A stretch of 64,000 bases of DNA from Paucibacter sp. TC2R-5 (GTDB lineage: Bacteria; Pseudomonadota; Gammaproteobacteria; Burkholderiales; Burkholderiaceae_C), in assembly GCF_025717605.1 (NCBI RefSeq), contig NZ_JAJIRQ010000005.1:248001-312000 (forward strand), given 5' to 3'. The translations under genes were made by a program, and so were the position numbers. The notes under the pieces are model-generated. The model saw only the letters and a list, made by a program, of their open reading frames with translations, was not told where the DNA came from and did not search any database. Shown here piece by piece: positions 1-64,000 of the stretch (positions are counted from its first letter, which is position 1; every line of letters starts with the position of its first letter).

Positions 1-768
1 AGTGCCGACGTCAAGTTTGAGCATGCCACCGGCTACAAGCAAGCCGCCAATCTGCGCAGTTATGACTCGCGCACCTATGAGGGCGCCTACATGGCCGGCG
101 TCATCGCCGGCAAGATGAGCAAGACCGGCACGCTGGGCGTGGTGGGCTCCATCCCCATCCCCGAGGTGATCCGCAATATCAACAGCTTCACGCTGGGCGC
201 GCAAAGCGTCAACCCTAAGACCGTGGTGAAAGTGGTGTGGGTGAATAAATGGTTTGACCCGCCACAAGAAACCGAAGCCGCGCAGACCTTGATCGACGGC
301 GGCGCCGATGTGCTGATGCAAAACACCGACTCCAGCGCGGTCTTGCAAACGGCCGAGAAGAACGGCAAATACGCCTTCGGCTGGGACTCCGACATGACCG
401 CCTACGGCCCCAAGGCTCATCTGGGATCGGCCGTGATCAACTGGGCGCCGTACTACATCGCCACCGTGCGAGAGGCCTTGGACGGCACCTGGGCGGCCGG
501 GCCGGGCAAGCATGCTTGGTGGGGCGTCAAGGAAGGCGCGATCGATATGGTGTCCATCGCCGAGGCCGTGCCGGCCGACACCCGCGCGCAGATCGACAAG
601 ATCAAGGCCGGGCTCAAAGACGGCACGTTTGCGATCTGGAAAGGCCCCATCGTCGGCCAAGACGGCAAAGAGCTGCTCAAGAAGGGCGAGCAGGCCGACG
701 ACAAATTCCTCTCTGGCGTCAATTTCTACGTCAAGGGTGTGGACAGCAAGATGCCGGGCGGGAAGTGA
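1..768 (+). CDS. BMP/PnrA-family ABC transporter substrate-binding protein (3' part)
   Basis: The frame is open from base 1 to a TGA at 766-768, so the 5' end lies outside the window; 255 residues are visible. The sequence has the BMP/Med family layout: the segment SRTYEGAYMAGVIAGKM, then TLGVVGSIPIPEV, then WVNKWFDPPQE, then GADVLMQNTDSSAV and FGWDSDMTAYGP. In this family such proteins bind nucleosides or related small molecules in the periplasm and feed an ABC importer. The partner permease and ATPase genes would have to lie to the left, because the downstream side is an integron. The family is clear; the substrate is not readable from the sequence. Confidence 0.9.
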   Translation, partial: SADVKFEHATGYKQAANLRSYDSRTYEGAYMAGVIAGKMSKTGTLGVVGSIPIPEVIRNINSFTLGAQSVNPKTVVKVVWVNKWFDPPQETEAAQTLIDGGADVLMQNTDSSAVLQTAEKNGKYAFGWDSDMTAYGPKAHLGSAVINWAPYYIATVREALDGTWAAGPGKHAWWGVKEGAIDMVSIAEAVPADTRAQIDKIKAGLKDGTFAIWKGPIVGQDGKELLKKGEQADDKFLSGVNFYVKGVDSKMPGGK

Positions 769-774
769 GTTAGC

Positions 775-805
775 GGGAGAGCCGGCAAGGCTTGCCCGCC
801 CTCCC
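775..805. terminator. Hairpin after the BMP gene, candidate terminator
   Basis: GGGAG (775-779) pairs with CTCCC (801-805) around an inner GGCAAG/CTTGCC stem, 7 bp after the stop codon. No T-run follows, so this is either a Rho-assisted or processing hairpin or a repeat element. It is followed by a simple ATTC/AATC-rich tract (about 808-851). Confidence 0.4.
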
Positions 806-850
806 GTCATTCAGCCATTCAATCAATCAATCAGTCTTTCAATCATTCAT

Positions 851-1039
851 TCAGAGTTGGTCCAAGGGGCTGCGCACCGCCCAGCCGCCCATGCGCAAGA
901 CATGGGTGTAAATCATGGTGGTGGACACATCCGCATGGCCCAGCAACTCTTGCACGGTGCGGATGTCGCTGCCGCCTTGCAGCAAATGGGTGGCGAAGCA
1001 GTGGCGCAGCGTGTGCGGGGTGGCTGGTTGCAAATGAAT
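851..1039 (-). pseudogene. intI: Integron integrase IntI, C-terminal remnant
   Basis: Reading from 1039 down to the stop at 853-851 gives about 62 residues including [40 protein letters not shown] and the terminal RSPLDQL. These match the end of integron integrases and contain the catalytic HxxR box, the second His (LLGH) and the nucleophilic Tyr (MIYTH). A full IntI has about 320-340 residues; everything before this point is missing, including the first catalytic Arg. An in-frame stop (1042-1040) lies directly upstream, and the only start-like codon is a TTG at 1033. The orientation, opposite to the cassettes, is that expected for intI. It cannot be active as it stands. Confidence 0.9.
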
Positions 1040-1173
1040 TCAATATTGACGGCTCCAAGGCGAGCAAATGCGGGTTTTCACTTGAGCTTTGTCGCTCAAT
1101 CGACGAGCTGCTTTTGCCGACCTGTCATTGCTGTATGAAGCTACAGCCTATGGCCTGCCAAGTCAATTTTCAA

Positions 1174-1194
1174 GGGGCTTTCGCCCGTTTTTTT
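1174..1194 (+). terminator. Short stem with T-run, weak terminator candidate
   Basis: GGGC, a TTTC loop and GCCC (1175-1186) are followed by a G and seven Ts. The stem is only 4 bp, so function is doubtful. The stretch 1040-1265 otherwise holds no ORF; it should contain the intI promoter, Pc and attI of an intact integron, but I see no convincing Pc promoter. Confidence 0.3.
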
Positions 1195-1255
1195 GCCGCA
1201 GATTTAGGGAGAAAGTTTGCGGGCGACAACGGATTTAACTGTCTCCCGACAACAC

Positions 1256-1262
1256 GCTAGGC
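1256..1262 (+). other. Candidate attI core or degenerate recombination site (GCTAGGC)
   Basis: The first cassette gene begins four bases after GCTAGGC, one base away from the GTTAGGC that ends the other sites, and it is followed by CCGC much as at later junctions. It sits where the attI-cassette junction must be. The upstream side does not form an attC palindrome, which favours an attI remnant over an attC. The middle T of the core is replaced. Confidence 0.4.
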
Positions 1263-1265
1263 CGC

Positions 1266-1685
1266 ATGAAGATGTCAAGCACCTCCGGTTACTCTGGAAC
1301 GCCGCTTTCGAAGAAGCTCGGCATCAAAGAGGCACATCGAGTGCTGCCCCTTGATGCGCCGAAGGAGTACGAAAGCCTTTTGGCCCCACTCCCGCCAGCC
1401 GTGGTGTTTGTCACTCAGCCCGACTCAATGGTTGATATCGCTCACGTCTTTGTCACCCAGAGAGACGAACTGGCAAAGGTCCTGAGTCACTTGCGCAAGA
1501 AGCTGAAATCCGACGCAGCACTGTGGATCTCCTGGCCGAAGAAGTCTGCCAAGGTTCCAACCACCATCACAGAAGACACCATCCGCGAGTTGGCGTTGCC
1601 ACTTGGATTCGTAGATATCAAAGTCTGCGCCGTCACGGAAATCTGGTCGGGGCTTAAGTTGGTAGTTCGCAAGGAGCTTCGCTGA
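1266..1685 (+). CDS. Cassette 1: DUF3052 family protein
   Basis: 139 residues. The N-terminal segment SGYSGTPLSKKLGIKEAHRV and the later WISWPKKSAK and EIWSGLKLVVRKE are the signature of DUF3052, a small soluble family of unknown function. The family usually starts close to SGYSGTP, so the ATG at 1272 is as plausible as 1266. It is the cassette next to the lost integrase, so in an intact integron it would be the most recently captured and best expressed gene. The family is clear and the function unknown. Confidence 0.8.
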   Translation: MKMSSTSGYSGTPLSKKLGIKEAHRVLPLDAPKEYESLLAPLPPAVVFVTQPDSMVDIAHVFVTQRDELAKVLSHLRKKLKSDAALWISWPKKSAKVPTTITEDTIRELALPLGFVDIKVCAVTEIWSGLKLVVRKELR

Positions 1686-1692
1686 GAATGCG

Positions 1693-1803
1693 GCCTAACC
1701 CTGCGTTCGAGCCGACTCGCAACGGCTGGTCTCTTCAGGCCCCCATTTCATTCTGGGCCTTCCGCGCCCAGCCGCCGCTCGCGACTCAACTTCGACGTTA
1801 GGC
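1693..1803 (+). repeat. attC1 (type B, 111 bp)
   Basis: Begins GCCTAAC and ends GTTAGGC. The interior has the type B sequence with GGCCC, a CATTTCATTCT loop and GGGCC. It ends cassette 1. Confidence 0.93.
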
Positions 1804-1806
1804 ACC

Positions 1807-2304
1807 ATGAATAGACGGATCTTCATCGTTGCATTGGGAGCAGCCCTGGCCAGCCCTGGCGCGAAGTGCGGGGAATCGGTCTACCTTGAGTCAATTCAAT
1901 GTGTCGGTGGCCGGTACGGACTTGTCTTGCCCAAGGACGTAAGACAGCTGAAGTCTCTTAGCAAACTACTCCGCGAGAGCGTCTCGCAAGTCGAGCACTG
2001 GGACGGCTACACCGCTACACGCAAGACACTTTTCTTTGATGGGCTTGAACTTGGGATCGCTGAGTTCTCGAATGATCCTGCGCGCGTAATCGTCACACAC
2101 GCGGAAGTTTCAAAGCCAAGTTGGAATCGCCTTAGCCCCTTCAAGCTAGGGCGGCCTGCAGCAGAAGCGCAGGCGCTCATTGGTGAAAGCGCCAAAGGCG
2201 ATGATGAGCTTAAGAACTCGTATGGCAGCGACAGCGACAGCGTGGATTTTCAAGCCGTTTCAGGAGTTGTAATCCGTGTCTCATACAGTTGCTACTCGGG
2301 ATGA
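1807..2304 (+). CDS. Cassette 2: exported protein of unknown function
   Basis: 165 residues starting three bases after attC1. The N-terminus MNRRIFIVALGAALASPG has a short positive end and a hydrophobic stretch, consistent with a Sec signal peptide. The mature part contains several Cys residues (AKCGES, SIQCVGG, SYSCYSG) and no motif I recognise. The alternation of short beta-like and loop segments suggests a small globular periplasmic protein. No function can be assigned. Confidence 0.7.
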   Translation: MNRRIFIVALGAALASPGAKCGESVYLESIQCVGGRYGLVLPKDVRQLKSLSKLLRESVSQVEHWDGYTATRKTLFFDGLELGIAEFSNDPARVIVTHAEVSKPSWNRLSPFKLGRPAAEAQALIGESAKGDDELKNSYGSDSDSVDFQAVSGVVIRVSYSCYSG

Positions 2305-2316
2305 GGGCGGCGTGGT

Positions 2317-2427
2317 GCCTAACCGGTTGCTCGAGTGGGCCTCCGCCAGCTGGCCGCGCTACGCTGCCTGTATATTTTCAGCTCCGCGCGGCCAGCTGGC
2401 TGCGGCCCCTCAGCTCGAACGTTAGCC
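2317..2427 (+). repeat. attC2 (type A, 111 bp)
   Basis: GCCTAAC to GTTAGCC. The type A interior has the inverted repeat CAGCTGGCCGCGC / GCGCGGCCAGCTG. Confidence 0.93.
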
Positions 2428-2459
2428 CGCACAGAAAACGCCTTTGCCGAGCCTGCCTG

Positions 2460-2834
2460 ATGAATCCAGAATACTTCGCCAAGCTTGAAAAGGAGCGCAC
2501 CCGCGCCATCGTGGCTCGTGACATGGCTACCGTTGAAGCGATGCATGCCCCCGAGTATGAGTTAGTCACGCCGGCCGGACGCGTCTTGCCCAGAGAACGC
2601 TACCTTGAGCTTATCGCGGAGGCTCCCTTCTACTCGGCGTGGGAACATGGGGCAATGCAAGTGCGTGTATCGCCAGGCATGGCAGCGGTCAAATACCAAG
2701 CGAAGCTCGCATTTCCAGAAGGTAAGGTCCTTGAGTGTTGGCACACGGACATCTATGAATTGCGTGGCTCGCTTTGGCAGGCAGTCTGGTCCCAGGCAAC
2801 CCAGCTTCCCGGCAGTGAAAGAAATGCGGGCTAA
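2460..2834 (+). CDS. Cassette 3: SnoaL/DUF4440-like NTF2-fold protein
   Basis: 124 residues from the ATG at 2460. The frame is open further upstream, but only because it runs through attC2. The pattern MNPEYFAKLEKERTRAIVARD, then YELVTPAGRVLPRERYLELI, then MAAVKYQAKLAF and WHTDIYELRGSLWQAVWSQATQ is that of the nuclear transport factor 2 fold (DUF4440/SnoaL-like), a cone-shaped domain that binds small molecules in very diverse enzymes. The substrate is unknown. The stop codon (TAA 2832-2834) is inside the core site of attC3. Confidence 0.75.
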   Translation: MNPEYFAKLEKERTRAIVARDMATVEAMHAPEYELVTPAGRVLPRERYLELIAEAPFYSAWEHGAMQVRVSPGMAAVKYQAKLAFPEGKVLECWHTDIYELRGSLWQAVWSQATQLPGSERNAG

Positions 2835-2939
2835 CCGGTCGCTCGAGTGGACCTCCGCCAGCTGGCCGCGCTGCGCTGCCTGTATATTTTCAGCTCCGCG
2901 CGGCCAGCTGGCTGCGGCCCCTCAGCTCGAACGTTAGCC
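2829..2939 (+). repeat. attC3 (type A, 111 bp)
   Basis: GGCTAAC to GTTAGCC with a perfect 13-bp inner inverted repeat. Its R'' box supplies the stop codon of cassette 3. Confidence 0.93.
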
Positions 2940-2946
2940 ATCAGAA

Positions 2947-3498
2947 ATGCTTCTTCGCGACCCTACTGCCAGTGATTACGAGGCCATCGCGCTATGGGTG
3001 CCGGATGCTGCGGCCGGGCTGCGTTGGGCTGGACCACGACTGCCATTCCCGTTTGCACCTCCGGACTTGCCGAGTTTGCTGGCTGTGCCAGGGGGCGGGG
3101 AATCGAGCTATTGCCTGATTGACGAATCCGGTAATCCCTGCGGCTTTGGTCAGCATTGGGTACTGCAGCCGGGGGCTGTACATCTTGGCAGAATCATCGT
3201 GGCTCCGGATGCCCGAGGTCGAGGGATCGGCCGCGTACTATGCCAGCGGCTGGTTCTTGCAGCGCTAAGCTCGACATCAGCAGAAGCTGTTACCTTGCGA
3301 GCGTACAGAGACAACCTTGCGGCCGTTGGGCTGTATTCGAGTCTTGGCTTCGCCGAGGTTGTTTCGCAATCAACGGAAGATGTCCTATTCATGAAACTGC
3401 CGGCTAACCAGTCGCTCAACCGGACCCTACACGGCGCCGCGCCTTCGGGCATCATTTCATTCTTGCCCTGCGGCACTTCGCCGTTCCAGGCCGGTTAG
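2947..3498 (+). CDS. Cassette 4: GNAT N-acetyltransferase
   Basis: 183 residues. The acetyl-CoA loop (motif A) reads IIVAPDARGRGIGRVLCQRLV and the closing segment reads RAYRDNLAAVGLYSSLGFAEV, both typical of GNAT enzymes, which transfer an acetyl group from acetyl-CoA to an amine. The acceptor is unknown. The protein proper ends near FMKLPA. Because the reading frame misses the TAA in the R'' box, translation continues through nearly all of attC4 and adds about 33 residues that are simply translated attC, ending at a TAG at 3496-3498. Confidence 0.88.
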   Translation: MLLRDPTASDYEAIALWVPDAAAGLRWAGPRLPFPFAPPDLPSLLAVPGGGESSYCLIDESGNPCGFGQHWVLQPGAVHLGRIIVAPDARGRGIGRVLCQRLVLAALSSTSAEAVTLRAYRDNLAAVGLYSSLGFAEVVSQSTEDVLFMKLPANQSLNRTLHGAAPSGIISFLPCGTSPFQAG

Positions 3499-3512
3499 CT
3501 CGAACGTTAGGC
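3402..3512 (+). repeat. attC4 (divergent, 111 bp)
   Basis: GGCTAAC to GTTAGGC. It has the same length as types A and B, but the interior is unrelated to either (a GGCGCCGCGCC segment and a CATCATTTCATTC loop). It overlaps the 3' end of the cassette 4 ORF. Confidence 0.9.
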
Positions 3513-3526
3513 GTCGCAAACACACC

Positions 3527-4072
3527 ATGCCTCAGATTGCCGCCGAGTTCATGAGATTCAGCGCACCCGACCCAGGTGCGCTGGAGCGCAGCATTAGCGA
3601 AACACGTGCCAAGCTGGCAATTGCTGTCCAGGCTGGTCAATCTCTAGCCATTGTTGATGCTGCCGCTGACCTGGGAAGCATGCTCACCACCGCGAGAATG
3701 GAGGTTGAAGCAGCACAACTGCTCGAGGAATTTCTGCCTCACGCAGAAGCGCACGCAATGCAAGAGGCTGCGGGTTGGTTCTGGAATGCATACGCTACGG
3801 CACTGCAGTACTGCGGGAGGCGAGAGCAAGCCGAGGCGCACTTCGCGAAGGCCATCGAGATAGCAACCGTGGGTGACTGGCGTCGACTCGAAGCGCTTGT
3901 TCTTCATCATTGGGGTCGGAGTCTTGCTGAGCAGACGCGCTTCGTCGATGCAGAGGCTCGAATTTCAAAAGCACTCGCCATCCGTGTTGAACTCAACATA
4001 CCGAATCAAGAGTCGTCACGGCGGGCTTTGGTCGAACTTTCGGCGCTGCGAGAAGCCAATGTTCACCCATAA
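3527..4072 (+). CDS. Cassette 5: tetratricopeptide-like helical protein
   Basis: 181 residues, almost wholly helical. The repeats WFWNAYATALQYCGRREQAEAHFAKAIEIA and LVLHHWGRSLAEQTRFVDAEARISKALAIR have TPR spacing (G/A at position 8, A at 20, and A/L at 27). Such proteins are scaffolds for protein-protein contacts. There is no signal peptide, so it is probably cytosolic, and the partner is unknown. It starts 14 bases after attC4. Confidence 0.75.
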   Translation: MPQIAAEFMRFSAPDPGALERSISETRAKLAIAVQAGQSLAIVDAAADLGSMLTTARMEVEAAQLLEEFLPHAEAHAMQEAAGWFWNAYATALQYCGRREQAEAHFAKAIEIATVGDWRRLEALVLHHWGRSLAEQTRFVDAEARISKALAIRVELNIPNQESSRRALVELSALREANVHP

Positions 4073-4084
4073 ACGCGTAGCGAC

Positions 4085-4195
4085 GCCTAACCGGTCGTTC
4101 GAGTGGACCTCCACCAGCTGGCCGCGCTACGCTGCCTGTACATTTTCAGCTCTGCGCGGCCAGCTGGCTCCGGCCCCTCAGCTTCGACGTTAGGC
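4085..4195 (+). repeat. attC5 (type A, 111 bp)
   Basis: GCCTAAC to GTTAGGC. Type A interior with a few substitutions in the loop and stem. Confidence 0.93.
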
Positions 4196-4204
4196 GCCCA
4201 ATCG

Positions 4205-4501
4205 ATGTTCGCTTGGATTCGACGGATCGGAAAAACCGGCGCGCCGCCGCCTCGAGAGGCATTGCTTAACCAAGGACTCAGTCTAGCGATGCAATGGGGC
4301 GATGACTGGTTGAAATCAATTCAAGGAAGACTTGCGCAGCGCTTTCCGGTGCTTTCTCGGGATCAGCTAACCCTTCTCTCGAGCGGACCAAAGCCGGCAA
4401 GGTACCCTGGCCGCGACACCGCAATGGATATCATCGGTCTCGCGGCCAGGGTGCCTTGCCGGCGCGGGCCGCTCGGCTCAAACGTTAGGCCGACGACATG
4501 A
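4205..4501 (+). CDS. Cassette 6: small protein of unknown function, reads through its attC
   Basis: 98 residues from the ATG at 4205. Residues 1-56 (MFAWIRRIGKTGAPPPREAL...VLSRDQLTLL) look like a small globular domain with a WGDDWLKSI helix. The rest (SSGPKPARYPGRD...) is translated attC6, and the stop TGA (4499-4501) overlaps the ATG of cassette 7. No family is recognised. The native stop may have been lost when the cassette formed, or the attC-encoded tail may be tolerated. Confidence 0.55.
   Translation: MFAWIRRIGKTGAPPPREALLNQGLSLAMQWGDDWLKSIQGRLAQRFPVLSRDQLTLLSSGPKPARYPGRDTAMDIIGLAARVPCRRGPLGSNVRPTT
4365..4490 (+). repeat. attC6 (126 bp, long near-perfect hairpin)
   Basis: AGCTAAC to GTTAGGC. 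The interior begins GCCGGCAAGG and returns as CCTTGCCGGC; together with the adjoining CCTGGCCGCGA / TCGCGGCCAGG it gives a stem of about 24 bp with a single mismatch. It is unlike types A and B, so this cassette probably came from another integron pool. Confidence 0.88.
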
Positions 4502-4908
4502 ATCTGAAGAATTGTCTTTTGCGAGCGCTCTTTGTCCTTGCGTGCAGCACTTCGCTTTCGGCGCACGCGGACTATGCTTGGGATCTTCTGAAGCGGCCCG
4601 AATTCAAATCAGCATATCTCAAGGTGCTCGGACCGAAAGCAAGCCAGTCCTGGATTGCAAAGTTGCTCGGTCCGAGTGAACAGGCAACTCGAACAACCAT
4701 TGGTGGCGAGGAATACATATTTGCCAATTCATGCAAGCCGCACGCTTGCGACACGGACAACTTGGCTATTGCTTTTGGCCTCGTGTCAAAGCAAGTGTTC
4801 GTTCTGTTGCATGAGGATTCAGGCACCAATGTGCTGTTCGGCGCACCGCCGGTCGCTGTCAAGGCCGAGATTGAGGCTTACTATTTAAAGAGCTTCGTTG
4901 CACGGTAG
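4498..4908 (+). CDS. Cassette 7: Ivy-family C-type lysozyme inhibitor
   Basis: 136 residues. The N-terminus MNLKNCLLRALFVLACSTSLSAHA is a Sec signal peptide. The mature part has the Ivy hallmark loop as CKPHAC (E. coli Ivy has CKPHDC), preceded by GEEYIFANS and followed by DNLAIAFG and KQVFVLLHE. In Ivy this disulfide-closed loop inserts its His into the active site of c-type lysozyme. The protein should act in the periplasm and protect peptidoglycan from host or predator lysozymes. The Asp-to-Ala change next to the His is a variation to note. Its ATG overlaps the stop of cassette 6. Confidence 0.82.
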   Translation: MNLKNCLLRALFVLACSTSLSAHADYAWDLLKRPEFKSAYLKVLGPKASQSWIAKLLGPSEQATRTTIGGEEYIFANSCKPHACDTDNLAIAFGLVSKQVFVLLHEDSGTNVLFGAPPVAVKAEIEAYYLKSFVAR

Positions 4909-5019
4909 GCCTAACCTAGCGCTCGAGCCGCCTCGCAACGGCTGGGAACTTCAGGCCCCCATTTCATTCTGGGCCTTCCGCGCCCAGGCGCCGCTCGCGG
5001 CTCAACTTCAACGTTCGGC
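4909..5019 (+). repeat. attC7 (type B, variant R' box)
   Basis: GCCTAAC to GTTCGGC. The A of the conserved GTTA is C here; the interior is type B. Confidence 0.9.
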
Positions 5020-5046
5020 CTCACCAAATCCAGTTTCCCCGGTTGC

Positions 5047-5075
5047 TTGCGCTGCTTATTTGTTGTAGCTACAAT
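5047..5075 (+). promoter_or_regulatory. Promoter of brnT-brnA
   Basis: TTGCGC (5047-5052), a 17-base spacer and TACAAT (5070-5075) form a good sigma-70 promoter. Transcription would start at about 5081-5083, on or next to the brnT ATG (5081), so the mRNA would be almost leaderless. Toxin-antitoxin cassettes usually carry their own promoter, unlike most cassettes. Confidence 0.7.
5063..5074. promoter_or_regulatory. Palindromic operator over the brnTA -10 box
   Basis: TTGTAGCTACAA is a perfect 12-bp palindrome that covers most of the -10 hexamer. In known BrnT/BrnA systems the antitoxin or the complex represses its own promoter by binding an inverted repeat there, so this is the likely operator. 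Confidence 0.65.
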
Positions 5076-5080
5076 TAAGC

Positions 5081-5350
5081 ATGCGGATTGAATTCGACCT
5101 AGCCAAAGATGCGTCCAATCAAGAGAAGCACGGCCTGTCACTTGCGATGGCATCAACGCTCGACTGGGACGAAGCTCTGGTGTGGGTTGATGATCGGTAC
5201 GAATACGGTGAGTTGCGCATGATCGCTCTCGCACCGGATACGGGAATCCTGTACTACGTGGCGTTTGTGGATCGTGATGATGCCCGCAGGATCATCAGCT
5301 TGCGCAAGGCCAATCGACGCGAGGTGAAGCACTATGTCCAAAGTTATTAA
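5081..5350 (+). CDS. brnT: Cassette 8a: BrnT-family toxin
   Basis: 89 residues, normal for BrnT. The N-terminal IEFDLAKDASNQEKHGLSL, the central YGELRMIALA and the C-terminal DDARRIISLRKANRREVKHY match the family. BrnT is a RelE-fold ribonuclease that stops translation until bound by BrnA. It lies directly under its own promoter, with brnA overlapping its end by 17 bases; this toxin-first order is the normal one for brnTA. Confidence 0.92.
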   Translation: MRIEFDLAKDASNQEKHGLSLAMASTLDWDEALVWVDDRYEYGELRMIALAPDTGILYYVAFVDRDDARRIISLRKANRREVKHYVQSY

Positions 5351-5633
5351 GCGGCCAGCGGTTGTCATGCCGACCCTGGCAGAAGACAAAGCCATTACGG
5401 TTGCCGCCAAGGCCGACCCAGATGCACAGCCCCTAACCCCGAAGCAGTTGCAAGCCATGGTTCCGCTCAAAGCGGTGCGCGGTAGGCCCAAGTCGGAAAA
5501 CAAGAAGTTGCTTGTATCTGTCCGGTACAGCCCTGAGGTTGTGGCCTACTTCAAGTCAACAGGCGAAGGCTGGCAGTCGCGGATGGATGGCGTGTTGCAG
5601 CAGTACGTAGCCCGTCATTCGCGCAGGGCATGA
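5334..5633 (+). CDS. brnA: Cassette 8b: BrnA-family antitoxin
   Basis: 99 residues. The C-terminal part KLLVSVRYSPEVVAYFKSTGEGWQSRMDGVLQQYV is the BrnA ribbon-helix-helix domain, which dimerises and binds DNA. The N-terminal part is the toxin-contacting extension, with GRPKSENKK as the linker. It overlaps brnT, so the two are translationally coupled. In arrays such pairs stabilise the cassette run against loss. Confidence 0.92.
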   Translation: MSKVIKRPAVVMPTLAEDKAITVAAKADPDAQPLTPKQLQAMVPLKAVRGRPKSENKKLLVSVRYSPEVVAYFKSTGEGWQSRMDGVLQQYVARHSRRA

Positions 5634-5634
5634 G

Positions 5635-5745
5635 GCCGAACCAGTCGTTCGAGCCGACTCGCATCGGCTGGTCACTTCAGGCCGCCATTTCATTCTTGGC
5701 CTTCCGCGCCCAGCCGCCGCTCGCGGCTCAAGTTCGACGTTAGAC
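5635..5745 (+). repeat. attC8 (type B, variant ends)
   Basis: GCCGAAC to GTTAGAC, both boxes with one change from consensus. Type B interior. Confidence 0.9.
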
Positions 5746-5748
5746 CTC

Positions 5749-6198
5749 ATGGGAACTAGGCTTCGAGAACTTCATACCGACGAGTATTTGGCCGTATGCG
5801 CCTGGGCGATCGCGGAGGAGTGGCCGGCGCTAGTCAAGGGTAATTTGCTTACCTACGAGGATTTTCCAAAGATCCTCAACCAGCCGGGTCACCTGAGTTT
5901 TGCCATGAGTGAAGACGAATCGCCAGTCATCGGTTTCGGGCAGATTTGGTCATCCCCGAACGGAAAAACAAACCTTGTTCGCATCCTGGTCAATCCTGCT
6001 TTCCGCGGCAAAGGCTTGGGAAAACGCCTTTGCTCCTTGCTGCTCAAAGAGGCTTTGTGCTTGCCAAACGTCAAGGAGGTGCGGTTGCGCGTGCACAGAG
6101 ACAATATTCCAGCAGTCGCGGTCTATCGATCCCTTGGGTTTCGCGAGCTGGAGGCGGAGAGCCATGCAACTGTCCTCGCGATGGCGTATGAGGCCTAA
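5749..6198 (+). CDS. Cassette 9: GNAT N-acetyltransferase
   Basis: 149 residues. Motif A reads ILVNPAFRGKGLGKRLCSLLL and motif B reads VHRDNIPAVAVYRSLGFRELE, so this is a typical GNAT enzyme. PVIGFGQIW forms the preceding beta strand. It resembles cassette 4 in the GFGQ strand and the RDNxxAVxxYxSLGF end, suggesting the same subfamily, while the rest differs. The acceptor is unknown. It ends in the TAA of the attC9 R'' box. Confidence 0.88.
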   Translation: MGTRLRELHTDEYLAVCAWAIAEEWPALVKGNLLTYEDFPKILNQPGHLSFAMSEDESPVIGFGQIWSSPNGKTNLVRILVNPAFRGKGLGKRLCSLLLKEALCLPNVKEVRLRVHRDNIPAVAVYRSLGFRELEAESHATVLAMAYEA

Positions 6199-6303
6199 GC
6201 GGTCGTTCGAGTCGACTCGCAACGGCTGGCCACTCCAGGCCCCCATTGCATTCTGGGCCTTCCGCGCCCAGCCGCCGCTCGCGGCTCGACTTCGACGTTA
6301 GGC
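6193..6303 (+). repeat. attC9 (type B, R'' GCCTAAG)
   Basis: GCCTAAG to GTTAGGC, with the last base of R'' changed. Type B interior. Supplies the stop codon of cassette 9. Confidence 0.9.
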
Positions 6304-6350
6304 CGCGCTAAAAGCCGCAGCATCAACCCACTCACGCGAGGAGAAACACA

Positions 6351-6818
6351 ATGACCAGTTCTATTCGTACTTGCCTCTGGTTCCGTGACGGTCGCGGTCG
6401 TGAGGCCGCAGAGTTTTACTGCGCTCTAATTCCGGGAAGCCGGATCGAGGGGACATACGAAATCGGCGGAGAAGGTGGCGCTTCCTGGCTGATCGACTTC
6501 ACGCTTGGCGGGGTGCCGTATCAGATACTCGATGCAGGACCGATGTTCACCCTATCCGAGGCCGCGTCCATTTCGGTCGAGACGGACGATCAGGCAGAGA
6601 CCGATAGGCTTTGGGCAGCGCTAAGCACGAACGGTGGCGAGGAAAGTCACTGCGGCTGGCTGAAGGATCGCTATGGGGTGTCGTGGCAGGTTTTCCCGAG
6701 GCGGCTGACAGAATTGACATTGAGGGCCGAGAAGAATGTGGCTGCGAAGGCAATCGCGGCGATGATGAAGCAAAAGAAGATCGACATCGCCGAAATCGAA
6801 GCGGCAGTTCGTGCCTGA
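6351..6818 (+). CDS. Cassette 10: PhnB-like VOC-fold protein
   Basis: 155 residues with a GAGGAGA ribosome site ahead of the ATG. The segments RTCLWFRDGRGREAAEFYCALIPGS, then FTLGGVPYQILDAGPMF, SISVETDDQAETDRLWAAL and CGWLKDRYGVSWQVFPRRL are those of the PhnB / '3-demethylubiquinone-9 3-methyltransferase' branch of the vicinal-oxygen-chelate superfamily. The C-terminal tail (AIAAMMKQKKIDIAEIEAA) is also usual. The enzymes of this branch are mostly uncharacterised despite the methyltransferase name. Confidence 0.85.
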   Translation: MTSSIRTCLWFRDGRGREAAEFYCALIPGSRIEGTYEIGGEGGASWLIDFTLGGVPYQILDAGPMFTLSEAASISVETDDQAETDRLWAALSTNGGEESHCGWLKDRYGVSWQVFPRRLTELTLRAEKNVAAKAIAAMMKQKKIDIAEIEAAVRA

Positions 6819-6827
6819 TAGTTCACG

Positions 6828-6885
6828 GCCCAACAATTCATTCCGGCCGCCCGCCTTCGGCGGCGGCTGAATTCAAACGTTAGCC
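6828..6885 (+). repeat. attC10 (short, 58 bp)
   Basis: GCCCAAC to GTTAGCC. AATTCATTCCGGCCG...CGGCTGAATTC folds as a compact hairpin around a TTCG loop. It is the short '59-base-element' type common on mobile integrons and in environmental cassettes, not the local 111-bp type. Confidence 0.9.
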
Positions 6886-6901
6886 CGCAACAAATACCTC
6901 A

Positions 6902-7342
6902 ATGCTCGTTCGCCCTATGCTCCCGCAAGATTCGGCAGCAGTTTCCGAACTCCTCCCGCACCTCGGCTACCAGGCCAATCGAGGCGAAGTTGCTGACCGT
7001 CTTTCGGCCATGTTGGCGTGGCCCGACAACGTCGCCTTCGTGGCAGAACTTGAAGGGCAAATTGTTGGCCATTGCCAAGTTCACGGCGTTCGCTTGCTTG
7101 CAAGCAACGGGTATGCCGAAGTGGCTGCATTGGTTGTTCATCCCAAATGCCAACGCAAAGGTGTCGGCGCTGCCCTGGTTCAAGATGCTGAGTCTTGGGC
7201 TGCGCAGCAGGGATATGAGAGGCTACGCCTACGGTCTGGCGTTCACCGAGAAGATGCTCATCACTTCTATATCGCGCTTGGCTTCTCAAAATCTCGGGCT
7301 AGTTACGCATTTGAGCGCAGTCTTGGTACGAATGCGGGCTAA
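6902..7342 (+). CDS. Cassette 11: GNAT N-acetyltransferase
   Basis: 146 residues. The N-terminus MLVRPMLPQDSAAVSELLPHLGY and motif A LVVHPKCQRKGVGAALVQDAESWA followed by HREDAHHFYIALGF identify a GNAT enzyme of the aminoglycoside-acetyltransferase-like type. In this protein the acetyl-CoA loop is Q-R-K-G-V-G. The substrate is unknown. The stop TAA (7340-7342) is the R'' box of attC11. Confidence 0.87.
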   Translation: MLVRPMLPQDSAAVSELLPHLGYQANRGEVADRLSAMLAWPDNVAFVAELEGQIVGHCQVHGVRLLASNGYAEVAALVVHPKCQRKGVGAALVQDAESWAAQQGYERLRLRSGVHREDAHHFYIALGFSKSRASYAFERSLGTNAG

Positions 7343-7447
7343 CCAGTCGCTCGAGTGGGCCTCCGCCAGCTGGCCGCGCTGCGCTGCCTGGATATTTTCA
7401 GCTCCGAGCTACCAGCTGGCTGCGGCCCTTCAGCTTCAACGTTAGGC
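7337..7447 (+). repeat. attC11 (type A, 111 bp)
   Basis: GGCTAAC to GTTAGGC. The right arm of the inner stem is altered (CGAGCTACCAGCTG for CGCGCGGCCAGCTG). Confidence 0.92.
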
Positions 7448-7457
7448 CTCGAAACCC

Positions 7458-7772
7458 ATGATACGTCCACTTGAATCGTTGCCATACGCCGAATTAGCTC
7501 GCGAAGAGTTCGCTCGTGAGCAGTTCCCTGTGGACGAACCGCCCGGCCGATATGCTGCGGCAAACGCCCACTGTTGGGTTTCATTCTCCTTTGCGGACTA
7601 CCGTTACTCCGATGATCGCCTCACCATGTGGGTACAGGAACTGGGCGATATCTTGTTTGAACGCAACGGGGCGCCGACCATCGAGCAGCTGCGTCAGATG
7701 TATCTATCTCCCGCAGAACTGCAAAAGGTCCAGGCTACCTTGGCTAGGCAGCAACGCGAAGGCGACCTTTGA
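7458..7772 (+). CDS. Cassette 12: small protein of unknown function
   Basis: 104 residues, acidic, without signal peptide or membrane segment. It begins MIRPLESLPYAELAREEFAREQFP, has an aromatic central part (AHCWVSFSFADYRYSDDRLTMWVQELG) and a helical end (TIEQLRQMYLSPAELQKVQATLARQ). No family is recognised. It starts 10 bases after attC11. The ORF ends 46 bases before attC12, leaving a short untranslated 3' stretch. Confidence 0.6.
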   Translation: MIRPLESLPYAELAREEFAREQFPVDEPPGRYAAANAHCWVSFSFADYRYSDDRLTMWVQELGDILFERNGAPTIEQLRQMYLSPAELQKVQATLARQQREGDL

Positions 7773-7818
7773 ATCTCGGCAGCGTCACTTGCACCCAGAC
7801 CACCACCCGCTCGGCGAG

Positions 7819-7929
7819 GCCTGTCCGGTTGCTCGAGTGGACCTCCGCCAGCTGGTCGCGCTACGCTGCTTGTATGTTTTCAGCTCCGCGCGGCCAGCTG
7901 GCTGCGGCCGTTCAGCTTCAACGTTAGGC
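7819..7929 (+). repeat. attC12 (type A, degenerate R'')
   Basis: GCCTGTC to GTTAGGC. The R'' box has lost the AAC, so pairing with R' is weakened. The rest is type A. Confidence 0.88.
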
Positions 7930-7949
7930 GTCGCCGCTCGTCAGAACCA

Positions 7950-8336
7950 ATGACTCCATACCGCTACGAATCCGGCCGTCGGATCCTTTGGGTGGATGAT
8001 CGCCCAAACGACAACCGACCGATTGCTGCCCATCTTGAGCGACGAGGATTTCACATTTCCTATGCGCTTTCAACCGGACTGGCCTTGGTCCTACTGTCAA
8101 AGAACAAATACTTTGCCGTGATCTCAGACATGGGCCGACCGGAAGGGATCAGAGAAGGGTTTCACTTGTTGGACAGTATGCGCGGGCGGGACGATCAAAC
8201 GCCCGTAATCTTCTACGCATCCCTTGACGCACCGGCGCTGCGAGAGGAAGCAGCGCTGCACGACGCTCAAGGCTGTACAAACAACTCTGCCGAGCTAATT
8301 CAGTTGATTGAAAAACTCGGTAACTGCCCCAGATGA
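7950..8336 (+). CDS. Cassette 13: stand-alone receiver-like domain
   Basis: 128 residues forming a CheY-type fold with no output domain. The acidic pair is present (ILWVDD, residues 16-17), as is a phosphoacceptor Asp (ISDMGRPEG, Asp60) and the Ser/Thr position (VIFYAS). The conserved Lys after beta 5 is absent: that region reads GCTNNSAEL. The DMGRPEG and GCTN features look like a receiver subfamily that I recall, but whose role is unknown to me. No kinase gene accompanies it. Confidence 0.75.
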   Translation: MTPYRYESGRRILWVDDRPNDNRPIAAHLERRGFHISYALSTGLALVLLSKNKYFAVISDMGRPEGIREGFHLLDSMRGRDDQTPVIFYASLDAPALREEAALHDAQGCTNNSAELIQLIEKLGNCPR

Positions 8337-8379
8337 GGCCGATATCAAGTACGGGTAGTCGGGGCCTGGCACCAGCGAC

Positions 8380-8489
8380 ACCTAACCCTCCGATCGAGTG
8401 GGACTCCGCCAGCTGGCCGCGCTATGCTGCCTGTATATTTTAGCTCCGCGCGGCCAACTGGTTCCGGCCCCTCAGCTTCAACGTTAGGC
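8380..8489 (+). repeat. attC13 (type A, 110 bp)
   Basis: ACCTAAC to GTTAGGC. Type A with one base missing in the loop. Confidence 0.9.
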
Positions 8490-8518
8490 GTCACAACACA
8501 CGCTGCACCAATGCTCAT

Positions 8519-9007
8519 ATGAAGATCAGTTTAAGAAAGATCACGCTTGAGAACTTAGACGATGTCGTCGATCTTCGGTTGCTTGATCACCAATACGAGT
8601 ACCTCGCGAGCAACTCCTATTCAATAGCCGAGGCCAGCCTGAATACATCACTTCGCACCCATGCTATCTACGGTGACGAGCGGGTGATCGGCTTTGTCTT
8701 GTACTGCACGCCAGATGAAAGTGATAGCGAACCGGGCACATATGAAATTTGGCGATTGATGATCGATGCGGGATTTCAAGGGCGCGGGTACGGTCGGCAG
8801 GCTCTAGAGTTCGTCCTTCGGGAGATATGCGCAGACGACACTGCGCGGAACATCCACATTTGCTATAAACCAGACAACGAGGCGGCGAAACGTGTTTACT
8901 CAAGCCTTGGATTTGAAGAAGTCGGTATCGAGCCTGAAACTGGTGAGATGGATGCTGTGGTGTCGCCCTTGCGCATCAGATGGTCGAGGCCAGCAGGTGA
9001 GGCCTAA
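8519..9007 (+). CDS. Cassette 14: GNAT N-acetyltransferase (spermidine-acetyltransferase-like)
   Basis: 162 residues. It starts ISLRKITLENLDDVVDLRL and has motif A as LMIDAGFQGRGYGRQALEFVL and the end as PDNEAAKRVYSSLGFEEVG. This pattern, including YEIWRLMID, resembles the BltD/spermine-spermidine acetyltransferase branch of GNATs, so a polyamine acceptor is possible but unproven. Its stop (TAA 9005-9007) is in the R'' box of attC14. Confidence 0.85.
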   Translation: MKISLRKITLENLDDVVDLRLLDHQYEYLASNSYSIAEASLNTSLRTHAIYGDERVIGFVLYCTPDESDSEPGTYEIWRLMIDAGFQGRGYGRQALEFVLREICADDTARNIHICYKPDNEAAKRVYSSLGFEEVGIEPETGEMDAVVSPLRIRWSRPAGEA

Positions 9008-9112
9008 CCGGTCTTTCGAGCCGACTCGCAACGGCAGGTCTCTTCAAGCCCCTATTTCATTCTGGGCCTTCCGTGCCCAGCCGCCGCTAGCGGCTCAAAT
9101 TCGACGTTAGCC
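9002..9112 (+). repeat. attC14 (type B, 111 bp)
   Basis: GCCTAAC to GTTAGCC, type B interior with several substitutions. Only four bases separate it from the next attC. Confidence 0.9.
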
Positions 9113-9116
9113 CATC

Positions 9117-9215
9117 GCTCAACCGGGCCTGCAACGTCACACCGGCTGCGGGCCTCATTTAATTCTGACCCTTCGGTGCCTTGCCGCCGCGGGCAAGTTG
9201 GCTCAAACGTTAGGC
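9117..9215 (+). repeat. attC15: site of a gene-less cassette
   Basis: GCTCAAC to GTTAGGC, with a divergent interior (CATTTAATTCTGACCC loop, GCCGCGGGCAAG arm). It follows attC14 directly, so the cassette bounded by the two cleavage points consists of an attC alone, about 102 bp, with no ORF. Confidence 0.78.
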
Positions 9216-9218
9216 GCC

Positions 9219-9785
9219 ATGGAAACCACCTTTCTCGAAGACGTCACCGCGAATCAGGCGAATCGAGCCATCTTGTCTCGCTGGCAACGCCTTGGGCTAC
9301 CGAACTCGTGGCTCGTTGCAGGCTGCTTGTTTCAGACCATCTGGAATATAAAGTCGTCGAGGCAAGCCGGTGAGAACATCAAGGACTACGACATCTTTTA
9401 CTTCGACACAGGTGACCTGACCAAGGAGAGCGAGGAGCAGGCCCAGCGGCACGTGGATTCGGTACTCATGGACCTTGGTATTACTGTTGAAGTTGCCAAC
9501 CAAGCCCGCGTTCATCTCTGGTACCCCGACTTCTTTGGGCAACCTTACACCCCACTCAGCTCGGCCGAGGAGGGCATCAAGCGCTTCCTCGTTAAGGAAA
9601 CCTGTGTTGGTGTCAGGCCCAGGGAGTGCCACGCTCCCTATGGACTAGCTGGCGTATACGCGGGCACGCTCACAGCCAACCCTATGGTTCCGCAAACGGA
9701 TCTCTTCGTTCGCAAGGTTGCAAGCTACAGGCAACGCTGGCCTTGGCTAACCGTGAACGAGCGGGAGGTAGAGCATGGCGCCTAA
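9219..9785 (+). CDS. Cassette 16: nucleotidyltransferase family protein (NTP_transf_6)
   Basis: 188 residues from the ATG at 9219, four bases after attC15. WLVAGCLFQTIWNIKS, then IKDYDIFYFDTGDLT, VEVANQARVHLWYPDFFG and HAPYGLAGVYAGTLTANP follow the NTP_transf_6 family, a branch of the nucleotidyltransferase fold with a DYDIFYFD metal-binding motif. Its physiological substrate is unknown. The stop codon (TAA 9783-9785) is in the R'' box of the truncated attC16. Confidence 0.85.
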   Translation: METTFLEDVTANQANRAILSRWQRLGLPNSWLVAGCLFQTIWNIKSSRQAGENIKDYDIFYFDTGDLTKESEEQAQRHVDSVLMDLGITVEVANQARVHLWYPDFFGQPYTPLSSAEEGIKRFLVKETCVGVRPRECHAPYGLAGVYAGTLTANPMVPQTDLFVRKVASYRQRWPWLTVNEREVEHGA

Positions 9786-9826
9786 CCGTTCGCTCGAGTG
9801 GCCCTCCGCCAGCTCAAATGTGAGGC
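9780..9826 (+). repeat. attC16 (internally deleted, 47 bp)
   Basis: It begins like a type A site (GCCTAACCGTTCGCTCGAG) but jumps after CCTCCGCCAGCTC to AAATGTGAGGC. The hairpin arms and loop, about 64 bp, are missing and the R' box is GTGAGGC. It is probably no longer recombinogenic, which would lock cassettes 16 and 17 together. Confidence 0.8.
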
Positions 9827-9830
9827 ATCC

Positions 9831-10307
9831 ATGAAGAGCCTTGTCATTCGAGATGTCGACCCGCAAGGCGCAGATGCCTTGAGCTTGCTTAACGAGGCAT
9901 CGGTTGACGCACGCGCTTTGTATCCGGAACTATTTGCCGGCGCCACCAAATCCGCCACAAACGAACCCCTTTCTGAGCGCGGCGTTTACGTCGTTGCATA
10001 CATAGACGGTTGCCCGCTCGCTTGCGGATCAGTGCGCCAACTCAGTCTGACGGATGCCGAGCTCCGGCGGATCTATGTCCATCGCGAGCACCGGCGCCAG
10101 GGTTTGGCTCGCGCAGTGCTCTTGCATCTCGTGGGCGAAGCCAAGCGGCTTGGCTACATTCGGCTAGTCCTCGAAACCGGCAGTAAGCAGCTGCCAGCGA
10201 TGCTTCTCTATGAGTCGATGGAATTCAAACGTATTCCCCCATTCGGCGAGTACGCCAACGACCCAACCAGTGTTTGCTATGAGCGGCTGCTTGACGCTGA
10301 TGCCTAA
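9831..10307 (+). CDS. Cassette 17: GNAT N-acetyltransferase
   Basis: 158 residues from the ATG at 9831, four bases after the attC16 remnant. Motif A reads IYVHREHRRQGLARAVLLHLVGEA and is followed by LVLETGSKQLPAMLLYESMEF, a GNAT end in which Ala replaces the usual second Gly of the acetyl-CoA loop. GVYVVAYIDGCPLACGSVRQL is the central beta hairpin. The acceptor is unknown. The stop TAA lies in the attC17 R'' box. Confidence 0.87.
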   Translation: MKSLVIRDVDPQGADALSLLNEASVDARALYPELFAGATKSATNEPLSERGVYVVAYIDGCPLACGSVRQLSLTDAELRRIYVHREHRRQGLARAVLLHLVGEAKRLGYIRLVLETGSKQLPAMLLYESMEFKRIPPFGEYANDPTSVCYERLLDADA

Positions 10308-10412
10308 GCTGGTGCTCGAATGGACCTCCGCCAACTGGCCGCGCGAGCCTGCCTGTATATTTTTAGCTCCGCGCGGCCAACTGGCTGTGGACCCTCGGCT
10401 TCAACTTTAGGC
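10302..10412 (+). repeat. attC17 (type A, both boxes altered)
   Basis: GCCTAAG to TTTAGGC. The first G of GTTAGGC is T and the last C of R'' is G. The inner stem is intact. Confidence 0.88.
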
Positions 10413-10416
10413 CTGC

Positions 10417-10803
10417 ATGAAGTCGCTTCTCGCGTTTGGCGTCGCCCTTCAAATTTCCTCTGCGTACGCGCAGGGCGTCGAGCCCATGCCATGTGTGGAC
10501 GCAGCGAATACCGTTGAGAAGAATTTGTGCTTGGGCAGAGAGGTGGAGGTATTGGATAAAGCCATTTCTGCTCAGGTCAGTCGAGTTGACGCCGTTTTGC
10601 GCAAGCGGGACGCTGATGAACCAGTGGTTCGACTCGAACCGGCCTTTGCATCGTCGCAAGTCAAGTGGCGGCAGTTTCGAGACGCCGAATGCAGCTTTAG
10701 AAGCCTCTCATTCGGCAGTGGAACGGGCGCGACGGCGGAACATGCATTCTGCAAAATGGAGCATGGTCGCCTAAGGTTGAGCCACCTCCAAGGGTTGCAG
10801 TGA
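10417..10803 (+). CDS. Cassette 18: DUF1311/LprI-like exported protein
   Basis: 128 residues. MKSLLAFGVALQISSAYAQ is a signal peptide. The mature part has the DUF1311 pattern: MPCVDAANTVEKNLC near the N-terminus, EVLDKAISAQV, then SSQVKWRQFRDAECSF and a last Cys (HAFCKMEHGRLRL). The four Cys residues are positioned to form two disulfides. In mycobacteria the related LprI inhibits lysozyme, so together with cassette 7 this may be a second periplasmic lysozyme-inhibitor cassette. That activity is inference from the family. Confidence 0.78.
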   Translation: MKSLLAFGVALQISSAYAQGVEPMPCVDAANTVEKNLCLGREVEVLDKAISAQVSRVDAVLRKRDADEPVVRLEPAFASSQVKWRQFRDAECSFRSLSFGSGTGATAEHAFCKMEHGRLRLSHLQGLQ

Positions 10804-10834
10804 AAACAGTATTCGCACGCTGTTGCCGTTGCCG

Positions 10835-10945
10835 GCCTAACCTGGCACTCGAGTGGACCTCCGCCAGCTGCCTGCGCTACGCTGCCTGTATATTTTCAGC
10901 TCCGCGCGGCCAGCTGGGTGCGATCACTCAGCTTCGACGTTAGGC
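10835..10945 (+). repeat. attC18 (type A, 111 bp)
   Basis: GCCTAAC to GTTAGGC, with small changes in the left stem arm (CAGCTGCCTGCGC). Confidence 0.92.
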
Positions 10946-10977
10946 CGCGCAGGGCCAGTTCTCTCCGTCCCCCGCCA

Positions 10978-11436
10978 ATGAAAATCACAGTTGTCACCCT
11001 CGCTGTCGCCGCGTCATCCATAGCAGCCCAGAGCCTACCGCCTCCATCACGGACGGTTTATAAATGCGAGGAGGGCAAGAATGTCCACTACTCTGATTCC
11101 CCCTGCCTCGGTGGAAAGAAGGTTGATGTGGCGCCAACAAGTGGAATCAACAAGTCAACTGGTCAAGAACGAATCGGCCATGACGTACAACGCGAGAAGC
11201 ACAACGAGCTAATGGCGGATGCGCTTCGACCCATCATCAACGAGACGCCTGAGCAAAGAGCAACGCGTCACAAACGCTTCAATCTGGTGCCATCGGCCAA
11301 AGCCGATTGCGCAAGATTGGATAACTTGATTCCGAAACTTGAAGGGCAGGAACGTTCGGCAGCCCCTCAAACGATTTCAACAGTCCAGCGAGAGCTGCTC
11401 GCCGCGAGAGAAAAATTCCACAATCTGAGGTGCTGA
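10978..11436 (+). CDS. Cassette 19: DUF4124-domain periplasmic protein
   Basis: 152 residues from the ATG at 10978. MKITVVTLAVAASSIAAQS is a signal peptide. Directly after it comes TVYKCEEGKNVHYSDSPCLGGKKVDV, the DUF4124 motif (YKC...G...YSD.PC), common in betaproteobacterial periplasmic proteins of unknown function. The rest is helical and charged, ending VQRELLAAREKFHNLRC. DUF4124 genes are usually chromosomal, so its presence in a cassette is worth noting. Confidence 0.82.
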   Translation: MKITVVTLAVAASSIAAQSLPPPSRTVYKCEEGKNVHYSDSPCLGGKKVDVAPTSGINKSTGQERIGHDVQREKHNELMADALRPIINETPEQRATRHKRFNLVPSAKADCARLDNLIPKLEGQERSAAPQTISTVQRELLAAREKFHNLRC

Positions 11437-11441
11437 GTGCG

Positions 11442-11506
11442 GTTTAACCAGTCTCTCGAGCGGCCTTCCGCCACCTGGCTGTGGCCCCTCAGCTCGAACC
11501 TTAGGC
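11442..11506 (+). repeat. attC19 (shortened type A, 65 bp)
   Basis: GTTTAAC to CTTAGGC. It keeps the outer type A ends (CAGTCTCTCGAGCGGCC, then GGCTGTGGCCCCTCAGCTCGAAC) but lacks about 46 bp of the middle. The R' box has lost its first G. Confidence 0.85.
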
Positions 11507-11522
11507 ATCTCATGGAGGATCT

Positions 11523-11924
11523 ATGACTAACCAAGTTGAGATGATTGGCCAGATCGCCATCACCGTGAGCGATGTCGAGGCATCCGTTGCTTACTACCGG
11601 GATGTCCTCGGCCTGAAGTTCTTGTTCAATGCTGGGCCAGGTTTGGCCTTTCTATCTGACGGATCGATTCGAATCATGCTCACCACACCACAAGGGTCTG
11701 GGGCAATTGGAGCGAATTCAATTCTCTATTTCAAAACGACCGATATAGAGAGTACCCATGCCGCAATAGTTGCCCGTGGTTCAGTGTCTGAAAGGCCGCC
11801 ACAGTTCGTCTCAAAAATGCCTGATCATGATTTATGGATGGGCTTCCTCCGCGACCCTGATGGCAATTTGGTCGCCCTCATGGAAGAGAAGCGTTCTGGC
11901 TCAGAGGCGAGGACAGTCGCTTAG
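11523..11924 (+). CDS. Cassette 20: glyoxalase/bleomycin-resistance-like VOC protein
   Basis: 133 residues with a GGAGG ribosome site just before the ATG. IGQIAITVSDVEASVAYYRDVLGLKFLF is the opening of a vicinal-oxygen-chelate domain; ILYFKTTDIESTHAAIVARG and LWMGFLRDPDGNLVALME complete it. The DPDGN turn and the closing Glu are the usual metal-site neighbours. Members include glyoxalase I, dioxygenases and drug-binding proteins; the substrate here is unknown. It is the last cassette of the array. Confidence 0.87.
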   Translation: MTNQVEMIGQIAITVSDVEASVAYYRDVLGLKFLFNAGPGLAFLSDGSIRIMLTTPQGSGAIGANSILYFKTTDIESTHAAIVARGSVSERPPQFVSKMPDHDLWMGFLRDPDGNLVALMEEKRSGSEARTVA

Positions 11925-11939
11925 CTCAAACGTTGAGTC
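11925..11939 (+). repeat. Terminal attC half-site
   Basis: GCTCAAACGTTGAGTC at the end of cassette 20 looks like the right-hand L'-R' end of an attC (compare GCTCAAACGTTAGGC of attC6 and attC15). No left half is present. It marks the worn distal end of the array. Confidence 0.6.
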
Positions 11940-12020
11940 ACCGGTGGAGCGCCTCGTCTGCTGCCCGGGTGCTCTATTTCTTTGCGAGGGAGGCGTGCCT
12001 TTTAGCCGCGCCGGCAGGCC

Positions 12021-12051
12021 ACTAACAGCGAACTAACAGCCAACTAACAGC
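12021..12051 (+). repeat. Three tandem copies of ACTAACAGC, 11-bp period
   Basis: ACTAACAGC occurs at 12021-12029, 12032-12040 and 12043-12051. This is between the array end and the next gene, where the stretch 11940-12130 has no ORF. Confidence 0.75.
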
Positions 12052-12130
12052 CCATACAATCGGCTTCTAGCAGCGGGCAAACAGTCAGCTTCCACTGCTG
12101 CTCATGCCGCTGCGCGGGGAGATCTATACG

Positions 12131-13597
12131 ATGGTGTCGAAAGCTCTAGGCTTGTTGAAGTGGAGTGTGGTGATCGCTCTGGTGGGCGGTATCACGCTGC
12201 TGGCGGTGCGCGCTTTTGATGCGCAGCGCGGGCCTGATCTGGAGCTTTGGCATACCTTTGTGCCGCATGAGTTGTCGGCGGCCGAGTTGGATAAGGCCGA
12301 TTGGAAGCAGTTCCTGGCGGCGGAGGCGCAGGCCTTTGCCGAGGTGCGCAGCGAGGTGACCGACAAGCTTGGCCCTGAGGCTCGTATCGAGAGCAATCGC
12401 TATGACGCCAACAGCCCTATCTACCCCGGCAAATTCGCCACCGACTGGAATCGCTCCTATGTGATGCAGCCCGAAGGCAAACCGGTCGGCGCGGTGGTGT
12501 TGCTGCATGGCCTGACTGACTCGCCTTACAGCTTGCGGCATATCGCGCGGCGCTACCAGGAGGCGGGCTTTGTTGCGGTGGCCGCGCGCATGCCCGGGCA
12601 TGGCACGGTGCCGGGTGGCTTGACCACGGTTGAGTGGGAGCAGTGGACGGCGGCAACGCGGCTGTCAGTGCGCGAGGCGCAGCGCCTGGCGGGGCCGGGT
12701 GCACCCTTGCACGTGATCGGTTTTTCCAACGGCGGCGCTTTGGCGATGAAGTATGCGCTGGAGGCGCTGGGCGACAAGTCGCTGGCGCGGCCCGACCGCA
12801 TCGTGCTGATCGCGCCGATGATTGGCATCACCGCGATGGCGCGCTTTGCCGGTGTGATGGGCTGGCCGGCGCTGTTGCCGCGCTTTGCCAAGGCGGCTTG
12901 GCTGGGGCTGGTGCCCGAGTTCAACCCCTTCAAGTACAACTCCTTCCCGGTCAATGGCGCGCGCCAGTCTTCGCTGGTGGCCAACCGCTTGCAGCAAGAA
13001 ATCAATGCCGCAGTGGCCGATGGCAAGATGGCCCATATCGCGCCGGTTCAGACCTTCCAGTCGGTGGTTGATTTCACCGTCAGCACGCGCGCGATTGTGG
13101 ATGCGCTCTATGTCAATTTGCCGGCCAATGGCAGCGAGCTGGTCTTGTTCGATGTGAACCGCAACACCAAGATCGGTGCATTGATGCGAGCCAATACAGA
13201 TACCGTGGTGACGCGCCTGTTGCCGGCCGCACCGCGCAAGTTCAGGGCCACCATCATCACCAACGAGAGTCCCCGCCATGCCGAGGTGGTGGAGCGCGTC
13301 ACCGAGGCTGGCGCCACGACTGAGCAAGTTCGACCCTTGGGCCTGCTCTATCCGCGCCAAGTCTTCTCGCTCTCGCATCTGGCGCTGACCTTCCCGATGA
13401 ACGATTCGCTTTACGGGTTACAGCCCGACGAGCCCGAGGAATATGGCGTCAACCTGGGCTCGATGGCGACGCGCGGTGAGCGCGGCACCTTGATCGTCAG
13501 CTTGGATTCGCTGTCACGGATGTCGGCCAACCCCTTCTTCCCCTATCTGATCGAGCGGATCGCGGAGGGGTTCAAGGGTTTGCCGGCCGCGAAATAG
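12131..13597 (+). CDS. Membrane-anchored alpha/beta hydrolase
   Basis: 488 residues from the ATG at 12131, chosen over the ATG at 12104 because GGGGAG lies about nine bases before it. Residues 5-30 (KALGLLKWSVVIALVGGITLLAV) form a membrane anchor or uncleaved signal. The hydrolase core starts at GAVVLLHGLTDSPYSLRHIARRY and has the nucleophile elbow GFSNGG, with Ser as nucleophile. MPGHG precedes it and LSHLALTF near the C-terminus carries the likely catalytic His. The substrate is unknown; esters or lysolipids are usual for this type. It stands alone, converging on the efflux operon. Confidence 0.82.
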   Translation: MVSKALGLLKWSVVIALVGGITLLAVRAFDAQRGPDLELWHTFVPHELSAAELDKADWKQFLAAEAQAFAEVRSEVTDKLGPEARIESNRYDANSPIYPGKFATDWNRSYVMQPEGKPVGAVVLLHGLTDSPYSLRHIARRYQEAGFVAVAARMPGHGTVPGGLTTVEWEQWTAATRLSVREAQRLAGPGAPLHVIGFSNGGALAMKYALEALGDKSLARPDRIVLIAPMIGITAMARFAGVMGWPALLPRFAKAAWLGLVPEFNPFKYNSFPVNGARQSSLVANRLQQEINAAVADGKMAHIAPVQTFQSVVDFTVSTRAIVDALYVNLPANGSELVLFDVNRNTKIGALMRANTDTVVTRLLPAAPRKFRATIITNESPRHAEVVERVTEAGATTEQVRPLGLLYPRQVFSLSHLALTFPMNDSLYGLQPDEPEEYGVNLGSMATRGERGTLIVSLDSLSRMSANPFFPYLIERIAEGFKGLPAAK

Positions 13598-13603
13598 GCT
13601 CAG

Positions 13604-15040
13604 TCAGGGCGCCTTGGCGCTGCTTTGCGGCTTGGGCGCCATCGCGACCGCGCTGTCAACCCAGCCGCCGCCCATGGCGCCATAGACATTGACGATTTGT
13701 GCGTAGCGGGCGGCTTGCAGGCCGACCGAGGCGAGCTCTGCCGCGAACAACTCGTTCTCGGCCACGAGCACCTCCAGATAACCCGTTACGCCCTTGTCAA
13801 AACGAAGGTTGGAGAGGCGCGCGAACTCGCGCAGGGCCACCACCCGTTCGCGCTGAAGCGCATATTCCTGCTGGCGTTTTTGGCTGCCGCTGAGCGCGTC
13901 ATTGGTTTCCCGGAAGGCATTCAAGACGGTCTGCTGATAGCCGGCCAGCGCCGCGCGTTGCCCGGCTTCGGCCGAAGCGACCTGGCCTTCTATGGCGCCG
14001 AAAGTGAAGATGGGGCCGGTCAGGCTGGCCGCCACTTGGCCGGCGCCGGCTGGGCCGCTGAGCAAGCTGCCGAAGGCGGTGCTGGTGCTGGCCAGGGCGG
14101 CGCTGATCGACAGATTCGGGTAGTACAGCGCCCGCGCCGCGCCGATATTGGCATTGGCGGCGATCAGGTTTTGTTCGGCCTGCATGATGTCAGGGCGGCG
14201 CTGCAAGAGCGCGCTGGGCAGGTCGGCCGGAATCAGCGGGGCGACCAAAGCATCGATGGGCTTGCCGCGCGCGATCGGCCCGGGGTTGCGGCCGAGCAGG
14301 ATAGAAATCAGGTTTTCTTGCGCGCTGATGGCTTGCTCGAAGTTCGGAACGGCGGCGCGCGCTTGTTGCACTTGTGAGCGGATCTGCGTGACCTCGGTCA
14401 TTGCCACGATGCCGGCCTTGTAGCGCAGCTCAAACACCCTCAGCGTGGCCTCGAAGTTGCGCAAGCTGGCCTGGGCAATCTCCAACTGGCGGTCCAAGGC
14501 GCGCAGGGCGATATAACTCGCCGCGACCCCGGACACCAAAGACAGCACCACGCCGCGCTGGCCTTGCTCACTGGCATAAACCTGCGCTTGAGCAGCTTCA
14601 TTGAGGCGCCTCACGCGGCCGAACAGATCGGTCTGCCAGGCCGCGCCGAGCGACATCTTGTAGAGCGAGAAATAACGGTCCGCACCGGCGGGTAGCGGCG
14701 GCATCGCGACGGTGCTGGCGTAGTTGCGGGCGGCGTCACCGCCATAGCCGATTTGCGGGTAGAGCTGCGAGCCGGTGGCTGTCAGCGCACCCATGAACTG
14801 ATCAACCCGCGCAGCGGCGACGCGCAGGTCGCGGTTATCGCGCAGCGCGGTTTCCACCAACTCGTTCAGTACCGGGTCGCCGAATTGCTCCCACCAATTG
14901 AGGTTGGCCACATCGGCTGCCTTGGGGTAGTCGATGCGCCATGCGGCGGGCGCTTCCACCGTGGGTCGCACATAGTTGGGGCCGACCACGCAACCGGTAA
15001 GGCCGGCGGCCAGCAAGGCGGTGAACAAAGGCAGTTTCAT
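13604..15040 (-). CDS. RND efflux outer-membrane factor (OprM/NodT family lipoprotein)
   Basis: 478 residues from the ATG at 15040; a second ATG at 15049 sits too close to the AAGGA at 15051-15055. The N-terminus KLPLFTALLAAGLTGCVVGPNYVRP contains the lipobox LTGC and the VGPNYxRP start typical of this family. Two repeated outer-membrane efflux domains follow, including RPDIMQAEQNLIAANANIGAARA and NAFRETNDAL. It forms the trimeric channel for the adaptor and pump encoded about 5 kb upstream. Unusually, the Mrp-like genes lie between them. It is the last gene of the run, 82 bp after the mrpD-like gene. Confidence 0.92.
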   Translation of the reverse strand: MKLPLFTALLAAGLTGCVVGPNYVRPTVEAPAAWRIDYPKAADVANLNWWEQFGDPVLNELVETALRDNRDLRVAAARVDQFMGALTATGSQLYPQIGYGGDAARNYASTVAMPPLPAGADRYFSLYKMSLGAAWQTDLFGRVRRLNEAAQAQVYASEQGQRGVVLSLVSGVAASYIALRALDRQLEIAQASLRNFEATLRVFELRYKAGIVAMTEVTQIRSQVQQARAAVPNFEQAISAQENLISILLGRNPGPIARGKPIDALVAPLIPADLPSALLQRRPDIMQAEQNLIAANANIGAARALYYPNLSISAALASTSTAFGSLLSGPAGAGQVAASLTGPIFTFGAIEGQVASAEAGQRAALAGYQQTVLNAFRETNDALSGSQKRQQEYALQRERVVALREFARLSNLRFDKGVTGYLEVLVAENELFAAELASVGLQAARYAQIVNVYGAMGGGWVDSAVAMAPKPQSSAKAP

Positions 15041-15131
15041 TTTTCTCATTTCCTTCGAGGGATCTTGTCGCCAGAGGCAAAAGCAAAAGCAGAGGCTGCC
15101 GCCGAATTCAAGCGGGGCGTCAGGGCTTGGT

Positions 15132-16841
15132 TCACCGCAGCACCTCGCGGATCATCAGCCAGCCAAACAGGCCAGCCAGGCTCAGCATCGCCAGGCTGGC
15201 GGTGGCCCAGCGGCGCAGCCAGGCATCCAGGTTTTCAAAGCCTTTGCCCAGGCTGCTGAACACCGCGCCGGGGGCAAAGCCCCAGGCCAGCAGTGCACCT
15301 ACCGCCAACACCAGCAAGGTATTGCCCAGTTCTTTGAGCGCGAGCGGGTTTTTGATCAAATCCGGCGACAAGTTGCTAGCGGGCGAGCCGACCAGGGCCA
15401 AGCCGGCCAGCAAAAGCGAGCACAAGGCCAAGGACAGCGCCGCCAATTCGGACAGGCGCGACACTTGCTTCACGAGGACCAAGGGTGTGGCCGGGCGGCG
15501 CAGGGCACGACTCAAGATCAAGACCACATAGCCGGCGGTGAACATCGCCCCGCATTGCAGTACCGCCGTCCACCACCATTGGCCAGAGGCGTCGGCTGCG
15601 TCCAGCAACAGCTTCTTGGCCAGATAGGCGCCGCTGGGCACCACGCCCATCAAGGCCAGTCCCGAGATCGCGAAGGTCAGGACGGTCAGGGGCAAGGCGC
15701 GGGCCAGGCCGGCCAGATCGTTGATGCGGTCATGGCCGAGCGCGGCGTAGATCAAACCAGCCGCCATGAACATGCCGGCTTTGGCGGTGGCGTGCGAGAT
15801 CGCTTGCAAGAGCCCGCCGGTGAGCACCGCGCCATGCACCAGCATGCCGGTGGCCGCGTCGAAAGCGAGTGGGAACATCAGGAACAAGTAGCCGATCTGT
15901 GCGATGGTGGAATAGGCGACCAGCAGCTTCAGCCTTTGCTGGCGCAGCGCGACCACGCTGCCGACGACGATGGCCGACGCGCCCAGGGCGGCCAAGACTT
16001 GGGCAGAGGGCAGGGTGATGACCGCCGGCATCACGTCAAACCACAGGCGCACGACCAGGAACCAGGAGCCCTTGATGACCAGGGCCGACAGCATGGCGCT
16101 GGCAGCGGCCGGGGCGCCGGCATGCGCAGGCGGCAGCCAGATATGCAGCGGGAACAGCGCGGTCTTGGCCAAGAGGCCAACCGTCATCAGGGCGGCTGCG
16201 GCCCAGGCAATCGGCTCCGGCCTAACCGTCTGACCCAGCAGCGTGATGTCGAGCGTGCCGTAGCCGCCGTAGATCAGCACCGCGCCCAAGAGATACAGCA
16301 CCGAGCCGGCCAGCGCGAAGAGCAAATAGCGCAGCGCGGCGCGCAGCGTCTCGGCCTTGCCGTCCAGGCAGACCAGCGGCACGCCGGCAAAGGTCAGCAA
16401 CTCCAGCGCGACATAAAGCGTGAACAGATCGCCGCTGACGAAGACCAGATTGAGCGAGCCCCAGATCGCCATCAAGAGCAGCCAGAAGATCAGCGGCGCG
16501 CGCTTCTCAGCGGCCCCCGAGGGCAGGCCGAAGTCCGCCCTCGCATACAGCGCGATGCCGCAGATCACCACGCTAACGGCCAAGATCATGGCGACCGAGA
16601 TGCCGTCGGCACGCAGCGCAATGCCCAGGGGTGGCGACCAGCCGCCCAGCAGATAGACCAGCGGCGCGCCGCTCTCCAGCCAGCTCAGCAGAATTGCTAC
16701 CGCGCAGCCCAGGCCCGCGAGCAGGGTCAGTGAGGCCACGCGCTGCGCATGGCGCCCGCCCAGGAGCAGGCCTATCAGCACGCCCGTAAATGGCCCCAAC
16801 ACGGCCAACACCAGCAAGTAGCCTCCCAGCGTCGTCGCCAT
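15132..16841 (-). CDS. mnhD: MrpD/NuoN-like proton-translocating antiporter subunit
   Basis: 569 residues, strongly hydrophobic with many membrane segments, fitting the Proton_antipo_M family (MrpD/MrpA, NuoL/M/N). Conserved parts include DLFTLYVALELLTFAGVPL with the key Glu, LLAKTALFPLHIWLPPAHAGAPAAASAMLSALVIK with the central Lys and His motifs, and AYSTIAQIGYLFL. It should exchange Na+ or K+ for H+ as part of a multi-subunit complex. At 569 residues it is longer than usual MrpD (about 490). It is the only NuoL/N-type subunit in the cluster, which lacks a full MrpA. Confidence 0.85.
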   Translation of the reverse strand: MATTLGGYLLVLAVLGPFTGVLIGLLLGGRHAQRVASLTLLAGLGCAVAILLSWLESGAPLVYLLGGWSPPLGIALRADGISVAMILAVSVVICGIALYARADFGLPSGAAEKRAPLIFWLLLMAIWGSLNLVFVSGDLFTLYVALELLTFAGVPLVCLDGKAETLRAALRYLLFALAGSVLYLLGAVLIYGGYGTLDITLLGQTVRPEPIAWAAAALMTVGLLAKTALFPLHIWLPPAHAGAPAAASAMLSALVIKGSWFLVVRLWFDVMPAVITLPSAQVLAALGASAIVVGSVVALRQQRLKLLVAYSTIAQIGYLFLMFPLAFDAATGMLVHGAVLTGGLLQAISHATAKAGMFMAAGLIYAALGHDRINDLAGLARALPLTVLTFAISGLALMGVVPSGAYLAKKLLLDAADASGQWWWTAVLQCGAMFTAGYVVLILSRALRRPATPLVLVKQVSRLSELAALSLALCSLLLAGLALVGSPASNLSPDLIKNPLALKELGNTLLVLAVGALLAWGFAPGAVFSSLGKGFENLDAWLRRWATASLAMLSLAGLFGWLMIREVLR

Positions 16842-17176
16842 CAGTTCAACCCGTCCTTGTGTTGGGGCGGCGGCTCATTGGCGAGCGTGACCGAGCCGCT
16901 TGCATCGAACAAGCGCAGCAGCAGCGCGACGGCCAGCGCGGTGGCCGCAAAGGCCACGACGATGCCGGTGATCAGCAAGGCCTGCGGGACCGGGTCGCCC
17001 CCAAAGCCGGCGCCGGCACCGCGCCGCGCAATCGCCCCGAAGAGCAAGAACACGCCGCTGCCGATGATGTTGAAGGCGAGGATCTTGCGCAGCGGATGCG
17101 GGTTGACGATCAGGCCATAAACGCCGATACCGATCAACAGCGCGGCGCAGAGGCCGAACAAAGTGGCCGCATTCAT
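16841..17176 (-). CDS. mnhC: MnhC/MrpC-like (NuoK-type) antiporter subunit
   Basis: 111 residues with three membrane segments. MNAATLFGLCAALLIGIGVYGLIVNPHPLRKILAFNIIGSGVFLLFG and GDPVPQALLITGIVVAFAATALAVALLLR match MrpC and NuoK. The DPVPQALxLTxIVI motif is the usual hallmark. It overlaps the next gene by one base and the upstream gene by 4 bases, so all are translated together. The C-terminus is short and charged. Confidence 0.9.
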   Translation of the reverse strand: MNAATLFGLCAALLIGIGVYGLIVNPHPLRKILAFNIIGSGVFLLFGAIARRGAGAGFGGDPVPQALLITGIVVAFAATALAVALLLRLFDASGSVTLANEPPPQHKDGLN

Positions 17177-18111
17177 GTCTCATCCCTTTGCGCCGCGCCG
17201 AGCAACATCAAGGCCAGGATCAGGGTCAAGGTCGGCATCAGCGCGAACTCGATCACCAGGATCAGCGGCTTGGCCGAGCCGACCGGGTAGGCCAGAAAGG
17301 CGCCCGCCGAGACAGCGCCCAACACGCCGACGCCGATGAAGATCAAGGGCCCGGCCACCAAGAGCGCGCGCAGCCAGCGCCGGCTGATCGGCGGCGCATC
17401 GGCCAAGCCCGCCATCAAGACCAGCAGCCACATCGCCGCCATCAGCGTGGCGCCCTGGAATTTGCCGCCGGGGTGGTCGGCGCCGATCCAGAAAATATAG
17501 GCACCGATCACCAGGCCCAGCGGCGGCAGCAGGCGCGCGGCATAGGCCAGCAGACCGTTGGGCTCGGCGCTTTGCCGCAGACCCGGCCGGCCGCCCCAGT
17601 ATTCGTCCGGCGTCAAGGACCACACGCCGATCAAGGCGAACAGCAGCACGATCGCTTCTAGCAGCGTGTCCATCGCCCGAAAGCCCAAGAGCACGGCGGT
17701 GATGGGGTTGCCGACCTCAGTCGCGCCCATTTTGGCGGCGACCTCGGCCGCCAACGAAGGGGCAGGGTCGGGCAGGGACAGCACGCCCAAAGCCAGCGCA
17801 ACGGTGAGCCCGATCGAAACAAGCAAGGCGAGCCCGCGCGTAGCGGCCGAGGCGCTTTCCGCCCGGGCAGCAGCCTCGGTGTGGCGCAGGCGCTTGGCCG
17901 CGTTGATCAGCAGCGCGCCGGTCAGGCCGCCGCCTATCGCTGCTTCGGTCAGCGCGACATCAATGCCATGCAACTGCACCCACACCAGAGTCAAGAGCAG
18001 GCCATAGGCGATGAAGCCGGCCACCGCAGCGAAGGCCCCGCGCGACACGACCGTCCAAACGGCCAAGCCCAGCAGCAGCGCCACCAGCATCAGGTTCAGC
18101 ACGTCCATCAT
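17173..18111 (-). CDS. Fusion of MrpA C-terminal (DUF4040/MbhD-like) domain and MnhB
   Basis: 312 residues. Residues 1-80 contain GIDVALTEAAIGGGLTGALLINA, the DUF4040/MbhD-like segment found at the end of MrpA. A middle section (AMDTLLEAIVLLFALIGVWSL) resembles the MbhE-like part. Residues from about 185 (LLPPLGLVIGAYIFWIGADHPGGKFQGATLMAAMWLL) form an MnhB domain. The gene therefore carries the small terminal parts of MrpA plus MrpB but not the large NuoL-like part of MrpA. It overlaps mnhG and mnhC by 4 bases each. Confidence 0.83.
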   Translation of the reverse strand: MMDVLNLMLVALLLGLAVWTVVSRGAFAAVAGFIAYGLLLTLVWVQLHGIDVALTEAAIGGGLTGALLINAAKRLRHTEAAARAESASAATRGLALLVSIGLTVALALGVLSLPDPAPSLAAEVAAKMGATEVGNPITAVLLGFRAMDTLLEAIVLLFALIGVWSLTPDEYWGGRPGLRQSAEPNGLLAYAARLLPPLGLVIGAYIFWIGADHPGGKFQGATLMAAMWLLVLMAGLADAPPISRRWLRALLVAGPLIFIGVGVLGAVSAGAFLAYPVGSAKPLILVIEFALMPTLTLILALMLLGAAQRDET

Positions 18112-18446
18112 GGCCGCCGGGCCTCGTCGTTGCTGGCCTCTTTGGCCTCTTTGCCCTCTTTCTTCAGGCTGCGGTGCAGGCCATTAGCGATCAGCTGAGA
18201 GACGGTGGCGCTGGACAGCAGCATCAGCAGCCAGATGCAAAAGAGCTTGAGCATGGCCGCGATGCCGTCCACTTGCGGCATCAGCCCCAGGGCGACCAAG
18301 CCCAAGCCCAGGTTGTCGGCCTTGGTCAGCGCGTGCAGGCGAGTCAATGAATCGGGGAAACGCAACAAGCCGACGGTGCCGGCGAGAAAGAAGAACAAGC
18401 CCGCCGTCACGGCCAGCACGGTGAAAACGTCGAGGGCGGCTCTCAT
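18108..18446 (-). CDS. mnhG: MnhG/MrpG-like antiporter subunit
   Basis: 112 residues, three membrane segments. LFFFLAGTVGLLRFPDSLTRLHALTKADNLGLGLVALG is the MrpG signature (GxxxLRFPDxxxRLHAxTKAxTxG). The C-terminal tail LKKEGKEAKEASNDEARRP is charged and probably cytosolic. Start and stop overlap the neighbours by 4 bases (ATGA). Confidence 0.92.
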   Translation of the reverse strand: MRAALDVFTVLAVTAGLFFFLAGTVGLLRFPDSLTRLHALTKADNLGLGLVALGLMPQVDGIAAMLKLFCIWLLMLLSSATVSQLIANGLHRSLKKEGKEAKEASNDEARRP

Positions 18447-18739
18447 GGCCTATCCTCATGTTGACCAGGCGTTTGATCCTCTTGGGCCGCCGAGGACTGG
18501 GCCTTGACGAAGGCAAATCCGGCAAAGGCCGCCAGCAAGGCCAGGGTCAGGGCGACATCCAGGCTTGCGCTCTCGGCGCTGGCCACGCCCAGCAAGAGCA
18601 GTGCCGCCACACCGCCGGTGCCCAGCAGTTGCGCGGCCATCAAGCGCTCTGCATCGCCCGGCCCGCGCATCACGCGCAACATGCCCAGTGCCACGGTCAG
18701 CACCACAAAGGCGGCGGCGGCCAACAAGAATTCAGCCAT
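18443..18739 (-). CDS. mnhF: MnhF/MrpF-like antiporter subunit
   Basis: 98 residues from the ATG at 18739 (MAEFLLAAAAFVVLTVALGML). The longer open frame upstream is mnhE read out of frame. RVMRGPGDAERLMAAQLLGTGGVAALLLLG and LDVALTLALLAAFAGFAFVKA match MrpF, a three-helix subunit; the GPxxxDRxxA motif appears as GPGDAERLMA. It overlaps mnhE by 8 bases and mnhG by 4. Confidence 0.9.
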   Translation of the reverse strand: MAEFLLAAAAFVVLTVALGMLRVMRGPGDAERLMAAQLLGTGGVAALLLLGVASAESASLDVALTLALLAAFAGFAFVKAQSSAAQEDQTPGQHEDRP

Positions 18740-19247
18740 GTGCTTGGCCTTCGACAAAGGCGCGCGCCAGCAGACGCTGTTCGGCGCACAGTTGTTCGAC
18801 CACCGGCTGGTCAGTGTCCAGGCAGTGATAGAGCAGGCCGCCATCGCAATCGGCCACCGGCAGGGTGCCCGGCATCAAGCTGGTGATGGAGGCAAAGGTG
18901 TTGCGCGCCAGCCCGGGGGCGAAGCTCATCGGGCATTCCACCAAGCCGGGCTTGAGCGGCATGCTCGGAGCAAAGGCGCGCCGGGCCACATCCCAGCCGC
19001 CGCGTACCGATTCCCACAGAAAATGCGGCAGCAGCTGCAGCAGCGCGCCCAAGCGGATGCCGCCGGCGGCCGGCGGCAAGAGATAGATGCTGAGCCAGCT
19101 TGCGGCCCCAGCGCTGAGTGCGCCCAGGATCAAATCGGCGGGCTTGGCGCTGGGCAAGAGCAGCAGCCAAAAGCCGTAATAGACCAAGCCGCGAGCCAGC
19201 GCGGCGCTTGCTTTGGACGCAGGGGCTGGCGGCGCGAGCTGGTTCAT
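18732..19247 (-). CDS. mnhE: MnhE/MrpE-like antiporter subunit
   Basis: 171 residues. LVYYGFWLLLLPSAKPADLILGALSAGAASWLS provides the membrane part, then LLPHFLWESVRGGWDVARRAFAP and ARNTFASITSLMPGTLPV, the usual MrpE core with the SITLTPGT-like motif as SITSLMPGT. The start overlaps the upstream gene by 4 bases (ATGA at 19244-19247). In Mrp complexes the E subunit supports assembly. Confidence 0.88.
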   Translation of the reverse strand: MNQLAPPAPASKASAALARGLVYYGFWLLLLPSAKPADLILGALSAGAASWLSIYLLPPAAGGIRLGALLQLLPHFLWESVRGGWDVARRAFAPSMPLKPGLVECPMSFAPGLARNTFASITSLMPGTLPVADCDGGLLYHCLDTDQPVVEQLCAEQRLLARAFVEGQAHG

Positions 19248-19870
19248 GCGAGCCCAGCCTCCAAGGCTTTGCCCTCGCCGATGGGCTCACTCTTGAGCTG
19301 CACCTGGATGCGACTGATGCGGTCAAACAGCCGAGCTTCGGCCAGCATGGGCCACCATTCGTGCAAGAAAATCTCGGCGGGGCGCCACAGCGCCACCCAG
19401 CCGCCAATCACCAGACTTTCTTTCAATAAAGTCGCGTAGCCAATATGCTTGAAATGGGTGTAGGCAGCTTCGCCGAGCACCATCATCAAGCCCATAAAAG
19501 CCAGACCGATCAGCAGGCTGATGCGCCCGGTGCGCAGCAGTTGGCGCACCTTCTTGCGGGTTGTGACGGCACGCCGGGCAAAGTAGTCGTGAATCGCGCC
19601 GCGCAGCATTTGAGCGGCATCTGCATCGCCGGACCGTTGGCCCAGATGCACGAGCAGCGACAGGGTTTGCGCCGGGGGTACTTCGCGGGCCCAGTCCAGG
19701 ATGTAATCGGCCGCCTTGGGGTCCAGGTCGCGCTTGTGGAAGGGCGCCGGGTCCATGGAATTGAACAGTTGGCGCGTGTCGCCCAGGTAGAGCTCCAGCG
19801 TGTTGCCGCCCTGGCCACTGCTGGGCGGCAGGGCTTGGGGCTCAACAGACTTCAAGGCGTCGGCACTCAT
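19244..19870 (-). CDS. Conserved membrane protein of unknown function in the efflux/antiporter operon
   Basis: 208 residues. The N-terminal half is soluble, with LELYLGDTRQLFNSMDPAPFHKRDLDPKAADYILDWARE followed by a helical part. Two membrane helices follow (SLLIGLAFMGLMMVLGEAAY and SLVIGGWVALWRPAEIFLHEWW), then a charged C-terminus. I recall this FNSMDPxPFHxRDLD pattern from uncharacterised bacterial proteins. It lies 15 bases after the RND gene and overlaps mnhE by 4 bases, so it bridges the pump and antiporter halves. No function can be assigned. Confidence 0.75.
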   Translation of the reverse strand: MSADALKSVEPQALPPSSGQGGNTLELYLGDTRQLFNSMDPAPFHKRDLDPKAADYILDWAREVPPAQTLSLLVHLGQRSGDADAAQMLRGAIHDYFARRAVTTRKKVRQLLRTGRISLLIGLAFMGLMMVLGEAAYTHFKHIGYATLLKESLVIGGWVALWRPAEIFLHEWWPMLAEARLFDRISRIQVQLKSEPIGEGKALEAGLA

Positions 19871-19885
19871 GGGCTCTCAAGAGGA

Positions 19886-22800
19886 TTACTTCAATGCCGG
19901 TTGGCTGGCCGGCGCAGCGACGGCCGACTTTTCTTTGCCGAACACCGCCACATAGACCACCGGCAGCAGCACCAGCGTCAACAGCGTCGCCACCAGCAGC
20001 CCGCCCATAATCGCAAAAGCCATCGGACCCCAGAACACGGTCGGCGCGATCGGGATCAGGCCCAGCACGGTTGAAGCCGCCGCCAGCATCATCGGCCGGA
20101 AGCGCCCGGTGGCCGAGGCCATCACCGCCTCCAACACGCCCTTGCCCTCGGCCCGGTCGGTCTCGATCTGCACGATCAAAATCACCGCGTTCTTGGCAAT
20201 CATGCCGATCAAGGCCAGCACGCCGAGGATGGCGACGAAGCCCAGCGGTCGGTTAAAGGCCAGCAGCGCCATCACCACACCGATCAAACCCAGCGGCATG
20301 ATGGCCACCACCATCGCCAGGCGCCGGAAGCTCACCAGCATGATCATCATGATGAAGAGCATCAGGCCAATCATCAGCGGCACGACCGCAAACACCGATT
20401 GGCTGGAGGTCTTGCTTTCTTCATACATGCCGCCGGTCACAACCTGGTACTGCGCGGGCAGTTTGGCCGAGAACTCGGCGATCTTCGGCGCCAGGCTCGT
20501 CACCACGTCATCCGGGCTGCCGCCGGGCATCACGTCGGCCCGCACGGTCAGCGTTGGCAGGCGATCGCGGCGCCAGACCAAGGGGAACTCCTGCTCTTCG
20601 CTCAGCGTGGCGAACTGGCTCAGCGGCACCATGCGCCCGCTCGGCGTGGGTACCTGCAGCGAGCGCAAGGTGTCGAACGATGCGCGCTCGCTGTCGACGG
20701 CGCGGGCCAGCACATTGACCGTGTAGATGTCGTCGCGCACCTGTGTCACTGCGGTGCCGGTGACGGCGGCGTTGAGCACATTGCCAATGGCGGCCGAGCT
20801 GATGCCGAGTTGGCGTGCCTGGTCTTGGTTGACCGTCACGTGCAATTGCCGCGCCGGCTCCATCCAGTCGAAGTTGACATGGCGGGTGCGCTGATCGGAG
20901 CCGAGGATTTGCGCTAACTCCAAGGACAGGCGGCGTACCTCGTCCTTGTCAGGCCCGGTCAGCCGGTATTGCAGCGGCCAGCCCACCGGCGGGCCCAGCT
21001 CCAGCGGCGAGACGCGCGCGATCACCTCGGGGAACTGCTCGGCCAAGACCTTGTCCAGCTTGGTGCGCAGGCGTTCGCGGGCTTCGAGGTCCTTGGTGAC
21101 GATCACAAACTGGCCAAAGAAGGGGTCGGCCAGCTGCACATTCAGGGTCAGGATGAAACGGATCGCGCCGCGCCCGACATAGCTGCTGTAATGGTCAACG
21201 TCCGGGTCGCCTTTCAGCACTTCTTCCAGGCGTTTGACCTGCGTCTCGGTCGCGTAGATCGAAGAGTTCTGACGCAGCGTCATGTCCACGGTCAGCTCGG
21301 GCCGATCAGACGCCGGGAAGAATTGTTGCGGCACCAGGCGCAGCAGGAACAGCGAGAGCACGAAGGCGCCTAGCGTCAGGCCTATGGTTACCCACTTCAT
21401 GCGGATGGCGCCGGCGAGGAAGGCGCTGTAGCCATCCATCAACTTGCTCGGCTTGGCCTCGGCTTCGACAGCTTCCCCCGCTTTAGGCGGCTTCAGCAAG
21501 GCCTTGCCAATCAGCGGAGCGAACAGCACCGCCACCAGCCAGGACGCGATCAGCGCGATGCCGACCACCGAGAAAATCGAGAAGGTGTACTCGCCGGCCG
21601 AACTTTGCGCAAAACCGATGGGGACAAAGCTGGCGATGGTCACCAGGGTGCCGATCAACATCGGCGCGGCCAAAGTGCGGTAGGCAAAGGTGGCGGCCTG
21701 GTCCGGCGTGTCGCCGGCGCCGAGGCGGCGAATCATCGCGTCCACTGTCGTCATCGCGTCGTCCACCAAGAGCGCCAGCGCAATGATCAAGGCGCCGAGC
21801 GAGATCCGGTGCAGGTCGATATGCAGGATGCCCATGACGGCGAACACGATCGCCAGCGTGAAGGGAATGGCCAGCGCCACCACAGTGCCTGGCCTCATGC
21901 CTAAGCTGACAAAGCTGCAGACCAGGATGATCACAATCGCCTGCCACAGCGAGGTCATGAAGTCGCTGATCGCGACATCGACCGACACGGCCTGGTCGGC
22001 CACCAGTGTCGACTCGATGCCATGCGGCAAATTGCTGCTGATCGCAGCCATTTCGGTGCGAATATTCTTGCCCAAGGTCAGGATGTCGCCGGCATCGCGC
22101 ATCGAGATCGCCAAGCCAATGGCGGGCTTGCCATTGACGCGGAACATCGGCTGCGGTGGGTCGACAAAACCGCGCCTCACCTTGGCAATGTCGCCCAGGC
22201 GGAAGATGCGTTCACCGGCGACGATATTGACCGCCTCGATGTCGGCCTCGGAGTCGAAGGCGCCGCTGACTCGCAGGAAGACGCGCTCTTTTTCGGTCTG
22301 TATCGTGCCCGAGGGGCGCACCATATTCTGTGCCTGCAAGGTCGCCAGAATGCTGCTGATATTCAGGCGCAGACCGGCCAGTTTTTCGGCCGAGAACTCG
22401 ATGAAGATCTGCTCGTCTTGTGCGCCCAGTACTTCAATCTTGGAGACATCGGGCACATGCAGCAGGCGCGAGCGGGCGTCCTCGACATGGTCGCGCAGCT
22501 CGCGGAAGTTGAAACCATCGGCGGTGAAGGCGTAGATGATGCCGAAGGTGTCGCCGAAGTCGTCGTTAAAGAAGGGACCGGCAGTGCCGGCAGGCAAGGT
22601 GTGGCGAATATCGCCGATGTTCTTGCGCACCTGGTACCAGACATCCGCAATTGCGGCCGGTGGCGTTGACTGCTTCAGGTCAACGAAGATGGTCGTTTGC
22701 CCGGCCGTCGTGTAGGAGCGAATGCGGTCCAGATGATTGGTCTCTTGCAGCTTGCGCTCCAATCGCTCGGTCAGCTGCTTGAGCGTTTCATCGACGGTGG

Positions 22801-22969
22801 CACCCGGCCAGCCTGCGCCTATCACCATGGTGCGTATGGTGATGGCCGGGTCTTCGCCGCGCCCCAGGCGCAAGAACGCAAAGGTGCCGGCAATGACGGA
22901 CACCAGCATGATGAAGATGACCAGCGAGCGCTTGGACAGCGCCCACTCGGAGAGATTCGGCCCGATCAC
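19886..22969 (-). CDS. RND efflux transporter, inner-membrane pump
   Basis: 1027 residues, the normal length for HAE-1-like RND pumps. It has the two-fold repeat of membrane blocks and large periplasmic loops. The proton-relay Asp pair is present in TM4 (ALALLVDDAMTTVDAM), as is the TM10 Lys (LIGMIAKNAVILIVQIE). The N-terminus LSEWALSKRSLVIFIMLVSVIAG is typical of the TriC/VexF-like branch. It pumps substrates from the periplasm or inner leaflet out through the OprM-type channel using the proton gradient. It overlaps the adaptor gene by 4 bases. The substrate is unknown. Confidence 0.93.
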   Translation of the reverse strand: MIGPNLSEWALSKRSLVIFIMLVSVIAGTFAFLRLGRGEDPAITIRTMVIGAGWPGATVDETLKQLTERLERKLQETNHLDRIRSYTTAGQTTIFVDLKQSTPPAAIADVWYQVRKNIGDIRHTLPAGTAGPFFNDDFGDTFGIIYAFTADGFNFRELRDHVEDARSRLLHVPDVSKIEVLGAQDEQIFIEFSAEKLAGLRLNISSILATLQAQNMVRPSGTIQTEKERVFLRVSGAFDSEADIEAVNIVAGERIFRLGDIAKVRRGFVDPPQPMFRVNGKPAIGLAISMRDAGDILTLGKNIRTEMAAISSNLPHGIESTLVADQAVSVDVAISDFMTSLWQAIVIILVCSFVSLGMRPGTVVALAIPFTLAIVFAVMGILHIDLHRISLGALIIALALLVDDAMTTVDAMIRRLGAGDTPDQAATFAYRTLAAPMLIGTLVTIASFVPIGFAQSSAGEYTFSIFSVVGIALIASWLVAVLFAPLIGKALLKPPKAGEAVEAEAKPSKLMDGYSAFLAGAIRMKWVTIGLTLGAFVLSLFLLRLVPQQFFPASDRPELTVDMTLRQNSSIYATETQVKRLEEVLKGDPDVDHYSSYVGRGAIRFILTLNVQLADPFFGQFVIVTKDLEARERLRTKLDKVLAEQFPEVIARVSPLELGPPVGWPLQYRLTGPDKDEVRRLSLELAQILGSDQRTRHVNFDWMEPARQLHVTVNQDQARQLGISSAAIGNVLNAAVTGTAVTQVRDDIYTVNVLARAVDSERASFDTLRSLQVPTPSGRMVPLSQFATLSEEQEFPLVWRRDRLPTLTVRADVMPGGSPDDVVTSLAPKIAEFSAKLPAQYQVVTGGMYEESKTSSQSVFAVVPLMIGLMLFIMMIMLVSFRRLAMVVAIMPLGLIGVVMALLAFNRPLGFVAILGVLALIGMIAKNAVILIVQIETDRAEGKGVLEAVMASATGRFRPMMLAAASTVLGLIPIAPTVFWGPMAFAIMGGLLVATLLTLVLLPVVYVAVFGKEKSAVAAPASQPALK

Positions 22970-24138
22970 GATTTGGTCTCGAGCAAACGGACCTTCTGGC
23001 CCGGACGCAGCGCTTGTACGCCTGCGGTGACGATGATGTCGCCGGCGCTCAAGCCGCTGGCCACCTGGACGGTGCTGGCGTCCGAGCTGCGTACCGTGAT
23101 CGTGCGCAGCGACACCGTGTTGGCTTTGGGCTCGACCACCCAGACGGCGGTTTTGCCTTCGGCGCGCACCAAGGCGGCCGATGGAATCTGCACGCCCGCG
23201 ACTGCGTCGAGCTGAATGCGGCCGGTGACGGTGCTGCCCAGGCGCATGGCTGCCGGCGGGTCAATCAAACGCACGCGCACGGCGAAGGTGCCGGTGACGG
23301 CGTCGGCGCGCGGTGCCACTTCGCGCACCTTGCCATTGGCGGTGATCTTGGGGTCATTGCTCATGCTGACCGTGATCTGCGGGCTCTTGGGCATCACGTC
23401 CTTGGTCTGGCCGGGCACGTCGAAGACCGCGTCGCGCGCACCCTCGCGCGCGACCTGGATGATCATGCGGCCTGCCGAAACGATCTCGCCCGGCTGCGGC
23501 CCACGCGCGGTCACCACGCCGGATACGTCGGACACCAGGCGGGTATAGCTGAGGCGGTTTTGGGCCAAATTGACCTGTGCTTGCGCGGCTTCAATCTGCG
23601 CCTCGGCGGTCTTCAAGAGCGCCTCGGCCTGATCGAACTGTGCGCGCGAGACGGCGCTTTCGGCGACCAGATCGCGCATGCGCACATGGTTGTTGCGGGC
23701 CTCGACCAGTTGCGCGCGTGCGGCCGCTTGCTGGGCGCGTGCCGCTTGCAGGCCGCTCTCTTCGTTTTGCGGGTCCAGGCGCGCAATCAGCTGACCGGGG
23801 CGAACGCTGTCGCCGATGTCCACGGTGCGCTCGATCATGCGGCCGTCGACGCGGAAGGATTGGTTGATCTCGGTCTGCGCCTGCACCGTGCCGGTGAAGG
23901 CCACCGTGCCGCTGCTTGCCAACTTGTCTATCGTCATCACGCGGGCCGGGCGGATCTCGGGCGGCGGCGCTTCGGTCGTGCGATTGCAGGCGCTCAGGGC
24001 GGCCAGCGCAATCAGGGACATCAGGGCGGTGCCAACCCTGAGCGAAGGGCGGCGCGGGGCACGCAGAGTGATGAAGTTATCAGACACGAGGCGGTTCCGA
24101 TCAAGGCTGCGGTTAGTTTGCACGCCGCATGGCGACAA
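22966..24138 (-). CDS. RND efflux periplasmic adaptor (membrane fusion protein, lipoprotein)
   Basis: 390 residues from the ATG at 24138; a GTG at 24087 is also possible and would put the signal peptide closer to the start. The lipobox is LSAC in LMSLIALAALSACNR. Then come the lipoyl halves (SFRVDGRMIERTVDIGDSVRPGQLIARLDP), an alpha-helical hairpin (EARNNHVRMRDLVAESAVSRAQFDQAEALL), and beta-barrel and membrane-proximal domains. It links the pump to the outer-membrane channel. It is the first gene of the operon. Confidence 0.92.
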   Translation of the reverse strand: MSPCGVQTNRSLDRNRLVSDNFITLRAPRRPSLRVGTALMSLIALAALSACNRTTEAPPPEIRPARVMTIDKLASSGTVAFTGTVQAQTEINQSFRVDGRMIERTVDIGDSVRPGQLIARLDPQNEESGLQAARAQQAAARAQLVEARNNHVRMRDLVAESAVSRAQFDQAEALLKTAEAQIEAAQAQVNLAQNRLSYTRLVSDVSGVVTARGPQPGEIVSAGRMIIQVAREGARDAVFDVPGQTKDVMPKSPQITVSMSNDPKITANGKVREVAPRADAVTGTFAVRVRLIDPPAAMRLGSTVTGRIQLDAVAGVQIPSAALVRAEGKTAVWVVEPKANTVSLRTITVRSSDASTVQVASGLSAGDIIVTAGVQALRPGQKVRLLETKS

Positions 24139-24324
24139 ATAAGGAATTACTCAATGGACCAAGGATCCAGGGCTCAAAAAGCCAGGCGGATTGTAGGCAG
24201 GCTTTGTGACGGCCTCTTGGCCCCAAAGTGGTGCCGGCGAGGCCTCAAGAAACAGTAGCGCCCGCTGCCCGCCGCCCCCAGTCTTGGCGAGCGGTGAGTG
24301 GCGGGCGTCGTGTGTCGGGTCGGT

Positions 24325-25578
24325 TTAGAAATCGACCGCGTCGCGCACGATTGGGCAGGTCATGCAATGGCCGCCGCCACGTCCGCGGCCGAGTTCGGCG
24401 CCGACGATGGTGATGACTTCAATGCCTTCTTTGCGCAGCGCCGTGTTGGTATAGGTGTTTCGGTCATAGGCATAGACGACGCCGGGGGCAGCGCAGACCA
24501 AGTTGGCGCCGCTGTCCCACTGCGTACGCTCGCGCTGGTAGTCGGTGCCGCCGGCCTCGACCACGCGCAGCTTCTTCAGGCCCAGAGATTCGGCCACCAC
24601 GTCCACAAAAGGCTTGTTCTCCGCGTGCAGCTCGATGCCGCTTGGGTGATCGCTTGGGCGATAGGAGAAGGTGCGGGTCTGGTTCATGAAGTCCGGCGCC
24701 ACCAGCACGCAGTCGCGGTCGGCGAAGGTAAACACCGTGTCCAGGTGCATGGCGGCACGAATCTTGGGCATCGCCGCCACGATCACGCGCTCGGCCGCAC
24801 CCTTCTTGAACAAGGTCGCGGCGAGTTGGCTGATGGCCTGGCGCGAGGTGCGCTCGCTCATGCCGATCAAGACATTGCCCTTGCCGATAGGCATCACGTC
24901 GCCGCCTTCCAGCGTGGCCAGCCCGTGGTCTTCGGTCGGATCGCCCCACCAGACATTCACCTTGCCGCCAAAGTCGGGGTGGAATTTGTAGATCGCCGTG
25001 GTGAGGATGGTTTCCTCATGGCGAGCCGGCCAGTACAGCGGGTTGAGCGTCACGCCGCCGTAGATCCAGCAGGTTGTGTCCCGTGTGTACAGGGTGTTAG
25101 GCAAGGGCGCCAACAGGTACTCGGTGACGCCGGCCGCATCGCGCACGACCGAGAAGGCCGCGCCGCCCACCGACTCGGGGAACTCGTTCGTCGACAGGCC
25201 GCCAATCAGGGTCTCGGCCAGCGTGCGGTTGTCCAGGCCTTCCAGGTAGCCGCGCAACTCGTTGACAAAGCCCAGGCCGATCTGGTTGGGCACGACCTGG
25301 TTGTCCAGAATCCACTTCTTGCCTTCGGGCACGGCCAGGGTCTCGGCCAGCAGATTGTGCATTTCCAGCACTTCGATGCCGCGGTCGCGCATCTTGCTGA
25401 CGAAGTCGAAGTGGTCGCGCTTGGCGTTCTCCACCCACAGCACGTCGTCGAACAAAAGGGAATCGCAATTGGACGGTGTCAGGCGCGCATGTGCGCGGCC
25501 TGGCGCACACACCATTACCTTGCGCAGTTGGCCGACTTCCGAATGGACGCCGAACTTCACTTCACTTGCAGTTGTCAT
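24325..25578 (-). CDS. arcA: Arginine deiminase
   Basis: 417 residues, the usual length. It converts arginine to citrulline and ammonia. Motifs: [25 protein letters not shown] at the N-terminus, [40 protein letters not shown] and the catalytic GGGHCMTCP with Cys405 near the end. It lies 34 bases after arcD. The next enzymes of the pathway (ArcB ornithine carbamoyltransferase and ArcC carbamate kinase) are not in the window; the gene downstream is the efflux adaptor. Confidence 0.97.
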
Positions 25579-25612
25579 GATGATCTCCGTTGGTAATTAG
25601 TTAGCTCACTGC

Positions 25613-27031
25613 TTAAATTGCTACGGCGCCGGTGGCCAGACCGTAAACGCCGTAGATGGCCGCTGCGACGATGACGCCGAAGGTGACCCAATCCGATGTC
25701 TTGACGAACACCGGTTTGCCTTGTTCGCGCCGCGCGATGAAGTAGAGCACGGTGCCCGGCGCAAACAACACTGCTGACAGCACGATGAATTTCAGGCCGC
25801 CGGCGTAAATCATGAACAAGGTGTAGAGCACCGCCAGGGTGGACAGAATCAAGTCGCGCTGGCGCTCCTCCGGCCGCACCTGATAGGTCTCGCCCCGCTT
25901 GGCGATCATCAAGCCGTAGGCGGCCACGAACAGGTAGGGGATCAGCGTCGTCGCGCTGGTCAGGTTGAGCATCAGCGAGAAGGCGTCACGTGACCAGTAG
26001 GTGGTGATCACGATCAGCTGGATCACGCCGCTGGTGACCCACAGCGCCGTCACCGGCACATTATTGGCATTGACCTTGGCGAAGGCCTTGGGCATGTCTT
26101 TGGACTTGCCTGCCGCGAACATCACCTCGGCGCAGATCAAGGCCCAGGCCAGGTAGGCGCCCAGCACCGAGACCAGCAGGCCGACGCTGACGAAGATGGC
26201 GCCCCAGGGGCCGACCACCGACTCCAGCACGCCCGCCATCGAAGGCTGACGCATGCCGGCGATCTCGGCGCGCTGCATCACCGCATAAGGCAGCAGCGAA
26301 ACCAAGACCATCAGGCAGGTCACGCTGATGAAGCCCAGAATGGTGGCCTTGCCGACGTCGGCACGGTCCTTGGCAAAGCGCGAATAGACGCTGGCGCCTT
26401 CGATGCCGATGAACACAAACACCGTCACCAACATGGTCGCCTTGACCTGATCGAACAAGCCGGTGGTGAGGTCGCCGCCGTACAAGTTGAAGCTGAACAG
26501 GTCCATCTTGAAGGAGAAGAACATGATCACGATGAAGATGCCGATCGGGATCACCTTGGCCACCGTGACGATGCTGTTGATGAAGGCCGCTTGCTGCACA
26601 CCGCGCAGAATCAGGAAGTGAAAAGCCCAGATGCCCATGGAGGCCACGGCGATCGCGACCGCCGTATTGCCGTCACCGAAGATCGGGAAGAAGGCGCCCA
26701 GCGTTGACTTGATCAGAACCCAATAAGACACGTTGCCGATGCAACTGCCGATCCAGTAACCGAAGGCTGACAAGAAGCCCGGGTAATCGCCAAAGCCTTC
26801 GCGGGCATAGGCATAAACACCGGCGTCGATCTCGGGCTTGCGCTCGGCCAAGGCCTGGAACACGCGGGCCAGCATATACATGCCGGTGCCGGCGATCACC
26901 CAAGCGATCAAGGCACCCAGCGGCCCGGTGGCGTTGGCAAAGGTGCGCGGCAGCGAGAAGATGCCCGCGCCCACCATTCCCCCCACCACCATGGCCGTCA
27001 AGCCCATGCGTGACATCTTTTGTTCAGCCAT
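25613..27031 (-). CDS. arcD: Arginine:ornithine antiporter (basic amino acid/polyamine APC family)
   Basis: 472 residues, about 12-13 membrane helices. KMSRMGLTAMVVGGMVGAGIFSLPRTFANATGPLGALIAWVIAGTGM is the APC-family substrate site in helix 1 (GxxxGAGIF). Position upstream of arcA and length fit ArcD, which exchanges external arginine for ornithine. Without an adjacent arcB, the counter-substrate might be citrulline rather than ornithine; this is inference. An Anr/FNR-like box lies 26 bases upstream of the start. Confidence 0.9.
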   Translation of the reverse strand: MAEQKMSRMGLTAMVVGGMVGAGIFSLPRTFANATGPLGALIAWVIAGTGMYMLARVFQALAERKPEIDAGVYAYAREGFGDYPGFLSAFGYWIGSCIGNVSYWVLIKSTLGAFFPIFGDGNTAVAIAVASMGIWAFHFLILRGVQQAAFINSIVTVAKVIPIGIFIVIMFFSFKMDLFSFNLYGGDLTTGLFDQVKATMLVTVFVFIGIEGASVYSRFAKDRADVGKATILGFISVTCLMVLVSLLPYAVMQRAEIAGMRQPSMAGVLESVVGPWGAIFVSVGLLVSVLGAYLAWALICAEVMFAAGKSKDMPKAFAKVNANNVPVTALWVTSGVIQLIVITTYWSRDAFSLMLNLTSATTLIPYLFVAAYGLMIAKRGETYQVRPEERQRDLILSTLAVLYTLFMIYAGGLKFIVLSAVLFAPGTVLYFIARREQGKPVFVKTSDWVTFGVIVAAAIYGVYGLATGAVAI

Positions 27032-27056
27032 GTCTCTCGTCCTTTTTGATATTGAT

Positions 27057-27070
27057 TTGATTCAGGTCAA
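27057..27070. promoter_or_regulatory. FNR/Anr-like box upstream of arcD
   Basis: TTGATTCAGGTCAA matches the consensus TTGAT-N4-ATCAA at 9 of 10 positions. arc operons are often Anr-activated under low oxygen. Its centre is only about 33 bases from the arcD ATG, closer than a class II activator site would be, so the role is uncertain. Confidence 0.5.
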
Positions 27071-27230
27071 CCCTGCTTCTCGCCAGGGCGTCTTGCTGCA
27101 GATCAACTAACGCTCAATCGCAGCGCAGCGCACACCAGCTCGGCGCAGTATCTGCCAGCTTTTCCGCATGAAAGCAGACTTGTGATTCCGGAAATTCATT
27201 GTGAGATAACTTTCCAGCTGCGTGCATCTT

Positions 27231-27250
27231 GGGTTAACCCGGGGTACCCC
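27231..27250. promoter_or_regulatory. Two abutting 10-bp palindromes upstream of the LysR gene
   Basis: GGGTTAACCC (27231-27240) is followed without a gap by GGGGTACCCC (27241-27250), each perfectly self-complementary. They lie 33 bases before the LysR ATG in the divergent arcD/LysR region and could be an operator. Confidence 0.45.
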
Positions 27251-27282
27251 CTAGAATGAAGTGACTCTTTGCTCATTCACCT

Positions 27283-28239
27283 ATGTCGCCAAGTAATCAT
27301 CTGATTCATCGTTTGCCTCGACACTTGAAGATGAGCGAGCTGCGCGTGTTCCTGGCCGTGTTCCAGTTGCGCAGTTTTCACAAGGCGGCTGCGGCGGTGC
27401 ACTTGACGCAGCCGGCGGTGACCAAGTCGATCGCCGGGCTGGAGCAGATGCTGGGCGTCAAGCTGTTCGAGCGTCAGGCCAGTGGGGTCGAGCCGACCGC
27501 CTATGGTCTGAGCTTCGCCCCGCGCGCGATGGCCGTTTTTGAAGAGCTGCGCCACGCGGCGCAAGATCTGGCCAGCCTGAGCAGCGGCGCTACCGGCACC
27601 TTGCGCATTGGCACAGTGCCCATGCCGGCCATCCCGTTTTTGCCGGTGGCCATCAAGCGCCTGTGCGCGGCGCAGCCCCATAGTGCGGTGACCGTGGTCG
27701 AGGCACGCGAGGCCGAATTGCTGGAGCGTCTGCGCAGAGGCGATATTGAGCTGGCGCTGTTGCGGCTTTCGCTGTTCGAGCTCGATGTGGACCTGCAGGC
27801 GCAGACGCTTTTCGAAGAGCGCTTGATGGTGATGGCCGGAGCGGATCACCCTTTGGCCAAACGTCAGAGCCTGTGCTGGCCCGAGTTGCTGGAGCAGCGC
27901 TGGGTGTTGCCGCCGCCGGACTGTGTCTTCTATGAGTTCGTGCTTCGCAGCCTGGCTGAGCAGGGCTTGGCGATGCCACGTGCTGCTGTGGAGGCCTACT
28001 CGGTGCCGGTGCAGGTCGGCCTGGCTCAGCATGGCGGCATGCTGTCCTTCGGCATGCGCTCGCGCTTCGAGTTTGGCGACAAGCGTTACCGCTTGTCACG
28101 TCTGGCCATCAACCTTCATTGCGCCGAGAAGCCCGTGGCCGCAGTATGGATAAGGGCACGTGAGTTGAGCCCGCTGGCGCAACAGCTGCTAGAGCATGTG
28201 CAGGCGCAATGCGATGCTGCACAAACGGTCTATCCCTGA
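27283..28239 (+). CDS. LysR-family transcriptional regulator
   Basis: 318 residues. The DNA-binding helix-turn-helix is MSELRVFLAVFQLRSFHKAAAAVHLTQPAVTKSIAGLEQMLGVKLFER, followed by a LysR substrate-binding domain (LRIGTVPMPAIPFLPVAIKRL onward). No clear ribosome site precedes the ATG at 27283, and the ATG at 27331 is an alternative. It is divergent from arcD-arcA, the typical arrangement for a LysR regulator controlling its neighbour, so it may respond to arginine or a related compound. This is inferred from position only. Confidence 0.9.
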   Translation: MSPSNHLIHRLPRHLKMSELRVFLAVFQLRSFHKAAAAVHLTQPAVTKSIAGLEQMLGVKLFERQASGVEPTAYGLSFAPRAMAVFEELRHAAQDLASLSSGATGTLRIGTVPMPAIPFLPVAIKRLCAAQPHSAVTVVEAREAELLERLRRGDIELALLRLSLFELDVDLQAQTLFEERLMVMAGADHPLAKRQSLCWPELLEQRWVLPPPDCVFYEFVLRSLAEQGLAMPRAAVEAYSVPVQVGLAQHGGMLSFGMRSRFEFGDKRYRLSRLAINLHCAEKPVAAVWIRARELSPLAQQLLEHVQAQCDAAQTVYP

Positions 28240-28419
28240 GTCGAGTTTGGGCTAACCTTGAATCGGTGAGGACTGGTTTTTTGTCCCCGCCGACATTGCG
28301 CGCGTGTAGACTGCGCGCCGAACTGCTGTGTTATCGCTGATATGCCAAGCGCTGCGCCCATTTGAGCGACAGCGCTGGTGGCGATGCCTATTTTTCGTAA
28401 AACCATTTGAGGGACTGCT

Positions 28420-28797
28420 ATGAGCAATTTTTGGGACTCGATCCTGCTGATGATTTCGGCCTTTGTGTTTGTGGCCTATCTGATCATCATGTTCCAGATC
28501 GTCGTGGACCTGTTCCGCGATGACGAGATGGGCGGCGGCTCCAAGGTCTTGTGGATCATCGGCTTGATCTTCGTACCGATGTTGACGGCCATCATCTACA
28601 TCGTCGCTCGTGGCAAGGGAATGTCGACTCGGCAGCATGCCAGCATCAAGCGCGCCCAGTCCGAGACCGAGGCCTATATCAAGGGCGTGGCGGGCAAGTC
28701 GCCGGCGGCCGATATTGCCGAGGCCAAGGCCTTGCTCGACGCCGGCACCATCAGCGCCGACGAGTTCGCCAAGCTCAAGGCCAAAGCACTGGCTTGA
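28420..28797 (+). CDS. Small membrane protein with PLDc_N and SHOCT domains
   Basis: 125 residues. Two membrane helices (SILLMISAFVFVAYLIIMFQIVVDLF and KVLWIIGLIFVPMLTAIIYIVARG) joined by RDDEMGGGS form the PLDc_N-type pair. The C-terminal AEAKALLDAGTISADEFAKLKAKAL is a SHOCT motif, a short helical segment seen at the ends of many membrane proteins. The role is unknown. A clear terminator follows. Confidence 0.82.
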   Translation: MSNFWDSILLMISAFVFVAYLIIMFQIVVDLFRDDEMGGGSKVLWIIGLIFVPMLTAIIYIVARGKGMSTRQHASIKRAQSETEAYIKGVAGKSPAADIAEAKALLDAGTISADEFAKLKAKALA

Positions 28798-28816
28798 TGT
28801 CTGGCTGCTGAACAAG

Positions 28817-28849
28817 GCCCTGCTGACTTCCGGTCTGCAGGGCTTTTTT
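28817..28849 (+). terminator. Rho-independent terminator
   Basis: GCCCTGC (28817-28823) pairs with GCAGGGC (28837-28843), followed by six Ts. It lies 20 bases after the PLDc_N-SHOCT gene. Confidence 0.85.
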
Positions 28850-28873
28850 ATGGTTTATTCGCGCAGAGGCTCC

Positions 28874-30118
28874 ATGCACAAGCACTCATTGACACCTCAT
28901 CGTCTGCTCGCTCTGCTGCTGTTGAGTTCGACGCTGACTCCGCTGGCGGCGCGGGCCGATATCCATTTGCTGGCCCCCAGCCGCACGCTGGACCCGACTC
29001 AGCCCTTCAAGCTCAGCCTGATGCTGAGTGCCGAGGCCGAGCCGCGTTCCTACGCCTTGCCTGAAGTTCTGCGTGTGACGCTGACACCGGACCTGGGTGC
29101 GCTGACTGCAGTGAACCTGCGGCTCGAGTCCCCGCTGCCGCCGCAAATCGATCTGCACCCGGGCGAGTTTTTGCGCATCAACTATGTGGGCGAGTTGCCG
29201 GCCAATCTGCGCGGACGCGTGCGCATCGACGCGCTGGACCTTGATGTGCCGGCGATGCTGGTGCAACTTTCGACACCTACACCTGCACCTACATCGACGG
29301 CGGCGCCATCTGCCGCAATTGCTGCCGCGCCTATGGACGCCGCCAGCGCGCCTGCCGTCACGACCTTGGCCGTGCGCGCCGACAGCGACCCCAATTTGCA
29401 AGACCAAGGCCGGCTGAGCTTCAACGAGCCGATGTTTGCCGCAGTTGGCCCCGGCATCGAGGCCAATGCCAAGTTCCAGATCAGCTTCAGGCTGCGCTTG
29501 TACGAGCCGGCCGACAAGCTCTCACGCCGCCTTGTCGACAATCTGTACCTGGGCTATACCCAAACGGCTTTTTGGGATTTGACTGGTGACTCCAAGCCCT
29601 TCGTGGACACCAAGTACAAGCCCGGCTTTTTCTATCAGTCGCCCAGCACCGGTTGGCGCGCAGGGGGCAATGAGGTCGGCTTTGCGGCCGGCTACGAGCA
29701 TGAATCGAATGGCCGTGATGACCTCGACGCCAAGTCGCGCAGCATTGACATCTTGTATGTGAAGCCCTTGTTCACCTTCGGTGACAGCGCGGGTTTCCAC
29801 ACCACCTTCGAGCCCAAGCTCTACGTCTATCTGGACAAGGATGAAAACCCGGATATGCACAAATACCGGGGCTACGGCGATTTCCGCTTCACCTACGGCA
29901 AGAAAAATGATTGGCAGATTGCCATGGATCTGCGCAAGGGCACGCTGGCCAAGGCCTTCAGCGCCGATGTGCAGGCGACCTATCCGCTGAATCGATTTGT
30001 CCCCGGACTATCGGGTTACTTGATGGCCCAGTACTTCACTGGTTATGGTGAGACGCTGCTGAACTACAACAAGCGCGAGCCTTGGGCGCTGCGCTTGGGC
30101 TACGCGATCTGGCGCTGA
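28874..30118 (+). CDS. pldA: Outer-membrane phospholipase A (OMPLA), first copy
   Basis: 414 residues from the ATG at 28874, placed after the terminator; the longer open frame upstream is not coding. LLLSSTLTPLAARA ends a signal peptide. Residues about 30-130 form an extra beta-rich domain, then a Pro/Ala/Thr-rich linker (about 130-165), then a phospholipase A1 barrel with TKYKPGFFYQSP and GYEHESNGRDD, giving the catalytic His and Ser. The third triad position, Asn156 in E. coli PldA, aligns with Asp here (SRSIDILY against SRSWNRLY). It hydrolyses phospholipids in the outer leaflet when dimerised by Ca2+; activity of this variant is uncertain. Confidence 0.85.
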   Translation: MHKHSLTPHRLLALLLLSSTLTPLAARADIHLLAPSRTLDPTQPFKLSLMLSAEAEPRSYALPEVLRVTLTPDLGALTAVNLRLESPLPPQIDLHPGEFLRINYVGELPANLRGRVRIDALDLDVPAMLVQLSTPTPAPTSTAAPSAAIAAAPMDAASAPAVTTLAVRADSDPNLQDQGRLSFNEPMFAAVGPGIEANAKFQISFRLRLYEPADKLSRRLVDNLYLGYTQTAFWDLTGDSKPFVDTKYKPGFFYQSPSTGWRAGGNEVGFAAGYEHESNGRDDLDAKSRSIDILYVKPLFTFGDSAGFHTTFEPKLYVYLDKDENPDMHKYRGYGDFRFTYGKKNDWQIAMDLRKGTLAKAFSADVQATYPLNRFVPGLSGYLMAQYFTGYGETLLNYNKREPWALRLGYAIWR

Positions 30119-30190
30119 TGCTGATGTGAGCCCCCCGTCCAAGCCCGCCTTGCTGGACGCGGGCGGGCCTGGCCGGCCCCCCGTGGGGGC

Positions 30191-30227
30191 GGCGATTGAC
30201 GCGGCAGCGAGCCGCGTCAACATCGCC
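30191..30227. other. GC-rich hairpin between convergent genes
   Basis: GGCGAT-TGACGCGGC pairs with GCCGCGTCA-AC-ATCGCC around AGCGA. It lies in the 210-bp gap (30119-30328) between convergent pldA and patatin genes and could act as a bidirectional transcription end, though no T-run is present. Confidence 0.45.
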
Positions 30228-30328
30228 ATCGCGGGCCGGCTTGGGGCGGCCCGGCGCTCGGCCCGAGCTCCGCTTGCTTGCTTGGGTTCAGACCTTACGC
30301 ATCAGTAAGGGCTAAGGGTAGCCATGTC

Positions 30329-31636
30329 TTAGTCGCTGGCCGCTGGATCGCCTTGGCGCCCCGGCGGGGCGGTGGCCCAGGGCTCGCGAGACTGGGCCAT
30401 GTGATAGCCGAATTGATACAGCATATTCATCTGCACGGGGTCAAAGGTTTCGGCGCTCGTCATGCTGACGTCATTGGGAATGGTGACCCAGCGAAAGCCG
30501 GCCCCGAACTGCTGGGCATGGCCGTAAATCCGGAACAAATCGCCCAGCACCGCGACGCGGCCGGTGGCGTCGAGCACGCGGATGGCAATCGCCGACATGC
30601 TGCGGGCAACCGGGTCGGGCACCGGCAGCAGCTGGCCGTTGTGGATGACATAGAAGTCTTCATGGCCGGCGCCGAGGCCGCCTCGCTCTTGAATGATTGC
30701 GGAGCGGAAGACGCCGCCGTTGACGAAGACGCGTGAGCCGACGCCACCGTCGACATGCATCTCGTCATAGCTTCTCGGCTCGGCCCTGCCTTCGCCGCTG
30801 CTCTCGTCCTGGACTTCCACCTTGAAGTAGACCGGCGGAAAGGCGACCGGTATCGAGGCCGAGGCCAGCATGACCTTGCGGAACAACTCAAGCGCTTCGG
30901 GGCGGCCGCTGCTGGCGATCAGGCCCATATTCCAGATCACAAAGGCGCGCGCGTCGAGGTCGGCGGTACCGATATATAGGCGCCGGCCCTGGCCATGGGC
31001 AAGCGCTATCTGGCCCAGAAACTTGGCATCGACATTGCGCTCGATGATGGCCGCCAGTGGCTCGGTGCTGGCCAAGGCTTCGCCGGACAGCAACTGGCGC
31101 AGCAGCGAGCCCAGCTTGAAGATGTCGCGCGAACTGGTGGTGGTGTAGAACTCGCGCAAGGCCGGGTCATAGGCCGGGCCCAGGAAGGCAAAGGGCGCCA
31201 TCAGCGCGCCGGTGGAGACGCCGGTGACGATCTTGAAGACGGGCCGGGTGCCGCTGCTGGTCCAACCATTGATGAAGCCCGCGCCGAAAGCGCCATTGGC
31301 GCCACCCCCCGACAGGGCCAGATGCGCATAACGGACCGAACCATCGGCGCTGGCTGGAAAGTCATTGGGAGATTCCATTTTGAACGAGGCCGCCAGATCC
31401 GCCTCCATGGCCGCACTGGGCAGGCCCGCTCTGGCACGAATATCGGGCATGCCGGGTACCGCAGCGGCGGTGGACAGCCGCGGCGGCACCGGATTGCGCG
31501 GCAAAGAGCCGCAAGCGCTCAGCAAGACCAGCAGGCCGAGCAGGCTGATTTGCAGTGAGTGCCGCAATGAACGCCGCAGGGCAGTCGATGAACTCAAGTT
31601 TCTCTCCTGTTGGGCATAGCTTGCCGGCGACTTCAA
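30329..31636 (-). CDS. Patatin-like phospholipase, lipoprotein
   Basis: 435 residues. SLLGLLVLLSACGS carries a lipobox (LSAC). The patatin domain has LALSGGGANGAFGAGFINGW (oxyanion loop), TGVSTGALMAPF (GxSxG nucleophile Ser) and MHVDGGVGSRVF (DGG with the dyad Asp). Such enzymes hydrolyse phospholipid acyl chains. The lipoprotein signal places it in the envelope, unlike the cytosolic-type patatin at 38326. Convergent with pldA. Confidence 0.9.
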   Translation of the reverse strand: MKSPASYAQQERNLSSSTALRRSLRHSLQISLLGLLVLLSACGSLPRNPVPPRLSTAAAVPGMPDIRARAGLPSAAMEADLAASFKMESPNDFPASADGSVRYAHLALSGGGANGAFGAGFINGWTSSGTRPVFKIVTGVSTGALMAPFAFLGPAYDPALREFYTTTSSRDIFKLGSLLRQLLSGEALASTEPLAAIIERNVDAKFLGQIALAHGQGRRLYIGTADLDARAFVIWNMGLIASSGRPEALELFRKVMLASASIPVAFPPVYFKVEVQDESSGEGRAEPRSYDEMHVDGGVGSRVFVNGGVFRSAIIQERGGLGAGHEDFYVIHNGQLLPVPDPVARSMSAIAIRVLDATGRVAVLGDLFRIYGHAQQFGAGFRWVTIPNDVSMTSAETFDPVQMNMLYQFGYHMAQSREPWATAPPGRQGDPAASD

Positions 31637-31784
31637 GCCGCCGTCATGCCGCCGTCATGCCGCCTTTAGGTCGGCGCTAACGCGCTACTCCGCTGTACAC
31701 TGAAGCGCACTTAGCGCAGCCGGCCGCGCATGATACCCAGGCCGCACGGCGCTGTCTTATCTCTTCAATCAAATCGAGGTTTGC

Positions 31785-32660
31785 ATGGTCAAGACTGTTT
31801 TTGCTGCACTGCTGATAACGGCATGCGCCATCGGCGCTGCGGCCCAGGCCCAGAGCACGTCAAATGGCGGCGCCAACACCTTGGGCAAGATCAAGGCGGC
31901 CAAGACCATCAATATCGCTTACTCGGCCGATTCTTTGCCCTTCTCCTTTGATGGCCCCGACAAGGCGCCCTTGGGTTTCTCGATTGAGCTGTGCAAACGG
32001 GTGGTGGCACAGATTGGCCGCGCGGTGGGCGAGCCTGATCTGGCAATCAAATGGATTGCCGGCTCGGTCAGCGAGCGTCTGCAAATGGTGGCCAGCGGCC
32101 GCGCCGATCTGGACTGCGCCAACTCCAGCCAGACCCAGAGCCGTTTGGCTCATGTCGACTTCTCCAATCTGATCTTCATCGATGGCGGCGGCTTGCTGGT
32201 CAAGTCCGGCTCCCCCGTCAACCAGGTCAGTGATCTGTCCGGCAAGAAGGTTGCCGTGATCAAGGGGACGACGACCGCAACGCGTCTTGCGGATGCCTTG
32301 CGACTGCGCCTGGTCAATGCCGGCTTGGTGCCCGTCAACGATGGGGCGAGCGCCCTGGCGATGCTGGAGGCGGGAACGGTTGACGCCGTGGCCAGCGACA
32401 AGGTCAAGCTGGTGGGCTTGGCGATCCAAGCCAAGGAGCCGGCCAAGCTCGCCTTGGTGGCCGAGGACTTTTCAATCGAGCCCTATGCCTTTGCTTTGCC
32501 GCGCAATGACTCGGCCCTGCGCTTGGAAGTCAATAAGGCGTTGACGCAGGTTTATGTCAGCGGTGACATTGAAGTCATCTTCGCGCAATGGCTGGGCAAG
32601 CTGGGGCGCCCCACCGGACTGCTGTCGGCGATGTACTTGCTGAACGCGATTCCCGAGTAA
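31785..32660 (+). CDS. Periplasmic solute-binding protein (SBP_bac_3 type)
   Basis: 291 residues. MVKTVFAALLITACAIGAAAQAQS is a signal peptide. KTINIAYSADSLPFSFDGPDKAPLGFSIELCKRVV is the start of a type II amino-acid-binding fold; GRADLDCANSSQTQSRLAHVDFSN and SGKKVAVIKGTTTATRL follow. In transport systems this binds an amino acid for an ABC importer; no permease or ATPase gene is adjacent, so it may be an orphan binder or sensor partner. It starts a run of envelope protein genes. Confidence 0.88.
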   Translation: MVKTVFAALLITACAIGAAAQAQSTSNGGANTLGKIKAAKTINIAYSADSLPFSFDGPDKAPLGFSIELCKRVVAQIGRAVGEPDLAIKWIAGSVSERLQMVASGRADLDCANSSQTQSRLAHVDFSNLIFIDGGGLLVKSGSPVNQVSDLSGKKVAVIKGTTTATRLADALRLRLVNAGLVPVNDGASALAMLEAGTVDAVASDKVKLVGLAIQAKEPAKLALVAEDFSIEPYAFALPRNDSALRLEVNKALTQVYVSGDIEVIFAQWLGKLGRPTGLLSAMYLLNAIPE

Positions 32661-32698
32661 GCTGTAGCGTTCAATTTCTTTTTCACTGGAGTAACAAA

Positions 32699-33133
32699 AT
32701 GATCAATTTCTCAACCATTCGACGCGCCGCCACCGTGTTCACGGCCGGCTTGACGCTGATGCTGGCGGCTTGCAGCACGCCGCCTGCGTTTCAAGTGACC
32801 CAGCCTGCATCACGTGACGGCGTGGTCGAGTCCATCGTCCAGGGCCAGGTGCAAAACGGCAATGCCACCGGCGGCGCGATTGCCGGCGCGGTCATCGGCG
32901 GTCTGCTGGGCAACCAGGTGGGCGGCGGGCGTGGCCAGACGGCAGCGACCGTGGTCGGCGCGGGCGCGGGCGCGATGGCGGGTAATCACATGGCTTCGCA
33001 GCAAACCATCGTCTGGCAGATCGGCGTGCGTTACGACGACGGCAGCCGTGCCACCATTGAGCAAACATCTGCCCCAGCGCTGCGCATTGGCGACCGCGTG
33101 CGCGTGTCGGCCAACGGCATCCAGCAACTGTGA
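32699..33133 (+). CDS. Glycine-zipper outer-membrane lipoprotein (SlyB/Rick17kDa-like)
   Basis: 144 residues from the ATG at 32699 with GGAG before it. LTLMLAACSTPP has a lipobox (LAAC). The core GGAIAGAVIGGLLGNQVGGGRGQTAATVVGAGAGAMAGNHMAS is a glycine zipper pair, which forms tightly packed membrane helices. The C-terminal beta part (RYDDGSRATIEQ, LRIGDRVRVSANGIQ) matches the SlyB/17-kDa antigen layout. It likely has an outer-membrane structural role. Confidence 0.9.
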   Translation: MINFSTIRRAATVFTAGLTLMLAACSTPPAFQVTQPASRDGVVESIVQGQVQNGNATGGAIAGAVIGGLLGNQVGGGRGQTAATVVGAGAGAMAGNHMASQQTIVWQIGVRYDDGSRATIEQTSAPALRIGDRVRVSANGIQQL

Positions 33134-33149
33134 TTGAGGTCGGCGCCGT

Positions 33150-34379
33150 ATGAAGCGACGTGGCTTTGTCGGCGCAGCTGCCGCCGCTGTAGGGTCCGGC
33201 ATGCTCTTGAGCGGCTGTGACTTCTCTTTGCGCGATGGGGTGCTCAACCCCTGCGTGCCGGAGTTACCGGCAGACTTGCGTGAGCATCCCTTGGTGCAGG
33301 CCGCTTGGCGAGGCATCGATGCCAGCAAGGTCTGGGACAGCCACTGCCATGCCTTCGGTGACGGCGCCTCGGGCAGCGGTCTGTGGTTCAACCCGCGCCT
33401 GAACAATATCTGGAAGCCGGTCGGCTACGCGCAAAAAGCGATGTACGTCAACGCGTCCTGCGTCGACGAGTCGTCCGGCCGCGCCGACGCCAGCTTTGTC
33501 GAACGCTTGCTGTCGCAATGCCGGGCCATGGCGCCGGGCTTCAAGGCCATGCTGTTCGGCTTCGACTGGGCGCGTGATGAGGCGGGCCTCGCCATGCCTG
33601 AGCGCTCCACCTTCCACGTGCCCGACAACTATGTGGCCGGCCTGGCCCAGAAGCATTCCGCTCATATCGAATGGGTGGCGTCGGTTCACCCTTACGACCC
33701 CGCTGCGCTTGACCGGCTCGACGCCGCTGCCGCGCGCGGCGCCAGGGCCGTCAAATGGCTGCCCTCGGCCCAGAATATAGACCCGGCCGACGCTCGCTGT
33801 GATCGCTACTTCGCCAAGCTCGCGGCCTTGAAAATCCCGTTGATCACCCATGCCGGGGATGAGCGCGCGGTACACGGTTTTGGCGAGCATCTGGGCAACC
33901 CCTTGCGCCTGCGGCGCCCGCTTGACGCCGGAGTCAAGGTCGTGATTGCGCATTGCGCCTCGCTCGGCGAGGGTGAGGATACTGACCGAGCAGGCGGCGC
34001 CAAGTTGCCAAATTTCGAGCTGTTTGCGCGGCTGATGGATGAGCCGGCTTATCGCAGCAATTTGTTGGGCGACATCGCCGCGGTCACGCAGGGTAACCGG
34101 ATGAACGTGCTGTCCAAGCTGCTGGCACGTCCCGATTGGCATGGTCGACTGGTCAATGGCTCCGATTACCCGCTGCCAGGCATCGTGCCTTTGATTTACC
34201 TGAAGGCCGTGATCGAGCAGAACATGCTGGACCCGGCCGCCCTCGAGCCGCTGCGGCGCTTGCGCGAGACCAATGTCTTGCTGTTTGATTTTGTGCTCAA
34301 GCGCAGCCTCAAATTGAACGGGCGCGGTTTTGCGCCGGCGACCTTCGAGACGGCGTCTTTCTTTCGGCGCCCGGCCTGA
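33150..34379 (+). CDS. Amidohydrolase-family (metal-dependent hydrolase) lipoprotein
   Basis: 409 residues. The start MKRRGFVGAAAAAVGSGMLLSGCDF has a twin-Arg-like basic end and a lipobox (LSGC), so it is exported. The hydrolase part has WDSHCHAFGDG near the N-terminus (HxH metal site), a central RAVKWLPSAQN, then LITHAGDE and VIAHCASLGEGED (later metal His residues) and VNGSDYPLPG (last Asp). This is the TIM-barrel amidohydrolase pattern of the Amidohydro_2 type. The substrate is unknown. It lies 16 bases after the glycine-zipper gene. Confidence 0.82.
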   Translation: MKRRGFVGAAAAAVGSGMLLSGCDFSLRDGVLNPCVPELPADLREHPLVQAAWRGIDASKVWDSHCHAFGDGASGSGLWFNPRLNNIWKPVGYAQKAMYVNASCVDESSGRADASFVERLLSQCRAMAPGFKAMLFGFDWARDEAGLAMPERSTFHVPDNYVAGLAQKHSAHIEWVASVHPYDPAALDRLDAAAARGARAVKWLPSAQNIDPADARCDRYFAKLAALKIPLITHAGDERAVHGFGEHLGNPLRLRRPLDAGVKVVIAHCASLGEGEDTDRAGGAKLPNFELFARLMDEPAYRSNLLGDIAAVTQGNRMNVLSKLLARPDWHGRLVNGSDYPLPGIVPLIYLKAVIEQNMLDPAALEPLRRLRETNVLLFDFVLKRSLKLNGRGFAPATFETASFFRRPA

Positions 34380-34415
34380 TGCACCAGTTGCCCCCCGATT
34401 ACTTTGGAGACATTG

Positions 34416-35567
34416 ATGACGATGCAAACTCGATGGTTCAAGCTACCGCTGACTGCTCTGGCTGTTGCGGCTATTGCGGTGTTCTCGGCCTGTGCGCCGC
34501 TGACTGAAAGCGCGCCAAAGCCCGCCATGCCTGACCCCGCCCACAGCAGCCGCAATGCGCTCGACTGGGCCGGTACTTACGCGGGCATCTTGCCCTGCGC
34601 TAACTGCCCCGGCTTGCAGACGAGGTTGCGCCTGAATCGTGACGAGAGCTTTGAGTTGTCGGTGCAATACCTGGAACGCGACCCCGAGCCTAAGGTTTCC
34701 CGTGGGCGTTTCAGTTGGAATGCCAGCGGCAACGCCATCACGCTCGACGAGCAGGGCGGCGGGCGCCAACTCTTGGTCGGCGAGGGCCGGCTCGCCATGT
34801 TGGCCACCGGCGCCGCAGCGACTTGGCCTCAAGACGGGCAGCGCCAGCTGACGCGCTTGAACCCGCTGCCCGCAACCGAGCTGCCGCGCACGCTTGAAGC
34901 ACATCGCTGGACCTTGGTCTGGGCCACGGACGCGCAGGGCCAGCCGATTGGGGGTCTGCCGGCCGCCAGCCCGCGCGCCATCCATTTCAGCTTCAACGCC
35001 GGCCGATTCAATATCGAAGGCGGCTGTAACCGCATGATGAGTGGCTACCAGGTCGATGCCGAAGGCAAGCTGGGATTCAGCCGCATGGCCTCGACCATGA
35101 TGGCCTGCGAGCCGGCCGCCATGAAGGTGGATGCGGCCTTGGCGGAGCTGCTTGCTGCACCGCTGAAGAGTGAGGTGCTGGCCGGTGCGGCGACAACGCT
35201 GCGCTTGACCAGTCCCGCCAATGCAACGCTGTTCTTCACTGGCCAAATGACGCCTGAAGCGCGTTACGGCCAGCCGACGCGGGTCTTCATGGAGGTCAAC
35301 TCGAGAACGGTGGCCTGCAAGAATGCCCAGGGCGCGAACGCCGAATGTTTGCAGGTGCGCGAGCGCCGCTTTGATGAGCAAGGTTTGACCGTCGGCACGC
35401 CCGGCGCTTGGCTGCCCTTCGCCGAAGCCATTGAGGGCTATACCCACCAGCCCGGCGTGCGCAATGTGCTGCGCCTGAAGCGCTTTGACCGTGCGGCTGT
35501 GGGCGGCGGCGCGCCTTACCTGTATGTGCTTGACATGGTGGTTGAATCGGCGACAGAAAAGCCCTGA
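34416..35567 (+). CDS. NlpE-META-DUF4377 three-domain lipoprotein
   Basis: 383 residues from the ATG at 34416, with GGAG eight bases ahead; a TTG in frame at 34404 lacks a site. Lipobox FSAC. Domains: NlpE N-terminal (about 45-130: AGTYAGILPCANCPGLQTRLRL with the CxxC of copper-homeostasis lipoproteins), META (about 155-265: HRWTLVW...GGCNRMMSGY...MASTMMACEPA), and DUF4377 (about 280-380: FMEVNSRTVACKNAQGANAECLQVRE). NlpE senses envelope stress and metals in enterobacteria, and META domains occur in stress-induced envelope proteins. The three-way fusion suggests an envelope stress factor. Confidence 0.87.
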   Translation: MTMQTRWFKLPLTALAVAAIAVFSACAPLTESAPKPAMPDPAHSSRNALDWAGTYAGILPCANCPGLQTRLRLNRDESFELSVQYLERDPEPKVSRGRFSWNASGNAITLDEQGGGRQLLVGEGRLAMLATGAAATWPQDGQRQLTRLNPLPATELPRTLEAHRWTLVWATDAQGQPIGGLPAASPRAIHFSFNAGRFNIEGGCNRMMSGYQVDAEGKLGFSRMASTMMACEPAAMKVDAALAELLAAPLKSEVLAGAATTLRLTSPANATLFFTGQMTPEARYGQPTRVFMEVNSRTVACKNAQGANAECLQVRERRFDEQGLTVGTPGAWLPFAEAIEGYTHQPGVRNVLRLKRFDRAAVGGGAPYLYVLDMVVESATEKP

Positions 35568-35620
35568 TCTGACCCCTCCTTTCCCTTGTTCGTGATTCGT
35601 TTTACACAGGAGTAATCAGC

Positions 35621-36250
35621 ATGAAGTTTGTTTCTACTTTGGCCGTCTTGGCCGTCGCGGCGCTGGCCACCGGCTGCCAATCTACGTCGGTACGCTCGGC
35701 TTGGTTCGACACCGACTTCAAGGGCCCGCCGATGAACAAGATCGTCGTGGCCGGCAGCGTCAACTCGGTCGCCGAAGATCGCTTGGTGGAAGAGGTGTTC
35801 GTTGAGCGCATGCGCGCGACGGGCGTGGACGCGGTGGCGGGCCACACACTTCGCCTGGATGACCCGAATCTGTCGCAGGCCGACTTTGAAGCGGCGGTGA
35901 AGGGCACTGGTGCGCAAGGCTTGTTGTTGGTCCGCGTGTTGGGCGTGGACACGCGCACCCAAGTCTCGACCACCATGGTGCACGGCGGCATGGGATGGGG
36001 TCACAACTCCTGGGGCCCGACCAACACCTGGGGCGGCATGCATTCGCGTGGCAGCTTCCCGGTTCAGGAAGTGCGCCAGTACGATCTGGCCACAGTTGAG
36101 ACCAAGCTGTTTGACGTGAACACGCGCCGTCTGGTGTGGGCTGTCACGACCACGACCTTCAACCCGCGTTCGGTGGCCCAAGAAGCGCCACCCTTTGCCA
36201 ATCTGATCATCGAGCAGCTGAAGGGCCGCCAGATCATCGCGGTCAAGTAA
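35621..36250 (+). CDS. DUF4136-like lipoprotein
   Basis: 209 residues with an AGGAG ribosome site. VLAVAALATGCQST carries the lipobox (ATGC). SVRSAWFDTDFKGPPMNKIVVAG, VFVERMRATGVDAVAGHTL and DVNTRRLVWAVTTTTF follow the pattern of DUF4136-type and related lipoproteins that have an abc-transporter-auxiliary-like fold. A glycine-rich loop (HGGMGWGHNSWGPTNTWGGMH) sits in the middle. The function is unknown; it is probably in the outer-membrane inner leaflet. Confidence 0.75.
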   Translation: MKFVSTLAVLAVAALATGCQSTSVRSAWFDTDFKGPPMNKIVVAGSVNSVAEDRLVEEVFVERMRATGVDAVAGHTLRLDDPNLSQADFEAAVKGTGAQGLLLVRVLGVDTRTQVSTTMVHGGMGWGHNSWGPTNTWGGMHSRGSFPVQEVRQYDLATVETKLFDVNTRRLVWAVTTTTFNPRSVAQEAPPFANLIIEQLKGRQIIAVK

Positions 36251-36270
36251 GGCTTTAGCTCTCAATGCAA

Positions 36271-36295
36271 AACGGGCCCAGCGGGCCCGTTTTTT
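36271..36295. terminator. Bidirectional Rho-independent terminator
   Basis: AACGGGCCC-AGC-GGGCCCGTT with an A-run before and a T-run after. It serves the convergent DUF4136-like and UPF0114 genes. Confidence 0.9.
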
Positions 36296-36331
36296 CGTCC
36301 AGGCGTCTTGTGCCCGTAGCCCGTTCAAGGA

Positions 36332-36805
36332 CTACTTCTTGGCGCCTTTGGCGACCCAGAGGTAGAAGTTCAGGGCCACGATCACCAGGGCCACGGGCAC
36401 GCCGATGTCAAGCAGGTCGGCGGCGCCGTCCCAGGACATGATGTGCCCCAAGAAAGTGACCGCCATGACGGCAATCACGACCGTCACCAGCGTGCTCTTG
36501 AGATCCTCGAAGGTGTTGATCTGCAAGCGGGACGCCATCTTCAGGTCCGGGTTGATGAACAACTCATAGAGCCCGAGCGCCAGAATCAGCATCACGGTGC
36601 CGAGCAGGAACAAGTCAAAAATCTCGATGAAGTAGAGCATCAAGCCCTTGGCGCCTTTGGTCGAGACTTCCGCCGAACTCAGCGTGCGCGTAATCACCAC
36701 CAGCGTGTCGATCAGCCCGTAGGCATACAGCGCCACCGCTGACAGCAAGGAGCCAATCACGGCCGCCATGACCAAGTAGCGGCTGGCATTTAAAACCTTC
36801 AACAT
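36332..36805 (-). CDS. UPF0114 (YqhA family) membrane protein
   Basis: 157 residues from the ATG at 36805, preceded by AGGAG; an upstream in-frame ATG (36838) lacks a site. Four membrane helices, with ASRYLVMAAVIGSLLSAVALYAYG, LMLYFIEIFDLFLLGTVMLILALGLYELFI and the soluble LQINTFEDLKSTLVTVVIAVMAV, match UPF0114. The function is unknown. It is 66 bases downstream of the permease gene on the same strand. Confidence 0.88.
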   Translation of the reverse strand: MLKVLNASRYLVMAAVIGSLLSAVALYAYGLIDTLVVITRTLSSAEVSTKGAKGLMLYFIEIFDLFLLGTVMLILALGLYELFINPDLKMASRLQINTFEDLKSTLVTVVIAVMAVTFLGHIMSWDGAADLLDIGVPVALVIVALNFYLWVAKGAKK

Positions 36806-36871
36806 GTCGCAAAAACTCCTGGTCAAGCGATCGTGCACGACGCGATCGTTGCTAAGGCTCTTGGGCCAAGC

Positions 36872-38323
36872 TCAGAACGAACCGAACATCGAACCCAGCA
36901 CGACGACTGCAATCAGGCCCAGGATCGCGCTGACGATGCCGACCATCACGATATCAAAATAACTCTCTTTATGCGTGGCACCGCAGACGGCCAGCATGGT
37001 CACCACCGCGCCATTGTGCGGCAGGCTGTCGAGCGAGCCGGCGCCGATCACCGCCACACGGTGCATCAGCGCCGGGTCGATGCCGTACTGGTAGGCGAGT
37101 TCCATATAGGTCTCGCCCAAAGCGCCCAGCGCAATCGTCAAGCCGCCCGAGGCGGAGCCGGTCAACGCCGACAGCACATTGGTGGCAATCGCCAGGCCGA
37201 CCAGGGGCCCGCCTTCGATGGTCAGCACCCACTCACGCACCGCCGCAAAGGCCGGCAAGGCCGCCACCACGGCGCCAAAGCCGACCAGGCTGGCCACGCT
37301 GATGATGGGCAGTGCGGCCGCATTCAGGCCGGCGTCGACCGTGTCACGCAAGCTCTGCAAGCGGCTGCGGTTGAAGGCGTACAAGACCAGGATCGCAGCA
37401 CCCAGTGCCATCAGCACCGACCAGACGCCACCGACGCTGGCGATGGTCGTGCCACCCCAGCGCGGCTCGGCCAGGAAGCTGGTGTCCAGACGCGGCAGCA
37501 CCAGCAGCGACATGGTCAGGTTGACCGCCATCACCACGATCAGCGGCAGCAGCGCGATGCCGATGCTGGGCAGTTGCGGGCTGCGAGCGCCATGTTCCAG
37601 CTCGGCCGGGTCAAACTCGCGCGAAGCAGTGGCGCGCTCTCGCACCATGCTGTCGCTGGCGGCATCAGCGGCAGTAGCCGCCGGGCCGCCAAAACCCTCT
37701 CCGTTGCGGCGTGCAGCCGCTTCCGAGCGGCTCAACCACCACATGCCAAAGCCGAACATGATGGCGGCGGCAATAAAGCCCAGGCCCGGTGCGGCAAAAG
37801 GCGTGGTCTCGAAAAACGGCATCGGGATCGCGTTCTGGATCGCCGGCGAGCCGGGCAGGGCCGACATCGTGAAGGTGGCCGTGCCCAGCATCACCGCACC
37901 CGGCAAGAGGCGGTTCGGGATATTGGCGGCCTTGAACAGCGCCTGACCCATCGGTGCGAGCACAAACATCGCCACGAACAGGCTGACGCCGCCATAGGTG
38001 ACCAAGGCGCCGGCCAGCACCACTGAAAGAATGGCCCGCTTGCTGCCCAGCTTCTCGGTGATGAACTGTGCGATCGCGCTGACCGAGCCGCTGTCGGCCA
38101 TCAGCTTGCCGAATAGCGCGCCAAGCAAGAAGAGTGGGAAGAACTGGGCGATAAAGCCGGCCGCCGAACCCATAAAGGTCTGCGTCCAATGCGCCAACAA
38201 GGGCTCGCCCGCGAAGCCGGCCGCTATCAGGGCGGCGACGGGTGCTAAGCCCAACACGCTCCAGCCGCGAAACGCCAGCCAGACCAGCAGGCCCAAGCCT
38301 AAAAGTATGCCGAGCAAGCCCAT
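36872..38323 (-). CDS. GntP-family permease
   Basis: 483 residues, 11-13 membrane helices. LLAHWTQTFMGSAAGFIAQFFPLFLLGALFGKLMADSGSVSAIAQFI and GVSLFVAMFVLAPMGQALFKAANIPNRLLPG are GntP-type; ASGGLTIALGAL and GAGSLDSLPHNGAVVTML are conserved in the branch linked to hydroxybutyrate use. A Ser/Ala-rich cytosolic loop lies at about 200-240. It imports an organic acid such as gluconate or 3-hydroxybutyrate. It starts two bases after the patatin stop codon, which suggests a joint role in polyhydroxybutyrate or lipid-derived acid metabolism. Confidence 0.85.
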   Translation of the reverse strand: MGLLGILLGLGLLVWLAFRGWSVLGLAPVAALIAAGFAGEPLLAHWTQTFMGSAAGFIAQFFPLFLLGALFGKLMADSGSVSAIAQFITEKLGSKRAILSVVLAGALVTYGGVSLFVAMFVLAPMGQALFKAANIPNRLLPGAVMLGTATFTMSALPGSPAIQNAIPMPFFETTPFAAPGLGFIAAAIMFGFGMWWLSRSEAAARRNGEGFGGPAATAADAASDSMVRERATASREFDPAELEHGARSPQLPSIGIALLPLIVVMAVNLTMSLLVLPRLDTSFLAEPRWGGTTIASVGGVWSVLMALGAAILVLYAFNRSRLQSLRDTVDAGLNAAALPIISVASLVGFGAVVAALPAFAAVREWVLTIEGGPLVGLAIATNVLSALTGSASGGLTIALGALGETYMELAYQYGIDPALMHRVAVIGAGSLDSLPHNGAVVTMLAVCGATHKESYFDIVMVGIVSAILGLIAVVVLGSMFGSF

Positions 38324-38325
38324 GG

Positions 38326-39366
38326 TTACTGCACCTCCAGCATGGCGTTCAGATCCAGCGAGGACCGCACACCCAGCGCATCGCCATGGTTTTCAAGGAA
38401 CAGCTCGGCGGTGCGCCGGCCTTCGTCGCGCAAGCCGCAGAGGAACTTCCACTCGGTGATCATCTTGGAGCTGGAGTCGAGCTCGGTGACCCGGTCGGTG
38501 GCGATACGGTGCATGCGCATGCGCGCCCATTGCCCGCCCTCGCCGCTGTCCGCATCGGCGCATTGATGCAGCAGCGCGATCATGCGCAACTCTTTGAGCA
38601 GCGGCGCGTTGAAGGAAATCTCGTTCAGGCGGTTGCTAATATCGCGCGCGGTCTTGGGGATGGCCTCGCGCACGATAGGGTTGATCTGCACCAGAATCGT
38701 GTCACGCGATTGGCATTCACGCACCAGCGGCGTGATGGTGGGGTTGCCCGAGTAGCCGCCGTCCCAGTAGAACTCGCCGTCGATTTCGACCGACTGGAAC
38801 ATGGTCGGCAAACAGCCCGAGGCCAGCAGCACATCGGGCGTGATCTCGGCGTTGCGAAACACCCGACCGCTGCCGGTGCGCACATTGGTGGCGGTGATGA
38901 ACAAGCGAATCGGCGCCGTGGCCAGGCACTCAAAATCAACCGTCTTGGCGAGGATGTCGCTGAGCGGGTTCTTGCCGCTGGGGTTCAGGTCATAGGGCGA
39001 GAACACCTGCGTCATCATCTCGGCGGCGCGGTACATGGGCGAATTGTCCAGCGTCCACTGGCCGCTCATGATGTCCATGATGCTGCGCTTCATCGGGCTG
39101 AATTTGGCGCCGTCGGAGACCAGTTTCCAGAAATCTTCCAGCGCGGCCTTGGCGCCGTCGGCCCCGCCATGGGCATGGCCGCTGGCCATCACGGCCGCGT
39201 TCATCGCACCAGCCGAGGTGCCCGAGATGCCGTCAAATGTCAGCCATTCTTCTTCCAGCAAACGGTCCAGCACGCCCCAGGTGAAGGCGCCGTGGGCACC
39301 TCCACCTTGGAGCGCCAGATCAACGAGGACGGGCTTGCGACTTTGGGGGGAGGTATTTTTGTGCAT
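38326..39366 (-). CDS. Patatin-like phospholipase, cytosolic type
   Basis: 346 residues without a signal peptide. VDLALQGGGAHGAFTWGVLDRLLEE is the glycine-rich oxyanion loop, FDGISGTSAGAMNAAVM holds the GxSxG Ser, and YWDGGYSGNP gives the DGG Asp. I recall close relatives sitting next to 3-hydroxybutyrate dehydrogenase or PHB genes in Burkholderiales, and here the partner is a GntP permease. It could hydrolyse phospholipid or polyester acyl bonds. It is first in a two-gene operon. Confidence 0.9.
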   Translation of the reverse strand: MHKNTSPQSRKPVLVDLALQGGGAHGAFTWGVLDRLLEEEWLTFDGISGTSAGAMNAAVMASGHAHGGADGAKAALEDFWKLVSDGAKFSPMKRSIMDIMSGQWTLDNSPMYRAAEMMTQVFSPYDLNPSGKNPLSDILAKTVDFECLATAPIRLFITATNVRTGSGRVFRNAEITPDVLLASGCLPTMFQSVEIDGEFYWDGGYSGNPTITPLVRECQSRDTILVQINPIVREAIPKTARDISNRLNEISFNAPLLKELRMIALLHQCADADSGEGGQWARMRMHRIATDRVTELDSSSKMITEWKFLCGLRDEGRRTAELFLENHGDALGVRSSLDLNAMLEVQ

Positions 39367-39426
39367 TGCAACATATTACCCATGCCTCGATGACAAAACC
39401 ACCCCCCTAAGGCCATTTAGCGCCGC

Positions 39427-40497
39427 TCAGCGCCACTGCACCAGGGAAACCCCTAGGCCGATGCCGTTGTTGCGGAAGTTGTAGTTCTGTAGCGAGTCCG
39501 CATAGCCGGCAAAGCCGCGCACATAACCGTGTAGCTCGCTGAACAAGGGGAAGGCCCATTCAATCTGCACATTGCTGCGGTTCGGTGTGCTGGTGTTGAA
39601 CTTCAGATTGTTCTGCAGCGTGGCCGAGACGATATGTTCGCCGAAGTTGTAAATCGCTTGCACCTCGATGCGGCCGGCGTAGTCGCTGATGTCGGGGTTG
39701 TTGTCGGTCTCCGCCTTCTCTTTGACGCGCCACCAGGGCTTGACGAAGAGGCTCAAGCCGCCAGAGGTGGCCCCCAGGGTCGCGTAGATGCGGTTCCAGG
39801 AGCGCGACAAGGGGTCGGTCTGGCCGTTCGATTGGTGCACCAGGCCCAGATTGAGCATGCGCAGCTGAAACGATTCCGAGCCCAGTCGGAGCGGCATGGT
39901 CACAAAGGTCTCGGGTTGGTAATTGGACTCGCGAAACGGGCGGGAATCTTCGGCGTTATAGACCTGCCAGAAGCTCTGCTGGGTGTAGGCCGCCCACCAG
40001 TCGATCTCGCTGCCCAAGATGTTTTGCATCATCTTGGTCTTCAGGCTGAGCTGGAACTTGGCCTCAAGGTTTTTATTGGTCTCGCCCGCGCCGAGTGCGT
40101 TATTGCGTGGGTTGGCCGAACTGGGGTTGCGGTTGACATGCTGGCGCCAGCTGAGCGGCAAGACATAGACCGGCAGATGGGGCTTGACCTTGAAGAGGCC
40201 ATCCTTGGTCTCGGGGTCGAGCTGAAAGCGCTCAGAGAAAGTTTGGCCGGTCCATTTGGTGGGGGCCGATGACGGCGCCGGTGTCGGGGCTGATGTCGCC
40301 ACTGCGGTGGGCGCAGCGGCTGCTGGCGCCGAAATTGCAGCCGGCGCAGCAGGCACAGCAGCATTCATACGCCCGGCCGCCCGGTCATAACAGGCCAAAC
40401 GCTCGGCGTCGATCTGGATCTCGGTGCAAGATTGCGCTGCGGCGCTCAGTGGCGCCAGGGCAGCCAAGCCGGCCGAAAGAAGATGGAGTTTGTTCAT
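39427..40497 (-). CDS. pldA: Outer-membrane phospholipase A (OMPLA), second copy
   Basis: 356 residues from the ATG at 40497 (MNKLHLLSAGLAALAPLSAAAQS, a signal peptide). An Ala/Pro-rich linker (about 45-80) precedes the barrel. The classic active site is present: VHQSNGQTDPLSRSWNRIY, with His, Ser and Asn spaced as in E. coli PldA (142, 144, 156). It ends VQWR, an aromatic C-terminal beta strand. This copy looks catalytically complete, unlike that at 28874. It hydrolyses outer-membrane phospholipids. It lies 73 bases downstream of the AsmA gene on the same strand. Confidence 0.93.
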   Translation of the reverse strand: MNKLHLLSAGLAALAPLSAAAQSCTEIQIDAERLACYDRAAGRMNAAVPAAPAAISAPAAAAPTAVATSAPTPAPSSAPTKWTGQTFSERFQLDPETKDGLFKVKPHLPVYVLPLSWRQHVNRNPSSANPRNNALGAGETNKNLEAKFQLSLKTKMMQNILGSEIDWWAAYTQQSFWQVYNAEDSRPFRESNYQPETFVTMPLRLGSESFQLRMLNLGLVHQSNGQTDPLSRSWNRIYATLGATSGGLSLFVKPWWRVKEKAETDNNPDISDYAGRIEVQAIYNFGEHIVSATLQNNLKFNTSTPNRSNVQIEWAFPLFSELHGYVRGFAGYADSLQNYNFRNNGIGLGVSLVQWR

Positions 40498-40570
40498 GGT
40501 CGCAGCGCAGGCGGTGATGGGTGATGAAGCGTCTTCGCTCCGGCAAAGACGGCGCCGATCATAGGCGAGA

Positions 40571-43500
40571 TCAGCGCGGCATATTGCCGCCACTGGCGCG
40601 CAAGGGGTCGGTGCAAATGTCTGCACCGTCGGGCGGATTCGGTCCCCGCATCAGCCGCTCTATGGGCAGCCAGACGGGCGAGAGAACGGAGCGTATGGTC
40701 GAGCCGATCAGGTCGCCCCGGTGGATGCCGATGCGCTGGTTGTTCAGGGTGCCGCTGACGCGCAAGGGGGTTTGCAGGCGAAACAGGGCGAAGCCTTTGG
40801 CGCGTGGGCGGAACACAAAAGACAACTCATCGGTCGCCAAGTCGGCAAAGCCCTTGCCATGCACGCGCACCCGGGTGGTGTCTATGGTCAGGTTGTCTTC
40901 GGTCAGCTTGCCGTCCTTGAGGTCGAAGCGCGCCACCACGCAATTCACCTGCGGCTGTCCGCCCGGATCAAACAGCGGTATGAGGTTCAAAACCAGATTG
41001 ACCGACCAGAGGTTGAAGACATCGGCACGCAGATTGCTGGGCCAGACAGCCACATCGATCTTGCCATCGGCCGCGCGCAGCACGGTGTCCAGGGTGGGCG
41101 CTTTGCCGGCCAGGTCCAGATTCATGCTGAATAGGCCTTGCACATTGCCCTCGCGGCCCATGCGGCGGGCAATGATGCCGTAGTCAAAGCGCTCGATCAC
41201 GGTTTGCGCCTTGAACTCGATTTGCTCGCCGGTTGGGTCAAACGTGGCCGTCATCCGCATGCCGCCGCCTGGCAGATTGACGAAGGCAGGGTCCAGGCGC
41301 AGGCGACCGTCCTTGAGCTTCAGGTGTAACTCTCCGTCGGCCAGCCGGTCCTCGCCGGAGAAGACCTCGCGGGCGACGACATCGACATTGGCGTCGAAGC
41401 GGCGCAAGAAACCCGCGCTCAACAAGCCCTCGGCGCGGCTGGCCACGCTGCTGATTCTGTTGCGCAGGCTGAACATGGCGCTGCCGTTCCCCTCAGCCTT
41501 TGCCTGCGCCGCCTGCTCTGCCTCATCGCTGAGCTCAGGGGTCGGGAAGTCGGCCAACTGAACGCTGCGCCCGGATAGGCGGGCATCCAGGCGCGGCCTT
41601 GGCCCGCTCAGGTCGATATTGCCGCTGCCGCCGAGCTGACTGTCGCCGACGCGCAGGCGCAGCTGCTCCAATTCGTAGCCATCGGCGTTCATGCGCACCG
41701 GCCCGCGCAGCCGCCAGGGCCCCCAGTGCGGCAGCTTGACCCGCAGGAGCGCGTTCAAGCTGTCGAGCCTGTCACCGCTGATTTCGAAGGTCAGGTCGCC
41801 TTCGCGTCCCAAGGGCAAGGCCACCCGACCTTCGAGCTGCAGCAGCGTGCCGGCGCCTTGCGCCTCAAGCCAGAAGGGCAGGCGCTCATCGACTTGGGTA
41901 AAGCCCGCCAGCGTACCGACGCGCAGACCTAGCTTGAGCGGAGTTTGGTCGACGCTGCCGTTCAGCTCCACCCACAGCGGCTGACCGGCCGCCGCATGGA
42001 TGAATGCCTGGTCGATGGCGATGTCGGTCACGGGCCGCCGGCCCGCGCCGATCACCCTGACGCTGCCGCCGCTGATATGGGCCTCCAGGGCAGCCTGGCC
42101 GAAGAACTCGCGAACGCTATTGCCCTGGCCGCTCAAGTTGACTTGCAGAGCGTCGGCCCTGCCATCGAGGGCGTCGGCCGCACCCAGCCCGCGCAGCAGG
42201 GCGCCGATGTCAATGGCCTTGCTGGAGAGTTCGAGCTTGGCGCTGAAGGGCTCGGCGCGCGGGTCCATGGCGAGCTGGCCTTGCAGCGTCTGGCCGGCGA
42301 TCCTCGCGCCTAGCGCCGACGGAGCCAAGCGCCCATCGCGCAGCCGGGCTTGCAGGTGCAGGTCTTTGAGCTCGGCCAGATCGGGGCGCTCCAGCACGAC
42401 GCGCTGCAGGCTTAAGTCCAGGTCGGCATCGGGCCAGCTGAGCATAGATGCGAGCAAGGGCTCCAAGGAGCGGGGTGTGGGCTGTTGCCTGGGCACGGCG
42501 CGCAGGGTCGAGAGCTCGGCCATATCGACCAAGGGGCTGTGCAGCGTGGCGCGGCTGATCTGGCCGTGGCCGTCTGCAGCGCTTGCGACGCGGCTGAGGT
42601 AGGCGTCCAGCAGCAACTCGCTGCGGCCAAGCTTCAGTTGGGCATGACTCAGCTGCAGCGCCGCATCGCTGAGCTGCAGCTGCCCCTTGAAGTCGACCGC
42701 AAGCCTGGACGTCGGTGCAAGGCTCAAATAAGGCGCCAGGTCGCCGGAGCTGGGCGCCTTGAAGGCGAAGCTCAAGGCGGTGTCGCGCCAAGCACTCGGC
42801 TTGAACTGGCCTCGCAGGCGCAAGCTCATCTGCGAGGGTTTGAGCTTGAGGTCGAGCTCAAGCGGTGCGGCGAGCTCGCGCCACAGCTGCTCCAGCGAGC
42901 CTGCGCGCACAGACAGCAGCGCGCTTTGGCCGAGCAAGCTGCCGCGTGCCTGCCCGCTCAGGCGCCCACCTGCGCGGGCAGCCATGCTCAGGCGATCGAG
43001 CGTGATGGCGAGCGGCGCTGCGGCCTTGTTGCCGTCGCTGCCGCCGGGCCTGGGGATGTTCAAGCGCGCCCCTGCCGCAGCAAGCGAAAACTCGAGCCGG
43101 GGCAGCAAATCGTCCAGCGTTTCGCCGCTGCCACTGAGGCGCAGGTCCAGCCGCCCGAGCTGGCCATGGACTGGGTGCGCAGCGTCGCTCTTGCTGTCCA
43201 GTTGCTGCAGCAATGGCTCGAGCGCCAGGTCTGCGGCCCCCAACTGCAGCGTCAGCCTTGGGCTTGCAGGGCGGGTGTCCAGGTCGAGCTGGCCGTCAAA
43301 GGGCAGACCGGCAGCCTTCGCATTGAACTTCAGGCTTGCCGTCTGCCCCTCGCTGCGCAAGGCAAAGGCGCTATCACCCAACTCCACCGGCAGCCCGAGC
43401 CAGCGGTCCACGCTCAGATCCAGTTGCAGATCCACGCCGGCCGGCACCAGGCTGCGCAGGGCAAAGGGCTGTGGCCCTGCGGCGGGCGGCTCGGACTCCC

Positions 43501-44404
43501 GCGCTGGCAACCAGGGCTGCAGATCCAGCGTCGCGAACTTCAAATCTCCACTGAGTCGGGGGCGTGTGGCGTCGAGCGCAAGCGTCAGCCGCCCCGCCAA
43601 CTCGGTGTCGCCCAGCTTTGCGCTCAGCGCGGTCAAGCTGATCTTGGGGCTACTTTGTAGCTGGGCCTGGCCTTCGGCGCGCAGGCTGGCGCCGTCGAAA
43701 TTGGCAGCCAGTTGGAAGGGCCAAGGCCCCTGGCCCGTCAACAGCCCTGTCAGGGGAGAGCCTGTTATCGAGAGGCTCAGCGGCGGCTTAGCTGCGGCTG
43801 AGCTCTTCGCGGCCGGCAGCCAAAGCATAGACAGCTGCACATCCTCGCCGGCCCGGGCGCTGCCACTCAGCTCCTGCAGCGCCAGCTCATATTGATGGGC
43901 TTTGGCGAGGTCTTGATAACGAAGGTTCAGCCGGTGCAGCTTGAAGGGCGCGAGGTCGAGGTCTGCGGGCGCAGCGTTCGTGGCGGGGGATTGGCCGGCC
44001 GCCCAGTTGCCGTGACCATCGGCCTTGCGTTCGAGCAGCAGGGCGGCGCTGCCGACCTCCACGCGCTTGAGCGGCACGCGCCCGCGCAGGGCCTCCGTCA
44101 AGTCCAGTTCGGCACTCGCGTCGTCCAGCACCAACAGGTCGGCCTGGCTAAAACCGGCCGGGTTTTGAATCCGCAGCCGACCGAGCTGCAGCTCGATACC
44201 GAGGCTGCGCCTGAGCTTCAAGACCAGCGGCCCTTGCGTCAGCACCGGGCGGCCCAGGGCTTCGGTCGCATGGCGCTGCGCCGACTGGCGCCAGGGCGAT
44301 ATATCGATCGCCAACTCCAGCATGAAGGCGGCGACGAGCGGGGCCGCTGGCAGGGCGATCAAGCCCACAGCCAGCCATGCCCAACGGCGCCAGCTCAAGC
44401 TCAA
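40571..44404 (-). CDS. AsmA-family (TamB/YhdP-like) envelope protein
   Basis: 1277 residues. One N-terminal membrane helix (WRRWAWLAVGLIALPAAPLVAAFMLEL) is followed by a very long beta-rich periplasmic region. RPVLTQGPLVLKLRRSLGIELQLGRLRIQNPAGF and VEVGSAALLLERKADGHGNW are AsmA N-terminal signatures; NLVLNLIPLFDPGGQPQVNC and GTLNNQRIGIHRGDLI near the end are the AsmA_2-like C-terminal part. Proteins of this family form hydrophobic grooves that carry phospholipids to the outer membrane. It lies upstream of a phospholipase gene on the same strand, fitting outer-membrane lipid balance. Confidence 0.88.
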   Translation of the reverse strand: MSLSWRRWAWLAVGLIALPAAPLVAAFMLELAIDISPWRQSAQRHATEALGRPVLTQGPLVLKLRRSLGIELQLGRLRIQNPAGFSQADLLVLDDASAELDLTEALRGRVPLKRVEVGSAALLLERKADGHGNWAAGQSPATNAAPADLDLAPFKLHRLNLRYQDLAKAHQYELALQELSGSARAGEDVQLSMLWLPAAKSSAAAKPPLSLSITGSPLTGLLTGQGPWPFQLAANFDGASLRAEGQAQLQSSPKISLTALSAKLGDTELAGRLTLALDATRPRLSGDLKFATLDLQPWLPARESEPPAAGPQPFALRSLVPAGVDLQLDLSVDRWLGLPVELGDSAFALRSEGQTASLKFNAKAAGLPFDGQLDLDTRPASPRLTLQLGAADLALEPLLQQLDSKSDAAHPVHGQLGRLDLRLSGSGETLDDLLPRLEFSLAAAGARLNIPRPGGSDGNKAAAPLAITLDRLSMAARAGGRLSGQARGSLLGQSALLSVRAGSLEQLWRELAAPLELDLKLKPSQMSLRLRGQFKPSAWRDTALSFAFKAPSSGDLAPYLSLAPTSRLAVDFKGQLQLSDAALQLSHAQLKLGRSELLLDAYLSRVASAADGHGQISRATLHSPLVDMAELSTLRAVPRQQPTPRSLEPLLASMLSWPDADLDLSLQRVVLERPDLAELKDLHLQARLRDGRLAPSALGARIAGQTLQGQLAMDPRAEPFSAKLELSSKAIDIGALLRGLGAADALDGRADALQVNLSGQGNSVREFFGQAALEAHISGGSVRVIGAGRRPVTDIAIDQAFIHAAAGQPLWVELNGSVDQTPLKLGLRVGTLAGFTQVDERLPFWLEAQGAGTLLQLEGRVALPLGREGDLTFEISGDRLDSLNALLRVKLPHWGPWRLRGPVRMNADGYELEQLRLRVGDSQLGGSGNIDLSGPRPRLDARLSGRSVQLADFPTPELSDEAEQAAQAKAEGNGSAMFSLRNRISSVASRAEGLLSAGFLRRFDANVDVVAREVFSGEDRLADGELHLKLKDGRLRLDPAFVNLPGGGMRMTATFDPTGEQIEFKAQTVIERFDYGIIARRMGREGNVQGLFSMNLDLAGKAPTLDTVLRAADGKIDVAVWPSNLRADVFNLWSVNLVLNLIPLFDPGGQPQVNCVVARFDLKDGKLTEDNLTIDTTRVRVHGKGFADLATDELSFVFRPRAKGFALFRLQTPLRVSGTLNNQRIGIHRGDLIGSTIRSVLSPVWLPIERLMRGPNPPDGADICTDPLRASGGNMPR

Positions 44405-44565
44405 ACCCCAAGCTCCAATACTTTGGCGCGGGCGCGGCAGATCCGTGGCCTTGAGATATGCGGCAAAGACTTGGCGCGCCGATTGATGACAGTCATTGAT
44501 GAATCATAAATGACAGGCACTGTGGCAAAAAGGCCCAGGCCAATGGCCGCTCGGCCTGCTAACGC

Positions 44566-44593
44566 TTGAATCGCAGTGCAAGTTGCGTACACT
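44566..44593 (+). promoter_or_regulatory. Candidate promoter of the SYLF lipoprotein gene
   Basis: TTGAAT (44566-44571), 16 bases, TACACT (44588-44593). The start codon is about 125 bases further on, leaving a leader with two hairpins: GGGGCGGGC / GCCTGCCCC (44636-44659) and CACACC / GGTGTG (44664-44679). The gap 44405-44718 holds no other feature I can support. Confidence 0.5.
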
Positions 44594-44718
44594 AGATCGA
44601 CTCGGTCTGCGTACTCCGCAATGGCCAAGTCCAGAGGGGCGGGCACAAACGCCTGCCCCAGCGCACACCCTTTGGTGTGGGTTCACTCCGAAGTCCGAAC
44701 ATTAGAAAGACTACATCC

Positions 44719-45297
44719 ATGAACAAGAGAAACTTCCTCGTTACCGGCGCATCTTTGGCAGCTGTTGCCTTGTTGAGCACGGCTTGCAGCACCACCGGCG
44801 GTGCCTCGGGTGACCCGGCCGCCCAGCGCGCTGCGATCGACTCGGCGGTTGAGAGTTCTTTGGCCCGTCTGTTCCAGGAAAATTCCAACGCCAAGGAATT
44901 GGTGGCTTCCGCCAAGGGCGTGCTGGTGTTCCCTAATTTCGTGTCGGCAGGCTTTATCGTCGGCGGCGCCAGCGGCACGGGCGCGCTGCGCAAGGGCGGC
45001 AAGAGCACCGCTCACTTCCGCATGACCGAGGCCTCGGTAGGCTTGCTGGCCGGCGCGCAGTCGCAAGGCGTGTTCATCTTGTTCATGACGCAAGAAGCCC
45101 TGAATAGCTTTGAAGCCAGCAGGGGCTGGACGGCCGGCGTCGATGGTTCCATCACCTTCGTCAATGTGGGCGCGGGCGTCAATGTCTCGACCCAAACGGC
45201 GCAGCAGCCCATCATTGGTTTCGCGCTGACCAATGGCGGCTTGATGGGCAATCTGAGCCTGAACGGCAGCAAGATTTCGCCCCTGACTTTCAATTAA
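44719..45297 (+). CDS. SYLF-domain lipid-binding lipoprotein
   Basis: 192 residues from the ATG at 44719. VALLSTACSTTG holds a lipobox (STAC). ELVASAKGVLVFPNFVSAGFIVGGASGTGAL and FRMTEASVGLLAGAQSQGVFILFMTQEALNSF are the SYLF/Ysc84 domain, which binds phosphoinositides or other lipids in known members; the bacterial type resembles the Burkholderia BPSL1445 lipoprotein. It sits in the envelope. A structured leader precedes it, and no operon partner is seen. Confidence 0.9.
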   Translation: MNKRNFLVTGASLAAVALLSTACSTTGGASGDPAAQRAAIDSAVESSLARLFQENSNAKELVASAKGVLVFPNFVSAGFIVGGASGTGALRKGGKSTAHFRMTEASVGLLAGAQSQGVFILFMTQEALNSFEASRGWTAGVDGSITFVNVGAGVNVSTQTAQQPIIGFALTNGGLMGNLSLNGSKISPLTFN

Positions 45298-45377
45298 TTG
45301 CCGGCGCAAATCTGGCAAAGGCTCGGTAACTCGGCGCGCTCGCGCCCCTGTCGCTCTTGCTACCCTTGATGGCATGA

Positions 45378-46400
45378 ATGCCGACATTGGTGAGCGCAAC
45401 CGAGCCTGTTGATATTGTTTACCTCTGGGTAGACGGTAGCGACCCCGCTTGGCGACGCAAACGTCGCCGGGCGGCAGCGCGCCTGTGTGCGGGGCACCGC
45501 GACGCCATGGCTGTTTATGGCAATGTCGAAGGGCGCTTTCGTGACAACGATGAGCTGCGCTACAGCTTGCGCGCATTAGAGCGTTACTTCCCTGCACATG
45601 GCCATGTCTATTTGGTCACCGATGGGCAGCGGCCGGCCTGGTTGATCGAGTCCGAGCGCCTGACCGTCATCGACCACAGCGCGCTGATGCCGGCCGGCGC
45701 CTTGCCGACCTTTGACTCCGGGCATATCGAGTCCTATATCCACCGGATCCCGGGGCTGTCGGAGCGTTTTCTCTATTTGAACGACGATGTCTTTTTGGGC
45801 GCGCCGCTGCGCCTGGAGGATTGGTTTTGGCCAGGCGGCATCTACACAGCCTGGTCTGACGAAGCGCCGGTCAGTGATGAGCCGATGCGGGCCGACGCGA
45901 CCGCGCTGGACAATGCCTGCCGGCTCTCGCATCAATGGCTGAGTGCCAGCCCACAGCAGCCCGTGGCGAGCTATCTGCCGATCTTTCGCACCTTTGCCCA
46001 TGCCCCGCGGCCGATGCTGCGCTCGGTCTTGTTTGAGCTGGAGGAGCTGGCCCCGGAGCTGTTCGGAACGGTTCGCTCGACGGTTTTCAGGGTCTGGAAC
46101 AAGCCGACGATTGTGTCGGACTTCGTGATGCGCTGGTCGCTCAGCCGCGGCTGCGCCAAGCTGCGCAGTTATCGCCATCTGTTCTTGGCCACCGGCGCCG
46201 CGCACGAGGACACCGAGGCGCAGTCCGCGCTACAGGCCCTGATTGCGGCCGAGGGCGAGCTGGACTTTTTCTGCCTCAACGACACCACCGACGACGCGTC
46301 CGCCGACGACCCCCGCTTGTTGCGCGTGCGCGCCGCCTTGCAGCAGATGTTCGCGGTGCCGTCGAGCTTTGAGCGCTCGACCGGGGCAGCTGCTGCTTGA
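45378..46400 (+). CDS. Stealth-family sugar-phosphate transferase
   Basis: 340 residues. Conserved regions: CR1 (DIVYLWVDGSDPAWRRKR), CR2 (RFRDNDELRYSLRALERYFPAHGHVYLVTDGQ and HIESYIHRIPGLSERFLYLNDDVFLG) and a CR4-like end (FFCLNDTTDDASADDPRLLRVRAALQQMF). Stealth proteins transfer sugar-1-phosphate to build phosphodiester-linked capsule or exopolysaccharide, and their human relative is GlcNAc-1-phosphotransferase. No other capsule gene is near, so the acceptor is unknown. Confidence 0.87.
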   Translation: MPTLVSATEPVDIVYLWVDGSDPAWRRKRRRAAARLCAGHRDAMAVYGNVEGRFRDNDELRYSLRALERYFPAHGHVYLVTDGQRPAWLIESERLTVIDHSALMPAGALPTFDSGHIESYIHRIPGLSERFLYLNDDVFLGAPLRLEDWFWPGGIYTAWSDEAPVSDEPMRADATALDNACRLSHQWLSASPQQPVASYLPIFRTFAHAPRPMLRSVLFELEELAPELFGTVRSTVFRVWNKPTIVSDFVMRWSLSRGCAKLRSYRHLFLATGAAHEDTEAQSALQALIAAEGELDFFCLNDTTDDASADDPRLLRVRAALQQMFAVPSSFERSTGAAAA

Positions 46401-46539
46401 ATGGGCCTGGATACCCCGCTGCCCAAGCGGTATTCTCGGTGTCTCAGATGCTCCCCTGCCGGCGTACTTCAGAGTGACCGTGGACACCCGGTCTGGAGCG
46501 CCGTCGCAGCTATCTTTCGTCGATCTTGCTTGCCTTTAT

Positions 46540-48408
46540 ATGAAGAATAGAAATAGCGTGGCTGCCTTGGCTTTAGGTGCGCTGGTCTTGCTGCTGGCGC
46601 TGGCACCGCTTGGCGCCAGCGCTGCCAGCGCTGCCAGCGGTACCAGTATCGGCGCCGCCCCTGGCGGCTCCGCAAGGCCGCCGGCGGCAAGCGTCAGCAA
46701 GCAAGAGGCCAAACGCTTGCAGCAGCTGCTTTCCGACTACTACCTCGCCAGGAGCCGGTACGAGCCGCTGGGGGCAAGTGCGAGCGGAGATCAGCGATTC
46801 GACGACCAACTCGGCCTCAGCATTGCACCGCATCTGCAGGCCAAGCAATACGCGCTGTACCGCCAATTTGCCGCGCGCCTGCAGCAGATCAAGCCGGCGC
46901 AGCTTGGGCAGGCAGACCGCATCAACTACGAAATTCTCGACTACGAACTGGCCGAGGCTCTGTCTTTCGAGCCTTTCCCGACCCATCTATTGCCTATCGA
47001 TCAAGAGGACAGCGTGCCGGTGCAACTGGCCAATTACTCCAGCGGTGACGGTCCTCAAGCGCTCTCAACGCCTAAGCAATACTGGGCTTATCTGAATCGA
47101 CTCAGGCAATTGACGCCCTGGATAGATCAGGCCATTGCCAATATGCGTGAGGGCATACAGACCGGCATCGTGCCGCCCAAGGCCTTGGTGGTCGCGGCTC
47201 TGCCGCAGCATCAACAGATTGTCAGCAGCACGGCCGAGGCGAGCGTTTTCTACAGCCCGATCAAGCGCCTGGAAGCAGGTGCGACGGCGGGCTTTTCGGC
47301 GGCCGAGCGGCGCCGTCTTGGCGCTGCCTACCGGCGCGAAATCGACACACATCTCAACCCGGCCTTGGCCCGTTTGGCGCAGTTTTTGCAAACCGACTAT
47401 CTGCCGGCAAGCCGCAGCAGCGCCGGCTTGGGCGCGCTGCCGAATGGCGAAAAATGGTACAGGGCAGCCGTCGCAAGCGCCACCGGCAGCCTTTTGGATC
47501 CGGCGCAGATTCACGCCATCGGCCTGACCGAAGTGGCGCGCATACAGCAGCAGTTTGAGTTGCTGGGGCCGAAGCTGGGCTATAGCGGGCCGGCGGCTGA
47601 TTTGCCGCAATGGGTTGCTGCGCAAGACCGCTTTCGTCCCTTCAACAGCGCGGATGAAGTCAACGACTGGTTTCGCCGGCTCGACCGCCAACTGGACGGC
47701 AAATTGCCGGCGCTGTTCAGCCTGATGCCCAAGGCTGGCCTGGAGGTTCGGCTTGAGCCCGAGTTGACCCGGGCGACGGCGTCAGACCACTACACCAGCC
47801 CCAGCGCCGACGGCCAGCGGCCCGGCGTGTTCTGGTCGGTGGTCAATGATCCTCGCCGTTATGACAGCACCCAGATGAGCAGCCTGTTTTTACATGAGGG
47901 GCGCCCCGGCCACCACTTTCAGATCGCCCTGCAGCAGGAGTTGAACTTGCCGGACTTCCGCAAGTTCGGCGGCAACAACGCTTTCATGGAGGGCTGGGCG
48001 CTTTACGCCGAAACGCTGGGTCAGGAAATGGGCTTGTATGAGGATACGGCGCAGTATTTTGGCCATCTCAATTCGGAGCTGCTGCGCGCCGCGCGCTTGG
48101 TGGTGGACACCGGCCTGCATGCGCAGGGCTGGACACGCGAGCAGGCCATCCAATACCTGCAGTCGACATTGGGCTACGACCTGGATGAGGCGACCAGCGC
48201 GATCGAGCGCTATATGGCCAGTCCGGGCCAGGCGCTGGGCTACAAGATCGGCGCCATGAAGATCGCGGCGCTGCGCCAGCGAGCCAGCAAGGCCTTGGGA
48301 GCCAAGTTCAGCTTGCCCGCCTTTCATGCCGCCGTGATCGGCGAGGGCTGCCTGCCGCTGCCTGTGCTTGAGGCCAAGGTCGAACGCTGGATTGAGGCTC
48401 AGAAATAG
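46540..48408 (+). CDS. DUF885-family hydrolase, exported
   Basis: 622 residues from the ATG at 46540; the open frame further upstream belongs to the Stealth gene read in another frame. ALALGALVLLLALAPLGASAAS is a signal peptide. The DUF885 core has FWSVVNDPRRYDSTQMSSLFLHEGRPGHHFQIALQQE, containing HExRPGHH, a zinc-binding-type motif, and NNAFMEGWALYAETLG with a third ligand Glu. YMASPGQALGYKIGAMKIAALRQRA is the usual closing motif. The family is thought to contain metallopeptidases, but few are characterised. Confidence 0.88.
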   Translation: MKNRNSVAALALGALVLLLALAPLGASAASAASGTSIGAAPGGSARPPAASVSKQEAKRLQQLLSDYYLARSRYEPLGASASGDQRFDDQLGLSIAPHLQAKQYALYRQFAARLQQIKPAQLGQADRINYEILDYELAEALSFEPFPTHLLPIDQEDSVPVQLANYSSGDGPQALSTPKQYWAYLNRLRQLTPWIDQAIANMREGIQTGIVPPKALVVAALPQHQQIVSSTAEASVFYSPIKRLEAGATAGFSAAERRRLGAAYRREIDTHLNPALARLAQFLQTDYLPASRSSAGLGALPNGEKWYRAAVASATGSLLDPAQIHAIGLTEVARIQQQFELLGPKLGYSGPAADLPQWVAAQDRFRPFNSADEVNDWFRRLDRQLDGKLPALFSLMPKAGLEVRLEPELTRATASDHYTSPSADGQRPGVFWSVVNDPRRYDSTQMSSLFLHEGRPGHHFQIALQQELNLPDFRKFGGNNAFMEGWALYAETLGQEMGLYEDTAQYFGHLNSELLRAARLVVDTGLHAQGWTREQAIQYLQSTLGYDLDEATSAIERYMASPGQALGYKIGAMKIAALRQRASKALGAKFSLPAFHAAVIGEGCLPLPVLEAKVERWIEAQK

Positions 48409-48430
48409 GCAGGCGAGGGCGAGGCTTGTG

Positions 48431-48466
48431 GCCCGCTGCCGCCCAGCGCAATTGCTCTCAGCGGGC
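48431..48466. terminator. Hairpin between convergent DUF885 and GGDEF genes
   Basis: GCCCGCTG (48431-48438) pairs with CAGCGGGC (48459-48466) and there is no T-run. A weak bidirectional terminator candidate. Confidence 0.35.
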
Positions 48467-48482
48467 GCCGCGTAAGCTCACC

Positions 48483-49394
48483 TCAGGTCGAGACAATTTG
48501 GTTGCGGCCCTTGAGTTTTGCGGCGAACAGCCGCTTGTCGGCTAGATTGATCAATTCTTTGAGGGTATTGGTTTCCTGCGGGTACATCATGGCCAAACCA
48601 ATACTGACCGTCACGGTCGGCAAAACCGTCGATTTTTCATTTGGAATCTGCAACTGCCGGATTTCTGCCATGAGTCGTTCGAGGACAACCATGGCTTGCT
48701 CAATATTTGTATTGCCGAAGACATAGACAAACTCCTCGCCACCGTAGCGGGCGCAGATGTCCCCCGGGCGCTTCCCTTGGCTAGACAAGGTTTCGGCGAT
48801 ACGTATAAGGCAATCATCCCCAGCTTGATGCCCATAATGGTCATTGAGCAGTTTGAAGAAATCTATATCTATCATGGCCAAGCTGATGGGTACTTGCAGC
48901 CTGGCGCATCGATTCCATTCCGCCGCTAGAAACTCATTAAACCAACGTCGATTGAAAATGCCGGTCAGACCATCGAGTCGGGATAGCGCCATGACCGCTT
49001 CTTCCGCTGCTTTTCTTTTTGTGATGTTTTGGTGAGAAATGAGGAAATAGGTTTCCGACAGGTAATCAAACGGTTTTACCGTCATCATGAACCAGCGAAC
49101 TTCATCGGGGCTATTGCAGGGATATTCGAAATTGAAGACGCCTTGCCCCGCTGCGATTAAATTCCTGATGCCTTTTGCGGCGGCGCTGCTGAATTCCTCA
49201 CCGTAGTCTGCGGAACTGTCGCAGACAGCGAGATAGTTCACATCGGTCCAGTCCATCGTCGGACAGGAATTTTCCTGCCCGAATTGGGTCCAGGCCCTAT
49301 TGACGAATCGAATCAAACCTGTGCGATCGATAACAACAATATGCTCGGACAGGCTGTTGATTGTGGTCAGCAAAAACGCGTAGCTGTTGATCAT
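48483..49394 (-). CDS. PAS-GGDEF diguanylate cyclase
   Basis: 303 residues. The N-terminal PAS domain (SEHIVVIDRTGLIRFVNRAWTQFG to ISHQNITKRKAAEE) is followed by a GGDEF domain with an intact active site (RYGGEEFVYVF) and an inhibitory I-site RxxD (RPGD) upstream. It should make cyclic di-GMP in response to a PAS signal. No membrane helix is visible, so it is cytosolic. Base composition is noticeably lower in GC than the neighbours, a possible sign of transfer. Convergent with DUF885. Confidence 0.92.
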   Translation of the reverse strand: MINSYAFLLTTINSLSEHIVVIDRTGLIRFVNRAWTQFGQENSCPTMDWTDVNYLAVCDSSADYGEEFSSAAAKGIRNLIAAGQGVFNFEYPCNSPDEVRWFMMTVKPFDYLSETYFLISHQNITKRKAAEEAVMALSRLDGLTGIFNRRWFNEFLAAEWNRCARLQVPISLAMIDIDFFKLLNDHYGHQAGDDCLIRIAETLSSQGKRPGDICARYGGEEFVYVFGNTNIEQAMVVLERLMAEIRQLQIPNEKSTVLPTVTVSIGLAMMYPQETNTLKELINLADKRLFAAKLKGRNQIVST

Positions 49395-49508
49395 TCAGCT
49401 CGCAACATGGTTGCGTCCTGGTGTCGGTGCAGTGTCGAAGATGCTAACAGGCAGCCAAGTGCTCAGGTGAGGAACGAAATCAACGTCCGGCCGACGCGGC
49501 TCAAGACA

Positions 49509-50348
49509 TCACACCGGGCACGCAACTTTGGCGCTGCGCGTTCGCGCTCGGTACAGCCCGCCGCCAATGGCGGTACAAAGAGCCATCACGAGCAGACCAT
49601 CGGCACTCGGCGAGAACAGCCAGGCCTGCGGGCCGGACAGCGCCAAGCCGCCGGCCAGGGCGAGCTGCGCGCTGATATTCATGCTCGCGTGTAGCGCAAA
49701 GGCCGGCCAGATCGATGGCCAGCGCAGAAACAACTCGATATAGAGCCATTGCATCGCCAGCACACCGAGCAGAAGGCGCGGCGCCAGCGTCCAGAGCGAC
49801 TCGCTGGAGTAGGCGGCCGTCAGCAGGTCCAGATAGGGCAGGTGCCAGGCAAACCAGATCAAGGCGCCGAGCAGCAGCACGCGCAAGTACGAGGTTCGCG
49901 CCAGCAGGCTGGGCAACAAATAGCCGCGCCAACCCGACTCTTCCAGAAAGGCAAACAAGGCGATGCCGAGCGCGCTCGGCAGCAACTGCGCCATGGCCAG
50001 CGGCTTCGGACGCAGCACCAGGCTGCCCCAGGCTAAGCCGATGGCGATCACCAGACCGACCGCCAAAACCGCAGCAAGTGCAGCCACCGCAGCGGCCCTG
50101 GCGCTGCGCTCGTGCCAAGCGAAGTAGCCCCCCTGGGCCGGACGGCGGGTCGCGGCGTCCCGCCGTCTGAACACAAAGCCCAACAGGGCCGGCGACAGTA
50201 TCCACAAAAGCATGCCTGTCGTGCCGCTCGGGGCTATCACCTGCCCCTGGTCAAACACCATGCGGCCAAGCAGGCCGGCGCCAATGGCGAGGGCGCCAAA
50301 CAGCAGCGGCAGCAGCGGCAGCTGCTGTTTGGCGCCCGATCTGTTCAC
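49509..50348 (-). CDS. CPBP-family intramembrane metalloprotease
   Basis: 279 residues from a GTG at 50348 that overlaps the DinB stop as GTGA; the longer open frame upstream is DinB read out of frame. About eight membrane helices. FAFLEESGWRGYLLP (EExxxR motif), WFAWHLPYLDLL and HASMNISAQLAL are the three CPBP/Rce1 motifs that hold the metal. Bacterial members take part in processing or self-immunity to peptides. Its placement after LytTR and DinB genes suggests it is an output of that system. Confidence 0.87.
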   Translation of the reverse strand: MNRSGAKQQLPLLPLLFGALAIGAGLLGRMVFDQGQVIAPSGTTGMLLWILSPALLGFVFRRRDAATRRPAQGGYFAWHERSARAAAVAALAAVLAVGLVIAIGLAWGSLVLRPKPLAMAQLLPSALGIALFAFLEESGWRGYLLPSLLARTSYLRVLLLGALIWFAWHLPYLDLLTAAYSSESLWTLAPRLLLGVLAMQWLYIELFLRWPSIWPAFALHASMNISAQLALAGGLALSGPQAWLFSPSADGLLVMALCTAIGGGLYRARTRSAKVACPV

Positions 50349-50833
50349 AAGGCGCGGTGCATGAATGTCGTCAAAGTCTCGGGTGGCGGCTGCACACCGG
50401 CCTGGAACAAGATCCGGCCGACGGCACCGCGGTGATAGCCGCCATGCGTGATCAGGTGCATCAGCATCTCGGCACGCGTCATGCGACCGGCCTTGCCGTC
50501 GACGAAAGTGAAGGCCACTTCTTCGGCCAGCTCTGCGTCGCCGAGTCCGCGCACATAAGTCTCCAGCCACTGGTCGGCCGTCTGCTGGGCTTCGAACAGA
50601 TCGACCAACGCCGGTGTCTCCGCTGTGTTCAGGCCGGTATAACCATGCGCCAGACCTTGCAGATTGCCGTGGAAAATCTTGTCCACCACATAGATATGGT
50701 TCAGCACGCGGGTGGCGTTATGCCGCTCTTGCGCTTGGCTGGTTTCATGCAGGCTGATGACCAGTGGAAACAGATCCTGATTGGCCCAGGTCTTGAAGGC
50801 GATCAGTTTGAGCAGCAGCGGTTTGATGGACAT
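50345..50833 (-). CDS. DinB-family metal-dependent protein
   Basis: 162 residues, four-helix bundle. NATRVLNHIYVVDKIFHGNL gives the first metal His, and EMLMHLITHGGYHRGAVGRIL the other two (HxxxH), the standard DinB/YfiT pattern. Such proteins are thiol-dependent transferases or related enzymes (mycothiol or bacillithiol S-transferase-like), though betaproteobacteria lack those thiols and the function is open. It is 21 bases after the LytTR gene and overlaps the CPBP gene. Confidence 0.88.
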   Translation of the reverse strand: MSIKPLLLKLIAFKTWANQDLFPLVISLHETSQAQERHNATRVLNHIYVVDKIFHGNLQGLAHGYTGLNTAETPALVDLFEAQQTADQWLETYVRGLGDAELAEEVAFTFVDGKAGRMTRAEMLMHLITHGGYHRGAVGRILFQAGVQPPPETLTTFMHRAL

Positions 50834-50854
50834 GAGGGTGTGTGGCTTGGCGGT

Positions 50855-51619
50855 TCAAAAACTCAGCAGCTCCTTCAGCTCGGCCGCATTGCGGCGCGAG
50901 ACCTCCAGGCGCTTGCCGTCGATCATGGTGATCTCAAAGCCCTCGCGAATCGACTCCGCGATGCCTTTGATGGCTTGCAGATTGACCAGATGCTGCCGGC
51001 TGGCGCGGAAAAAAAGCTGCGTCGGCAGGCGTTCCTCAATCTGGTTCAATGACTTTTTAACATAGGCGCTTTTGGTCTCGCCTGCGGGCTGGGTGAAAAA
51101 CACCCGCACATAGTTCTTGCAGCTCTCAATGTAGAGAATCGAAGGCAGGGCGAGCAAGTGACAATGGTCACCGTCCTTGATGAAAATCTTGCTGTTGAGG
51201 TCCAGCACCGGTTTGGGTTCGGTTTCGGCCTCGGGCCCGGTCTGAGCCAACTCCGGCTCGGCGCTCAGCTTGGCCACTGCTTGCGCCAGCCGCAGCGGGC
51301 TGATCGGTTTGAGCAGGTAGTCGACCGTGTTGAAGTCAAAGGAGCGGATCGCGTGCTCGGAGAAGGCGGTCGTGAACACGATGCGCGGCGTGTAGGCTAG
51401 CTTTTCCAGCAACTCGAAACCGCTGTCGCCGGGCATGTGGATGTCAAGGAAAAGAAGGTCGGGCCGCAGCTCTTCGATCAGGACGCGCGCGTTTTCGGCG
51501 TTATCGGCCTGCCCCAAGACCTCGATCTGTTCGGTAAAGGCACCCAACATGCGCACCAGGCCTTCGCGAGCCAGCCGCGAATCCTCGATCACCAAGGCTC
51601 TTTGTTTGGTTTTGCTCAT
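50855..51619 (-). CDS. LytTR-family response regulator
   Basis: 254 residues. The receiver (ALVIEDSRLAREGLVRML to DYLLKPISPLRLAQAV) has the acidic pair, the phosphoacceptor Asp in LLFLDIHMPGDSG, and the conserved Lys in LLKP. The C-terminal LytTR DNA-binding domain includes ILYIESCKNYVRVFF, RLPTQLFFRASRQHLVNLQAIKGI and KRLEVSRRNAAELKELL. It overlaps the kinase gene by one base. It binds paired direct repeats in target promoters in other systems. Confidence 0.94.
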   Translation of the reverse strand: MSKTKQRALVIEDSRLAREGLVRMLGAFTEQIEVLGQADNAENARVLIEELRPDLLFLDIHMPGDSGFELLEKLAYTPRIVFTTAFSEHAIRSFDFNTVDYLLKPISPLRLAQAVAKLSAEPELAQTGPEAETEPKPVLDLNSKIFIKDGDHCHLLALPSILYIESCKNYVRVFFTQPAGETKSAYVKKSLNQIEERLPTQLFFRASRQHLVNLQAIKGIAESIREGFEITMIDGKRLEVSRRNAAELKELLSF

Positions 51620-52698
51620 CAGCTGAATTCCTTGGGCAGGCTGAGTTCGACCTGGAAATGGCCGGGAGTCGATTTGATGCCTAGCGCCGCACGCTCGCCG
51701 TAGAGCAAATGCAGGCGCCGCTTGAAATTGGGCAGACCCAGGCCGAGTCCTTGCCCGGCCGGTGTGGTGGCGGCATTGAGTGGCGAGTCGTTGCTGACCA
51801 GCAGCCGCAGCTTGTCGCCGACGTCGATCACTTCAACGCTGAGTGTGCCGCCTTGGGGCAAGTGGTCGAGGCCATGTTTGATCGCGTTCTCGACCAAGAG
51901 CTGCAAGACCATGGGCGGCAAGAGGCAGCTCATCAGCGCGGGCGCTGCGTTGATCCTGAAGTCCAGCCTGTCCTCCATTTGGGTGCGCATGATGGAGACA
52001 TAGGCCTCGATGATGGCTAACTCCTGGTTCAAACGGGTCTTGCTTTGCTGGCTGCTCTCCAGCGAGTAGCGCAGCAGCTCGGACAAGGCCACGATCATCG
52101 CGTCGGCGCGCTCACCGTCTTCATGGATCATGAAGCGGATATTGTTCAGCGCGTTGAACAGAAAATGCGGTTTGAGCTGGTTGGTCAAACTGCTCATTTG
52201 CGCGGCTTTCAAGCTCATCTGCAGCTGAAGATTTTGCACTTCACCCTCGCGGGCGCGCTGTGCGGCGGCGGCGCTGATGTAGACAAAGGCCCAGGCGCTG
52301 ATGAAGAGCTGGGCCTGCAGACCATTGCTGAGGATGTTGCGCAGCAGAAAGCTCGGGGCGTCGAAATCCGCCCGCCCGCCGTTGATCTGGGTCCAAAAGA
52401 AAGGTATCACCATGGCCGCCACTGCCGCCATCACGGCCACACCGCTCAGGCTGCTGTAGCCGATGACGACAGGGATCAGGCGCCCCATTGCTAGCCCAGC
52501 CCAGCCGCGCCGCAAATAGAGCCAGCGAAAGCCCAGCACCGCCAGCGTGTAGGGCGCCGTCCAGGCCAGGGTGTTGGCCAGATTGTTGGCGTCCAGCCGA
52601 CCAAACAAGAGGATGCTGAGCAGCGTCACCGCCGCGATAAAGCCCATGGCCGCGCCGTGATAGAGCCAGAACCGCCGCTCGCGGGGGAAGAACTTCAT
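51619..52698 (-). CDS. LytS-type sensor histidine kinase
   Basis: 359 residues with about five to six membrane helices in the first 150 residues, then the His_kinase domain: LTNQLKPHFLFNALNNIRFMIHEDGERADAMI, with the phosphoacceptor His in QLKPHFLFNALN. The ATPase domain includes LQLLVENAIKHGL and GQGLGLPNFKRRLHLLYG. It pairs with the LytTR regulator. The signal is unknown. It begins the four-gene minus-strand run. Confidence 0.93.
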   Translation of the reverse strand: MKFFPRERRFWLYHGAAMGFIAAVTLLSILLFGRLDANNLANTLAWTAPYTLAVLGFRWLYLRRGWAGLAMGRLIPVVIGYSSLSGVAVMAAVAAMVIPFFWTQINGGRADFDAPSFLLRNILSNGLQAQLFISAWAFVYISAAAAQRAREGEVQNLQLQMSLKAAQMSSLTNQLKPHFLFNALNNIRFMIHEDGERADAMIVALSELLRYSLESSQQSKTRLNQELAIIEAYVSIMRTQMEDRLDFRINAAPALMSCLLPPMVLQLLVENAIKHGLDHLPQGGTLSVEVIDVGDKLRLLVSNDSPLNAATTPAGQGLGLGLPNFKRRLHLLYGERAALGIKSTPGHFQVELSLPKEFS

Positions 52699-52770
52699 CG
52701 CTTTTTTCGCTGCTTTGCTGGCTAGGTGAATAGAGGGGGCTGCGCGCGGATTGTCGTGCTCATTGCTCGC

Positions 52771-54807
52771 TCACCACAGGCGCACGCGCTCGGCGGCGGG
52801 CTTGAACATTTTGTCGCCGGCGTGGGTGCCGAAGGCTTCGTGGAAACCGTCGACATTCTGCGCCGGCCCATTGGCGCGGAATTCGTTCGGCGCATGCGGG
52901 TCAGAGCTCAGCAGCTGCAGCGTGCGCTCATCGCGGCGTTTGACACGCCAGCTTTGCGCGAAGCTCAAGAAGAAGCGCTGCTCGCCGCTGTAGCCGTCAA
53001 TCACCGGCGCCGGCCGGCCGCCCAGGCTGGCTTGGTAGGCCTTGAACGCGATTTGAAGGCCGATCAGATCGGCCATATTCTCCGGCAGGGTCAGCTCGCC
53101 ATTGACATGCTTGCCCGGCAGAGCCTCCAGCGCATTGAACTGCGCCACCAGCTTGGCGCCGAGCGCCTCGAAAGCCTTGCGGTCGGCCTCGGTCCACCAG
53201 GGCCGCATCACGCCGTCGCCGTCGAATTGGGCGCCCATATTGTCGAAGCCATGGCTGATTTCATGGCCGATTTGCGCGCCGATGCCGCCGTAATTGGCTG
53301 CGTCATCGGCTTGCATCTCGAACAGCGGCGCTTGCAAAATGCCGGCCGTCAGATTGATCTCATTGCCCATCGGGTCATAGAAGGCATTGACCTCCAACGG
53401 CGACATCGCCCAGGCCTTGCGGTCCATGGGCTTGCCGGCCGCCGCGGCCTTGTGCTCCCAAGCAAAGCGCTTGGCGCGCTGCTGGTTGCCGAAGGCGTCA
53501 CCGGTGCGCAACTCCAAGGCGCTGTAGTCGCGCCATTGGTCCGGGTGACCGATCTTGGCCTTGTACTTGGACAGCTTGTCCAGCGCGGCTGCCTTGGTGG
53601 CGGGCTCCATCCAGCTATTGGCCGCCATCAGCTGCTGGTAGGCGGCCAGCACATTGTTGAAAATGAGCTCGACCTTCTGCTTGTGCGCAGCCGGGAAATG
53701 GCGGGCCACATATTGCTGGGCCAAGGCTTCGTTCAGCGCCTCGCTCAACTGCTCCAAGGCGCGCTTAGCCCGTGGGCGGTCGGCTTGTGCGCCCGTGACG
53801 GCCTTGCCGTGGAAAGCAAAATGCGCCGCCCTAAAGCCCTGCGGCAAGACCTGCGCGCTAGCGTCCAGGCTGCGCAGTGTGAAGTAGGCCTGCCAGTCGG
53901 CCAGCGGCAACTCGGCGAAGAGCCGGGCGGTGGCGATGGCCGTGTCCAGCTGGGTGACAGTGACCTTGTCCTCTGCTGAGATCTTGGCGGCGGCCAGAAA
54001 AGCCTGCCAGTCGAAGCCGGGGGCTTTGCCCATCAGCTCCTCGGCCGTTAGCGGGTTGTACATCTTGGCCGGGTTGCGTGCCTCGCTCAAGGGGGTGTGC
54101 GCTTGGGCCAGGCGAGTCTCCAGGCTCAGCACGCGCTGGGCCAGCTCGGCCGGCTTGGGAAGCCCGGCGAGTTCGGCCAAGCGGGTCAGATAAGTCAGAT
54201 AGGCTGCCCGAGCTTTAGCGAATTGAGCATCGTCCAGCTTCAGGTAGTAGTCGCGGTCGGGCAGACCCAAGCCGCCTTGCCAGGCCATCACGCGGTTCAG
54301 GCCCGGGTTCATGAAGTCGGCAAAGCCGCCCCAAAGCCAGATCGGCGTTTCGATCTGCCCTTGGGCGCGGCCGGCCCAGGCAGCGAGTTGCTGCGGGGTC
54401 TTGATGGCGGCGATCTCGGCCAGCAGCGGTTTGATGGGTGCCAGGCCCGCCTTGTCGATGGCGGCGTTGTCCAGATAGGCGGCGTAATAGTCGCCGATCT
54501 TCTTGGCGCTGCTGGCCTTGGGCTGGGGCTTGCTGGCGAGTTCTTGCAAGATGCTGCGGATGCGCTGGTCCACCACGGCCGGCATATCGGTGCCGTGCAG
54601 CTCGGCCTTGTCGGCCGCAATCGCCTTGTCTCGCAGCCAGGTGCCGCTGCTATGGCGATAGAGATCGTCTTGCGCGCGCACGGCTTGATCGAAGCCGGGC
54701 AGGTCCAGCCCGGATTGAGCTTGGGTGGCGCCAGCCGGCGCGGCGTAGCCGGCCAGTTGAAGGAGCAAAGCGACGCTGCTGAGTTTGAGGAGTTGGCGGG
54801 CTTTCAT
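52771..54807 (-). CDS. M13-family (neprilysin/PepO-like) metallopeptidase
   Basis: 678 residues from the ATG at 54807, where a signal peptide begins (KARQLLKLSSVALLLQLAGYAAPAGA). The zinc site is GAQIGHEISHGFDNMG (HExxH) and the third ligand region is ENMADLIGLQIA. NAFYDPMGNEINLTAGILQAPLF is also diagnostic. The C-terminus ends in the near-invariant RVRLW. It cleaves peptides of limited length in the periplasm or outside the cell. It is divergent from the hybrid kinase. Confidence 0.94.
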   Translation of the reverse strand: MKARQLLKLSSVALLLQLAGYAAPAGATQAQSGLDLPGFDQAVRAQDDLYRHSSGTWLRDKAIAADKAELHGTDMPAVVDQRIRSILQELASKPQPKASSAKKIGDYYAAYLDNAAIDKAGLAPIKPLLAEIAAIKTPQQLAAWAGRAQGQIETPIWLWGGFADFMNPGLNRVMAWQGGLGLPDRDYYLKLDDAQFAKARAAYLTYLTRLAELAGLPKPAELAQRVLSLETRLAQAHTPLSEARNPAKMYNPLTAEELMGKAPGFDWQAFLAAAKISAEDKVTVTQLDTAIATARLFAELPLADWQAYFTLRSLDASAQVLPQGFRAAHFAFHGKAVTGAQADRPRAKRALEQLSEALNEALAQQYVARHFPAAHKQKVELIFNNVLAAYQQLMAANSWMEPATKAAALDKLSKYKAKIGHPDQWRDYSALELRTGDAFGNQQRAKRFAWEHKAAAAGKPMDRKAWAMSPLEVNAFYDPMGNEINLTAGILQAPLFEMQADDAANYGGIGAQIGHEISHGFDNMGAQFDGDGVMRPWWTEADRKAFEALGAKLVAQFNALEALPGKHVNGELTLPENMADLIGLQIAFKAYQASLGGRPAPVIDGYSGEQRFFLSFAQSWRVKRRDERTLQLLSSDPHAPNEFRANGPAQNVDGFHEAFGTHAGDKMFKPAAERVRLW

Positions 54808-55021
54808 GGGGGAGGGCTTTCGTGTTGAAGTGTCTGGTGGGCAGTCAGGGCGTATCAGCAGGCCCGGCGTCGCCAGTGTCTCGAGTAGCCGCTTGTTTTG
54901 GGGGAAAAGGTGCCGAGCGGCAATGGGCGGGGATGAGTGGCGCCTCGGTGCATCACGGCCACTGCCAGCCGCCAAATTCAGGCATAGTTGAGCAACTTGT
55001 CCAGCGTGAGACTCCAGCTCT

Positions 55022-58000
55022 ATGCAATCTGCCCCGCTCCGTGATGACGAAGCCCAAAGTCTGGCTGCACTGCGTGCGCTGGAGGTGCTGGATACCGGCC
55101 CCGAGGCCGAATTTGATGCGCTGGTCAGGGCCGCTTCCATCGTCTGCGGTGTGCCGATCTCGCTGATCAGCTTGATCGATGTGGAGCGGCAGTGGTTCAA
55201 GGCGAATATTGGCCTGCCGGGCGTGCACGAGACGCCGCGCGATTTGGCTTTTTGTGCGCATGCGGTGTTGGGCGATGAGTTGTTCGAGGTGGCTGACGCC
55301 ACGCAGGACCCTCGCTTTGCCGACAACCCATTGGTCATCAGCCAGCCGGACATCCGTTTTTATGCCGGCGCGCCGGTAAGGCTCAGTGACGGCTCGCGCA
55401 TCGGCACTCTGTGTGTGATCGATCGCCAGCCAAAGCGGCTGACCGAGGCCCAGCGCCAAGTGCTGACGGAGTTGGCAGTGGCTGCGGCCCAGGCTTTGGA
55501 AGGGCGGCGAGCGCTGCGGGCGGTCAAGCAGATATCGCGTGAAATGGCAGACAGCGAAGCGCGTTTTCGCCTGCTCAGCGAGAGCGTACCTATCGGCGTG
55601 TTTGAGCTGGATGTCCAGGGGAACTTCAGTTACGGCAACAGCAAGCTGCTGGATATTTTTGGCCTGCAGCATCGCCAAGCCCTGGACTGGACGCAAATGG
55701 TTGACGCGGACGAACGCAAGGTGATTACAACAATGTGGCGCGATGCCTTGGCCCAGCAAGAGGACATGGACGCCGAATTCCGCATTCGGCGGGCCGACGG
55801 CCGTGTGCGGCAGCTGCACGCGAAAGCGAAGCTGCGACGCAATGAAGCAGGCCAGCCGCTCGCCTATGTAGGCATGGTCGAAGACATCACCGAGGCTCGA
55901 CAGCAGCAAGACGCACTGCGAACAAGCCGGGCCTTTCTGGATCGGACCGGCCGCATGGCAGGCGTGGGCGGCTGGGAAATTGACTTGGCAACGAACAGCT
56001 TGTTTTGGTCGGATGAAACCTGCCGCATTCACGGCCTGGAGCCCGGTCATAGGCCCAGTCTTGAGGAGGCGCTGGACTTCTACACCCCAGAGGCCAGACC
56101 CGTTGTCCAGCAAGCGGTGCAGCACGCGTTGGCTACCGGTGAGGGTTGGGATCTTGAGCTAGAGCAGCAGTTGCGTGACGGCCGCAAGATCTGGGTTCAC
56201 GCCGTCGGTTCGGTCGAGTTCGAGGATGGCCAGGCGCGACGTTTGGTGGGGGCGTTTCAAGATGTCACCGAACGCGTCAAGGAGAGGCTGGCCTTGAAAG
56301 AGGCCCATACCTTGATGCAATTGGCCACCGACAGTGGCGGTATCGGTATTTGGGACTACGACCTCGTGCAGGGCAGCCTGAAGTGGGATGCTTGGATGTA
56401 CCGGCTCTACGGCCAGATGCCCAGTGATGAGCTGGGGCCTTACGATTTGTGGGCGCGGCATTTGCATCCAGACGATAAAGCTGTTGCCGAACACAACCTT
56501 CAGGACGCGATCGAAGGGCGCCGCCCCTTTGCAACGGAGTTCCGCGTTATTTGGTCGGATGGCTCGGTGCACCATATTCGCGGCACGGCGCTGATCAAGC
56601 GCGATGAGGCGGGCCGGGCTTTGCGCATGGTGGGCGTCAACTGGGACACTTCCGAGCATCACCGCATCGAGGCCGAGTTGCGCGAGGCCAAGCTGGTGGC
56701 CGAAGGCGCCAGCAAGGCCAAGAGCGAATTTCTGGCCAATATGAGTCACGAAATTCGCACGCCTATGAATGCCATCTTGGGCATGTTGACGCTGCTGCGC
56801 AAAACCAAAATGAGCGAGCGCCAGGCCGACTACGCCGCCAAGACCGAGGGCGCGGCGCGTTCCTTGCTGGGCCTGCTCAATGAGATCTTGGACTTCTCCA
56901 AGGTCGAGGCCGGCAAGATGACCTTGGACCCGCAGACTATGCGCGTCGACCATTTGCTGCGCGATTTGTCGGTAATTTTGTCGGCCAATGTGGGCGCCAA
57001 GAAGTTGGAGTTGGTGTTTGATATCGACCCGGCCTTGCCGCGCGAGTTGGTGGCCGATGCGATGCGCCTTCAGCAAGTGCTGATCAATCTGACCGGCAAT
57101 TCCATCAAGTTCACCGAGCAGGGCGAGGTGGTGCTGGCCATCAAGGTCTTGCAACGCAATCAAGACTCGGTGAGCCTGCACTTCGCCGTCAGCGATACCG
57201 GCATTGGCATTGCGCCGCAAAACCAAGCGCGCATCTTCAGCGGCTTTACGCAGGCCGAGGCGTCGACCACACGGCGTTTTGGCGGCACCGGGCTGGGGCT
57301 GGCGATCAGCCAAAGACTGGTCGCGCTGATGGGCGGCGAGCTGACGCTGCAAAGCGAGGAAGGGCGCGGCAGCCGCTTTGAATTCAGCCTCACGCTGGCG
57401 CTTGCTGATACTGCGGTGGCCGCAACAGCGCTGGGCGAAAAAACCGACCCACCCGCTGCGCAAAGGCGCGCACTGATCGTCGATGACAACGCGATCGCGC
57501 GTGAGGTGCTGGCCCGGATGTGCGAGTCGCAGGGCTGGATGGTGGACCTGGCCGAGAGCGGCGAGCAGGCCATTGCTTGCCTGCAAGCCCATGCCCATAC
57601 CGCTGCAGGTCCTTATCAGGCCTTGTTTGTCGACTGGCAAATGCCTGGGCTGGATGGCTGGCAAACCATCGGCCGCATCCGCGCGCAGGGGCTGGCCGGG
57701 CCGGCTCCGGTGATCGTCATGGTGACGGCGCTGGGGCGCGAGCAACTGGCGCAGCGCAGCGAAGCGGATCAGGCCATGCTGGACGGTTATCTGGTCAAAC
57801 CTGTCACCGCTTCAATGCTTTTTGATGCCGTGGCCGACGCTGGCCTGCATCCAAGCCTGTTGCTGGCCAAACGCGAAGCGGCCATGCCCCATGCCGAGCA
57901 GCAAAGATTGCTCGGCGTGCGCCTGCTGCTGGTGGAAGATAACCTCAACAATCAGCAGGTCGCCAGCGAGTTGCTGCGCGGCGAGGGCGCCAGTGTGCAA

Positions 58001-59032
58001 ATCGCCGGTGACGGTCAGCAGGCGGTCAGCGCTTTAGCGGCCGCGCCTCATGCTTTTGATGTGGTCTTGATGGATCTGCAGATGCCGGTGATGGATGGTT
58101 ATGCCGCGACCCACCATCTGCGCGAAGTCTTGGGGCTGAGGGCTTTGCCCATCGTGGCGATGACCGCCAATGCAATGAGTTCGGACCGCGAGGCATGCCT
58201 GGCGGCCGGCATGAACGACCATGTGGGCAAGCCTTTTGATCTGGATGAGCTGGTGCGGGTCTTGCGCCAGCATGGTGGGCTGGCAAGTTTGGACGGGGCG
58301 CGCAGGCTGGCCCCTCAGCAGGGAGGCGAGTTGACGGCGGCATGGAGTCGGGCGGCGGCCGGCGCGGGCGTGGACCTGTCCGCCGCACTGCAGCGCATGG
58401 GCGGCAAGCCGACTGTGTATGCACGCATGTTGCGCAACTTCACGGCCGACCTGGGCGCCATGCAATCGCAGTTGCGCGAGCATCTGGCGCAGGCCGATGC
58501 CAGGTCTGCGCTGCGCCTGATCCATACGCTCAAGGGTGTGGCAGCAACCTTAGGCGCCGTCCAGTTGGCGGAGCAGGCCAGCCAGGCGGAGCGGGCCCTG
58601 ACAGAGGCTCTGGCCGATCAGGGGGCCGAGGGCTCGGTCGCTGAGGCCTTGCTGCTGGCGAGCGTCGAGCGCTGCTGTGTTGCCATGGTCGCCGCCATGC
58701 CCGGCTTGACCGAGTTGCTGCGAGTGATGCAAGACGAAGCTAATGCGGCCGCGCCGCTGGCGCTTGCCGATTCAGCGGCCTTGCCCGCCTTGGGCGAGTT
58801 GCCAGTGGCAGAGCTGCAGGATTTGACCCAGGCGCTGAGCGAGCTCTTGCTGCGTCTGCAAGATTCGGATATGGACGCCTTGCAAGTGATGTCAGTCTTG
58901 CAAAGCCGTTACGGCGCTGTCTTGGGCGGGCGCCTGCAGGGCTTGGACGAGGCTCTCGGGCGGCTTGAGTTTGAGGCGGCGATCCTGCCTTGCCGCGACT
59001 TGATCAGCGAGGTGAAAGGCATCTTGCAATGA
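55022..59032 (+). CDS. Hybrid histidine kinase: GAF-PAS-PAS-PAS-HisKA-HATPase-REC-REC-Hpt
   Basis: 1336 residues, no membrane segment. GAF at about 15-165, PAS domains at about 180-295, 300-420 and 425-545, HisKA with phosphoacceptor His576 (NMSHEIRTPMNA), HATPase to about 795 (GTGLGLAIS), first receiver with Asp871 (FVDWQMPGLDGW), second receiver with Asp1018 (LMDLQMPVMDGY), and a C-terminal Hpt with His1168 (IHTLKGVAATLG). It is a complete cytosolic phosphorelay in one chain. The GAF domain and PAS stack suggest redox, ligand or aromatic sensing. The intergenic stretch 54808-55021 shows no clear motif. Confidence 0.94.
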   Translation: MQSAPLRDDEAQSLAALRALEVLDTGPEAEFDALVRAASIVCGVPISLISLIDVERQWFKANIGLPGVHETPRDLAFCAHAVLGDELFEVADATQDPRFADNPLVISQPDIRFYAGAPVRLSDGSRIGTLCVIDRQPKRLTEAQRQVLTELAVAAAQALEGRRALRAVKQISREMADSEARFRLLSESVPIGVFELDVQGNFSYGNSKLLDIFGLQHRQALDWTQMVDADERKVITTMWRDALAQQEDMDAEFRIRRADGRVRQLHAKAKLRRNEAGQPLAYVGMVEDITEARQQQDALRTSRAFLDRTGRMAGVGGWEIDLATNSLFWSDETCRIHGLEPGHRPSLEEALDFYTPEARPVVQQAVQHALATGEGWDLELEQQLRDGRKIWVHAVGSVEFEDGQARRLVGAFQDVTERVKERLALKEAHTLMQLATDSGGIGIWDYDLVQGSLKWDAWMYRLYGQMPSDELGPYDLWARHLHPDDKAVAEHNLQDAIEGRRPFATEFRVIWSDGSVHHIRGTALIKRDEAGRALRMVGVNWDTSEHHRIEAELREAKLVAEGASKAKSEFLANMSHEIRTPMNAILGMLTLLRKTKMSERQADYAAKTEGAARSLLGLLNEILDFSKVEAGKMTLDPQTMRVDHLLRDLSVILSANVGAKKLELVFDIDPALPRELVADAMRLQQVLINLTGNSIKFTEQGEVVLAIKVLQRNQDSVSLHFAVSDTGIGIAPQNQARIFSGFTQAEASTTRRFGGTGLGLAISQRLVALMGGELTLQSEEGRGSRFEFSLTLALADTAVAATALGEKTDPPAAQRRALIVDDNAIAREVLARMCESQGWMVDLAESGEQAIACLQAHAHTAAGPYQALFVDWQMPGLDGWQTIGRIRAQGLAGPAPVIVMVTALGREQLAQRSEADQAMLDGYLVKPVTASMLFDAVADAGLHPSLLLAKREAAMPHAEQQRLLGVRLLLVEDNLNNQQVASELLRGEGASVQIAGDGQQAVSALAAAPHAFDVVLMDLQMPVMDGYAATHHLREVLGLRALPIVAMTANAMSSDREACLAAGMNDHVGKPFDLDELVRVLRQHGGLASLDGARRLAPQQGGELTAAWSRAAAGAGVDLSAALQRMGGKPTVYARMLRNFTADLGAMQSQLREHLAQADARSALRLIHTLKGVAATLGAVQLAEQASQAERALTEALADQGAEGSVAEALLLASVERCCVAMVAAMPGLTELLRVMQDEANAAAPLALADSAALPALGELPVAELQDLTQALSELLLRLQDSDMDALQVMSVLQSRYGAVLGGRLQGLDEALGRLEFEAAILPCRDLISEVKGILQ

Positions 59033-59772
59033 GGTTGCCTGCTTTGTTGCTGAGCTTTGCGATGCTGACTTGCGCTACCGCTCGGGCGCAAGATTCGGCG
59101 CCGGTGATACTTTGCCTGACCGAGTTTCCACCTTTCAATAGCGAACAATTGCCCAAGCAAGGTCCCTTGATCGAGTTGGCGACCGAGGCCTTCAAGCGCG
59201 CGGGTCGCCGTATCGATGCGCAGTTCATGCCCTGGGCGCGGGCGCTCAAGGAGGCCGAAGGCGGCCGCTGTGCTTTGTTTGGCATCTGGCGCAACGCGGC
59301 GCGCGATCAGGTGTTCGACTACTCCAAGCCCATCATTCAAATGGAGCTGGGTTTTTTCGGCCGGCGCGGGGTGGCGCTTGATTTCAACGATCCTAGAGTT
59401 CTGGCAGGGCTGCTGATCGGCATACAGCGCGCCACCTATTTACCGCCCTTGCTCGACAACAAGAACCTGCGCTTTGATCTCGGCAATGACCTGCTCAGCA
59501 GCATGCGCAAGCTCGTTCGCGAACGGGTCGATCTGGCCTATGGCAACCGGGCGCTGGGCCAGCATCTGCTCGCAAGCGATCCAGACTTGGGTGCGGCGGT
59601 GGAATGGAAATCTCCCGCGCTGGAGGTCAAGGATCATTTGCTGGGTTTCGCCAAAAGCTATGAAGGCGGCGGAGCCTTGTTGAAAGGCTTCAACAAGGGG
59701 CTGGACAGCATGAAGGCGGACGGCAGCTACCGCAAGATCCTCAGCGCCGGCGGGCTCGATGTTGCGCGCTGA
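59029..59772 (+). CDS. Periplasmic solute-binding protein coupled to the hybrid kinase
   Basis: 247 residues from the ATG at 59029, overlapping the kinase stop as ATGA. RLPALLLSFAMLTCATARAQ is a signal peptide. PVILCLTEFPPFNSEQLPKQGPLIELATEAFKRAGRRIDAQFMPWARALKEAEGGRCALFGIWRNAARDQVFDYSKPI follows the type II SBP (SBP_bac_3) pattern. No permease or ATPase gene is adjacent. The overlap with a kinase gene suggests a signalling or sensing role rather than transport; this is inference. Confidence 0.88.
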   Translation: MRLPALLLSFAMLTCATARAQDSAPVILCLTEFPPFNSEQLPKQGPLIELATEAFKRAGRRIDAQFMPWARALKEAEGGRCALFGIWRNAARDQVFDYSKPIIQMELGFFGRRGVALDFNDPRVLAGLLIGIQRATYLPPLLDNKNLRFDLGNDLLSSMRKLVRERVDLAYGNRALGQHLLASDPDLGAAVEWKSPALEVKDHLLGFAKSYEGGGALLKGFNKGLDSMKADGSYRKILSAGGLDVAR

Positions 59773-59823
59773 AATGCCGCGAGAATAGGCCGCCAGAACA
59801 GGCCGCGAGAATGCCCCCCGGAA

Positions 59824-59841
59824 AGGCCCCGGCCTGTTTTT
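59824..59841 (+). terminator. Weak Rho-independent terminator
   Basis: AGGC-CCCG-GCCT followed by GTTTTT, after the solute-binding protein gene. It lies inside the 5' extension of the next ORF, arguing for a later start of that gene. Confidence 0.45.
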
Positions 59842-59870
59842 CGTCCCGTCCGCCACTTCTGGAATCGACC

Positions 59871-61334
59871 TTGTCTTCTCAACCTAGCTTTTTGGCCCGC
59901 ATCCCCGCCGGCGCCGGCGTGCTCTTTTTCGTGCAGATGTTCTCCACGCTGGCCTACGCAGTGCTGTATTCCAGCCTGGTGCTGTACATGAACAAGCATC
60001 TGCGTTTCCCGCCCGAGCAGGCCGCGCTGATGATGGGCGTGTTCGGCGCCTTCAATTACGGCCTGCATTTGTTCGGCGGTTATCTGGGCGGGCGTTTCTT
60101 GAGCAACCGCAACCTCTTCGTCGGCGGCATGGTGCTGCAAGTGCTGGGTTGCGCCGCGATTGCCGGGGGCACCAGCGCCTTGCTCTACTGGGGCTTGGCA
60201 CTGTTCCTGGTCGGCAGCGGCCTCAATGTGACCTGCTTGAACATGATGCTGACCCAGCGCTTTGCGCCCGAGGACAGCCGCCGCGAGGGCGCGTTCTTGT
60301 GGAACTACGCCGGCATGAATATCGGCTTCTTCATCGGCTTCACCATGGCCGGGCATTACCAGCTGAGCGAGAGCTACAGCAGCCTGTTCATCTTCGCCAC
60401 GGTAGGCGGCGTGCTGGCGATTGTGCTGTCGGCGCTGTTCTGGAAGACCTTGGCCGACCTGGACACGCCGCTGATGCATGTCAGCGCGGCACAGTTCCGC
60501 CTGCGCTTTGTCGCCGGTGTGGCGATCTTGTTGGGTCTGGTGCCGGTGCTCTGGATGCTGCTGCAAAACCCCAAGGACACCGACACCTTGCTGAAGGGGA
60601 TTTGTGCCCTGGTTGCAGCGGCGCTGGTGTTCATCACCATCAAGCATCCGGATGAGCCCGAGCGCCGGCGCATGTGGGCCTATTTGATTCTGACTCTGGG
60701 TTCGCTGATGTTCTGGTCGCTATACCAGATGGCGCCCAGCGGCCTGCAGTTGTTCGCCGTCGGCAATGTGCGCTTGGAGTTATGGGGTTATGTGATCGCG
60801 CCGCAATGGGTGCAAAACATCAACACGCTGGTGATCGTGATCGGCGGGCCGCTGCTGGCGGCCTGGTTTGCGCGGCTGCGCGAGCGCGGCTGGCCGATCG
60901 ATATTCCTCAGCAGTTCGCCGCCTCGCTGGTGCTGATGGGCTTGGGCTTCCTGGCCTTGCCGCTGGGCATCGCGCTGGCGGATGCGCAGGGTCAAGTGGC
61001 GTTCTCCTGGCTATTCACCAGCTATGTTTTACAAAGCGTGGGCGAGCTGCTGATCTCGCCGGTCGGCTACGCGATGATCGGCCGCCTGGCTCCGCGCCAA
61101 TATCAGGGCGTAATGATGGGCAGCTGGATGCTGGTGACGGGTCTGGCCTCGCTGTTCGCGGCCGACTTCTCCGGCATGGTGGCGCAGCCGGCCGACAGCA
61201 CGGCCTTGATCAGCAACCCGGCTTATAGCGCGCTGTTCACGCAGCTGGGCGCGGGCTCGGTGGTGGTGGGGCTGGTGTTGGTGGGCTTGATCCCAGCGCT
61301 GCGCCGGCTGATTGGTGAGCCGGCCAAACCCTGA
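59871..61334 (+). CDS. POT-family peptide:H+ symporter (DtpA-like)
   Basis: 487 residues from the TTG at 59871. An ATG at 59811 is in frame but lies before a terminator-like hairpin and would add an unusual 20-residue tail; the start remains uncertain. About 12-14 membrane helices. LARIPAGAGVLFFVQMFSTLAYAVLYSSLVLYMNKHL, GGYLGGRFLSNRNLFVGG and AFLWNYAGMNIGFFIGFTMAG fit the proton-dependent oligopeptide transporter family, though the usual ExxERF motif in helix 1 is VQMFST here. SVGELLISPVGYAMIGRLAP is the conserved helix-10 region. It imports di- and tripeptides in known members. Confidence 0.85.
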   Translation: MSSQPSFLARIPAGAGVLFFVQMFSTLAYAVLYSSLVLYMNKHLRFPPEQAALMMGVFGAFNYGLHLFGGYLGGRFLSNRNLFVGGMVLQVLGCAAIAGGTSALLYWGLALFLVGSGLNVTCLNMMLTQRFAPEDSRREGAFLWNYAGMNIGFFIGFTMAGHYQLSESYSSLFIFATVGGVLAIVLSALFWKTLADLDTPLMHVSAAQFRLRFVAGVAILLGLVPVLWMLLQNPKDTDTLLKGICALVAAALVFITIKHPDEPERRRMWAYLILTLGSLMFWSLYQMAPSGLQLFAVGNVRLELWGYVIAPQWVQNINTLVIVIGGPLLAAWFARLRERGWPIDIPQQFAASLVLMGLGFLALPLGIALADAQGQVAFSWLFTSYVLQSVGELLISPVGYAMIGRLAPRQYQGVMMGSWMLVTGLASLFAADFSGMVAQPADSTALISNPAYSALFTQLGAGSVVVGLVLVGLIPALRRLIGEPAKP

Positions 61335-61415
61335 GCCAAACCAAAGAATTGGGCTGAGCTGAAATGACTTAATGCGATAGTGCCCGCAAGCAAAAACCAA
61401 TAGTCATTGCACTTC

Positions 61416-63116
61416 ATGCGCAGCAAGCAGTTTCTTCTTTGTACCGCTCTCTTTGGCAGTTTGGCCGCGCCACTGCCCGCGCTCGCGCAGGTCCGAACCG
61501 AGCCCTTTGAACATCAACGAATCGAGTCCGTCCAGGTCACGATCGACAATCCCAGCCCAGACGCGGCGCTGAACTCGCGGGTCGAGGACTTGGTCCGGCG
61601 CACGCTGGCGGCCTACCCCAGCAGCCGCTTTTCCGAGGATCGCTTGATCGCGGCGCTGGCGCGCTTGTCGCGCGTGCCGGAGATTCGCGCCACCCGTCAT
61701 GAAGTCGTCAACGGCAGCACCGGCGGGGTTCAGCTGCGCGTCGCCGTGACCCTGGCCGACGGGGCCGCGCCGCCAGCCGACGCCAGCCCACAGTTCCCGT
61801 CCCTGTACCAGTCGAACGGTACCTTGGTCCGCGCCAAGCTCGAGACGCTGGCCATGTATTACGGCAATAACAATGCCTGGTATGGCCGCAATGACTTGAT
61901 GCTCAATGGCAATCCTTTTGCCGTCGGCAAGGCTGCCGGCAAGGGCTATAGCCAATGGCTGGAAGGCTTTGTGCAGGCCGGCCTCTACGCCATCACGCCG
62001 CTCACAGACAGCTTGTACGTCTATGGCGGGGCCAGCGTCATCGCCAGCGGCTCGGTCGGGCAAGAGTTGTTTACCGATAAGACGCGCAGCCATGTGGCAC
62101 TGGAAGATGCTTTCCTTGGCCTGGTCGGCGGCAGCACTACCGAACAAGGTGACCGTTTGGTCTATAACCTCTCAGCCGGACGGCAACGATTCAGCGTCGG
62201 CGAGGGCATGATGCTGGTCAACACCGCCCAGAATGGTTTGAACCGGGCGGCGCTGCAGTCCAACCCGCGCTGGGCGGGCGATCAGGTCGTGTTGGCGCGC
62301 CTGGCCTACAACGACTGGAAGCTCGAAGCCTTTCATATCGACCCGGACGAGTTGCCGGAGGTGGACTCCAAGACGCAAATCCAGGGCCTCAATGTCGAGA
62401 CCACCGCGCTGAATGATTTCACGCTGGGTGTGATGGCGCTGCGGGTGCCCAAGTCGCAGGCGTCCTACTACACCACCAGCAGCCAGTTGCAGCGCGAAGG
62501 GTTGCGGGCGTTGGACTTTCGTGTCCGCTGGCAACCGGCGCCCAGCGGCGGCGCAGGCCCCTTCATTGCCGCTGAATTTGCCCGTCAGACGCACAGCAAA
62601 TTCGATATGCAGGCGCAGGGCTATTTCGGCGAATTCGGCTATGTATTTGCCAAGGCCGCCTGGTCGCCCACGCTCAGCTACCGCTATGCGCGCTTCACCG
62701 GCGACAAGCCGGGCACAGAGCGTTTCGAGCGTTGGGACCCCTTGCTGTCGGGCGGTAATGGCGAGACCTGGGTGCAGGGCATCAACCATTTCAAGATCTT
62801 TCAGGACTCCAATCTGATCGCGCACCGGGTGCAGGCGAGGCTGAGGCCGCAGCAGAACATCGAGCTGGTGCCGCAGTTCTGGCTGTTCCAGGCGGACTCG
62901 CTGGCCAATCTGGGTGGCAACCCCGCCCTGTCGATGTTGCAGTCCAAACAAGTCGGCAAGGAGTTGAATTTGACGGCCAAGTATTTCTACTCCAGGAACG
63001 TGATGTTCCAGGGGCATGTGGCCGCGACCTATGCCGGCACAGCGATTGATCAGGGCCTGGGCGCGCATTCCAGCCCATGGCTCAGCACCATGTTCTTTGT
63101 GCGCGTCGGTTATTGA
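61416..63116 (+). CDS. Outer-membrane porin with POTRA-like domain and AlgE-like barrel
   Basis: 566 residues from the ATG at 61416; the frame also opens at a TTG at 61407. FLLCTALFGSLAAPLPALAQ is a signal peptide. Residues about 28-115 (ESVQVTIDNPSPDAALNSRVEDLVRRTLAAYP...) look like one POTRA-type beta-alpha-alpha-beta domain. The rest is an Alginate_exp-like barrel (GYSQWLEGFVQAGLY, NLSAGRQRFSVGEGM, PTLSYRYARFTGDKPG) ending in a C-terminal aromatic residue (VRVGY). It probably mediates export or uptake of a carbohydrate or other polar polymer. Function is inferred from fold only. Confidence 0.72.
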   Translation: MRSKQFLLCTALFGSLAAPLPALAQVRTEPFEHQRIESVQVTIDNPSPDAALNSRVEDLVRRTLAAYPSSRFSEDRLIAALARLSRVPEIRATRHEVVNGSTGGVQLRVAVTLADGAAPPADASPQFPSLYQSNGTLVRAKLETLAMYYGNNNAWYGRNDLMLNGNPFAVGKAAGKGYSQWLEGFVQAGLYAITPLTDSLYVYGGASVIASGSVGQELFTDKTRSHVALEDAFLGLVGGSTTEQGDRLVYNLSAGRQRFSVGEGMMLVNTAQNGLNRAALQSNPRWAGDQVVLARLAYNDWKLEAFHIDPDELPEVDSKTQIQGLNVETTALNDFTLGVMALRVPKSQASYYTTSSQLQREGLRALDFRVRWQPAPSGGAGPFIAAEFARQTHSKFDMQAQGYFGEFGYVFAKAAWSPTLSYRYARFTGDKPGTERFERWDPLLSGGNGETWVQGINHFKIFQDSNLIAHRVQARLRPQQNIELVPQFWLFQADSLANLGGNPALSMLQSKQVGKELNLTAKYFYSRNVMFQGHVAATYAGTAIDQGLGAHSSPWLSTMFFVRVGY

Positions 63117-63150
63117 AACCATTTTTTTTCCACAGCAAAAGGGAGTCAGC

Positions 63151-64000
63151 AATGGAACGTCGTGATTTGATGAAGAGCGTGGCGGTGTTGGCGGCTGCGG
63201 GCGCAGCGGCCACTGGGTCCGGCAATGCGGCGGCGCAGTTTCAAGGCAAGCCGCAAGCCGGCGTCGGGGTGAAGGACATCGAGCCGGTGCCAAAGGATCA
63301 GTTCACGCCCGATCGCTTCAAGGGCAAGACCATGCTCATCACCGGCTGCGCCCGTGGCATGGGTGAGGCGGCTGCGATCCGCGCCGCGCGTGAAGGCGCC
63401 AATGTGGTGGGTGTCGACTGGATACCGGAGCTGGGCGCCCAGACGATTGAGCGCATCCGGGCTGCGGGCGGCAAGGCGGTGTTCGTGGCCGGCCATGTCG
63501 GCGAGACCGCGACCTGCGAGCGCATGGTCAAGACGGCTGTCGATACCTTCGGTGGCTTGGATCTGGCCATCAACAATGCCGGCGTGATGGACGGCGTGTA
63601 CTCGGGCGACCCGATTGATTTTGAGAAGCAGAAGTCGCTGATCTTCGCGCCCATCCATGAAGCCTCGGACGAATATTGGGACCGGGTGTTCCTGAGCAAT
63701 TCGGCCGGCGTATTTCGCAGCATGCGGGCGGAACTGAAACAGATGGTGGCGCAGGGGCGCGGAGGTGCGATCGTCAATGTGGGCTCGATCGCTGGGCTCA
63801 CCGGCTTGGCCGGCAACCCCGCTTATGTGGCCAGCAAACATGCGGTGACCGGCCTGACGCGCAATGCGGCGATCGACTATGCGCCCTACGGCATTCGCGT
63901 CAATTCGGTCAATATGGCCGCGACCGATACGCCTATGGTGGCGCGTGCAACCGAGCTGGTGATGGCCGCGAGCAAGGCGGCGAGCCGCCCCGGCATGGGC
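63151..64000 (+). CDS. SDR oxidoreductase with Tat-like signal (5' part, runs off the window)
   Basis: 283 codons visible from the ATG at 63151, with GGGAG six bases ahead. ERRDLMKSVAVLAAAGAAAT is a twin-arginine-type leader. The SDR domain starts at GKTMLITGCARGMGEAAAIRAAREGANVVGVDW (TGxxxGxG cofactor loop) and has NNAGVMDG, NVGSIAGL and the catalytic YVASK (YxxxK). NAD(P)H-dependent enzymes are rarely exported, so either it is folded with cofactor before Tat export or the leader is not used. It lies 34 bases after the porin gene. The 3' end lies outside the window. Confidence 0.88.

Follow-up and report, generated by a model that had tools for sequence, protein, structure and literature searches.

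A Paucibacter chromosomal integron very probably disabled by a single internal deletion in its integrase gene, and open to possible action in trans of a second integrase

The cassette array near the start of this DNA raises two questions, whether it is an integron that has lost its own integrase, and whether its cassettes could still be substrates for another one. The window, i.e. the whole stretch of 64 kb that was analysed, very probably holds a Paucibacter chromosomal integron in which one 860-bp deletion destroyed intI, leaving a cluster of attC sites lacking an integron integrase (CALIN) on which the integrase of a second integron, located on contig C42 of the same genome, might act. The features are listed in Table 1.

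Matches to Rfam models were three in number and far below the gathering scores, and none of these models called the attC sites, so a covariance model (R1) was built from 18 attCs of the C42 array and run on the 64-kb window at E <= 1; a first hand-made finder missed several sites and was superseded by R1. The model gave 34 matches, 19 of them on the plus strand, all within 1693–11506 with a worst E of 0.0031, and 14 weaker ones on the minus strand over the same palindromes, while the only match outside the array is a doubtful one on the minus strand (32830–32923, E 0.12). The array of about 20 cassettes proposed from the sequence alone is thereby confirmed with a model trained on another array. 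Folding as single-stranded DNA is better for each of six attCs, four from the window and two from C42, than for any of 200 shuffles (z -3.7 to -9.9). In 13 of the 19 cassettes the four variable bases of the R'' box all agree with the 5' end of the cassette itself (permutation p 0.002), the pairing expected in a complete integron. The sites had been called good, which holds for the 14 that keep both conserved core triplets, but a triplet is changed in the other 5 of 19, and two sites are clearly shortened (9780–9826 and 11442–11506).

Table 1. Features of the integron locus and its flanks (window coordinates; R1, attC covariance model)
Feature	Coordinates	Strand	Basis
Left flank, putative BMP-family ABC transporter substrate-binding protein gene, 3' part, start before window	1..768	+	ORF; name from reading the translation
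intI 3' remnant, ~60 codons	851..1039	-	TIGR02249 match; 91% identical in DNA to the complete G007 intI
Deletion junction, imperfect 18-bp repeat, 860 bp lost	1010..1027		Register comparison with L067 (G007 locus)
intI 5' remnant, ~10 codons	1028..1058	-	Alignment with L067; TTG at position of G007 ATG
intI leader and attI, core site 1256–1262 = GCTAGGC	1059..1262		Comparison with G007 and genus intI loci
Cassette gene, DUF3052	1266..1685	+	Pfam, slightly below cut-off
attC 1, type B	1693..1803	+	R1 113.4 bits
Cassette gene, no Pfam match	1807..2304	+	Pfam scan
attC 2, type A	2317..2427	+	R1 120.5 bits
Cassette gene, DUF4440	2460..2834	+	Pfam
attC 3, type A	2829..2939	+	R1 122.2 bits
Cassette gene, GNAT acetyltransferase	2947..3402	+	Pfam; end set at attC 4 start, frame continues to 3498
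attC 4, neither type	3402..3512	+	R1 65.4 bits
Cassette gene, TPR	3527..4072	+	Pfam
attC 5, type A	4085..4195	+	R1 124.3 bits
Cassette 6 reading frame, open through attC 6	4205..4380	+	ORF list
attC 6, 126 bp	4365..4490	+	R1 53.8 bits
Cassette gene, Ivy-type lysozyme inhibitor	4498..4908	+	Pfam
attC 7, type B	4909..5019	+	R1 83.3 bits
Cassette gene, BrnT toxin of toxin-antitoxin pair	5081..5350	+	Pfam
Cassette gene, BrnA antitoxin	5334..5633	+	Pfam
attC 8, type B	5635..5745	+	R1 98.3 bits
Cassette gene, GNAT acetyltransferase	5749..6198	+	Pfam
attC 9, type B, R'' box altered	6193..6303	+	R1 104.5 bits
Cassette gene, 3-dmu-9_3-mt (PhnB-like)	6351..6818	+	Pfam
attC 10, 58 bp	6828..6885	+	R1 28.3 bits
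Cassette gene, GNAT	6902..7342	+	Pfam
attC 11, type A	7337..7447	+	R1 102.3 bits
Cassette gene, no Pfam match	7458..7772	+	Pfam scan
attC 12, type A, R'' box altered	7819..7929	+	R1 106.8 bits
Cassette gene, response-regulator receiver	7950..8336	+	Pfam
attC 13, 110 bp	8380..8489	+	R1 102.9 bits
Cassette gene, GNAT	8519..9007	+	Pfam
attC 14, type B	9002..9112	+	R1 100.5 bits
attC 15, cassette without gene	9117..9215	+	R1 20.1 bits
Cassette gene, nucleotidyltransferase (NTP_transf_6)	9219..9785	+	Pfam
attC 16, shortened, R' box altered	9780..9826	+	R1 24.0 bits
Cassette gene, GNAT	9831..10307	+	Pfam
attC 17, type A, both core triplets altered	10302..10412	+	R1 81.7 bits
Cassette gene, LprI domain	10417..10803	+	Pfam
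attC 18, type A	10835..10945	+	R1 97.6 bits
Cassette gene, no Pfam match	10978..11436	+	Pfam scan
attC 19, shortened, R' box altered	11442..11506	+	R1 39.9 bits
Last gene of array, glyoxalase family	11523..11924	+	Pfam
Final core-like GTTGAGT, attC left half absent	11932..11938	+	Taken as right edge of array
Right flank, alpha/beta hydrolase gene	12104..13597	+	ORF/Pfam; flank comparison

The integrase remnant at 851–1033 on the minus strand matches positions 257–315 of 315 in TIGR02249 (E 7.6e-31, 107.6 bits) and scores lower against the models of XerD (79 bits) and XerC (76.5 bits). It shows 95% identity over 60 residues to the integrase of a relative, G007, in which a full-length intI (G007:C240:7142-8086) is present at the same locus and in the same orientation, about 75 bp beyond the BMP-type gene that flanks the window locus too, as the comparison proposed by the sequence-only reading had sought. 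That reading described an integrase cut to its last 60 or so codons behind an in-frame stop; the tail and the stop (1040–1042) are there, but about ten codons of the 5' end, the leader and attI survive as well (1028–1262). Window 1010–1267 aligns to L067 4159–4416 at 77%, and a base-by-base overlay of the junction follows the left register up to 1029 and the right register from 1030. The two ends of the junction repeat in G007 are alike at 15 of 18 bases, with GGCTGG common to both. The missing 860 bp are out of frame, so that the tail is shifted relative to the surviving start codons, and the integrase of this locus is indeed destroyed, with no intact intI at the array. The register comparison thus indicates that intI was lost by one internal deletion and not by gradual erosion from one end. 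An assembly artefact is very unlikely to account for the truncation, for while repeated attCs break assemblies, and the arrays and intI pieces of several relatives are found at contig ends, the junction here falls within a contig of 450 kb and at a repeat whose copies have diverged and are not identical, and the adjoining attI core has changed as well. This core reads GTTAGGC in G007, and GTTA is present in 5 of 16 other intI loci of the genus, these being the five where the motif was found; in the window the crossover triplet is altered from GTT to GCT, and attI does not have the intact GTT core of a complete integron. A simple scan for a Pc promoter found no sigma-70-like site in window 760–1300 or in L067 4000–4450.

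The genus comparison comprised 18 genomes, the genus being identified as Paucibacter from its named members, and the BMP-type gene has one match per genome in 17 of them. An intI match adjoins this gene in two of the 17 (G000 and G007), a count that includes G016, whose contig ends less than 0.7 kb after the gene. Among 80 named loci taken with up to 10 kb of flanking DNA there is no such match; 10 of these loci end less than 1.5 kb after the gene. The place is thus not conserved across the lineage, and the description of the integron as sedentary is weakly founded. G009 has no array at this place, and a distance of about 0.8 kb separates the BMP and hydrolase genes there. The BMP DNA groups G007 with G009 (94.8%), while the right flank places G000 nearer to G009 (86.5 vs 83.5%), and with these conflicting orders gain and loss of the integron at the locus cannot be polarised. 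The array might never have been a resident integron and instead have been seeded at a secondary site by an integrase acting in trans; CALINs distant from an integrase are reported in Xanthomonas in passages of PMC12444791, and the IntI model sees no integron here in 15 of the 17 genomes with the left-flank gene, but such an origin is contradicted by G007, where this position is occupied by a complete intI with its leader and attI. In the window, too, attI, the leader and the two ends of intI persist, and seeding is extremely improbable.

The remnant differs from the G007 gene by 14 synonymous changes and 1 nonsynonymous change over 59 codons (58 plus the stop), and the loss of intI was therefore probably a late event; three or fewer amino-acid changes in the remnant were obtained in 0 of 5000 neutral simulations. 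Core pairs are intact in 25 of 25 sites on C42 compared with 14 of 19 in the window (Fisher p 0.011), and R'' boxes match their own cassettes in 24 of 25 and 13 of 19, respectively (Fisher p 0.032). Identity was measured on sites of 111 bp only (13 of 19 in the window, 23 of 25 on C42), with 68 sites of other arrays, a subset of those listed, as the comparison set; 67 of these lie outside this genome, and 27 and 18 of the 67 underlie the two consensus sequences. Mean identity differs little (0.924 or 0.895 in the window, the mean being given in two versions, one omitting attC 4, which fits neither family, and 0.946 on C42). Identity declines with position in the window array (rho -0.71, p 0.009 with attC 4 dropped; rho -0.52, p 0.07 with it included) and not along C42 (rho -0.12, p 0.60). 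Since intI looks recently lost, some of the decay seen in the attCs may be older than the deletion and is not necessarily a consequence of it.

The sequence-only reading took integrase function to be lost and named an intact intI elsewhere in the genome as evidence to the contrary, and for the cell as a whole the claim fails, as C42 carries an intact intI and an array whose attCs, at least 25 in number (150 candidates were scored; 18 of the 25 trained R1), belong to the families seen in the window. Its product scores 473 bits against TIGR02249 (cut-off 265) and can be aligned over residues 38–350 to the solved IntI 2a3v. The C42 integron is part of a 33.5-kb lineage-specific region with Tn7-like genes, and the IntI ends of this integron type are nearly identical in another species. 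No TGT-type inverted repeat was found as transposon ends around C42, and 14 exact inverted 10-mer matches there were taken as chance; the idea that intI has a Tn7-like companion across the genus was also rejected, with TnsB relatives at E <= 1e-20 in 4 of 18 genomes, this one included.

Because the attCs of C42 belong to the same two 111-bp families, its integrase could act on those of the window. Whether it does so bears on a rival to this part of the explanation, namely that the array is fully dead, that C42 IntI never meets or recognizes its attCs, and that it is now an ordinary gene cluster in decay. The changed core triplets in 5 of 19 sites and the two clearly shortened sites are in line with this, and preferential exchange with C42 was not detected, as none of nine window attCs (those of 111 bp in a 150-row alignment, assigned to type A or B from a short motif) had a better best match in C42 than in other species, which is a weak test with few sites and a larger other-species set. 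Against it stand the 14 sites with both core triplets, the strong folding of the four window attCs and the shared attC families, and a fully dead array is a real but lesser possibility. When 43 fetched loci were searched with all array DNA, a single cassette of the array had a close copy in C42 (10399–10796, 94.7% identity to a cassette gene there), and 6876–7345 shows 95% identity to a cassette adjoining a second intI of G007; the genus-wide copy search covered these two cassettes, and one comparison was limited to pieces longer than 150 bp.

According to the preferred explanation, the deletion would have arisen by slippage between the arms of the imperfect 18-bp repeat, shifting the frame and leaving leader, attI and the 19 attCs in place, with the attI crossover triplet changed too. 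Capture of cassettes by its own integrase should then no longer be possible, whereas C42 IntI might fold and cut the 14 core-intact attCs, excising cassettes in trans that could move into the C42 array, and the window array would work as a slowly decaying, one-way store. With 19 attCs clustered in 9.8 kb, only a frame-shifted integrase remnant beside them by profile and junction comparison, and an intact intI on C42, it is a CALIN in a cell where another integrase could act in trans.

The deletions might also have been selected, if, given a second integrase in the cell, a useful array is frozen by losing its intI in cis, with the leader retained. At three loci in as many genomes (G000 C41, G009 C5 and G013 C32) intI retains its front and tail but lacks its middle; attCs lie beside all three, and every one of these genomes has another intI above the cut-off. 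But 13 of the 18 genomes have such an intI, which makes three of three unsurprising, other lesions leave only the tail (G000 C34, G014 C4, G006 C11) or only the front (G009 C48, G006 C28, G012 C44, G015 C167), remnants found through their pieces are a biased set, and the simple sigma-70 scan gave no promoter-like site in the leader, so selection is unlikely. Similarly doubtful is the wider idea of integrase turnover with arrays retained, in which resident Paucibacter integrons would be repeatedly disarmed by internal intI deletions sparing attI, leader and array, and incoming C42-type integrons would keep a genus-wide cassette pool moving.

Decay of the integrase with the array kept is already known from other genera. 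What one genome comparison adds is an integrase-less array, an intact sister locus and a working-looking integron with the same attC families side by side, a natural setting that could be used to find out whether an orphan array can be kept alive by an integrase located elsewhere in the cell. Passages of PMC9024848 give the IntegronFinder definition of a CALIN as a cluster of at least two attC sites without an integron integrase, almost 6 attC sites on average; the window array is alike in having no working integrase alongside, but is larger (19 sites) and still has an integrase relic, leader and attI. Genome surveys, as excerpted from PMC2426708 and PMC3108266, predict that between a third and more than 40% of the intI genes are inactive and report more than one intI in over one-fifth of integron-bearing lineages; compared with the pseudogenes surveyed there, the junction repeat and an intact sister locus are here directly visible. 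For Xanthomonas, sections of PMC12444791 describe repeated lineage-specific inactivation, with intI deleted or truncated and the arrays kept, and state that CALINs are mobilisable in trans by a functional IntI. The loss of intI with retention of the array is the same in Paucibacter, but in Xanthomonas intI is located downstream of ilvD with few exceptions, whereas in the present genome a separate integron serves as the intact platform, within a lineage-specific region that carries Tn7-like genes.

The residues encoded at 851–1033 correspond to the last 59 positions of the integrase profile TIGR02249 in a profile search (E 7.6e-31), which bears out the integrase remnant proposed in the sequence-only reading. 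The same profile matches above cut-off in 13 of the 18 genomes of the genus, and one of these matches, G007:C240:7142–8086, is a full-length minus-strand intI in a sister genome (G007), some 75 bp past the BMP gene (G007:C240:5881–7068), so that its location and direction match those of the remnant in the window. The 3' end of this relative's gene shows 91% identity to window positions 846–1029, and its 5' end and leader show 77% identity to 1010–1267, with 1010–1027 common to both alignments. The gene had been described as reduced to its 3' tail; the tail is retained, but so are the 5' end and the leader. When the registers are overlaid base by base against G007, the window intI has lost 860 bp, not a multiple of three, between the arms of an imperfect 18-bp repeat with 15 of 18 bases alike. 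The last 177 coding bases differ from the G007 gene by 14 synonymous changes and one nonsynonymous change, whereas a neutral simulation with the same number of substitutions gives about 10.6 amino-acid changes, and most of the divergence should therefore have arisen while intI was under selection. On this comparison the deletion is best placed late, a loose bound because there are only 15 changes.

Features of the window locus
Feature	Position	Strand	Remark
BMP-type transporter gene, 3' part	1–768		left flank
intI remnant	851–1039	minus	
Leader with attI	up to 1262		
Cassette array	right end at about 11938		
Alpha/beta hydrolase gene	12104–13597		right flank

The attI core is GCTAGGC in the window versus GTTAGGC in G007. 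In a motif search ACAACACG followed by the core was found in five of the 16 other intI loci, all five with GTT, and the change to GCT is best read as derived in the window genome. The relatives of the left-flank protein include those of Paucibacter sp. B2R-40 (G009) and Y2R2-4, and the genus is taken to be Paucibacter. The G009 counterpart of the array site (G009:C12, locus L068 3746–4236) is no more than about 0.8 kb long and carries a PhnB-like gene preceded by a core-like GTTAGAG, perhaps a last cassette.

The ordered attC array was recovered with R1, a covariance model trained on 18 attCs of a second array on contig C42 of the same genome. It gives 19 plus-strand sites in the window, all in the array and mostly of two 111-bp families, A and B. 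On the minus strand there are 14 matches that coincide with these palindromes and a single doubtful one outside the array. Each of the 18 genus genomes contains R1 matches at E <= 0.01 (150 candidates scored per genome). Among the 19 cassette proteins scanned, the twentieth frame (4205–4380) being left out, 16 matched a Pfam family at E <= 0.01, in one case just under the family's cut-off. The cargo is ordinary, with five GNAT acetyltransferases, a BrnT/BrnA pair, Ivy and LprI types, a glyoxalase, and PhnB-like, nucleotidyltransferase, receiver domain, TPR, DUF4440 and DUF3052 proteins. The BrnT/BrnA toxin-antitoxin pair (5081–5633) forms a cassette with two genes; such cassettes are often said to stabilise large arrays.

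Integrase function cannot be taken as lost from the cell, as had been supposed, since C42 encodes an IntI of 355 residues with a TIGR02249 match of 473 bits (C42:199546–200490). Its residues 38–350 align with the solved structure 2a3v of an IntI, the alignment includes the Arg, His-x-x-Arg, His and Tyr positions, and judged from its sequence the protein is intact. A Phage_integrase search of the genome finds 11 places, among them the window remnant, the C42 IntI, a XerD and one that reads like XerC. The C42 array has at least 25 attCs. Both core triplets are kept in 25 of 25 against 14 of 19 in the window (Fisher p 0.011), a perfect own-match in 24 of 25 against 13 of 19 (Fisher p 0.032), and mean attC identity to a consensus drawn from other genomes only is 0.946 against 0.895, or 0.924 without the odd attC 4 (p 0.015 and 0.030).

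The C42 integron lies within a 33.5-kb lineage-specific region (182580–216078; loci L009 and L010). In G009 and G002 about 3 kb separate the corresponding flanks, with no matching piece over 150 bp between them; in G009 these 3 kb hold, by reading, LysR-type, cupin-like and MFS-type genes. The region also holds TnsB-, TniB/TnsC- and two TniQ-type genes and a TnsA-like gene just under its Pfam cut-off, and no transposon ends were found there. It further contains a 1547-residue NTPase-like protein (by reading). In the last C42 cassette (L009 3017–4220) no attC is detected between an LprI gene and the second gene that follows it, apparently because two cassettes became one when the attC separating them was lost.

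Close copies of two window cassettes were found among the 43 fetched loci searched, with identities measured without masking. The segment 6876–7345 is 95% identical, core site to core site, to a cassette that adjoins the second intI in G007, and genus-wide its protein is found only in the window genome and G007 (E <= 1e-30). The segment 10399–10796, which starts at a core site and stops short of the attC, is 94.7% identical to a C42 cassette gene; genus-wide the closest copy of its protein is in C42, with weaker ones (52–66%) in G010, G014 and G016. For nine window attCs the best C42 match was never above the best match from other species (equal in two, lower in seven). The test is weak, the other-species set being larger, but it does not point to any preference for exchange within the genome. 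The source of both arrays seems to be a pool common to the whole genus.

Internal intI deletions beside attCs are also found elsewhere in the genus. The G009:C5 gene (L157 4155–4651) has lost 571 bp out of frame, and its retained ends are 98.5–99% identical to the C42 IntI. Genes shared by G009 and the window genome, in contrast, have diverged by about 10% or more in their DNA, and the difference is suggestive of lateral transfer of this C42-type intI. A third deletion, of some 0.8 kb, has left a C42-type intI in G013:C32 (L160 about 6620–6902) with its leader, about 15 codons and the tail. In the window genome itself a 28-codon intI tail on contig C34 (L165 8848–9037, E 2e-5) abuts a lone attC and is a minimal integron relic. 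Outside this front-and-tail pattern, G014:C4 and G006:C11 have tails only, with no R1 matches in the 12 kb fetched, and G009:C48, G006:C28, G012:C44 and G015:C167 have fronts only. Where a piece lies at a contig end, as do two in G008 and one in G001, its truncation may come from a break in the assembly.

The papers found in a literature search on integrons in Paucibacter each mention the genus once. Clusters of attC sites lacking an integron integrase (CALINs) and their mobilisation in trans are already described in print, as are intI pseudogenes and genomes with several intI (PMC9024848, PMC12444791, PMC2426708 and PMC3108266), and the window locus is a well-preserved further example of a known phenomenon.
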